In this document: piece by piece, positions 1 to 32,088 of the stretch
How positions within the stretch are numbered: position 1 is the first letter of the stretch
Layout: each line of letters opens with the position of its first letter
Source: Alphaproteobacteria bacterium
GTDB lineage: Bacteria; Pseudomonadota; Alphaproteobacteria; Bin95
Length of the DNA: 32,088 nucleotides
Direction: 5' to 3'
Assembly: GCA_022827685.1 (NCBI GenBank)
Contig: JAJEIH010000034.1
Span: 1-32,088, forward strand
Program-made: the position numbers and the translations under genes
Notes under the pieces: model-generated
What the model was told of the DNA's origin: nothing
Database searches by the model: none
What the model saw: the letters and a program-made list of their open reading frames with translations, nothing else

Positions 1-267
1 GAGGACGGGATCGACGACGACCGGGCCGACGGCGCCGAACACGACTGGCTCTACCAGCGCCGCAACGGCTACGGCGACATCTACGACCCCTGGGCGCCCG
101 ACGAGGTCGGGGAGCGCAGGCAGAGCCGCCTCGAACGGGAAGAGCGGGGCGAAGACGACGACTGGAGCGGACCGGCGACGGGAACGAGGAAGAAAAAGAA
201 AAAGAAAAAGAAGAAGAGGACCGGGCCGGAGGACGCCGGCTTCGCCCCCGACCATGACAAAACATGA
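1..267 (+). CDS. 3' end of an unidentified gene with a charged, lysine-rich tail (partial)
   Basis: Frame 1 is open from the window edge to a TGA at 265-267 and gives 88 residues. I do not recognise the family. The visible part is very hydrophilic: an acidic stretch at the start, a short aromatic patch (DWLYQRRNGYGDIYDPW) near residues 15-31, an Arg/Glu-rich segment, then about nine consecutive lysines near residues 64-73 encoded by alternating AAG and AAA codons. Such a tail looks disordered and could bind nucleic acid or a membrane surface, but that is inference. The reading is favoured because codon use is GC-rich until the lysine run and no other frame gives plausible protein. The gene runs toward mgdD, which is on the opposite strand and ends at 420. 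Confidence 0.5.
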   Translation, partial: EDGIDDDRADGAEHDWLYQRRNGYGDIYDPWAPDEVGERRQSRLEREERGEDDDWSGPATGTRKKKKKKKKKRTGPEDAGFAPDHDKT

Positions 268-279
268 CATTCCATGACA
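253..279. repeat. Three direct copies of CATGACA at 10-bp spacing
   Basis: CATGACA occurs at 253-259, 263-269 and 273-279, exactly 10 bp apart. The first copies encode the last residues of the partial upstream gene. The spacing equals that of the ATTGGTTC-type repeats elsewhere in the window, but the unit is different and no gene clearly starts next to it. Confidence 0.5.
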
Positions 280-419
280 CGGCGCGAGGGGCTCCCCGGT
301 TCGGACAGTCGGGCCGGGAAGAAAGCCCTCTCCCCCGGGGAAAGGGTTGGGTGACAACCGGCGCTCTGCCGACGGGGCCGTTTCAACCCGAACGGGGCGT
401 GCTCCAAGGCGCGGGATTG

Positions 420-995
420 CTATTCCGATACATTCGCGAGCGACAGTTCCACCGCATGCAGGAAAGAGCGCGCGGAAGAGCGCGGGGTCATCAGCAGGAA
501 ACTGTCCGCTCCGTCGCGCAGAATGATGACCGCAAGATGCTCCATGACGGTGCGCGCCACCCTGCCTTGCGGGAAGGCGGCGTCGTCGAGGTCGAGCATG
601 CAGATGCGCTCCAGCGCCGCGCGCACGCCCCTGCCCTCGATGCGCAGCATGGCCCAGCTGTCGGACTGGTCGGTGACATAGGCGGCCGGGCCGAGCGCCG
701 AGGACACGGCTTCGGCCGCGCGGTCGGGATCGGGCGCCTCGAACAGGATGAACATCTGGTCCGGCTGCATGCCGAGGATGCGCGCCCCGAGGCGGTCGCC
801 CGGAACCGACTCGCCGGTCGATGGACGGGAGGCGCCGAAGCCCTCGGCCAGCGCCGCCGCGAAGGCGTCGCCGCCGCCGTTCGGCACGGCTGCGGACACC
901 AGCGACAGGCCGGCCGCCTCGACCAGCGTGACGCCGCCGAAAGTTCCGGCATAGCCGTCGAGCGGCGTGCGGGCCGTCAGCGCAACTTCAGCCAC
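420..995 (-). CDS. mgdD: N-methylglutamate dehydrogenase gamma subunit (sarcosine oxidase gamma family)
   Basis: A 191-residue protein of the SoxG (sarcosine oxidase gamma) family, whose fold resembles the aminomethyltransferase T-protein. In this cluster it should be the fourth subunit of N-methylglutamate dehydrogenase, which oxidatively demethylates N-methylglutamate to glutamate and passes the C1 unit to tetrahydrofolate. Typical SoxG features are the opening (LTARTPLDGYAG) and the central segment from about residue 105 (YVTDQSDSWAMLRIEG). The GTG start at 993-995 overlaps the end of the alpha-subunit gene by 8 bp (GTGGCTGA), which indicates translational coupling. It is the last gene of a four-gene operon in the order beta, delta, alpha, gamma. 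True sarcosine oxidase is the alternative; linkage to gmaS and mgsABC favours the Mgd assignment. Confidence 0.85.
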   Translation of the reverse strand: MAEVALTARTPLDGYAGTFGGVTLVEAAGLSLVSAAVPNGGGDAFAAALAEGFGASRPSTGESVPGDRLGARILGMQPDQMFILFEAPDPDRAAEAVSSALGPAAYVTDQSDSWAMLRIEGRGVRAALERICMLDLDDAAFPQGRVARTVMEHLAVIILRDGADSFLLMTPRSSARSFLHAVELSLANVSE

Positions 996-3936
996 GGAGC
1001 CTCTCCCCGTCCGGATCGAGGAAATGCGCCGAAACGATCTCGACCGCCACGTCCCTGCCGCGCACCCCGTCCCAGGCGCGCACCGTTTCGCCGATCCGCG
1101 CGTGGCCGTTGCGGATGAAGCCGAGGCCGATCGAATGACCCAGTTCCGGCGACCACGCGACGGACGTCATCCAGCCCTCGTCGTTTTCGGTCACGGCCTC
1201 TCGGCCCGGCGCCAGGAAATGCGCGCCGGCGGCCAGTGGTTCCGACCGGTCGACCGGCCGGAACCCCATCATCTCCAGCCCGCCCTCGCGGTTCATCTCC
1301 GGCCGTTCGGACAGGATATTGCCGATGCAGTCCTTCTTCTTCGACACCATGCGCTGCATGCCGAGCATGCGCGCCGTGGTCTGGCCGTTCAGCTCGTTGG
1401 CCGCCGCGTGCCCCTTCTCGATCCGCATGACGCCCAGCGCCTCAGTGCCGTAGGCGACCGCCCCGAACTCCCCGCCCGCCGCCATCAGCGCTTCCATCAG
1501 GGCTTCGCCGTAGCGCGCCGGCACGGCGATCTCGTAGGCCAGCTCTCCGGAGAAGGAGATGCGGAACAGCCGGGCCGGCGTACCGCCGCACACGCCGACC
1601 TCGCCGCAGGCCATGAAGGGGAAGGCCTCATTGGAGATGTCGTGCTCCGGATCGACGACCTTCCGCAGCAGCGCGCGCGAATTGGGCCCGGCGACGGCGA
1701 ACTGCGCCCACTGTTCGGTCACCGAGATCAGATGGACGTCCAGCCCCGGCCACAGGCACTGGCGGGCGAACTCCATGTTGCGAAACACCAGCACGGCGTT
1801 CACCGTCGTTGTCGTCATGACGAAATGGTTCTCGCCGAGCCGGGCCGTGGTGCCGTCGTCATAGGCGATGCCGTCCTCGCGCAGCATCAGGCCGTAGCGA
1901 ACCTTGCCGACCGCCAGCGTCGCGAAGCCGTTGGCGTAGATCCTGTTGAGGAACTCGCCCGCGTCGCGCCCCTGGATGTCGATCTTGCCGAGCGTCGTGA
2001 CATCGCAGATGCCGACCGAGCCGCGGGTCTGCTGCACCTCCCGGTCCACCGACTGCCGCCAGCGGGTCTCGCCCGGCCGCGGGAACCACTGGGCGCGCAG
2101 CCACAAGCCGGCTTCGACGAAGACCGCGCCCCGCGCTTCCGCCCAGTCGTGGCTCGGCGTCAGGCGGGTCGGCCGGAACTCCCTGCCGCGCGACCGGCCG
2201 GCGAAGGCGGCGACGGGCACGGGCGTGTAGGGCGGCCGGAACATCGTCGTGCCGGTTTCGGCGATGCTGTTTCCGGTCTGCCCGGCCATGATGGCGAGCG
2301 CCGCGACATTGGCCGTCTTACCCTGGTCGGTCGCCATGCCGAGGGTGGTGTAGCGCTTCAAATGCTCGACCGAGCGGAAGCCCTCGCTGTGCGCCTGCAC
2401 GACGTCCTTCACCGTCACGTCGTTCTGCAGGTCGAGCCACGCCCGGCCGCGACTCTCCGCGACATGCCAGAAGGGCGAGACTTCGACCGACTCGTCGCTG
2501 GCGCCCGGCGGTTCTCCCGCGGCGGCGGAAAGACCGAGCCCGTCAAGCGCCTCGACCGCTGCGCCATGCCCCTCGGCGAGCGCGGCCGCGGTGGTGAAGG
2601 AGCCGCCCGCCGCGCCGGCGACGCTCATCCCGCCGGGGAGCCCGTCGCCGGGCACGAAGGCAGCGATCCCGTCGCGCCAGACCGGCCTGCCGCCGTGATG
2701 GCAGGTCAGGTGGACATTGGGGCTCCAGCCGCCGGAAACCGCAAGGCAGTCCAGCGCCAGCCTTTCCCCCGTCGCCAGCGTCACCCCCCTCAGGCCGTGG
2801 CGCCCCCGTGTCGCCGTCACGCGCCCGCCCATCACGATCCGGGCGCCCGGCACCTCGGCCACCGGCTCCTGGTCCCGCGCATCGATGACTGCGGCGACCG
2901 GCACACCCTTCCGGGCGAGATCGGCGGCGGTGCGCCAGCCGTCGTCATTGTTGGTGAACAGGCCGACATGCCGGCCGGCGCCGACGGCGAACCGGTTGGC
3001 GTAGGCGCGCACCGCGCCTGCCAGCATGATCCCGGGCCGGTCGTTGCCGCCGAAAGCGATCGGCCGTTCGGTGGCGCCGGCGGCGAGGACGGCCCGCTTG
3101 CTGTAGATCCGCCACAGGATCTGGCGCGGCTTGCCGCCGCTCCCGGCGAGATGGTCGGTCCGGCGCTCCAGCGCGCCGTAGATGCCATGGTCCCAGGCGC
3201 CGGTGACCGTCGTCCGCAGGAGGAGACGGACCCGGTCCATCGACGCCAGTTCGCCCACGGCCTCGGCGCACCAGTCTGCGCCGGACCGACCGTTTACCTC
3301 ATGGGTCTCGGCGTTGAGCCGCCCGCCCATGACGAAATCCTCATCGGCCAGAATGACCCGCGCGCCGCTGCGCCCGGCCGCCAGCGCGGCGGCAAGCCCG
3401 GCGGGCCCGGCGCCGATGACCAGCAGGTCGCAATGCAGGAACCCCTTGTCGTAGCAGTCCGGATCGGCCTCGCCCGACAGGCGGCCCAGCCCGGCCGAGG
3501 CCCGGATGGCCGGCTCATAGACCCGCTCCCAGAACGACTTCGGCCACATGAAGGTCTTGTAGTAGAAGCCGGCGGAGAGAAAGGGCGCGATCAGGTCGTT
3601 GACCGCCAGCAGGTCGCGGCGCAGCGAGCCGCGATGGTTCTGGCTGGACGCTTCCAGCCCGTCGAACAATTCGGCGACGGTGGCCCGCGTGTTCGGCTCG
3701 CGGAGCGCGCCGCTGCGCAATTCGACCAGCGCGTTGGGCTCTTCCGATCCGGCAGTGAATATGCCCCGGGGCCGGTGGTATTTGAAGCTCCGGCCGACCA
3801 GCCGGACCCCGTTGGCGAGCAGGGCCGAGGCCAGGGTGTCGCCCGGATGGCCCGTCAGCGGCCGGCCGTCGAAGCGGAAAGCGAGGGCGCGGGCGCGGTC
3901 GATCAGGCCGCCGTCCAGCCGGAACGGGCCGTTCAC
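988..3936 (-). CDS. mgdC: N-methylglutamate dehydrogenase alpha subunit (SoxA-like)
   Basis: A 982-residue protein matching the sarcosine oxidase alpha family in length and order of parts. An N-terminal ferredoxin-like region is followed by an FAD/NAD-binding domain with a GAGPAG dinucleotide motif at residues 175-180, a linker that includes the conserved segment near HLKRYTTLGMATDQGKT, and a C-terminal aminomethyltransferase (GcvT-like) domain that would accept the methylene group on tetrahydrofolate. It would be the large subunit of the N-methylglutamate-oxidising complex in the cytoplasm. The start is GTG at 3934-3936, overlapping the delta-subunit stop by 4 bp (GTGA). The family cannot separate sarcosine from N-methylglutamate as substrate; the assignment rests on linkage with gmaS, mgsABC and tmm/tdm. 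Confidence 0.88.
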   Translation of the reverse strand: MNGPFRLDGGLIDRARALAFRFDGRPLTGHPGDTLASALLANGVRLVGRSFKYHRPRGIFTAGSEEPNALVELRSGALREPNTRATVAELFDGLEASSQNHRGSLRRDLLAVNDLIAPFLSAGFYYKTFMWPKSFWERVYEPAIRASAGLGRLSGEADPDCYDKGFLHCDLLVIGAGPAGLAAALAAGRSGARVILADEDFVMGGRLNAETHEVNGRSGADWCAEAVGELASMDRVRLLLRTTVTGAWDHGIYGALERRTDHLAGSGGKPRQILWRIYSKRAVLAAGATERPIAFGGNDRPGIMLAGAVRAYANRFAVGAGRHVGLFTNNDDGWRTAADLARKGVPVAAVIDARDQEPVAEVPGARIVMGGRVTATRGRHGLRGVTLATGERLALDCLAVSGGWSPNVHLTCHHGGRPVWRDGIAAFVPGDGLPGGMSVAGAAGGSFTTAAALAEGHGAAVEALDGLGLSAAAGEPPGASDESVEVSPFWHVAESRGRAWLDLQNDVTVKDVVQAHSEGFRSVEHLKRYTTLGMATDQGKTANVAALAIMAGQTGNSIAETGTTMFRPPYTPVPVAAFAGRSRGREFRPTRLTPSHDWAEARGAVFVEAGLWLRAQWFPRPGETRWRQSVDREVQQTRGSVGICDVTTLGKIDIQGRDAGEFLNRIYANGFATLAVGKVRYGLMLREDGIAYDDGTTARLGENHFVMTTTTVNAVLVFRNMEFARQCLWPGLDVHLISVTEQWAQFAVAGPNSRALLRKVVDPEHDISNEAFPFMACGEVGVCGGTPARLFRISFSGELAYEIAVPARYGEALMEALMAAGGEFGAVAYGTEALGVMRIEKGHAAANELNGQTTARMLGMQRMVSKKKDCIGNILSERPEMNREGGLEMMGFRPVDRSEPLAAGAHFLAPGREAVTENDEGWMTSVAWSPELGHSIGLGFIRNGHARIGETVRAWDGVRGRDVAVEIVSAHFLDPDGERLRG

Positions 3937-4220
3937 CGGTCCCGCCCCCGCGCAACGGCGACATCCCGCGCCAGTTCGACCCTGAGTATCTCGTGGGTCA
4001 GGGTATCGCGGGTCACGACCAGCCAGGAGCGGTCGCCCTGTTCGTGGAACCAGAGCTCCCGGTGCTCGCCGGCCGGATTGTTTCGGAGATGCAGGTATTC
4101 GTGGAACCGGCGCGCGGCGTCTCCGGCCTGCCGGTCGGGCCGGTCGATCAGGCCGGCATCGCCGAGCACGACGAACTCCTGCGCGTCGCGCGGTCCGAGG
4201 AGCGGGTGGTCGATCAGCAT
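3933..4220 (-). CDS. mgdB: N-methylglutamate dehydrogenase delta subunit (SoxD-like, zinc cysteines absent)
   Basis: A 95-residue protein between the beta and alpha genes. Its start (MLIDHPLLGPRDAQEF) aligns with the SoxD start, where classical sarcosine oxidases carry a zinc-binding Cys-Pro-X-X-Cys motif. Here those positions are His, Pro, Leu, Leu, and the protein has no cysteine at all. The centre (RDNPAGEHRELW-like, here RNNPAGEHRELWFHEQGDR) matches the conserved SoxD block. I chose the ATG at 4218-4220 because it lies 13 bp after the beta-subunit stop and gives the family's usual length. The loss of the zinc site suggests a specialised Mgd-type delta subunit rather than a sarcosine oxidase delta subunit. 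Confidence 0.85.
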   Translation of the reverse strand: MLIDHPLLGPRDAQEFVVLGDAGLIDRPDRQAGDAARRFHEYLHLRNNPAGEHRELWFHEQGDRSWLVVTRDTLTHEILRVELARDVAVARGRDR

Positions 4221-4233
4221 GCCTTGCGCGCCC

Positions 4234-5484
4234 CTAATGCAGGTTCGGCTGGGCGCCGGCGCCCTTTTCGTCGATCGGGGCGCCGCGCTCGAAGCGGTCC
4301 AGACGCATCCCTGTTGCGACCGGATGGGGCGCGCCGGTCGCAATCAGGTGGGCGTAGCAGTAGCCGCTCGCCGGGGTCGCCTTGAAGCCGCCATAGTTCC
4401 AGCCGCCGTTGAAATAGAGCCCCTCGACCGGCGTCCTGTCGATGAAGGGCGAGCCGTCCATCGACATGTCCACCAGGCCGCCCCAGATGCGCAGCACGCG
4501 CGCCCGGCCGATCATCGGCATCACCGCCATGCCGCCCTCGCACACATCTTCCAGGGTCGGCAGATTGCCCCGCTGGGCATAGGTGTTGTAGCCATCGATA
4601 TCGCCGCCGAAGACCAGCCCGCCCTTGTCCGACTGGCTGACGTAGAAATGTCCGGCGCCGAAGGTTATGACGCCCGGAATGGCCGGTTTCAGCCCCTCGG
4701 TGACGAAGGCCTGCAGGACATGGCTTTCGATCGGCAGGCGCAGGCCGGCATGACCCATCACCCGGCCGGAGGAGCCGGCGACGCAGACGGCGACCCGGTT
4801 CGCCCGGATGGCGCCGCAGCTCGTCTCGACGCCGCGGCAGACGCCGTTGGCGATATCGAAGCCGGTGACTTCGCAATTCTGGATCAGATCGACGCCGCGC
4901 CGGTCGGCGCCGCGGGCATAGCCCCAGGCCACCGCATCGTGGCGCACCGTGCCGCCGCGCGGCTGCCACAGGCCGCCCATGATCGGGAAGCGCTCATTGT
5001 CGAAGTCCAGGAAAGGGCACTTCTCCCGCAGCGCGTCCCGCCCCAGCAGCACCGCGTCCGCCCCGGACAGGATCATGGCGTTGCCGCGCCGGGCGGCGGC
5101 GTCGCGCTGGGCGTCGCTGTGGTACAGGTTGATGATCCCGCGCTGCGAGACCATGGCGTTGTAGTTGAGTTCCTGCTCCAGCCCTTCCCACAGCCTCATC
5201 GACAGCTCGTAGAAGGGCTGGTTGCCGGGCAGCAGATAGTTGGAACGGACGATCGTCGTGTTGCGGCCGACATTGCCGGAGCCGAGCCAGCCCTTTTCCA
5301 GCACGGCGACATCGGTGAGGCCGTGCACCGCCGCCAGATAGTAGGCGGTGGCAAGCCCGTGCCCGCCGCCGCCCACTATGACGATGTCATAATGCGGCTT
5401 CGGGTCGGGCTCGCGCCAGACCGGTTTCCAGCCCCGGTTGCCGGTCAGGCCCTGCCTGAGAATCTGCAATACGGAATAGCGCAT
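4234..5484 (-). CDS. mgdA: N-methylglutamate dehydrogenase beta subunit (SoxB-like flavoprotein)
   Basis: A 416-residue FAD-dependent amine oxidase of the sarcosine oxidase beta family, the subunit expected to hold the amine-oxidising site. The N-terminal nucleotide-binding motif GGGGHG lies at residues 38-43. His182, in the block RGGTVRHDAVAWGYAR, sits where SoxB proteins attach FMN covalently. The length matches the family. The frame stays open far upstream on the minus strand, but homology begins at the ATG at 5482-5484, which is preceded by a GGGGAAG ribosome-binding site. It is the first gene of mgdABCD and diverges from the GlxA-type regulator across 87 bp. Product and substrate (N-methylglutamate rather than sarcosine) are inferred from the neighbouring methylamine genes. 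Confidence 0.9.
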   Translation of the reverse strand: MRYSVLQILRQGLTGNRGWKPVWREPDPKPHYDIVIVGGGGHGLATAYYLAAVHGLTDVAVLEKGWLGSGNVGRNTTIVRSNYLLPGNQPFYELSMRLWEGLEQELNYNAMVSQRGIINLYHSDAQRDAAARRGNAMILSGADAVLLGRDALREKCPFLDFDNERFPIMGGLWQPRGGTVRHDAVAWGYARGADRRGVDLIQNCEVTGFDIANGVCRGVETSCGAIRANRVAVCVAGSSGRVMGHAGLRLPIESHVLQAFVTEGLKPAIPGVITFGAGHFYVSQSDKGGLVFGGDIDGYNTYAQRGNLPTLEDVCEGGMAVMPMIGRARVLRIWGGLVDMSMDGSPFIDRTPVEGLYFNGGWNYGGFKATPASGYCYAHLIATGAPHPVATGMRLDRFERGAPIDEKGAGAQPNLH

Positions 5485-5571
5485 TGCTTCCCCGCTCGAA
5501 CGCTCCCCTTGTTGCGCCGAAAGGCGCCCGGGCGCTTTCCTGCAAAGGACCAATTCTTTAGTTTTCCGGAC

Positions 5572-6582
5572 ATGCCTGATACAGCCCCCGCCAAACGCCG
5601 CATCGCCTTCGTTCTGGTGGAGGACTTCGCGCTGATGTCCTTCGCGGCGGTAACCGAACCGCTGCGCGCGGCCAATCTGCTTGCCGGCGAAGAGATTTAC
5701 GAGGTCTTCCATTTCGCCGCCGGGCCCGGGACGCCGGGCATGGCGAACAGCTCGTCCGCGGCCTCGGTCGCGGTCGCCGGACTCGGGGACGCGGCCGGCG
5801 TGTACGACCTGGCGTTCGTCGTCGCCGGCGGCGACCCGGTCGGGTTTGACGACAACCGCGTGTTTCAATGGCTGCGGCGCCAGGCCCGGCATGGCTGCGT
5901 GCTGGGCGGGGTCTCGGGCGGGCCGGCGGTTCTCGTGAATGCCGGCGTCATGGAAAACCGGCGGATGACGCTTCACTGGGAACATGCCGCCGCGCTGGCG
6001 GAGCGCCACCCCGGACTTCTCCTGGAGCGCACGCTCTATGTCGTGGACCGCGACCGCATCACCTGCGCCGGCGGGACCGCGCCGCTGGACATGATGCACG
6101 CCCTGATCGCCGAGCATCACGGCGCGGACTTTGCACGGAAGGTCAGCGACTGGTTCATGCATACCGATGTGCGTCCTGCCGGCGGCCCGCAGCGCGCCGG
6201 CCTCGCGGAGCGCTACGGCACCAGCCGGCACGCCGTGCTCGCCGCTATAGAGGCCATGGAGAACCACATCGCCGATCCGCTGCCGCTTGCCGATCTCGCC
6301 CAGCTTGTCGGCGTGAGCGCCCGCCACCTGAACAGGCAATTCAACACCGCGCTCGGCTGCAGCGCCGGGGCGTTCTATCGGAACCTCCGCCTGGAGAAAT
6401 CCCGCGAACTATTGCGCCAGACCGACCTTCCCGTCCTTGAAATTGCGCTTGCCGCCGGCTTTTCCGGCGCCGCCCATTTCGCCGCGGCACACCGGAAGCG
6501 GTTCGGGGAAGCGCCGTCGCGCCATCGCCTCGAAGCGCCCCGCAGGCGCCAATTATTTGCTGCCGGATTGAACCATTTCTGA
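5572..6582 (+). CDS. GlxA-type transcriptional regulator (DJ-1/PfpI-like domain plus AraC HTH)
   Basis: A 336-residue regulator. Residues about 8-170 resemble the DJ-1/PfpI (glutamine-amidotransferase-like) sensor domain of GlxA regulators, including a GCVLGGVSGG segment. Residues about 220-318 form the AraC/XylS DNA-binding region with two helix-turn-helix motifs (LADLAQLVGVSARHLNRQF and, later, LEIALAAGFSGAAHFAAAHR). Relatives in this family control glycine betaine, carnitine, dimethylglycine or sarcosine catabolism in other proteobacteria. It diverges from mgdABCD and lies upstream of amt, so it is a candidate activator of the methylamine genes. The ATG at 5572 was chosen because homology starts there, although the ribosome-binding site is weak. 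AraC proteins commonly bind two adjacent same-direction elements, which would suit the 10-bp repeats in this window. The last codons overlap one such repeat. Confidence 0.88.
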   Translation: MPDTAPAKRRIAFVLVEDFALMSFAAVTEPLRAANLLAGEEIYEVFHFAAGPGTPGMANSSSAASVAVAGLGDAAGVYDLAFVVAGGDPVGFDDNRVFQWLRRQARHGCVLGGVSGGPAVLVNAGVMENRRMTLHWEHAAALAERHPGLLLERTLYVVDRDRITCAGGTAPLDMMHALIAEHHGADFARKVSDWFMHTDVRPAGGPQRAGLAERYGTSRHAVLAAIEAMENHIADPLPLADLAQLVGVSARHLNRQFNTALGCSAGAFYRNLRLEKSRELLRQTDLPVLEIALAAGFSGAAHFAAAHRKRFGEAPSRHRLEAPRRRQLFAAGLNHF

Positions 6583-6587
6583 CCATT
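6570..6587. promoter_or_regulatory. Two phased decamer repeats at the end of the regulator gene
   Basis: GAACCATT at 6570-6577 and TGACCATT at 6580-6587 are 10 bp apart and span the stop codon of the GlxA-type gene. They belong to the ACCA(A/T)T family found ahead of the other methylamine genes and lie about 160-180 bp upstream of amt. Confidence 0.55.
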
Positions 6588-6675
6588 TCGAGTCGAAATA
6601 CCGGCAAACATCATTGAGGTATTCCAAAGAATCCAGATATAATCCATTCATCTGGGCGGTCGTCGGCTCGGGGAA

Positions 6676-6693
6676 ATTGGTTCGAACCGGTCT
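6676..6693. promoter_or_regulatory. Phased decamer repeats upstream of amt
   Basis: ATTGGTTC at 6676-6683 is followed 10 bp later by the weaker copy ACCGGTCT at 6686-6693; the GGT core is kept in both. GGTTCGAACC (6679-6688) is also a perfect 10-bp palindrome. The site lies 56-73 bp before the amt start codon. Confidence 0.55.
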
Positions 6694-6748
6694 TGCCGTC
6701 CGGCCTACGCACGAGACAACCGTTCGAGGATCCCGGGGAGGCAGAGCC

Positions 6749-8101
6749 ATGGAAGGCAATCTTAACGCCCTGACAACGGTATTCACCGAGTTCTATTACT
6801 GGGCGACCATACCGTTGATGTTCTTTATCCATATCGGGTTCTGCATGTACGAAGTCGGCGCGAGCCGGCGGCGCAACCACATGCACACACTGATGAAGAA
6901 CACGATGCTGATCCCGCTGGTGACGATCACGTTCTTCTTCTTCGGCTGGTGGCTTTACTGGGCCATGCCGAACGGGCCGTGGATTACCGGAGGCCTTGAC
7001 GTTGCGGCCGGAGCCGCCAACACGCCCTGGTCGGAGACCATGGGCCCGAACGCCGGCGACCGGATTACCGGCGTGTTCTGGGCGGCCTTCCTGCTGTTCT
7101 CATGGACGGCGGCCTCCATCGTGTCCGGTTCGGTGATCGAGCGGATCAACTCCGGCGCTTTCTGGATTCTCGCAGTCGTCATCGGATCGGTCGCCTGGAT
7201 CATCGACGCGGCCTGGGGCTGGCACTACGGCGGCTGGATGGTCCAGCTGCTGGGCTATCACGACGCCTATGCCTCAGGCGTGATCCACGCGATCGCCGGC
7301 GGGTTCGCGCTCGGCATCCTGGTGGTGCTGGGCCCGCGCCTCGGCAAGTTCGCCGCGGACGGCACGCCGCGGGACATCAACCCGCACAATCCGTGGATGG
7401 TGTGCCTCGGGCTGTTCTTCATCTATGCGGGGTTCTGGGGCTTCTATGTGGCCTGCAACGTACCGATCATCGACCCGCCGACCATTGGCGGAGAGATCAC
7501 GGGCGATACCTGGACGGCGACGACCATCTACCTGACACCGACCACGCTCGGCGCGATCACGGTGAACTTCCTGATGTCGCTCTCGGGCGGTCTGCTGGTC
7601 GGCTATCTGGTTTCCGGAGGCAATGCCTTCTGGACCTATTCAGGCGGCCTGGCGGGCATCATCACAGCATCGGCAGGCAACGATCTCTACCATCCGATCC
7701 ACGCCATGATCATCGGCGGCTTCGGCACCTGGTGCGCCTACAAGCTGCACTTCTGGGTGGAACGGAAGTTCAGGATCGACGATGCCGTCGGCGCCGTGGC
7801 GGTCCACGGTTATGCCGGCTTCATCGGCCTGGTGATCTGCGGCTTCGTGCTTTGGGGCCATCCGAGTTCGCCCTATGAAGGCTACGCCGCGATCAACCCG
7901 CTCGGCCAGTTCGTCGGCGCGATCATCATGTTCTTCGTGCTCGGTTTCCTGCCGGGCTGGGTGGTCGCCAAGATCCTGGCGGCGGTTGGCGTGCTGCGGA
8001 TTCCGAAGCAGGTCGAACTGCTGGGGCTGGACTTCGCGAACAACCGCGACGAGCAGGCGGCGGCTGCCGATGTCCGCGCAACCGAGAAGGCGGCCGTCTG
8101 A
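6749..8101 (+). CDS. Amt-family ammonium/methylammonium transporter
   Basis: A 450-residue, strongly hydrophobic protein with the Amt/Rh fold. Recognisable blocks are the segment ASIVSGSVIERINSGAF (residues 122-138), the pore histidine His180 in GVIHAIAGG, the segment GGLAGIITASAGND (299-312) and the second pore histidine His353 in AVHGYAG. The family moves ammonium across the inner membrane and many members also carry methylammonium, which fits the adjacent gmaS operon. The start at 6749 follows a good GGGGAGG ribosome-binding site; an in-frame ATG at 6614 lacks one. Several normally conserved blocks diverge (for example DAYASGVIH in place of the usual DFAGG-type motif), so it belongs to a divergent Amt branch. 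Phased decamers upstream suggest co-regulation with gmaS and tmm. No GlnK/PII gene is adjacent. Confidence 0.88.
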   Translation: MEGNLNALTTVFTEFYYWATIPLMFFIHIGFCMYEVGASRRRNHMHTLMKNTMLIPLVTITFFFFGWWLYWAMPNGPWITGGLDVAAGAANTPWSETMGPNAGDRITGVFWAAFLLFSWTAASIVSGSVIERINSGAFWILAVVIGSVAWIIDAAWGWHYGGWMVQLLGYHDAYASGVIHAIAGGFALGILVVLGPRLGKFAADGTPRDINPHNPWMVCLGLFFIYAGFWGFYVACNVPIIDPPTIGGEITGDTWTATTIYLTPTTLGAITVNFLMSLSGGLLVGYLVSGGNAFWTYSGGLAGIITASAGNDLYHPIHAMIIGGFGTWCAYKLHFWVERKFRIDDAVGAVAVHGYAGFIGLVICGFVLWGHPSSPYEGYAAINPLGQFVGAIIMFFVLGFLPGWVVAKILAAVGVLRIPKQVELLGLDFANNRDEQAAAADVRATEKAAV

Positions 8102-8126
8102 CGGGCCGGTTCCACTAGCCGCGGCA

Positions 8127-8152
8127 TCCGCCGGCGCCTCGACGCCGGCGGA
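8127..8152 (+). other. GC-rich intercistronic hairpin after amt
   Basis: TCCGCCGGCG (8127-8136) and CGCCGGCGGA (8143-8152) form a perfect 10-bp stem with a 6-base loop. No T-run follows and the next gene has a strong ribosome-binding site, so it more likely stabilises or attenuates the amt transcript than ends it. Confidence 0.6.
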
Positions 8153-8178
8153 CCGGCGGCCGGAAAGGAGAAAGAAGC

Positions 8179-8397
8179 ATGTCTACGACAGGCATCGAGA
8201 GCTGGGCGGTCGACCTGAAAGACGTCGGCGCCATCTACCCCCTCCAGGGCCTGGAGGGACTGTTCGTGATTATCGGCGTGGTTCTGTGGCTCGGCTGGCA
8301 CGTCATGCAGATGCGCGCCGAAAAGGCCGATTACGACGATACCGTCAGCCGGCACGGGGACGACGCCTCGGTCAACGAAGCCCTTGAAGGCGACTGA
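8179..8397 (+). CDS. Small single-pass membrane protein of 72 residues, downstream of amt
   Basis: A 72-residue protein I cannot assign to a family. The N-terminal third (about residues 1-24) is soluble. One hydrophobic segment (GLFVIIGVVLWLGWHVM, about residues 28-44) would cross the membrane, and the C-terminal end is acidic (DYDDTVSRHGDDASVNEALEGD). The start is well supported by a strong AAAGGAGAAAG ribosome-binding site 5-15 bp upstream. It lies 77 bp after amt, in the same orientation and beyond a GC-rich hairpin. The position suggests a small accessory subunit or stability factor for the Amt channel; this is inference from location and topology only. Confidence 0.72.
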   Translation: MSTTGIESWAVDLKDVGAIYPLQGLEGLFVIIGVVLWLGWHVMQMRAEKADYDDTVSRHGDDASVNEALEGD

Positions 8398-8416
8398 CGC
8401 GCCAGGGGCTGACACG

Positions 8417-8438
8417 GCCGGTCCGCCGGCGGGTTTTT
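8417..8438 (+). terminator. Possible weak terminator after the small membrane protein
   Basis: GCCGG (8417-8421) and CCGGC (8426-8430) form a 5-bp stem with a TCCG loop, followed by GGG and a five-T run at 8434-8438. The stem is short, so it may be partial or coincidental, since another plus-strand gene follows. Confidence 0.35.
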
Positions 8439-8526
8439 GCCCGACCTGTGGACCGGTCGAGGCATCCGGCATGCGGTCTTCCCCGTTGCTGATGTCGCCG
8501 CCGGCAACCGAGACAGGGCGAGCACC

Positions 8527-9090
8527 GTGACCCCGGAGACCTTGCGCCGGCAATTTCTCGGCTGGCAGTGCCGGCTGCGCCAGATCGCCATGCGAGAGGA
8601 TGGCGGGCGGCCGTCCGAGGGGATGCGGCCGATGATCCTGTCGCCCGACGGCCGCGCCCTTTCGGAGGGCACGATCGTCCTGCTGGTCCGCAGCGATCCC
8701 GCGGAAAGCTCCGATTTCTTCGAGTTCCAGGTCCGGAAAAACCACGACCCCAACGAGGTCTACCAGAAAGGCCTCGCCTTCCTGCAATCGACCCATTATC
8801 ACCGGGCCAACCGGTTCTCGGACGAGATGACCGCCCTGTTCCTGCCGGAATCCCGGCTCGCGGCGATGCTGGCGGAGCTTGGGGCGTGTCGCCTGGACTT
8901 CCGGCAGTTCGGCCAGTCCTACCGGCTGCCCTGCGCCGTGCGCACGATGGCGCCGGGCGAGCCGGCCTACCGCAACACGCTATGGCACAACCGGCTGTTC
9001 AACACCCGGCTGTCGGACGATGTCCGCATCCTGGGCTTCAGGCCGGACTGGGCGGCGGCGGTCTCGCTCATCATGGTCGAGGCCGGCTGA
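8527..9090 (+). CDS. Unidentified cytoplasmic protein of 187 residues in the amt gene group
   Basis: A 187-residue soluble protein I do not recognise. It has no signal peptide, membrane segment, Cys cluster or nucleotide motif. Conserved-looking blocks are HDPNEVYQKGLAFLQSTHYH (about residues 79-98), FGQSYRLPCAVR and NTLWHNRLFNTRL. I chose the GTG at 8527 because protein-like sequence starts there; an in-frame ATG at 8437 would add 30 residues that overlap a possible terminator. It is the third plus-strand gene after amt and is convergent with the gmaS/mgs operon. Codon use matches its neighbours, so it is probably a real gene. A role in methylamine metabolism is suggested only by position; no oxygenase or reductase domain is visible. 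Confidence 0.65.
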   Translation: MTPETLRRQFLGWQCRLRQIAMREDGGRPSEGMRPMILSPDGRALSEGTIVLLVRSDPAESSDFFEFQVRKNHDPNEVYQKGLAFLQSTHYHRANRFSDEMTALFLPESRLAAMLAELGACRLDFRQFGQSYRLPCAVRTMAPGEPAYRNTLWHNRLFNTRLSDDVRILGFRPDWAAAVSLIMVEAG

Positions 9091-9134
9091 CCCGGATTTC
9101 CTGCCATTGCCGCGGCCGGCGCGGCGGTGAAACG

Positions 9135-9545
9135 TCAGAACTTCCGGTAGGCCTTGTAGAGGTCCACCATCGGGTGGTCGGGCGACATCTGGAACTTGAT
9201 CAGCATTTCCCGGGCGATCATGTCCCGGTCCTGCTGGTTGTCCGGCAATTCCATGTCCTCCGGAATCGCCACCCAGCCGTTGATGTTCCTGTCGAACACC
9301 GCAGCCTGGCCGTCGTCATAGCCCATATGGACGTCTTCCAGCCAGTTCAGGTCGTCCCAGCCCATGAACTCGATGTAGTCCCTCAGGAACGGGGTCAGCC
9401 TGTCATAGTCGGGCAGCAGGTTGACATCGTAGCGATAGCCGATGTGCTGCCCGATGGCCTGCTCGCGTTCGGAATCGATGCCGCCGCCCTTCAGGAAATG
9501 GTCGACGTCGTCGATGTTGGCGCCCTTGTATCCGGATCCGGCCAT
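9135..9545 (-). CDS. Unidentified acidic protein of 136 residues, last gene of the gmaS-mgs operon
   Basis: A 136-residue soluble, acidic protein I do not recognise. It is rich in Asp, Tyr and Trp (for example FMGWDDLNWLEDVHMGYDDG near residues 59-78) and has no cysteines or membrane segments. The ATG at 9543-9545 follows a GGAAGGGC ribosome-binding site and lies 17 bp after the mgsC stop, so it is very likely translated with the mgs operon. It could be a small accessory or assembly subunit of the N-methylglutamate synthase, but no motif supports a specific role. It ends 44 bp from the convergent unidentified gene at 8527-9090. Confidence 0.7.
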   Translation of the reverse strand: MAGSGYKGANIDDVDHFLKGGGIDSEREQAIGQHIGYRYDVNLLPDYDRLTPFLRDYIEFMGWDDLNWLEDVHMGYDDGQAAVFDRNINGWVAIPEDMELPDNQQDRDMIAREMLIKFQMSPDHPMVDLYKAYRKF

Positions 9546-9562
9546 CTTGCGAGCCCTTCCGT

Positions 9563-10939
9563 CTAGATGTGGTGGTAGTCCTTGACGCCGACCGTGTGGT
9601 CGGTGCCGGCAAGCGGAACCTGCGCAATCGCGGAAGCTTCCATCGTCAGCGCGGCCAGGTCTTCCGGCTCGAGGCTGTGGATGTCGGTCTTGCCGCAGGC
9701 GCGGGCCATCATCTGCGCTTCCATGGTCAGCGTGTGCAGGAAGTTATAGACGCGCTCCGCCGCTTCGTCGGGATTGAGCCGCCGGCGCAATTCCGGATCC
9801 TGCGTAGCGACGCCCACCGGACAACGGCCCGTGTGGCAGTGGTAGCAGGCGCCCGCTCGTACTCCCATCTCCGACGGGTAGTCGGCTTCGGGAATATCCT
9901 TGTTGCAGTTGAGCGCCATCAGTGCCGAATGGCCGATTGCGATGGCGTCCGCGCCGAGCGCGAGCGCCTTGGCCACGTCGCCGCCATTGCGAATGCCGCC
10001 CGCATAGACCAGCGAAATCTCGCCCCGCTTGCCAAGGTCGTCGATCGCCCGCCGAGCCTGGCGGATCGCGGCGATGCCGGGCACACCGGTCTCCTCGGTC
10101 GCCAGATGCGGGCCGGCCCCGGTGCCGCCTTCCATGCCGTCGATGTAAATCGAATCCGGGTCGCATTTCACCGCCATACGGACATCGTCATACACGCGCG
10201 CGGCGCCGAGCTTGAGCTGGATCGGGATCTGCCAGTCGGTCGCTTCCCTGATCTCGAGGATCTTGAGGGCCAGATCGTCGGGCCCCAGCCAGTCCGGATG
10301 GCGGGCCGGCGAACGCTGGTCGATACCGGCCGGCAGCGAGCGCATCTCGGCCACCTGGTCGGTCACTTTCTGACCCATCAGATGGCCTCCGAGTCCGACC
10401 TTGCAGCCCTGGCCGATGAAGAACTCGCACCCGTCCGCCAGCAGCAGATGGTGCGGGTTGAAGCCGTAGCGCGACTGGATGCACTGGTAGAACCATTTGG
10501 ACGAATAGCGCCGTTCGTCGGGGATCATGCCGCCTTCGCCGGAGCAGGTGGCGGTGCCGGCCATGGTGGCGCCGCGGGCAAGCGCAGTCTTGGCCTCGAA
10601 GGAGAGCGCGCCGAAGCTCATGCCGGTGATGTAGACCGGGATGTCCAGTTCCAGCGGCCGTTTCGCGCGGGGCCCAATCACCGTCCTCGTCTCGCATTTC
10701 TCACGATAGCCCTCGATCACGAAACGCGTCAGCGTCCCGGGCAGGAAGGTCAGGTCGTCCCAATGCGGAATCTTCTTGAACAGCGAGAAGCCGCGCATCC
10801 GGTAACGGCCGAGCTCCGACTTCACGTGGATGTCATTGATGACTTCAGGCGTGAAGATATGGCTCTTGCCGAGGATGTATTTTTCCTCGACTTCCAGCCT
10901 GGAAAAGCCGGTGTCGCCCGGGGTCGGATCGTCCAGCAT
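9563..10939 (-). CDS. mgsC: N-methylglutamate synthase subunit C (glutamate-synthase FMN domain, GlxD-like)
   Basis: A 458-residue protein corresponding to the FMN-binding central domain of glutamate synthase. A TIM-barrel block is visible (IYIDGMEGGTGAGP near 265-277; YAGGIRNGGDVAKALALGAD near 312-331). Cys365, Cys368 and Cys373 in GACYHCHTGRCPVGVATQ match the iron-sulfur cluster region of that family. With MgsA and MgsB it should use the methylamine group of gamma-glutamylmethylamide to make N-methylglutamate from 2-oxoglutarate, in the manner of glutamate synthase. The start at 10939 has an AGGAAGAG ribosome-binding site, 48 bp after mgsB. A GlxBCD-type glutamate synthase is the alternative; the adjacent gmaS and the mgd operon favour Mgs. 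Confidence 0.88.
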   Translation of the reverse strand: MLDDPTPGDTGFSRLEVEEKYILGKSHIFTPEVINDIHVKSELGRYRMRGFSLFKKIPHWDDLTFLPGTLTRFVIEGYREKCETRTVIGPRAKRPLELDIPVYITGMSFGALSFEAKTALARGATMAGTATCSGEGGMIPDERRYSSKWFYQCIQSRYGFNPHHLLLADGCEFFIGQGCKVGLGGHLMGQKVTDQVAEMRSLPAGIDQRSPARHPDWLGPDDLALKILEIREATDWQIPIQLKLGAARVYDDVRMAVKCDPDSIYIDGMEGGTGAGPHLATEETGVPGIAAIRQARRAIDDLGKRGEISLVYAGGIRNGGDVAKALALGADAIAIGHSALMALNCNKDIPEADYPSEMGVRAGACYHCHTGRCPVGVATQDPELRRRLNPDEAAERVYNFLHTLTMEAQMMARACGKTDIHSLEPEDLAALTMEASAIAQVPLAGTDHTVGVKDYHHI

Positions 10940-10987
10940 ATCGATCTCTTCCTGCGGTTTGACGGGGCTTCGCGAAGCCGGCCCTGC

Positions 10988-11830
10988 CTAGAGGACCAGC
11001 TTCCTCTCCGTCGGTTCGAGATTGTCGTAGCTCCAGAGCTGCTTGCCGGCGACGATCTTGGTGAAATGATCGACGCCCTTCTCCGGCAGCAGTTCGTACA
11101 TGGTCAGCTTGCGGGCCAGCCAGGCGCGGTCGAGATCGGTCAACTCCGCCGGGACCGCATCGACGCCCAGGTCCTGTATCTCGCCGCCGACATAGATGGT
11201 GCCGTCATACATCGAATCGCCGAGGTTCTTTCCGGCATTGCCGCAGACCACGATGCGCCCGCGTTGCATCATGAAGCCCGAAAACGCGCCGGTATCGCCG
11301 CCGACGATGATAGTGCCGCCCTTCTGGTCGATGCCGGTGCGCGAGCCGACCGACCCCTTGCACACGAGGTCGCCGCCGCGCAGCGCGGCGCCGAAGGTGG
11401 AACCGGCATTCTTCTCGATCACGCACACCCCGGCCATCATGTTTTCGCCGAATGACCAGCCGACGCGGCCGGAAATCCGGACATTCGGACCGTCGAGCAG
11501 GCCGCAGCCGAAATAGCCCAGGCTGCCTTCGACGATGAAATTCATCCGGTTGAGGATGCCGACGATCAGCGAATGCTTGGCGCCCGGATTCCGGAGCACA
11601 ATGCTGCCGTGGCCGGAATCCATCAGCTCGCGGATTTTCCGGTTGATTTCCGACGGCTCGAGGTCGGCGCAGTCGATTTCAGCGCGCCGGTTGAAGTCCA
11701 CATCCCGCGCGAAATGGTAGGCGAAACCGCCTTCGTTCCTGAGCGTGAACTTGGTCTTGATGTCCCGACCCGTCAGGGGCTCGGTATGCATGCCCATCTG
11801 GGCGGAGACGGAGTCGCTCACGCCTGCCAT
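10988..11830 (-). CDS. mgsB: N-methylglutamate synthase subunit B (GXGXG domain, GlxC-like)
   Basis: A 280-residue protein corresponding to the C-terminal beta-helix (GXGXG) domain of glutamate synthase. The repeated glycine-rich turns typical of that fold run from about residue 85 to 215 (for example GYFGCGLLDGPNVRISGRVG, GSVGSRTGIDQKGGTIIVGG, YVGGEIQDLG). It serves as the structural middle piece of the three-subunit synthase. The ATG at 11828-11830 overlaps the mgsA stop by 13 bp and is preceded by a GAGGAGG ribosome-binding site inside the mgsA coding sequence, which settles the start and implies coupled translation. Confidence 0.87.
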   Translation of the reverse strand: MAGVSDSVSAQMGMHTEPLTGRDIKTKFTLRNEGGFAYHFARDVDFNRRAEIDCADLEPSEINRKIRELMDSGHGSIVLRNPGAKHSLIVGILNRMNFIVEGSLGYFGCGLLDGPNVRISGRVGWSFGENMMAGVCVIEKNAGSTFGAALRGGDLVCKGSVGSRTGIDQKGGTIIVGGDTGAFSGFMMQRGRIVVCGNAGKNLGDSMYDGTIYVGGEIQDLGVDAVPAELTDLDRAWLARKLTMYELLPEKGVDHFTKIVAGKQLWSYDNLEPTERKLVL

Positions 11831-12753
11831 ACCCGGACCTCCTCGTCATAGGGGTCGGTGGTGTCGATCTCGTGCGGGATGATCGCCCTGATCGCCACTT
11901 CCTCCGACGCCAGCGCCACCATGTCGTCCGCCTCGTAGAGGACCATCGGCTTGGCGGCCATGGTGTCCTTGGCCATGCCGAGCTCGTTCCGCGTGGTAAT
12001 CAGGTATGTGAACACCCCGTCGATCTCGTGGATCGACCTCTGCAGGGAGTCTTCCAGCGTCATGCCCTTCTCGAGATTGACCGCGGTGTAAACCGCCAGA
12101 AGCTCCGAATCGCAGTCGCTGACGAAGCGCTGCCCGCTGCGCTCCAGCTGGCGGCGCATCAGCCAGTAATTGGTGATCTGGCCGTTATGGACCACCGCGA
12201 TGTCGTTATACGGATAGGCCCAGTAAGGGTGGGCCGAGCGGATATCGACATCCGATTCGGTGGCCATCCTCGTATGGCCGATGCCGTGTGTTCCCCTGAA
12301 CCCGCCGAGATCGTAAGCGCCGGACACGTCGGCCGCATCGCCCAGATCCTTGACCAGTTCGAGCGCGTTGCCGATCGACAGGATCTCCGTGCCCTCGATT
12401 TCCTCCATCTGGTCGGCAAGGTCCTTCATGTCGCCGTCATAGGCGATGCGGTAGCGGCTCGCATACTCCGTCGGTCCGTCCTGATTGAGGACGGTGACGC
12501 CGAGCTCGTCCAGCAACCCGTCAACGGCCGCCTTGCGTTCGGCGATCGCCCGGCGGATTCTCGTCCCGCGGCCCAGGTCTTCCTGCTCGGCCACCTTGAA
12601 CCGCATGATGTACTCGCTTGGCCCGGGCTCGCCGTAGATCGCGAAGCCGGTCGAATCCGGGCCGCGATGCTTGAGCGCCTGCAGCATGGCGGTCATTTCC
12701 CCGCCGATATTGCGGGCGCCGTCGCGGTAGATCAGTCCTGCAATGCCGCACAT
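11818..12753 (-). CDS. mgsA: N-methylglutamate synthase subunit A (class II glutamine amidotransferase, GlxB-like)
   Basis: A 311-residue class II (Ntn-type) amidotransferase domain like the N-terminal domain of glutamate synthase. The protein starts MCGIAGLIYRDG, so Cys2 becomes the N-terminal nucleophile after removal of Met. Other family blocks are KHRGPDSTGFAIYG (about 28-41), GHTRMATESDVDIRSAHPY and VVHNGQITNYW. It should release the amine from gamma-glutamylmethylamide for transfer to MgsC. The ATG is at 12751-12753 with a GGGAGAG ribosome-binding site, 28 bp after gmaS in the same orientation. A glutamine-using GlxB is the alternative. Confidence 0.88.
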   Translation of the reverse strand: MCGIAGLIYRDGARNIGGEMTAMLQALKHRGPDSTGFAIYGEPGPSEYIMRFKVAEQEDLGRGTRIRRAIAERKAAVDGLLDELGVTVLNQDGPTEYASRYRIAYDGDMKDLADQMEEIEGTEILSIGNALELVKDLGDAADVSGAYDLGGFRGTHGIGHTRMATESDVDIRSAHPYWAYPYNDIAVVHNGQITNYWLMRRQLERSGQRFVSDCDSELLAVYTAVNLEKGMTLEDSLQRSIHEIDGVFTYLITTRNELGMAKDTMAAKPMVLYEADDMVALASEEVAIRAIIPHEIDTTDPYDEEVRVWQA

Positions 12754-12781
12754 AGCATGTCTCTCCCTTCGAGCGCCGCGC

Positions 12782-14251
12782 CTAGGGCAGGCAGTTCAGA
12801 TAGGTTTCCATGTCCCACTCGGTCGTGGTGTGCAGGAAACGCTCCCATTCATCCCGCTTGTACTCTTCGTAAAGGCGGTACATGTCACCGGGCATGGCGG
12901 CCTGAATCACCTCGTCCTCGGCAAGCGCGTCCAGGGCGGCGCCGAGCGTCATGGGCAGCTTCTTGACCAGCTTGCCGGCCTCCATGGCCTGATAGATGTT
13001 GCGGTCTTCCGGTTCGCCCGGATCGATGTCGTTCCTGATGCCGTCATCGGCCGCCTTGAGGATCGCGCCAGCCATGAGATACGGATTCACCATCGAGTCC
13101 ACCGACCGGTATTCGAAGCGGCCCGGCGCGGATATGCGCAGACCGGTCGTGCGGTTCTGGTAGCCCCAGTCGGCGAAGACCGGCGCCCAGAAGCCGGTGT
13201 CCCACAGGCGGCGGTAGGAATTCACGGTGGAAGCGCCGATAGCTGTCAGCGCGCCCAGATGCTTGACGATGCCGCCGACCACCTGCAGCCCGACCTTGCC
13301 GGGCAGCTGCACATCGTCGGTGTCGGGCATGAAGGTGTTCTCCCCGCCCTTCAGATAGGTGAAGTTGTTCTCCATGCCGGGCAGCGGGTCGTTGCCGAGA
13401 GGATTCAACACCTCCTCGCCGCCGCGCCACAGCGAAATGTTGTGATGGCAGCCGGAAGCCGAGACGCCCATGAACGGCTTCGTCATGAAGCAGGCGATCA
13501 GGTCGAACTCGCGGGCGACCTGGGCGCAGATCTGGCGATAGGTCGTCAGCCGGTCGGCGGTGCGCAATGCATCGTCGAAGGTGAAGTTGAGTTCGAGTTG
13601 TCCGGGCGCGTCCTCGTGGTCCCCCTGGATCATGTCCAGGCCCATCGCGCGCGAATATTCGATCACCCGCATATAGACCGGACGCAGGCTCTCGAACTGG
13701 TCGATATGGTAGCAATAGGGCTTCGAGAAGCCGCCGTCCGGCTTGCCGTCCTCGCCCCGCTTCAGCCACATCATTTCGGGCTCGGTGCCGTGGCGCAGAT
13801 GCAGGCCCTCGTGATCTTCCTGGAACTGCGCGTGGATACGGCGCAGATTGCCCCGGCTGTCGGAGGTCAGAAAGGCGCCGGGATCCTCGCGCTCTTCCCG
13901 GTTGCGGAACAGGGTGCACCAGATCCGGGCGACCCGCTTGTCCCAGGCCAGCTGGCAGAAGGTTTCGGGCTCCGGGATGCCGACCAGTTCCTTTTCCTGC
14001 GGTCCGTAGCCCAGATATTCGCCATGCCTGTTCAGGAACAGGTTGACGGTCGCGCCATAGACCAGCTGGAAGCCCCGTTCAGCCACCGATTCCCAGTGGT
14101 CTGCGGGGATGCCTTTGCCGCATATCCGGCCTGTGATCGACACGAACTGGAGATACAGATACTGGATCCCCATTTCGTCGATCTTCTCGCGGACCTGCCT
14201 GACCAGATCGCCGCGTCCGTCCTGTTGCACAAAGGTTTCGATATCCATCAT
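12782..14251 (-). CDS. gmaS: Gamma-glutamylmethylamide synthetase (glutamine synthetase family)
   Basis: A 489-residue member of the glutamine synthetase family of the GlnT/GmaS type. It should join methylamine to the gamma-carboxyl of glutamate using ATP, giving gamma-glutamylmethylamide, the entry step for methylamine. Recognisable catalytic-domain blocks are the metal-ligand segment around GDHEDAPGQLELNF (about residues 212-225), ASGCHHNISLW (about 269-279) and the C-terminal block with RFEYRSVDSMVNPYLMAGAI. An ATG pair at 14246-14251 follows an AGGAGGGG ribosome-binding site. It is the first gene of gmaS-mgsABC, with phased decamer repeats 60-80 bp upstream. Ordinary type III glutamine synthetase would look similar; the operon context makes GmaS much more likely. 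Confidence 0.88.
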   Translation of the reverse strand: MMDIETFVQQDGRGDLVRQVREKIDEMGIQYLYLQFVSITGRICGKGIPADHWESVAERGFQLVYGATVNLFLNRHGEYLGYGPQEKELVGIPEPETFCQLAWDKRVARIWCTLFRNREEREDPGAFLTSDSRGNLRRIHAQFQEDHEGLHLRHGTEPEMMWLKRGEDGKPDGGFSKPYCYHIDQFESLRPVYMRVIEYSRAMGLDMIQGDHEDAPGQLELNFTFDDALRTADRLTTYRQICAQVAREFDLIACFMTKPFMGVSASGCHHNISLWRGGEEVLNPLGNDPLPGMENNFTYLKGGENTFMPDTDDVQLPGKVGLQVVGGIVKHLGALTAIGASTVNSYRRLWDTGFWAPVFADWGYQNRTTGLRISAPGRFEYRSVDSMVNPYLMAGAILKAADDGIRNDIDPGEPEDRNIYQAMEAGKLVKKLPMTLGAALDALAEDEVIQAAMPGDMYRLYEEYKRDEWERFLHTTTEWDMETYLNCLP

Positions 14252-14311
14252 TTCGCCGTCCCCTCCTGGCGCGCTCTTCCAAGGCCTACCGCATCGCCCG
14301 GGCCATTGACT

Positions 14312-14329
14312 TGACCAATACGAACCATT
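14312..14329. promoter_or_regulatory. Two phased decamer repeats upstream of gmaS
   Basis: TGACCAAT (14312-14319) and GAACCATT (14322-14329) are exactly 10 bp apart. They lie 61-78 bp before the gmaS start and match the element ahead of tmm and amt. Confidence 0.6.
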
Positions 14330-14470
14330 ACACTTGCCCTGACGAAACGGCGTCTGCTAGCATAATCGGCATTGTAAGGATCAAGGTGTCATTGGCAATT
14401 GCGAGTTGGACAACCGGTTCAGACCGACAACGCAGCCAGACTGAACGCTTCCTATCTTGTACTGCTTTGC

Positions 14471-14508
14471 GACCAATTGCAAACCAATGGTGCCAATGTC
14501 AACCAATT
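14471..14508. promoter_or_regulatory. Four phased decamer repeats upstream of the GntR-type gene
   Basis: Four copies with a CCAAT core have their first C at 14473, 14484, 14493 and 14503, giving spacings of 11, 9 and 10 bp. They lie 45-82 bp before the GntR gene start, a position that would suit autoregulation. Confidence 0.6.
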
Positions 14509-14552
14509 TAGCGCAACATCGGAGCTTTCTGTGAATTCTGGAGTGTGCAGCC

Positions 14553-15293
14553 ATGGATGACGTGCGCGGGTCCGTGCAGGATTTCCAGCCGGTTTCCGGC
14601 CCGAGCCAGGGCGAGCGCGGCCGCCATGTCGGGCAGATCACGACCCAGCTGCGCGAGGCCATCCGCAGCGGATTCTACGTGAACGGCGACCAGCTACCCG
14701 CCGAGCGCGAGCTCGCCGAGCGTTTCGACACCGCGCGCAGCACCGTCCGCAAGGTCTTGCTCAATCTGGAGACCGAGGGACTGATCGAACGGCGGGTCGG
14801 CAGCGGCACGTTTGTGCGGTGCGACGACATATCGATGAGCGCCACGCACGACATCGTCAGCAGCGTCAGCCCGCTGGAACTCATCGAAGCGCGCCTGGCG
14901 GTCGAGCCGCACATGATCCGTCTCGCGGTGCTCAACGCGACAGCCAACGAAATCAAGATGCTGGGATCGATCCTGGACGATCTCGAGCAGTGCCGGAATG
15001 ACAAGGAGGCCTTCACCCGCCACGACAGCATGTTCCACGAATGGCTCGCCAGGAGTTCCAAGAACCCCCTGTTGCTCCACCTCTACCAGCAGATCAACGC
15101 GGTTCGCGGCCATGACCAGTGGGACGCCATGAAGAACAAGATCCTGTCTCCCGAGGAAATCGACGAATACAACCGCCAGCACCGTGCAGTGTTCGAGGCA
15201 ATCCAGCGCCGGGACATGGTCTCTGCGATCAGGCACATCAACGAACACCTGGAGAAGGCCCGCCGGGACCTGATGGGCGCCGCGTCGGTATAG
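14553..15293 (+). CDS. GntR-family transcriptional regulator of the FadR/FCD type
   Basis: A 246-residue regulator. The N-terminal winged helix (about residues 25-90) holds the characteristic GntR block LPAERELAERFDTARSTVRK (48-67) followed by the wing GLIERRVGSGTFV. Residues about 105-235 form an all-helical FCD ligand-binding domain, with metal-binding-type Asp/His positions around RHDSMFHEWLARSSKN and QHRAVFEAIQRRD. The ATG at 14553 follows a GGAGTG ribosome-binding site. It diverges from gmaS and is convergent with tdm. It probably represses or tunes methylated-amine genes in response to an amino acid or acid metabolite; the ligand cannot be read from the sequence. Confidence 0.88.
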   Translation: MDDVRGSVQDFQPVSGPSQGERGRHVGQITTQLREAIRSGFYVNGDQLPAERELAERFDTARSTVRKVLLNLETEGLIERRVGSGTFVRCDDISMSATHDIVSSVSPLELIEARLAVEPHMIRLAVLNATANEIKMLGSILDDLEQCRNDKEAFTRHDSMFHEWLARSSKNPLLLHLYQQINAVRGHDQWDAMKNKILSPEEIDEYNRQHRAVFEAIQRRDMVSAIRHINEHLEKARRDLMGAASV

Positions 15294-15323
15294 AGAAACA
15301 GCGACTGCCGGCGGCGGGTCGGA

Positions 15324-17696
15324 TCAGGCTCGAACCCGGGATTTCGTCGGATCGTAGAAGGGGAAGGGCACCACACGCGCCGGAATGCGTTTCTGGTGGC
15401 CGTCCAGCTTGCCGACTTCGACGGCGGTCCCCTCCTCCGACGCCGTCACGTCCATTCGGCACAGCGCGATGTTCTTGCGCAGGACCGGCGAGCGCATTGC
15501 GCTGGTGATGACCCCGACCTGGGCGCGGCCGATATGCACGCAATCGCCGTGCGCCGCCGCCTCCTGGCCTTCCAGTTCCAGCCCGACCAGCTTGCGCTGC
15601 GGCGATTCCTTCCGCCGGACCAGGGCTTCGCGCCCGATGAAGTCGTCCTCCTTCGTCTTCAGCGGCACGGTGAAGCCGATGCCGGCCTCGAAGGGATCGA
15701 TCTGGTCGTCGAACTCGTGGTTGGCGAAGACGAGGCCGGCCTCGATGCGCACCATGTCGAGCGCTTCCAGACCGAAAGGCGAGAGCCCGTGCGGCTCGCC
15801 GGCCGCCCAGATGGCGTCCCATACGCCGGTCGCGTCGCGCGGATGACACCACACCTCGAAGCCCAGTTCGCCGGTATAGCCGGTGCGCGAAACGATGACC
15901 GGAATGCCGTCATGACCGCCGATCCGCCCGATCGCAAAGCGGAACCAGCCGAGCTCCTCGATAGTGGGCTGGGCGGGCGGCGTCCACACCACGTCCTTGA
16001 GGATATCCCGGCTCTTCGGCCCCTGGACGGCCACGTTGTGCAGCTGGTCGGTCGAAGAGCGAACCCAAGCATTGAGCCCGAGCTTCGCCGCCTGATCGCG
16101 CATCCACTCGCCGCCATAGTCGCAGCCGCCGATCCAGCGGAAATTATCGTCGCCCAGCCGGAAGGCGGTGCCGTCATCGATCATGCCGCCGGTCTCGTAG
16201 CACATGGCGGAATAGACCACCTGGCCGATGGCGAGCCGGCGCATGTTCCGGGTGAGCACCCATTGCATCAGCCGCTCTGCGTCCGGCCCCAGCACTTCGA
16301 ATTTGCGCAATGCCGAGAGGTCCATGATCACCGCGCGCTCACGGCACGCCCAGTATTCCTCCAGAGCGCCCCGGTTGGTGAAGCTGCTGGCCAGCCAGTA
16401 GCCGTTATATTCGGTGAAGTTCCGCGTATGCTTGGAAAACCGGGCGTGGAAACCGGTTTCCCTGGTCAGCTTGGGGTCGGCGTCGGGGGTCATGCGAAAG
16501 GCCACCGCTTTGGAGAAGACGTTTTCGCGCGGGTACACCCGCACATGGATGTCGGTCGGATTCCAGCCGTTGGCGGCGTCAATATCGTCCGGGCACGCCG
16601 ACGATACGCAGACCATATCGGTCAGCGCCTGCAACAGCACATAGTCGCCGGGGCGCGACCAGGGATTGTCATGGAACGCCTGGTTGGCGTCGTCGAACCC
16701 GGTATTGAAGAAGAAGTTCAGCGCCATCCAGCCGCGGCGCGGCGCGATCCCGAACGGCGCCAGCACCCCGTTGAAATTGTCCGTGCAGTTGACGTGGCCG
16801 GGATAGCCGACGTCGTCGTAGTACTTCGCCGTGCAGGCATACAGGAAACTGTCGTGCCGGCCGCAGGTGTCGCGGATCACCTCGACCATCGGCTGCAGGT
16901 CCTGATCGAAGCATTTCGACAGCAGGCCCGGCGCCGGATAGGCGTTGCCCATCAGCGTGCGGGTCCCTGTGGCGTCCAGACAGAGTTCGCGCCCCCGGTC
17001 GAGGCCGGCGAGGGTGAATGCCTGGAAGTCGGAACACTGCCGGCCCTGCACGTCGATAATCTGGATGAACTCGCCCGCCTTTACCTCGTAGGCTTCGGCC
17101 GTGCGCGCCGCGATGCGCCGGTCGATGCGGGGCTCGGCCAGCGGCTCCGGCGCCGGGTGCTCGGTCGGCGCAACCGGGTTGGCGCGGGTAACGAATATCT
17201 CGATCGGCGTTGGCGGATCCTGCCGGTCGACGCGCATCGGGCCGCCGGGGGCCGCGACGAAGCAAACCAGCGGCCGTTCGGCGGTGAATGTCGCCTCGCC
17301 ACCCGGACGCGAATCGCCACCAAAGACGTCGATCGACCTTGCCGCCCGGATATCGAGGCCGCGCCGCTGCAGGGAACCGGCAAGCGACCGCGCCGTCCGG
17401 TCATCGCCGCCCAGTATCGCTTTCAGGCCTTCGGCGGCTCCGTTCGACGCGGCGCCCAGCGCTTCCGTGTCCGCCGAGCCGGTCGGCGCAAAGGCCGATA
17501 TTTCGGCGGTCTGCCGCCCTTCCCGGTCCCGAACCGTGACGGTATCGCCCGGCTCCAGAGAAAAGACCGTCGCGCCTCCGCCCTCGGCGACATAGCGTTC
17601 GACCCCGAAACCCAGAACAGGCACGCCCGGCAGCAGGACGGCGCCGGCCGCCGAGGGCCGTTGCACGAGCGGCGGTGCGCTTCTCTCGTCAGTCAT
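15324..17696 (-). CDS. tdm: Trimethylamine N-oxide demethylase (TMAO aldolase), DUF1989 plus GcvT domains
   Basis: A 790-residue protein with an N-terminal DUF1989-type region (about residues 15-380) and a C-terminal aminomethyltransferase (GcvT-like, tetrahydrofolate-binding) domain (about 410-785). This pairing is characteristic of Tdm, which splits TMAO into dimethylamine and formaldehyde; the GcvT part is thought to capture formaldehyde. Cys288, His301, Cys304 and Cys368 form a Cys-X12-His-X2-Cys-X63-Cys pattern, which agrees with the zinc site I recall for the Methylocella enzyme. The ATG at 17694-17696 overlaps the permease stop by 4 bp (ATGA), so import and cleavage of TMAO are encoded by one operon. 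Plain glycine-cleavage T-protein is excluded by the extra N-terminal domain. Confidence 0.9.
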   Translation of the reverse strand: MTDERSAPPLVQRPSAAGAVLLPGVPVLGFGVERYVAEGGGATVFSLEPGDTVTVRDREGRQTAEISAFAPTGSADTEALGAASNGAAEGLKAILGGDDRTARSLAGSLQRRGLDIRAARSIDVFGGDSRPGGEATFTAERPLVCFVAAPGGPMRVDRQDPPTPIEIFVTRANPVAPTEHPAPEPLAEPRIDRRIAARTAEAYEVKAGEFIQIIDVQGRQCSDFQAFTLAGLDRGRELCLDATGTRTLMGNAYPAPGLLSKCFDQDLQPMVEVIRDTCGRHDSFLYACTAKYYDDVGYPGHVNCTDNFNGVLAPFGIAPRRGWMALNFFFNTGFDDANQAFHDNPWSRPGDYVLLQALTDMVCVSSACPDDIDAANGWNPTDIHVRVYPRENVFSKAVAFRMTPDADPKLTRETGFHARFSKHTRNFTEYNGYWLASSFTNRGALEEYWACRERAVIMDLSALRKFEVLGPDAERLMQWVLTRNMRRLAIGQVVYSAMCYETGGMIDDGTAFRLGDDNFRWIGGCDYGGEWMRDQAAKLGLNAWVRSSTDQLHNVAVQGPKSRDILKDVVWTPPAQPTIEELGWFRFAIGRIGGHDGIPVIVSRTGYTGELGFEVWCHPRDATGVWDAIWAAGEPHGLSPFGLEALDMVRIEAGLVFANHEFDDQIDPFEAGIGFTVPLKTKEDDFIGREALVRRKESPQRKLVGLELEGQEAAAHGDCVHIGRAQVGVITSAMRSPVLRKNIALCRMDVTASEEGTAVEVGKLDGHQKRIPARVVPFPFYDPTKSRVRA

Positions 17697-19687
17697 GCCA
17701 GCCCCAACACCTTCCTGCGTTCCCGCGCCCAGGCGTTGATCAACTGGTCGGCGATCAGGCCCATGCAGGCGACGCAGAGTCCGACGACCAGAGACTTGCC
17801 CGCATTGTTATCAGCCTTGGACCGGAAAATCTCCTGGCCGAGATCGGTGGTGCCGATGAAGGCGGCGATCACCACCATGAACAGCGCGTACATGATCGTC
17901 TGGTTGATGCCCAGCATGATCGCCGGGAAGGCAAGCGGCATGCGTACCTTCCACAATACCTGGCGCGGCGTGCAGCCCGACGTGATCGCCGCCTCGACGA
18001 TGTCGTGCGGCACAGTCCGCAACCCGAAGATCGTCAACCGGGTCGTCGGGATCGTCGCGTAGATCACGATTGCCATGATGGCGGCGAAATCGTTGACGTT
18101 GAACAGCATGATCGCCGGGATGAGGTAGATGAAGGATGGGAAGGTCTGGAAAGTGTCCAGGATCAGTTCCACGATCTTCGTCCGCCTGGGCCCGGACGCC
18201 GCCCAGATGCCGACGATCGACCCGAATATCACGCAGACGATCACTGCGAAGCTGACCATGTAGGCAGTGATAAGCGTCCGCTCCCAGAAGCCGGCAAAGG
18301 CGAGATAGAGCGCGAACAGCGCCTGGATGCCGGCGACCTTCCAGCCGCCGTAATACCATCCGAGCGTGACCGCGAAGACCAGCAGCGCCGACCAGGGCAG
18401 CAGCAGGTAAAGGTCGCGCATAGGGATCAGGACATGCACCAGGAGCGTGGCCTTGATCAGTTCCAGATAGTCGAACGCATAGACGATGATGTAGTCGATC
18501 AGCGCGTCCCACATCGGCGCGGTGGTGATCGAAAGCGATTTCGGCCAGAGCTGCAGCGCCGGAATGAACGCCGCCAGAATGTAGGAGACGGCGACGACCG
18601 CGGCGCCGGCCGTGAGGAAGGGATGGCGGACATGGAACGGCCCTTCCCGCATATGCTCCGGCTCCTTCCGCGCCCAGGCCTGGCTCAGGCGGTCGAGGAT
18701 GATCGCCATGAACACGATCACCACGCCGATCTCCAGCGCCTGGCCGATCCACAGCGAGCGCAGCCGGTTCAGGAGGTCGTGGCCCAGCCCCTTGGCGCCG
18801 ACGAAGGACGCGAGGACGACCATCGCCAGGCACAGCATGATGACCTGGTTGACACCGACCATCAGGGTCGGCCGCGCCGCCGGCAGTTCGACCTTCCAGA
18901 GCATCTGGCGTCCGGTGCAGCCGGCCATGATGCCGGCCTCGCGGACTTCCGGCGACACTCCCTTCAATCCCAGAATGGTCAGCCGCGCCATCACCGGGAA
19001 GGCGAAGATGATCGTGGCGATCGTGCCCGCCTTGTGGCCGATGCCGATAAAGATGGCGACCGGGATCATGTAGGAGAAATGCGGCAGCGCCTGCATGACG
19101 TTGAGGACCGGCCACAACAGCGTCTCGAACCAGCGCCTCTTGTAGGCCAGGATGCCGAGCGCAACGCCGATCGCGCCGGCGACCGGCGCCGCCACGAGAA
19201 CTACCGACAGGGTGACCATCGACAGTTCCCATTTGCCGAAGATCGCCATATAGGCGAAGCAGACGCCTGCGATGATCCCGAGCTGCCGGCCTTGCAGATA
19301 CCAGCCGAGCACGATCGCCAGGCCGGTGACCGCGATCCAGGGCAGCCCCGGAACCGAGTCCGAGAAACCGGCGACCAGGATCGCCTCGACGAAATCGAGC
19401 GGATAGTCGATCAGGTTGGCGATGGCCCGGGACATGTCCCGGAAGGTGAGGAGACCGAATATCTCCTCCGTGCGCAGGACCCCCACGATGACGTTGATCC
19501 AGCCGACGAACGGCGCCGACCACGCTTCCGGAACAGCCCGCAGCCAGTCGGGCAGCCACGGCCCGAGCAGGAGGACGAACACGAACGGCGCCAGCAGGAA
19601 GGCGGCGACACGGAGACCGGATTGCCCGCTGCCGGCCACCCAGCGGCGGACCGCGAGTTCGCCGCTGGGAACTGCGGCTTCAGCCAC
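17693..19687 (-). CDS. tmoV: TMAO ABC transporter permease, two permease units fused in one chain
   Basis: A 664-residue inner-membrane protein with many transmembrane segments and an internal duplication. Each half ends with the permease coupling-loop motif: first half GIMAGCTGRQMLWKVELP (about residues 252-269), second half AITSGCTPRQVLWKVRMP (about 100 residues from the C-terminus), each followed by a similar hydrophobic block. Single-unit relatives such as ProW are roughly half this length, so one chain probably supplies both halves of the channel. The GTG start at 19685-19687 overlaps the ATPase gene by 8 bp (GTGGCTGA). The transporter belongs to the quaternary-amine uptake class; the TMAO assignment rests on fusion length, on tdm next in the operon and on nearby tmm. 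Confidence 0.83.
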   Translation of the reverse strand: MAEAAVPSGELAVRRWVAGSGQSGLRVAAFLLAPFVFVLLLGPWLPDWLRAVPEAWSAPFVGWINVIVGVLRTEEIFGLLTFRDMSRAIANLIDYPLDFVEAILVAGFSDSVPGLPWIAVTGLAIVLGWYLQGRQLGIIAGVCFAYMAIFGKWELSMVTLSVVLVAAPVAGAIGVALGILAYKRRWFETLLWPVLNVMQALPHFSYMIPVAIFIGIGHKAGTIATIIFAFPVMARLTILGLKGVSPEVREAGIMAGCTGRQMLWKVELPAARPTLMVGVNQVIMLCLAMVVLASFVGAKGLGHDLLNRLRSLWIGQALEIGVVIVFMAIILDRLSQAWARKEPEHMREGPFHVRHPFLTAGAAVVAVSYILAAFIPALQLWPKSLSITTAPMWDALIDYIIVYAFDYLELIKATLLVHVLIPMRDLYLLLPWSALLVFAVTLGWYYGGWKVAGIQALFALYLAFAGFWERTLITAYMVSFAVIVCVIFGSIVGIWAASGPRRTKIVELILDTFQTFPSFIYLIPAIMLFNVNDFAAIMAIVIYATIPTTRLTIFGLRTVPHDIVEAAITSGCTPRQVLWKVRMPLAFPAIMLGINQTIMYALFMVVIAAFIGTTDLGQEIFRSKADNNAGKSLVVGLCVACMGLIADQLINAWARERRKVLGLA

Positions 19688-20714
19688 CGGCACCGGACTC
19701 CCGGGAGAACAGCACGTCCAGAATGCGCGTGCGGCTGACAACGCCGACGATCCGGTCGTCATCGTCCGCGACCCGCAGCGGAACTTCACTTGTGACGATC
19801 ATCCGTGCGACATCCGCCACCCTGTCGGTCCGTCGCACCACGCTGTCCGACAGAGGCTGGCCGTCCGTCGGCGCTTCCATCACCGAGGCGATGGTCAGCA
19901 GCTTTTCGCGGGCGACGTCGCGCGTGAAGTTGGCGACATAGTCGTCGGTGGGCCGCGTCACCAGCTCTTCCGGCGTGCCGATCTGCACGATCCGGCCTTC
20001 GTTCATGATCGCGATGCGGTCGGCAAGCCGGATCGCTTCGTCGAAGTCGTGGGTGATGAAGGCGATCGTCTTCTGCAGCATCGTCTGCAGACGCAGGAAC
20101 TCGTCCTGCATTTCGCGCCGGATCAACGGGTCGAGCGCGGAGAAGGGCTCATCGAGGAACCAGACATCCGGTTCGACCGCCAGCGAACGCGCAATGCCGA
20201 CACGCTGCTGCTGGCCGCCCGACAGCTCGCGCGGGTAGTAGCGCTCGCGCCCCTTGAGCCCGACGAGCTCAATGATCTCCAGCGCCCGGTTCTCCCGTGT
20301 CGCGCGATCGACGCCCTGCACCTCCAGCGGAAAGGCGACGTTCTGCAGCACCGTCCGGTGCGGCAGCAGGGCGAAATGCTGGAACACCATCCCCATCTTG
20401 TGGCGGCGGATTTCAATCAGCTCCCGGGCAGGAATCTTCAGCAGGTCCTGACCGTCGAACAGCACTTCGCCGGCGGTCGGTTCGATCAGGCGGGACAAGC
20501 AGCGCACCAGCGTGGACTTGCCGGAACCGCTGAGTCCCATGATGACCAGGATTTCGCCGGGGAAGACTTCGAGGCTGGCGTGGCGGACAGCAGGGATATA
20601 GCCGTCGGCCTCGATCGCGTCGTCTGGGGGTGCGCCGCCATGCGCAGCCAGAAAGCCTTCCGGGTCCCTGCCGTACAGTTTCCAGACGCTCCGGCAGGCG
20701 ATCTTGGCGTCCAA
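19680..20714 (-). CDS. tmoW: TMAO ABC transporter ATP-binding protein with C-terminal CBS-like region
   Basis: A 344-residue ATPase of the glycine betaine/proline (ProV/OpuAA) class. Walker A (GLSGSGKST) lies at residues 60-68, followed by the signature LSGGQQQRVG, Walker B (VWFLDEPFSALD) and the switch His in ITHDFDEA. The last 80 or so residues resemble a CBS domain (VVRRTDRVADVARM ... RIVGVVSRTRILDVLF). The frame stays open upstream to 21062, but that part would cross the decamer repeats. I prefer a TTG start at 20712-20714 because GGGGAGG lies about 5 bp upstream and the protein then begins like ProV (MDAKIACRSVWKLYG). It is the first gene of tmoW-tmoV-tdm, divergent from tmoX. Confidence 0.82.
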   Translation of the reverse strand: MDAKIACRSVWKLYGRDPEGFLAAHGGAPPDDAIEADGYIPAVRHASLEVFPGEILVIMGLSGSGKSTLVRCLSRLIEPTAGEVLFDGQDLLKIPARELIEIRRHKMGMVFQHFALLPHRTVLQNVAFPLEVQGVDRATRENRALEIIELVGLKGRERYYPRELSGGQQQRVGIARSLAVEPDVWFLDEPFSALDPLIRREMQDEFLRLQTMLQKTIAFITHDFDEAIRLADRIAIMNEGRIVQIGTPEELVTRPTDDYVANFTRDVAREKLLTIASVMEAPTDGQPLSDSVVRRTDRVADVARMIVTSEVPLRVADDDDRIVGVVSRTRILDVLFSRESGAGG

Positions 20715-20821
20715 ACCTTCCTCCCCATTCGGCCGCCCCGAGACGGCGAGTTTACGGTACGACTTTTTCCCGGACCGGGAAACGCCATACCGCCGCTGGC
20801 GCGGACCGATAATGCCATTGT

Positions 20822-20859
20822 GAACCATTTCCAACCATTTTTTACTATTACGAACCTTT
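20822..20859. promoter_or_regulatory. Four phased decamer repeats upstream of tmoWV-tdm
   Basis: GAACCATT (20822), CAACCATT (20832), TTACTATT (20842) and GAACCTTT (20852) lie exactly 10 bp apart. The set is in the tmoW/tmoX divergent region, 108-145 bp before the proposed tmoW start, and is the longest strictly phased example in the window. Confidence 0.65.
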
Positions 20860-20867
20860 ATCTTCGG

Positions 20868-20898
20868 TTGACATCTTGCCTTTGAAATGGATGATAGA
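20868..20898 (+). promoter_or_regulatory. Possible tmoX promoter
   Basis: TTGACA at 20868-20873 is a perfect -35 box. GATAGA at 20893-20898 is a poor -10 match with a long 19-bp spacer. If it is used, the downstream decamer pair would fall within the early transcript. Confidence 0.3.
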
Positions 20899-20923
20899 CT
20901 CCAGGCATCGAACTGAAAGTAAG

Positions 20924-20941
20924 ATTGGTTCAAATTGGTTC
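20924..20941. promoter_or_regulatory. Two phased decamer repeats just upstream of tmoX
   Basis: Two identical ATTGGTTC copies at 20924-20931 and 20934-20941 are 10 bp apart. They end 28 bp before the tmoX start codon, closer to the gene than at the other loci, a position that would favour repression. Confidence 0.65.
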
Positions 20942-20969
20942 GATGCAGTGCGATCGAGGGAGGATCGTC

Positions 20970-21913
20970 ATGCGAAAGATTGCGAAAGCAGCCGGCGCGG
21001 CCGCATTTCTGATGGTCGGCGCCCAAGTTGCCGCCGCCGATACGATCAACATTCCGCTCCACAACTGGTCCAGCCAGCTCGTGGGCGCCCGTATCGTCGG
21101 CAACATGCTGGAGATGGTGGGCGAGAAGGTCGCCTACGTGTCAGCGGACAGCCAAGTCGTTTACACTTCGATGTGCGAAGGCGACATCCACCTCGTGCAT
21201 GAGGTCTGGCAGGGCGCCTTCGGCGTCAGCTACGAGAAACAGCTCAACGCGGGCTGCGTGATCACGGCGACGACCCATGAAGCCAAGACCCGCGAGGAAT
21301 GGTGGTATCCGGCTTATGTCGAGGAGGCCTGCCCCGGCCTGCCCGACTGGGAAGCGCTGAACAACTGCGCCGAAATGTTTGCGACCGCCGCCACCAAGCC
21401 GCAGGGCCGCTTCCTCGCCGGCCCGGTGGACTGGCTGAAGCACGACCAGGAGCGCGTCGACGGGCTCGGCATGAACTTCAAAGTGGTGAACGCGGGCTCG
21501 GCCGCCGCCCTGTGGGCCGAGTTGGAATCGGCCAGCAAGCGCAAGGCGCCGATAGTGCTGTTCAACTGACGCCGAACTTCATCGAGGCGCTCTACGAGGG
21601 CAAGTTCGTGGAATTTCCGGCGTATGAAGAGGCCTGCCGCAAGGATCCCAGCTGGGGTCTAAACCCGGACAAGGCCTATGACTGCGGCAACCCCAAGGAC
21701 GGCTATCTGAAACTCGGCGTCTGGAAGGAGTTCCCCGAGAAATGGCCGAAAGCCTACAAGGTGCTGCAGAACATGAGCTTCTCGAACCTTGACATCGCCG
21801 TCATGGCCAAGCTGGTGGACGTTGACAAGATGGAGGCGGACGCCGCAGCGGCGAAGTGGATGGAAGACAACGAAGCCAAGTGGAAGCCCTGGGTGGACGC
21901 GGCCGGAATGTAA
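20970..21913 (+). pseudogene. tmoX: TMAO ABC transporter substrate-binding protein, interrupted by a one-base frameshift
   Basis: A periplasmic binding protein of the quaternary-amine (OpuAC/ProX) class. Residues 1-23 are a signal peptide (MRKIAKAAGAAAFLMVGAQVAAA), and mature sequence begins with DTINIPLHNWSSQ. The start at 20970 follows GAGGGAGG. The reading frame hits TGA at 21567-21569 after residue 199. The rest of the family sequence continues from 21569 in another frame (TPNFIEALYEGKFVEFP ...) to a TAA at 21911-21913. One extra G after 21568 would turn TGA C into TGG AC, restoring FNWTPNF and a 314-residue protein. Both parts are otherwise intact, so this is either a sequencing error or a very recent mutation. 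It would supply TMAO to TmoVW. Confidence 0.85.
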
Positions 21914-21941
21914 GGTCGGGAGCCCACGGCTCGATATCGCG

Positions 21942-21973
21942 AAGGGCCCGCCAGCGATGGCGGGCCCTTTTTC
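21942..21973 (+). terminator. Rho-independent terminator after tmoX
   Basis: GGGCCCGCCA (21944-21953) and TGGCGGGCCC (21958-21967) form a perfect 10-bp stem with a GCGA loop, followed by five T (21968-21972). It lies 31 bp after the tmoX stop and separates tmoX from the lyase gene. Confidence 0.92.
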
Positions 21974-22050
21974 TTGCGTGCTTGTCTTCGACGGCGGCGC
22001 GAATATTTGCCGGGGTGCCTCACCCGCTTCAACCGACAGGGTAATGGATC

Positions 22051-23502
22051 ATGACGGTAATCCTGGAAACGCGAGCCGATTTCACGCTCGAAACCGCGCG
22101 GCGGGTGGCCTGGGCCGGCGAAGGCGTCGAACTCGGCGCCAGGGCTCTCGCGGCAATGCGGCAGGGGCGGCATCGGCTGGAACGCATTCTCGACCATGAC
22201 CCCGAGGTTACGATCTATGGCGTGACGTCGGGATACGGCCAGTTCGCCCGCAAGAGGCTTACCACAGCGGAACGGGAACGATGGGCCGGGATGTCGCCGG
22301 CCCGTATCGCCGCCTCCTGGGGCGATCCCCTTCCCGAACGCGTCGTGCGCGCCATCGTCCTGGCGCGCCTGGCCAACTTTGTGGAAGGACATGCCGCGAT
22401 ATCGCCGGAAATCGCCCTGGGCGTCGCCGCCATGCTCGACGAGGACAGCTTGCCGGCGGTCCCGGCGCAAGGTCAGGGCGGGGCGGGTGAGATCCTCTCG
22501 CTGAGCCACCTGTTCGCCGGTCTGGCGGAACGGATGAAGCCGGCGGCCAAGGATGTGCTGTGCCTCATCAATGGATCGCCGGCGGCCACGGGGCTTGTCG
22601 CCGATGCCGCGCTTGCCGCCGCCGGGCGCCTGGAACAGGCGGCGCAGGTCTTTGCGCTCTCCTTCGAGGCTTTCAACGCGCCGCTGGGCCATCTCGATCC
22701 CGCCTTGGACGGTTACTGGAACAATCCCCATGACGGCTGGGCGCTCCGGCGTCTTCGCGAACTGGTGGGCGCCGGCCACGGCGGAAAGCGGCGTCCCTAC
22801 CAGGCGCCCGTGAGCTACCGGATCGTGCCGCGGATGCTGGGCCAGGCCCGGCGAGCGGCGGCCATGGCCGAGGAAGTCGCCTTCGAGTCGCTTCAGGCGG
22901 TGACGGACAACCCGGTATGGGCCGCCGCCATCGACGAGGACCACCCCTTCGGCCGCTTCATATCGACGGGCGGCTATCACAACCCCCATGCGGTGCTCGC
23001 GATGGATGCACTGACCGCCGCCTGCGCCAATCTCTGCGTTCTTGCCGGACGTCAGGGCGCGAAGCTCCTGGACGGGGCCGTTTCGCTGCTTCCCGACCAG
23101 CTCACTACCGCCGAACCGGGCGGCGAGGGCCGCCGCGCCCATATGGGAGGCCTGCCGATGGCCCAGACCGGATATGAAGAGGAAGCCCGTCTCTACGCCC
23201 AGGCCACGCTGCTCCCCGGAAGCGAATCCGGCGGCTTCGGCCAGAACGACGTCGCGAGCCCGGTGTTCCTCGCATGGTCCAAGCAGGACCGCGCCGGGCG
23301 GTGCCTCGACATGGCGCTCGCCAGTCTCGTGCCGATTGCCCTGCGCGCTTTCGACGTCACCGGCCGCCCTGTTCCGCCGCAACTGGCCGGACTCGAGGCC
23401 GCAGTCCGGGAGATTGAGCCGGACCTGGCGCGGCCCATGGCGCTGGGTCCCGTGGTGGCATCGATTGCCGGGGCCTTGCGCCGCGACATCTATCCATCGT
23501 GA
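22051..23502 (+). CDS. Histidine-ammonia-lyase-like protein lacking the MIO serine
   Basis: A 483-residue member of the aromatic amino acid lyase superfamily (HAL/PAL). Family blocks include YGVTSGYGQFA (56-66), RLANFVEGHAA (106-116), the MIO-region relative GQGGAGEILSLSH (141-153), INGSPAATG and SYRIVPRMLG. In active HAL the Ala-Ser-Gly triplet cyclises to the MIO electrophile. Here it is Gly144-Ala145-Gly146, so the serine is absent and normal MIO cannot form. The C-terminal GQEDH-type block is also changed (GFGQNDVASP). It is therefore unlikely to be ordinary HutH. Ergothionase, a lyase that removes trimethylamine from ergothioneine, belongs to the same superfamily. With tmm and a quaternary-amine transporter adjacent, a TMA-releasing betaine lyase is a reasonable guess, not shown. 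The ribosome-binding site is weak. Confidence 0.8.
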   Translation: MTVILETRADFTLETARRVAWAGEGVELGARALAAMRQGRHRLERILDHDPEVTIYGVTSGYGQFARKRLTTAERERWAGMSPARIAASWGDPLPERVVRAIVLARLANFVEGHAAISPEIALGVAAMLDEDSLPAVPAQGQGGAGEILSLSHLFAGLAERMKPAAKDVLCLINGSPAATGLVADAALAAAGRLEQAAQVFALSFEAFNAPLGHLDPALDGYWNNPHDGWALRRLRELVGAGHGGKRRPYQAPVSYRIVPRMLGQARRAAAMAEEVAFESLQAVTDNPVWAAAIDEDHPFGRFISTGGYHNPHAVLAMDALTAACANLCVLAGRQGAKLLDGAVSLLPDQLTTAEPGGEGRRAHMGGLPMAQTGYEEEARLYAQATLLPGSESGGFGQNDVASPVFLAWSKQDRAGRCLDMALASLVPIALRAFDVTGRPVPPQLAGLEAAVREIEPDLARPMALGPVVASIAGALRRDIYPS

Positions 23503-23524
23503 TGTGAACGAAGCGGCGGAGGCG

Positions 23525-24259
23525 CTACAGAAAATCCCGCTCATGTACGATTGCCGTCAGATAGCCTGCGGCCAGAAGCCGGCGGGTGTCGGTCATCTCC
23601 AGCGGCTGTTCCCGGCGCCAGACGTCAAGCACGTCGCGCGCAAGGTTGCCGGCCGCGGCCCGGATCCTGGCATCGTAAAGGGCCATCCGGTCATCGTCCT
23701 CGTCGGCGTCGGCCCGGCCGGACAACACCCGTGCGATTTCGACGGCTTCCGTGTTGTTTGGCCCGAATGCCTGCTCGCGTTCGGCAAGAGCGGCAGCGAG
23801 CAGGGCATCGGCTGTTTCATCGTCGTCCAGGAAGAGCCGGGCAATCGCGAGGTTGAAGCGGGTAAGGGCCGCTGCACCGCCCAGGAACTCGCGATGCCTC
23901 GCCCGCCGGACGTCGCCATAGGCCGCGACATGGCGTTGTTCCATGCGCTGGTGATAGAGCGAACTGCGGGCCACGGCGCTGACCGCCATGCCCCGCGTCC
24001 ACTCCAGCGCGGCGTCCCACGCGACGAGCGCCGACGACAGGGCGCGGGCCGCGGCGTCATGATCCTGATCGACCAGCAGGGCGAGCGCGCTGTTGTTCCG
24101 GCTGGCGGCCCGGCGCGGATCACCCTCGGGAAAGTCCCCCGCCAGGGCGGCTGCCCGCCGCCACAGGTGGACAGCCTCTTCGCGCCGCGCCGCGCGGTAA
24201 GCTTCGAGTGCGGCAGCCGAGAGAGCGTCCCACTCCCATTCAGCCGCCATACCCGCCAT
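23525..24259 (-). CDS. Predicted all-helical repeat (TPR-like) protein downstream of tmm
   Basis: A 244-residue protein without signal peptide, membrane segment or catalytic motif. It is rich in Ala, Arg, Leu and Glu and is built of helical pairs resembling tetratricopeptide repeats (for example AALEAYRAARREEAVHLWRRAA, then ALTRFNLAIARLFLDDDETADALLAAALAERE about 120 residues later). I chose the ATG at 24257-24259; an in-frame ATG three codons later is equally possible. It lies 20 bp after the tmm stop in the same orientation, so it is probably co-transcribed, and its end is 22 bp from the end of the convergent lyase gene. The function is unknown; TPR-like proteins usually act as protein-binding scaffolds. 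Confidence 0.7.
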   Translation of the reverse strand: MAGMAAEWEWDALSAAALEAYRAARREEAVHLWRRAAALAGDFPEGDPRRAASRNNSALALLVDQDHDAAARALSSALVAWDAALEWTRGMAVSAVARSSLYHQRMEQRHVAAYGDVRRARHREFLGGAAALTRFNLAIARLFLDDDETADALLAAALAEREQAFGPNNTEAVEIARVLSGRADADEDDDRMALYDARIRAAAGNLARDVLDVWRREQPLEMTDTRRLLAAGYLTAIVHERDFL

Positions 24260-24279
24260 GACCGGGCGTTCGGGCAGCG

Positions 24280-25623
24280 TCAATCGTCCCGGAGATAGCT
24301 CTCCATCGAATCGTCCAGGGCATCGACCCAGGCAGTGTGGTGGATCGGGGCCATGGTGCCGGTCATCACCGACTTGTACGCATTGTCCCGGAACGTCATG
24401 ATGTTCTGCTTCTTGTGCTTCTTCCACTGGAAGAAGGCGTCATTCGCGCCGTCCACGTCGAAGCTCGGATAGTCGGTGTCGGCGATCAGTTCCCTGACAT
24501 AGTCGCCCTGATAGCGGATCGCGGCATAGTCGTCCTCGAGGGCGTCTTCCCTGGCCACCCGTTCGGCAACATCGGCGGCCCGGGCGTCACGGTCCGGCAC
24601 CTGGATGCGGCCCATGATGACGTCGCGCGCATACCAGGCCTGAGCGTCGAACATGTTGAAGGTATACCACTGGTCCTGCATGCCGAGGTAGAACAGCTTC
24701 GGATTGTCCACCCACACGACGCCCTTGTAGAGGTCGGCCGTCGCCAGCCGGTTGGCGCTCCGAAGGCGGAGCTCCGGCGCCATGAAGGGGAAGTAGTGGA
24801 GATAGCCGGTGCACAGGATGATGGCATCGACATCTGCCTTCGAGCCGTCCTTGAAGGTGCAGGTGTTGCCCTCGACCTTCTGCAGCAGCGGCACCTCTTT
24901 CCAGTTGTCCGGCCAGTCGAAGCCCATGGCCGCGGTGCGGTGGCTGACGGTGACGGACCTGCAGCCGTATTTCCAGCACTGGGAGCCGATGTCCTCGGCC
25001 GAGTAGCTGGTGCCGATAATCAGGATGTCCTTGTCCCTGAACTCGACGGCGTCGCGGAAATCATGGGCGTGCAGCACACGGCCGTTGAACCGGTCCAGGC
25101 CGTCGAAATGCGGCACGTTCGGGGTCGAGAAATGACCGGTCGCGACGACGACATGATCGAAGCTCTCGGTGGCCTCCTCGTCAGTCGCGAGATTGTGCGC
25201 CGTGACGGCGAACTGTCCCGTCGCGTCGTCATAGTCGACCCGCCGGACCGTCGTCCGGAAGCGGATCGCATCGCGCACGCCCGCCCTTTTCACCCGGCCC
25301 TCGATGTAGTCGAACAGCACCTCGCGCGGCGGGTAGGAGGCGATCTGCTTGCCGAAATGCTCCTCGAAGGTGTAGTCCGCGAACTCCAGTCCCTCCTTGG
25401 GGCCGTTCGACCACAAATACCGGTACATCGAGCAATGGACCGGCTCGCCGTATTCATCCAGCCCGGTGCGCCACGTGTAGTTCCACAAGCCGCCCCAGTC
25501 CGCCTGTTTCTCGTAGCAGACGATTTCCGGCACGTCCGCCCCGCCGTCCTTCGCCGACTGGAACGCCCTCAACTGGGCGAGGCCGGACGGCCCCGCACCG
25601 ATCACAGCAACCCGTTTGCCCAT
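24280..25623 (-). CDS. tmm: Trimethylamine monooxygenase (flavin-containing monooxygenase)
   Basis: A 447-residue bacterial flavin-containing monooxygenase. FAD motif GAGPSG lies at residues 9-14, the FMO fingerprint F179-X-G181-X3-H185 ([11 protein letters not shown]) follows, and the NADPH-binding GTSYSAED is at 204-211. Long blocks typical of Tmm are present: [53 protein letters not shown] and a C-terminal [20 protein letters not shown]. The enzyme oxidises TMA to TMAO with NADPH and oxygen in the cytoplasm, and relatives also act on dimethyl sulfide. The ATG at 25621-25623 gives the normal length. A perfect pair of decamer repeats lies 83-102 bp upstream. The product would be the substrate of Tdm encoded nearby. 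Confidence 0.95.
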
Positions 25624-25705
25624 GGCCCTAACTCACTGTCCTGGCCGGCGTTCCGGTCTGACCCGGAGCGCCCGCACGGTTTCAAGATTCGCCTCAGCGG
25701 CCGAA

Positions 25706-25725
25706 ACCAATCTACACCAATCTAC
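25706..25725. promoter_or_regulatory. Perfect decamer duplication upstream of tmm
   Basis: ACCAATCTAC occurs twice back to back (25706-25715 and 25716-25725), 83-102 bp before the tmm start codon. On the tmm strand each unit contains ATTGGT. Confidence 0.65.
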
Positions 25726-25910
25726 GTCGCGTTGTGTCAACTTTCGCCCGCATGGTCTCGGTTCAAGGCGGTGATTCGGCCAATCCGTGACCGCGCGCAG
25801 TTAAGCGCACCAATGACATTAATGCATATTTCTCTTGCATTCAGCCCTTAATTTGCCATTCTATTCGGGAGTGACCGCAATCGTGCGCATTCGGGCGAGC
25901 TGTCGTGCGA

Positions 25911-25928
25911 ATTGGTCAGAATTGGTCT
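25911..25928. promoter_or_regulatory. Decamer repeat pair upstream of the ABC transporter operon
   Basis: Two identical ATTGGTC copies at 25911 and 25921 are exactly 10 bp apart. They lie 134-151 bp before the start of the substrate-binding protein gene. Confidence 0.6.
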
Positions 25929-26061
25929 TGGCACTGACGGATCGTTCTCCGGTTACGGTCGAGCTGGCCTTGCGGCGCGTTGCCGGGCTGCCGATCAGTC
26001 CGATAACGATATCGCGGGGCAACGGGCGCCGGGGCCGGCGCATCAATTCTGGGAGGCACGT

Positions 26062-27372
26062 ATGTCGCGCAAGTCACTTGACCGCAAAATCAGCAGGCGA
26101 AAGTTTCTGGGAACCACGGCGGCGTCGGGGACGGCGCTGGCGGCGATGGGCAGCGGCCTGTCGCGTGTCGCCTTCGCCGACAGCCATACCATCAAGATCG
26201 GCTTCCTGGCTCCGCTCACCGGCCCGGTGTCGGCCTGGGGCAAGCCTGGCCTGGACGGCTGCCTCATCTGGGCGGACTGGGTCAACGCCAAGGGCGGGGT
26301 CAACATCGGCGGCCAGTCGTACAACATCGAATTCGTCGGCTACGACAATGAATACGATGCCGCCAAGGCGCGGACCGGCGCCACCAAGCTCATCAAGGAG
26401 GACGGCGTCAAGTTCATCATGATGCTGGGCGGCGACACCTGGCCCGGCGTGCAGAAGATCGCCGAACGCGAGGGCATGCTGTTTTCGACGCTGCTGCCGA
26501 GCGACCTCTCTCCCGACACCAAGACCCTGCTGGCGCCCTGCGAGGTGCATCCCATCTACAACGTGACCGGGGTCGAGTGGATGGCGGAGAACAAGCCGGA
26601 CCTGAAAACCGCCGTCATATGCGCGCAGGATGATGCCCTCGGAAAGCCTTCGGTGGCGACCTATCTGGCCGCCTTCGAGGCAGCCGGGATCGAGATGCAG
26701 GACGAGCCCCTGTTCTTCGACCCGGCGACCACGGACTTCGCGCCGGTCATGACCAAGCTGCTGGCCGGGAACCCGGACATCCTGTGCCTGGACACCTGCT
26801 ACGCCGACTACGTCCATCCGCTCTGCGAACAGGCGTTCCAGCAGGGCTACAAGGGGCAGATCATTTCCTGCACCGCCGACTTCTACCAGAAGATCATCGA
26901 GAAGACGTCGGCGGAGTTCATGGAAGGCTTCATCTTCCAGTTCCCGGACTTCGACGACCCGGCGCTGAACAGCGAGGGGGTGAACTTCGTCAACCCGAAC
27001 GAGTTCTACGCGGAATACGCCAAGCGTTACGGCGCCTCGGAGTGGAGCGCCGTTTCCTGGGAATACGCCTCGATCATGGATCTGTGGGCCGACGCCGCGG
27101 GCAAGGCGGGCAGCGCCGAGCCGGCGGCCGTCCTGGAAGCGATGAAGGCCGGCGGCACCGGCAAGCACGCCTTCGGCACCGCCGACTGGTGGGGCACGGA
27201 GCTGTTCGGCATCGACAACGCCCTGGTCGGCAACTGGCCGGTCGTGGCGATCGAAGGCGGCAAGGCCACGATCAAGGAGTTCAGGTCCATTCCCGCCTGG
27301 TGGGACAAGCACAAGGACCTGATGATCAAGCACATGACGGCGCTCGGCCAGATGTGGAACCAGCGCGGGTAA
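26062..27372 (+). CDS. Amino-acid/amide-type ABC transporter substrate-binding protein, Tat-exported
   Basis: A 436-residue periplasmic binding protein of the LivK/UrtA-like superfamily. The N-terminus carries a twin-arginine signal (SRRKFLG at residues 11-17, hydrophobic stretch, then AFADSHT as a likely cleavage area). Mature sequence opens with the family pattern IKIGFLAPLTGPVSAWG. The start follows GGGAGG at 26051-26056. It heads an operon of two permeases and two ATPases. The family binds branched-chain amino acids, amides, urea and similar compounds, so the substrate cannot be read directly. The upstream decamer pair suggests co-regulation with tmm and gmaS, and thus perhaps a methylated amine, amide or glutamate derivative as substrate. 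Confidence 0.85.
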   Translation: MSRKSLDRKISRRKFLGTTAASGTALAAMGSGLSRVAFADSHTIKIGFLAPLTGPVSAWGKPGLDGCLIWADWVNAKGGVNIGGQSYNIEFVGYDNEYDAAKARTGATKLIKEDGVKFIMMLGGDTWPGVQKIAEREGMLFSTLLPSDLSPDTKTLLAPCEVHPIYNVTGVEWMAENKPDLKTAVICAQDDALGKPSVATYLAAFEAAGIEMQDEPLFFDPATTDFAPVMTKLLAGNPDILCLDTCYADYVHPLCEQAFQQGYKGQIISCTADFYQKIIEKTSAEFMEGFIFQFPDFDDPALNSEGVNFVNPNEFYAEYAKRYGASEWSAVSWEYASIMDLWADAAGKAGSAEPAAVLEAMKAGGTGKHAFGTADWWGTELFGIDNALVGNWPVVAIEGGKATIKEFRSIPAWWDKHKDLMIKHMTALGQMWNQRG

Positions 27373-27416
27373 CGCTCCGCGTTCCTCATGGCCGCGCCGC
27401 CGTGCTACCAATGGCA

Positions 27417-27445
27417 GCCGGGGCCGGGCACCGCCCGGTCCCGGC
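27417..27445 (+). other. Strong intercistronic hairpin between binding protein and permease genes
   Basis: GCCGGGGCCGGGC (27417-27429) pairs with GCCCGGTCCCGGC (27433-27445) over 13 bp with one G-U pair and an ACC loop. No T-run follows. Such hairpins commonly protect the 3' end of binding-protein mRNA so that it exceeds the permease mRNA. Confidence 0.7.
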
Positions 27446-27479
27446 ATCGTTTGTCCGCCCCGGCCGTTGAGACACGCTG

Positions 27480-28343
27480 ATGGACCTGCTGTGGCAGACC
27501 GCCGTCAACGCGACCTATGCCGCGAGCTACATGGCGCTCATCGCCGTCGGTCTGGTCATGATCTTCGGCGTCATGGGCGTCATCAATTTCGCCCATGGCG
27601 AGCTCTACATGGTGGGCGCCTATTGCGTGGTGTTCCTCTACGCGCAGGAGAACTTCCCCTTCCTGCTCGCGGTCGCAGCGGGCCTCGTCTTCGTCGGCAT
27701 TGTCGGTATCGTCATGGAACGAACGATGTTCCGCCCGCTGCGCGACAATCCGCTGGGCGGCCTTATCGCCTCCATCGGCTTCCTGCTGATCCTGCAAACG
27801 CTGGCCGTGCTGGGCTTCGGCCGGCGCATGGGCCATGTGCCGCCCGCGACCCAGGACAAGGCGGAGATTTTCGGCGCGGTCCTCACCTATCAGCGGCTCT
27901 TCGTGATCCTCGCCGCCATCCTGCTGCTCGCCGCTCTGTGGGCCTTCCTCAGGCGTTCGAAATTCGGCCGGGCCCTGCGCGCCTGCGCCCAGGACGCCGA
28001 GGCCGCCTCCCTGCAAGGCATCTCGATGAACCAGACGGCGCGCATCGCCATGTTCATCGGCGCTGCGCTCGCGGGCGTGGCCGGCGCGCTGACGGCGCCC
28101 CTGGTGAGCCCGACGCCCTATATCGGCCATTCGATCATCGTCACCGCCTTCATCATCATCATCGTCGGCGGCGTGGGCAGCCTTGAAGGCGCGGTCATCG
28201 CGGCGGTGCTCTACGCCTTCGTCCACACCTTCGTCACGACCTTCTTCGACGGGGTGATCGCCAACATCGTCGGGCTGGCGCTCATGTTTGCCGTGCTGGT
28301 GGTGCGGCCGACCGGCCTGTTCGGAGCGCGGGAACGTGCCTGA
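27480..28343 (+). CDS. Branched-chain-amino-acid-type ABC transporter permease 1 (LivH-like)
   Basis: A 287-residue, very hydrophobic inner-membrane permease of the LivH class. The conserved opening GLVMIFGVMGVINFAHGELYMVGAY (about residues 23-47) is diagnostic, and the C-terminal coupling region ends with FIIIIVGGVGSLEGAVIAA and VVRPTGLFG. It would form half of the transport channel with the next gene product. The ATG at 27480 is 107 bp after the binding-protein gene, beyond a strong hairpin; the ribosome-binding site is weak. It is followed at once by the second permease gene, with an 8-bp overlap. The substrate is unknown. Confidence 0.88.
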   Translation: MDLLWQTAVNATYAASYMALIAVGLVMIFGVMGVINFAHGELYMVGAYCVVFLYAQENFPFLLAVAAGLVFVGIVGIVMERTMFRPLRDNPLGGLIASIGFLLILQTLAVLGFGRRMGHVPPATQDKAEIFGAVLTYQRLFVILAAILLLAALWAFLRRSKFGRALRACAQDAEAASLQGISMNQTARIAMFIGAALAGVAGALTAPLVSPTPYIGHSIIVTAFIIIIVGGVGSLEGAVIAAVLYAFVHTFVTTFFDGVIANIVGLALMFAVLVVRPTGLFGARERA

Positions 28344-29382
28344 AACGGCGGGCGCCATGCCGGCAGCCGGGACTGGCGGCGCGATCCGGCAGCTCGCCTG
28401 GCGGCTGCGGCTGGTCTTCCTGTTCGCGGCGCTGGCGGCCCTGCCCTACCTGCTGAGCTACTCGCAGCAGGAAATCGCGGTCCTGCTCGTCATCAACGTC
28501 CTCCTGGTTTCGAGCTATCGCCTGTTGACCCTGACCGGCGAATGGTCGCTCGGCCATGTCGTCATCATGGGGGTTGGGGCCTATGCCAGCGCGCTGCTGG
28601 CAAAGCAGCTGGGCGTTCCGGTGCCGCTTTCCATGCTCCTCGGCGGCGGCGCGGCGGCCGCCGTGGCCGCCATACTGAGCTTCCCGCTGTTCCGCATGAA
28701 GGGCTTCTATTTCCTGATCGGGTCCTTCGCGGCCGGCGAGATCATCCGGCTGATCTGGAAACGCTTCACGGATCCCTTCGGCGGCCCCAAGGGCCTGAAG
28801 CGCATCGATCCGTTTCCCGACATAGAAACCGGTTTCCTGTCGATCGATTTCTACGAGCCGGTCAACTACTACTTCCTGGCGCTGGTCGTGGTCTCGGCCT
28901 CGCTGTTCATCCTCTACCGCATCGAACGCTCGCGCATCGGGCTCACCTTCCACGCGATCCACTGGCAGGACCGGCTCGCCGAATCGGTCGGCGTGGACAC
29001 GTTCCGCTACCGCACGCTGGCCTTCGTCATCGCCTCCTTTTTCGCCGGGATCGCCGGCGCCCTCTACGCCCATTATGTCGGCGCGGTGAATCCGACCCGT
29101 TTCAGCGTCGATCAGATGGTCTATGTCCTGGTCTGGGCGGTCGTCGGCGGCACCGCGACCTTCCACGGCCCGATCCTCGGCGTCGTCGTGCTCACCGTCG
29201 TCAACGAGATCGTCCTGCGTGCGCTGGGCCTGGATACGGTGCGCCCGCTGATCTACGGCGCCATCCTGATCCTCTCCGTCCTCTACCTCCCGAACGGGCT
29301 TGAAAGCCTTGGAACCCGGCTCCGCGCCCGGCTGCAGCATTGGCGCGGCGGGCCGGACGCAACCGGAAGCGAGCCGGCATGA
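28336..29382 (+). CDS. Branched-chain-amino-acid-type ABC transporter permease 2 (LivM-like)
   Basis: A 348-residue inner-membrane permease of the LivM class. Blocks include RLLTLTGEWSLGHVVIMGVGAY (about residues 62-83), FPLFRMKGFYFLIGSFA and VIASFFAGIAGALYAHYVG, followed by a C-terminal segment ending ILSVLYLPNGLESLG. It pairs with the LivH-like protein. The GTG at 28336 overlaps the previous stop by 8 bp (GTGCCTGA) and has GGAGCG upstream. An in-frame ATG at 28357 is a less likely start because it would lose the coupling. The stop overlaps the first ATPase gene by 4 bp. Confidence 0.86.
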   Translation: MPETAGAMPAAGTGGAIRQLAWRLRLVFLFAALAALPYLLSYSQQEIAVLLVINVLLVSSYRLLTLTGEWSLGHVVIMGVGAYASALLAKQLGVPVPLSMLLGGGAAAAVAAILSFPLFRMKGFYFLIGSFAAGEIIRLIWKRFTDPFGGPKGLKRIDPFPDIETGFLSIDFYEPVNYYFLALVVVSASLFILYRIERSRIGLTFHAIHWQDRLAESVGVDTFRYRTLAFVIASFFAGIAGALYAHYVGAVNPTRFSVDQMVYVLVWAVVGGTATFHGPILGVVVLTVVNEIVLRALGLDTVRPLIYGAILILSVLYLPNGLESLGTRLRARLQHWRGGPDATGSEPA

Positions 29383-30176
29383 CCATGCAGGGCGAACGGC
29401 CGATTCTCGAAGCCCGCGGGCTGACCCGCCGGTTCGGCGGCCTGATCGCGGTCGACAATTTCAGCTTCTCGGTAAGCGAGGGCGCGATCCACGGCCTGAT
29501 CGGGCCGAACGGTGCGGGAAAGACGACCACCTTCAACGTGATCAGCGGCTTCTATGCGCCGAGCGCCGGGCGGGTGTTCTTTCGCGGCCTCGACATCTCG
29601 GGCCGCAAGACCAGCGCGCTCGCCGCGATGGGGCTGGTGCGCACCTTCCAGGGCTCGACCCTGTTCCAGGAATTCTCGGTTCTGGACAATATCCGGGTCG
29701 GGCGCCATCTCGGCGCCCGGGCCGGCTTCCTCAGCCGGCTGCTCGGCACGGACCGGCAGTCCGAGCGCGAAGCGGACGAAAGGGCGCGGGAGACGCTCGC
29801 CTTCTTCGGGCTGGAGGAACTGGCCGACGAGCCGGTGTCGAACCTGCCGCACGGCCACCAGCGAATGCTCGGCATGGCGGTCGCGCTGGCGGCGGAGCCG
29901 AAAGTGCTGCTGCTCGACGAGCCCTTCACCGGCATGAACCCGGAGGAGACCCGGTGCATGATGGCGCTGGTCCGGCGCATCCGCGAGGGCGGCGTCACGG
30001 TCATGCTGGTCGAGCATGACATGCAGGCGGTGATGAATCTCTGCGACACCATCACGGTGATGAATTTCGGCGCCCTGCTGGTCGAGGGCGCGCCCGAAGC
30101 GGTGCGCAACGATCCCGCGGTGATCGAAGCCTATCTCGGCTCGGCCGCGGCCGATGGAGCGGGCCATGTTGCTTGA
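29379..30176 (+). CDS. Branched-chain-amino-acid-type ABC transporter ATPase 1 (LivG-like)
   Basis: A 265-residue ATP-binding protein. Walker A is GPNGAGKTT near residues 43-51, the signature region is LPHGHQRMLG, Walker B is VLLLDEPFTGMNPEE, and the switch His lies in VEHDM. The LivG-type opening LTRRFGGLIAVDNFSF is clear. The ATG at 29379 overlaps the LivM-like stop (ATGA). It energises transport together with the next gene product, at the cytoplasmic face of the membrane. The signature Ser of LSYGxQ-type motifs is replaced by Pro-His, a modest variation within this class. Confidence 0.9.
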   Translation: MTMQGERPILEARGLTRRFGGLIAVDNFSFSVSEGAIHGLIGPNGAGKTTTFNVISGFYAPSAGRVFFRGLDISGRKTSALAAMGLVRTFQGSTLFQEFSVLDNIRVGRHLGARAGFLSRLLGTDRQSEREADERARETLAFFGLEELADEPVSNLPHGHQRMLGMAVALAAEPKVLLLDEPFTGMNPEETRCMMALVRRIREGGVTVMLVEHDMQAVMNLCDTITVMNFGALLVEGAPEAVRNDPAVIEAYLGSAAADGAGHVA

Positions 30177-30873
30177 GATCCGCGATATCGAGGTGCGCTA
30201 CCAGAAGACCGCGGCGCTCAGGGGCGTTTCGATGGCGGTGCCGGCGGGCGGCATCGTGACCATCATCGGCGCGAACGGCGCCGGCAAGACGACGACGCTC
30301 CGCGCCGTCTCCGGGCTTGAACCGCTGACCCGGGGCGAAATCCGCTTCGACGACGCAAGGATCGACGGGCTGGCGCCGGAAGAGATCGTGCGCCGCGGCA
30401 TCGCCCATGTGCCGGAAGGCCGGCGGGTGTTTCCGGACCTGACGGTCGAAGAAAACCTGCACACCGGCGCCTTCCTGCGAACCGACAGGGCCGCCGTCCA
30501 GAAGTCGCTGGAGGAGGTCTTCGGCCATTTTCCGCGCCTCGCCGAGCGGCGGCGGCAATGGGCGCGGTCGATGTCCGGTGGAGAGCAGCAGATGCTGGCG
30601 ATCGGCCGCGCGCTGATGAGCGCGCCCCGGGTGCTGTTGCTGGACGAGCCGTCGATGGGCCTGTCGCCGGTGATGGTCCAGGAGATCGCGCGGATCGTCG
30701 CCGACATTTCCGGGCGCGGCGTCCCGGTCGTGCTGGTCGAGCAGAACGCGGAAATGGCGCTGCGGCTTGCGCGGTATGCCTATGTGCTCGAAACCGGGGC
30801 GGTGGCGCTGGAAGGCCCGGCGGCCGACCTGCACGAGAACGCTCACGTCCGCCGCGCCTATCTTGGCGGATAG
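30166..30873 (+). CDS. Branched-chain-amino-acid-type ABC transporter ATPase 2 (LivF-like)
   Basis: A 235-residue ATP-binding protein. Walker A is GANGAGKTT near residues 34-42, the LivF block IAHVPEGRRVFPDLTVEENL follows, the signature is MSGGEQQMLAIGRAL, and Walker B is VLLLDEPSMGLSP with VEQNAEMAL after it. I chose the ATG at 30166 because GGAG lies 8 bp upstream and homology begins with MLLEIRDIEVRY; an ATG four codons earlier is possible. It overlaps the previous gene by 11 bp. It is the last transporter gene of the operon; 130 bp then separate it from the dehydrogenase gene. Confidence 0.9.
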   Translation: MLLEIRDIEVRYQKTAALRGVSMAVPAGGIVTIIGANGAGKTTTLRAVSGLEPLTRGEIRFDDARIDGLAPEEIVRRGIAHVPEGRRVFPDLTVEENLHTGAFLRTDRAAVQKSLEEVFGHFPRLAERRRQWARSMSGGEQQMLAIGRALMSAPRVLLLDEPSMGLSPVMVQEIARIVADISGRGVPVVLVEQNAEMALRLARYAYVLETGAVALEGPAADLHENAHVRRAYLGG

Positions 30874-31003
30874 CGCCGGCGCCCATGCTTGAATTCGGCG
30901 CGCCTCGTCGTAGGCTCCAGCGCGTCGCAGGGCCCGGGACCGTAGCCCGGGGCAATGAAACCGGTACGAGGCATGCCGGCCGCGCTTTCGAAAGGAGCGG
31001 AGG

Positions 31004-31951
31004 ATGAAACGGGTCTTCGTCACGCGGCGCCTGCCGGAACCGGTGGAGGCCCGGTTCGCCCGGTCGTTCGATACGGTCTGGAATGTCGATGACCGCAGAC
31101 TTTCGCCCGCCGACGTGGCGGCGGCGTGCGAGGGCATGGACGGGCTGGTCATCAACGCGAGCGAGCGTCTGGACGCCGCCGCCGTCACCGGCCTTCCGGC
31201 TTCGCTCAAGGCGGTGGCGACCTATTCGGTCGGACATGAGCACCTGGACCTCAACGCATTGCAGGCGCGGGGAATTCCGGTCGTCTATACGCCGGATGTG
31301 CTCAGCGCCACAGTCGCCGACGACGCCATGCTGCTGATGCTGGGCGCCGCCCGCCGGGCGCGCGAGGGGCAGGCGCTGATCGTCGAGGGCCGGTGGACGG
31401 GCTGGGGGCCGCGGCAACTGATCGGCACCGAAGTGACCGGCAAGCGGCTCGGCATTTTCGGCATGGGACGGATCGGACGCGAGATCGCCCGACGCGCGCG
31501 CGCCTTCGACATGGAGATCGGCTACCACAACCGCCGCCCCCTGGAGCCGGAGGCGGGCCTCTTCTTCGCCGACGAGGGAGCGTTTCTGGCCCGCACCGAC
31601 ATTCTGGTCATTGCCGCCCCCGCCTCTCCCGAGACCCGGCACTGGCTGAATGCGGAGCGCATCGCCCGCCTGCCGAAGGGCGCGCTCGCGGTCAACATCG
31701 CGCGCGGCAGCCTGGTCGATGACGAGGCGCTCATCGCAGCGGTGGAGAGCGGCCATCTGGCCGGCGCCGGCCTCGATGTCTTCGACGGCGAGCCGAATAT
31801 CCATCCCGGCTATCTCAGGGCGGACCGCATCTATGTGCAGCCCCATATCGGCAGCTCGACGATGGAGACCAGGCTCGCCATGGCCGAGCGTGCGATAACC
31901 GGCCTGGAAGCGCTGTTCCAGGGCCGCGACCCGCCCAACCGCCTCGTCTAG
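31004..31951 (+). CDS. D-2-hydroxyacid dehydrogenase (glyoxylate/hydroxypyruvate reductase type)
   Basis: A 315-residue NAD(P)-dependent 2-hydroxyacid dehydrogenase. The Rossmann motif is GIFGMGRIGREIA (about residues 149-161). The catalytic Arg lies in VNIARGSLVDDEAL, the Glu in DVFDGEPN, and the His in VQPHIGSST. Family members reduce glyoxylate or hydroxypyruvate, or oxidise glycerate; the exact substrate cannot be told. A link to one-carbon assimilation (serine cycle) is possible but inferred. The ATG at 31004 has a strong AAAGGAGCGGAGG ribosome-binding site. The TAG stop at 31949-31951 directly abuts the start of an IS630-like element. Confidence 0.9.
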   Translation: MKRVFVTRRLPEPVEARFARSFDTVWNVDDRRLSPADVAAACEGMDGLVINASERLDAAAVTGLPASLKAVATYSVGHEHLDLNALQARGIPVVYTPDVLSATVADDAMLLMLGAARRAREGQALIVEGRWTGWGPRQLIGTEVTGKRLGIFGMGRIGREIARRARAFDMEIGYHNRRPLEPEAGLFFADEGAFLARTDILVIAAPASPETRHWLNAERIARLPKGALAVNIARGSLVDDEALIAAVESGHLAGAGLDVFDGEPNIHPGYLRADRIYVQPHIGSSTMETRLAMAERAITGLEALFQGRDPPNRLV

Positions 31952-32088
31952 AGCGGGGTGAGTTGATTAGGAATCGATGGGGGATTCCTTTGGTTGCGGC
32001 GAGCTGATTCACTGTCGTGGTCGCGACAGTGGAGGGGTTTCGTCATGGGCCGTGCGATATCGATGGATTTGCGTGAACGCGCGATGGC
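31952..32088 (+). mobile_element. Left end of an IS630-like insertion sequence (cut by the window edge)
   Basis: Directly after the dehydrogenase stop comes a non-coding stretch beginning GAGCGGGGTGAGTTGATT, which resembles the end of IS630-type elements. An 8-bp inverted repeat (32010-32017 with 32024-32031) follows, then a transposase start. IS630 elements insert at TA; a TA lies in the TAG stop at 31949-31950. The right end is outside the window, so terminal repeats cannot be confirmed. Confidence 0.6.
32045..32088 (+). CDS. IS630-type transposase, N-terminal fragment
   Basis: The ATG at 32045 is preceded by GGAGGGG at 32031-32037 and opens a frame reading MGRAISMDLRERAM, which closely resembles the N-terminus of IS630-family transposases. 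Only the first 14 codons lie in the window. Confidence 0.7.
   Translation, partial: MGRAISMDLRERAM

Follow-up and report, generated by a model that had tools for sequence, protein, structure and literature searches.

To our knowledge, few routes that lead from environmental betaines to trimethylamine (TMA) are known, and most of the betaine-to-TMA routes described either proceed anaerobically or start from choline, carnitine, or glycine betaine. Four catalytic residues of the Treponema denticola ergothionase are reportedly essential. Like its counterpart from Burkholderia sp. HME13, this enzyme (structure 6S7J) combines the histidine ammonia-lyase (HAL) fold with the lack of the MIO group (PMC13405746). 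The same fold is found in HutH, the canonical HAL, whose MIO arises at an Ala-Ser-Gly triplet, and in the MIO-carrying aminomutases and tyrosine ammonia-lyases (2OHY and 2O6Y). On the amine side, the closest described system is the Tmm/Tdm/TmoXWV pathway of TMA catabolism in marine bacteria; no TMA-producing lyase was found as a component of this system in the literature searched. Here we describe a MIO-less HAL-fold lyase gene that lies within such a cluster.

The DNA analyzed (the window) spans 32,088 nucleotides and corresponds to positions 1 to 32,088 of the forward strand of contig JAJEIH010000034.1, from an Alphaproteobacteria bacterium (GCA_022827685.1). An open reading frame on its plus strand (22051-23502, ATG start) encodes a protein of 483 amino acids that belongs to the PF00221 superfamily (201.6 bits; gathering score, 27.3). 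Against the hutH model TIGR01225 it reached only 139.2 bits (cut-off, 539.15), and it lay far under every curated NCBIfam lyase and aminomutase cut-off, so no curated model was passed. Family members are probably misannotated as histidine ammonia-lyases. The gene is full length and intact, with dN/dS values of 0.13 to 0.18 in eight pairwise comparisons. Purifying selection of this strength (dN/dS of about 0.15) rules out a pseudogene and, together with the retention of the carboxylate-binding arginine and the Tyr53 equivalent described below, makes it very probable that the product is a live enzyme.

Active-site residues were compared in an alignment of 106 proteins, among them 94 family members and canonical HALs, using what we take to be the roles (catalytic, carboxylate, and amine-site) of the residues of Pseudomonas putida HAL. 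The sequence-only reading had reported Gly144-Ala145-Gly146 (22480-22488) at the MIO triplet, with serine changed to alanine. The letters are as reported, but the serine is deleted rather than replaced: Ala145 and Gly146 align with HAL Ala142 and Gly144, and the residue corresponding to Ser143 is missing (A-S-G to A-G) in 94 of 94 family members. The Ala-Ser-Gly triplet of HutH is thus absent, and with the serine deleted the protein is unable to form MIO. Judged from its sequence, the lyase is a working enzyme that is unable to use this group. The second motif, GQNDV, was read correctly; it comprises Gln398-Asn399-Asp400 (23242-23250), in place of HAL Gln-Glu-Asp, followed by Val401. Next to the triplet, HAL Asp145 is replaced by Glu147, which is invariant across the family (94/94). 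Equivalents of HAL Tyr53, Asn195, Gln277, Arg283, and His330 are retained in nearly all members. These include the candidate catalytic base Tyr56 (22216-22218; Tyr53 in HAL), invariant in all 94 members, and Arg257 (22819-22821; Arg283 in HAL, the ligand of the substrate carboxylate), kept in 93. The HutH set of Tyr280, His83, and Glu414 is not retained. Tyr280 is Val254 in the window lyase and valine or isoleucine across the family, His83 is Ile86 at a position that varies, and Glu414 is Asn399, with asparagine or aspartate in most members. The HAL/TAL/PAL selector pair Ser82-His83 is changed to Arg-Ile or Gly-Ala and also varies across the family.

An AlphaFold model of the lyase (pLDDT 89.5, pTM 0.91) matched ergothionase 6S7J with a VIA Z of 37.3 (rmsd 2.3 over 465 residues). 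The scores for tyrosine aminomutase (Z 37.3) and HAL (Z 36.6) were tied with this value, and choosing among the three enzymes by fold comparison was abandoned. In sequence, the lyase was no closer to characterized ergothionase (approximately 19% identity) than to HAL or tyrosine aminomutase: phmmer gave an E value of 6e-4 for ergothionase versus 1e-20 for aminomutases, with HALs also ahead of ergothionase, and a profile search gave 3.8e-24 versus 2.3e-42 for a HAL. The MIO aminomutases and tyrosine ammonia-lyases figured among the top matches of both phmmer and Foldseek but, unlike the lyase family, they carry MIO. In a quick tree with SH-aLRT support only, from which the T. denticola ergothionase sequence was left out, the family formed a single clade, separate both from canonical HutH and from other MIO-less proteins, of Burkholderia and of a 2.7-Mb genome of the same class (G098). 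The family shares with HutH the fold, the equivalents of Tyr53, Asn195, Gln277, and Arg283, and in some relatives a position behind hutU; it differs in the deleted serine, the three replaced residues, and its separate clade, and its members coexist with true hutH in many genomes. As proposed for ergothionase, the lyase may expel TMA from an alpha-trimethylammonio acid, and it may work like that enzyme. Since the lyase shows no specific sequence kinship to ergothionase, and the window genome lacks the back half of the ergothioneine pathway (thiourocanate hydratase above cut-off and thiohydantoin desulfurase), we do not class it as an ergothionase. The MIO triplet is likewise lost (GSVGYLTH) in a gene of Burkholderia pyrrocinia annotated hutH (L185, 7944-9437), which has an amine ABC transporter on one side and hutC on the other. 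It falls outside the lyase family in the tree and was not accepted as a member or as a known ergothionase; it may encode a betaine lyase or an ergothionase of a separate kind.

The contexts of other family members bear on the type of substrate. A member in Rhizobium jaguaris lies ahead of an OpuC-type betaine ABC transporter, and genes for ErtE (575 bits; cut-off, 520), UbiD, and UbiX are nearby. UbiX and UbiD genes adjoin a member on two Rhizobium plasmids (L168, 7107-10381, and L186, 9539-11748); ErtE is intact in R. jaguaris, and R. tropici matches by a fragment only. In G098, five tandem members stand directly behind genes for an S-methylthiourocanate hydratase (890.8 bits; cut-off, 880), found only in this genome among the 385 sampled from the class, and a desulfurase that fits the S-methyl thiohydantoin desulfurase model best (409 bits, under the 450 cut-off), and an oligopeptide-type ABC transporter lies behind the array. 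Elsewhere, an aldehyde dehydrogenase gene lies directly upstream of a member (L098 and L101), carnitine-dehydrogenase-like and BKACE genes are nearby (L101 and L102), or a Rieske ferredoxin and a reductase form the context (L084 and L122). Most other members stand alone amid housekeeping genes, and most neighborhoods are uninformative. Members from records titled Chloroflexota and Oceanobacillus (L085 and L118) group with alphaproteobacterial ones, and these records are probable binning errors or contamination.

The betaine- and ergothioneine-type pathway genes beside several members, the MIO loss, and the co-occurrence with tmm and tdm described below make a TMA-releasing betaine lyase, as the sequence-only reading had proposed, the best reading of the family, and we regard this chemistry as likely. 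MIO would be unnecessary, as in ergothionase, since TMA leaves readily by itself whereas ammonia does not. A lyase or hydratase acting on an unrelated, non-betaine substrate would accommodate a fold that matches HAL, aminomutase, and ergothionase equally, neighborhoods that mostly are silent on betaines, and the failure to pass any curated model, and MIO loss excludes only a MIO-type ammonia lyase. The conservation of the carboxylate arginine, the tyrosine base, and the Asn/Gln amine-site residues across the family, and the presence of betaine- or ergothioneine-type genes beside members in unrelated lineages, make such a substrate improbable.

As had been claimed, the lyase gene is flanked by an OpuAC-type binding-protein gene upstream and by tmm on the other side. 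The latter (24280-25623, minus strand) scored 835 bits against NF058570 (cut-off, 675). The cluster further includes tdm, encoding the TMAO demethylase (15324-17696, minus strand; NF053776, 1250 bits; cut-off, 1100), and tmoW/tmoV-type permease and ATPase genes (17693-21062, minus strand; TIGR03416, 371 bits for 17693-19789; cut-off, 363). The permease and ATPase genes belong to a choline/TMAO-type ABC transporter and are conserved in L027, L028, and L192. N-methylglutamate synthase-like genes (mgs) for the glutamate-synthase, GXGXG, and amidotransferase parts (9563-12753, minus strand) and a GntR regulator gene complete the cluster, which corresponds to the marine Tmm/Tdm/TmoXWV system. The binding-protein gene (tmoX-like; 20967-21913, plus strand; PF04069) is split by a frameshift near 21567, where 1 bp is deleted relative to congeners L027 and L028. 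This may be a sequencing error, or the gene may be a recent pseudogene.

Between tmoX and the lyase gene lies a terminator-like hairpin with a T-run (21944-21972, plus strand; -27.8 kcal/mol, z -4.8), which also is present in L027 and L028. It was absent from the list produced by a consensus terminator scan, probably because greedy stem extension consumes the T-run. The hairpin closes tmoX, which probably makes cotranscription of the lyase gene with tmoX unlikely; an operon with tmoX therefore was disfavored, and the lyase gene appears from the sequence to be monocistronic in the window.

The order tmoX-lyase-tmm was found in the window genome (G000) and in G006. In G001 tmoX and the lyase gene are kept together and the contig ends after the lyase gene; three species thus share the position on its tmoX side. 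The position next to tmm or tmo genes was not found in G197, G004, or G005. In G197, blastn against locus L192 showed that the segment 21982-23513 (plus strand) is absent from an otherwise colinear tmoX-tmm site: flank 21981 is followed by 23514 within 92 bp. This genome carries an 80% lyase homologue elsewhere. With its congeners G004 and G005, the window shares homology over exactly the lyase gene (22046-23504 or 23516), and the same limits, 22046-23504, were obtained with L029. A conserved leader of approximately 30 bp (CGYTTCAACCG...GGATC; 22017-22050, plus strand) moves along with the gene in both tmoX and hutU contexts. On this comparative evidence the lyase gene is a mobile single-gene cassette. 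A larger difference also was seen: compared with window positions 8403-23521, G004 and G005 (L188 and L189) lack the whole mgs-tdm-tmo-lyase block, the gap falling between the ammonium-transporter and tmm regions, and this block apparently behaves as a mobile island.

By raw count, every one of the 10 genomes with a lyase homologue of at least 70% identity carries tmm and/or tdm (G299 and G272 have tdm only and G005 has tmm only). The sequence-only reading would have been contradicted by close homologues in genomes lacking TMA genes; none was seen at this identity, but some genomes with members at no more than 55% identity have neither tmm nor tdm (G098, G134, G257, and G108), and most relatives are nowhere near TMA genes. 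At the genus level, tmm was present in 3 of 10 family-bearing genera versus 9 of 266 others (Fisher P 0.006, uncorrected for kinship or habitat). The neighborhood of tmm itself could be coincidental, a mobile cassette having landed in the convergent tmoX-tmm gap with no role in TMA metabolism. The L029 homology confined to the gene, the G197 site without the insert, the upstream hairpin, and the scarcity of TMA genes near most relatives are what such an event would leave behind. The tmoX side kept in three species, the tmm and/or tdm genes in all 10 close-homologue genomes, and the genus-level tmm association speak against it, and we judge it highly improbable. The TMA link of the lyase thus is partly supported. 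The hairpin, the empty G197 site, and the relatives and distant members without TMA genes count against it, and among the evidence for a TMA-releasing betaine lyase the tmm neighborhood is the weaker.

The acid side offers a better substrate clue than the tmm neighborhood, and on genomic context it would point to hercynine. In G004 and G005 (89 to 90% identity), a GntR/UTRA regulator gene, hutU, and the lyase gene are clustered, and the lyase gene is translationally coupled to hutU: its GTG start overlaps the hutU stop (GTGA). The order hutC-hutU-lyase, with a gap of roughly 120 to 135 bp, was found in L085 and L123 (83%). The coupled urocanase is canonical HutU (944.7 bits) and did not pass the thiourocanate hydratase models; the urocanase of the window genome likewise is HutU (950 bits). 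This gene lies on another contig (L069, 293-2158; C102), and the window genome has neither hutH nor hutI above cut-off. No canonical hutH was found in G000, G004, or G005, and none of the eight genomes of the window genus has hutI above cut-off. As hutU often adjoins hutH, a position beside it could be a routine site of insertion, and the hutU neighbors perhaps were inherited from hut operons.

Ergothioneine, one of the substrates put forward in the sequence-only reading, is disfavored in the window genome, which lacks thiohydantoin desulfurase and whose urocanase is a canonical HutU. Of the family genomes examined, G098 alone has the desulfurase. Turnover of self-made hercynine was ruled out by the absence of EgtD from the window genome; any hercynine used must therefore come from outside. 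We infer that a substrate fitting both the hutU and the TMA contexts would yield urocanate plus TMA and hence would be hercynine. This is weakened by the loss of His83 and Glu414, the HAL residues that presumably contact the imidazole, and, as regards use of the HutU product, by the lack of hutI above cut-off across the window genus. Hercynine as the main substrate in the window clade is therefore possible rather than probable, although no other single compound fits better.

The same chemistry may act on another betaine (tryptophan betaine, tyrosine betaine, S-methylergothioneine, or others), the hutU linkage being secondary. The altered and variable selector pair Ser82-His83, the replacement of Glu414, the lack of urocanase in G299 (a 78% homologue genome that also lacks tmm and has tdm), and contexts that differ by clade (L084/L122 versus L101/L102) all fit this explanation, as do the 24 diverged copies in G098. 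The coupling of the closest relatives to canonical hutU and the S-methylthiourocanate hydratase beside five members instead favor an imidazole product, and we consider another betaine unlikely, though a serious contender. The G098 copies, all MIO-less and several in tandem arrays (L046, 4582-11957; L072; L176-L184), share their genome with seven urocanase-type genes. The same genome also has an Ala-Ser-Gly-bearing HAL relative together with a thiohydantoin desulfurase (598 bits) and a thiourocanate hydratase (963 bits), both above cut-off (L174, 6814-11606), a MIO-type lyase in a thiourocanate pathway.

Our preferred explanation is a MIO-independent betaine TMA-lyase that most likely converts imported hercynine to urocanate and TMA; taken as a whole, we put it just short of an even chance. 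The leaving group, the substrate, and the fate of the products are inferred from contexts and residues. In this scheme the HAL-fold lyase would remove trimethylamine from an alpha-trimethylammonio acid to leave a trans-acrylate, with Arg257 holding the substrate carboxylate and Tyr56 taking the beta proton. Hercynine (histidine betaine) would be imported and then split; HutU would receive the urocanate, and Tmm and Tdm would handle the TMA. The search turned up no family member that had been assayed biochemically, and the mainly open literature that it covered yielded no hercynine lyase, thiourocanate hydratase, or lyase in tmm clusters.

We tentatively propose, with somewhat less confidence than in that explanation, an undescribed family of MIO-free TMA-lyases for histidine-type and other amino-acid betaines. 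The window lineage would possess a hercynine lyase joining HutU to Tmm, and the 24 copies in one small genome perhaps serve a range of betaines. If this is true, amino-acid betaines would enter TMA, TMAO, and urocanate metabolism through this family aerobically and without a cofactor, a route that would span marine, sponge-associated, and rhizobial Alphaproteobacteria.
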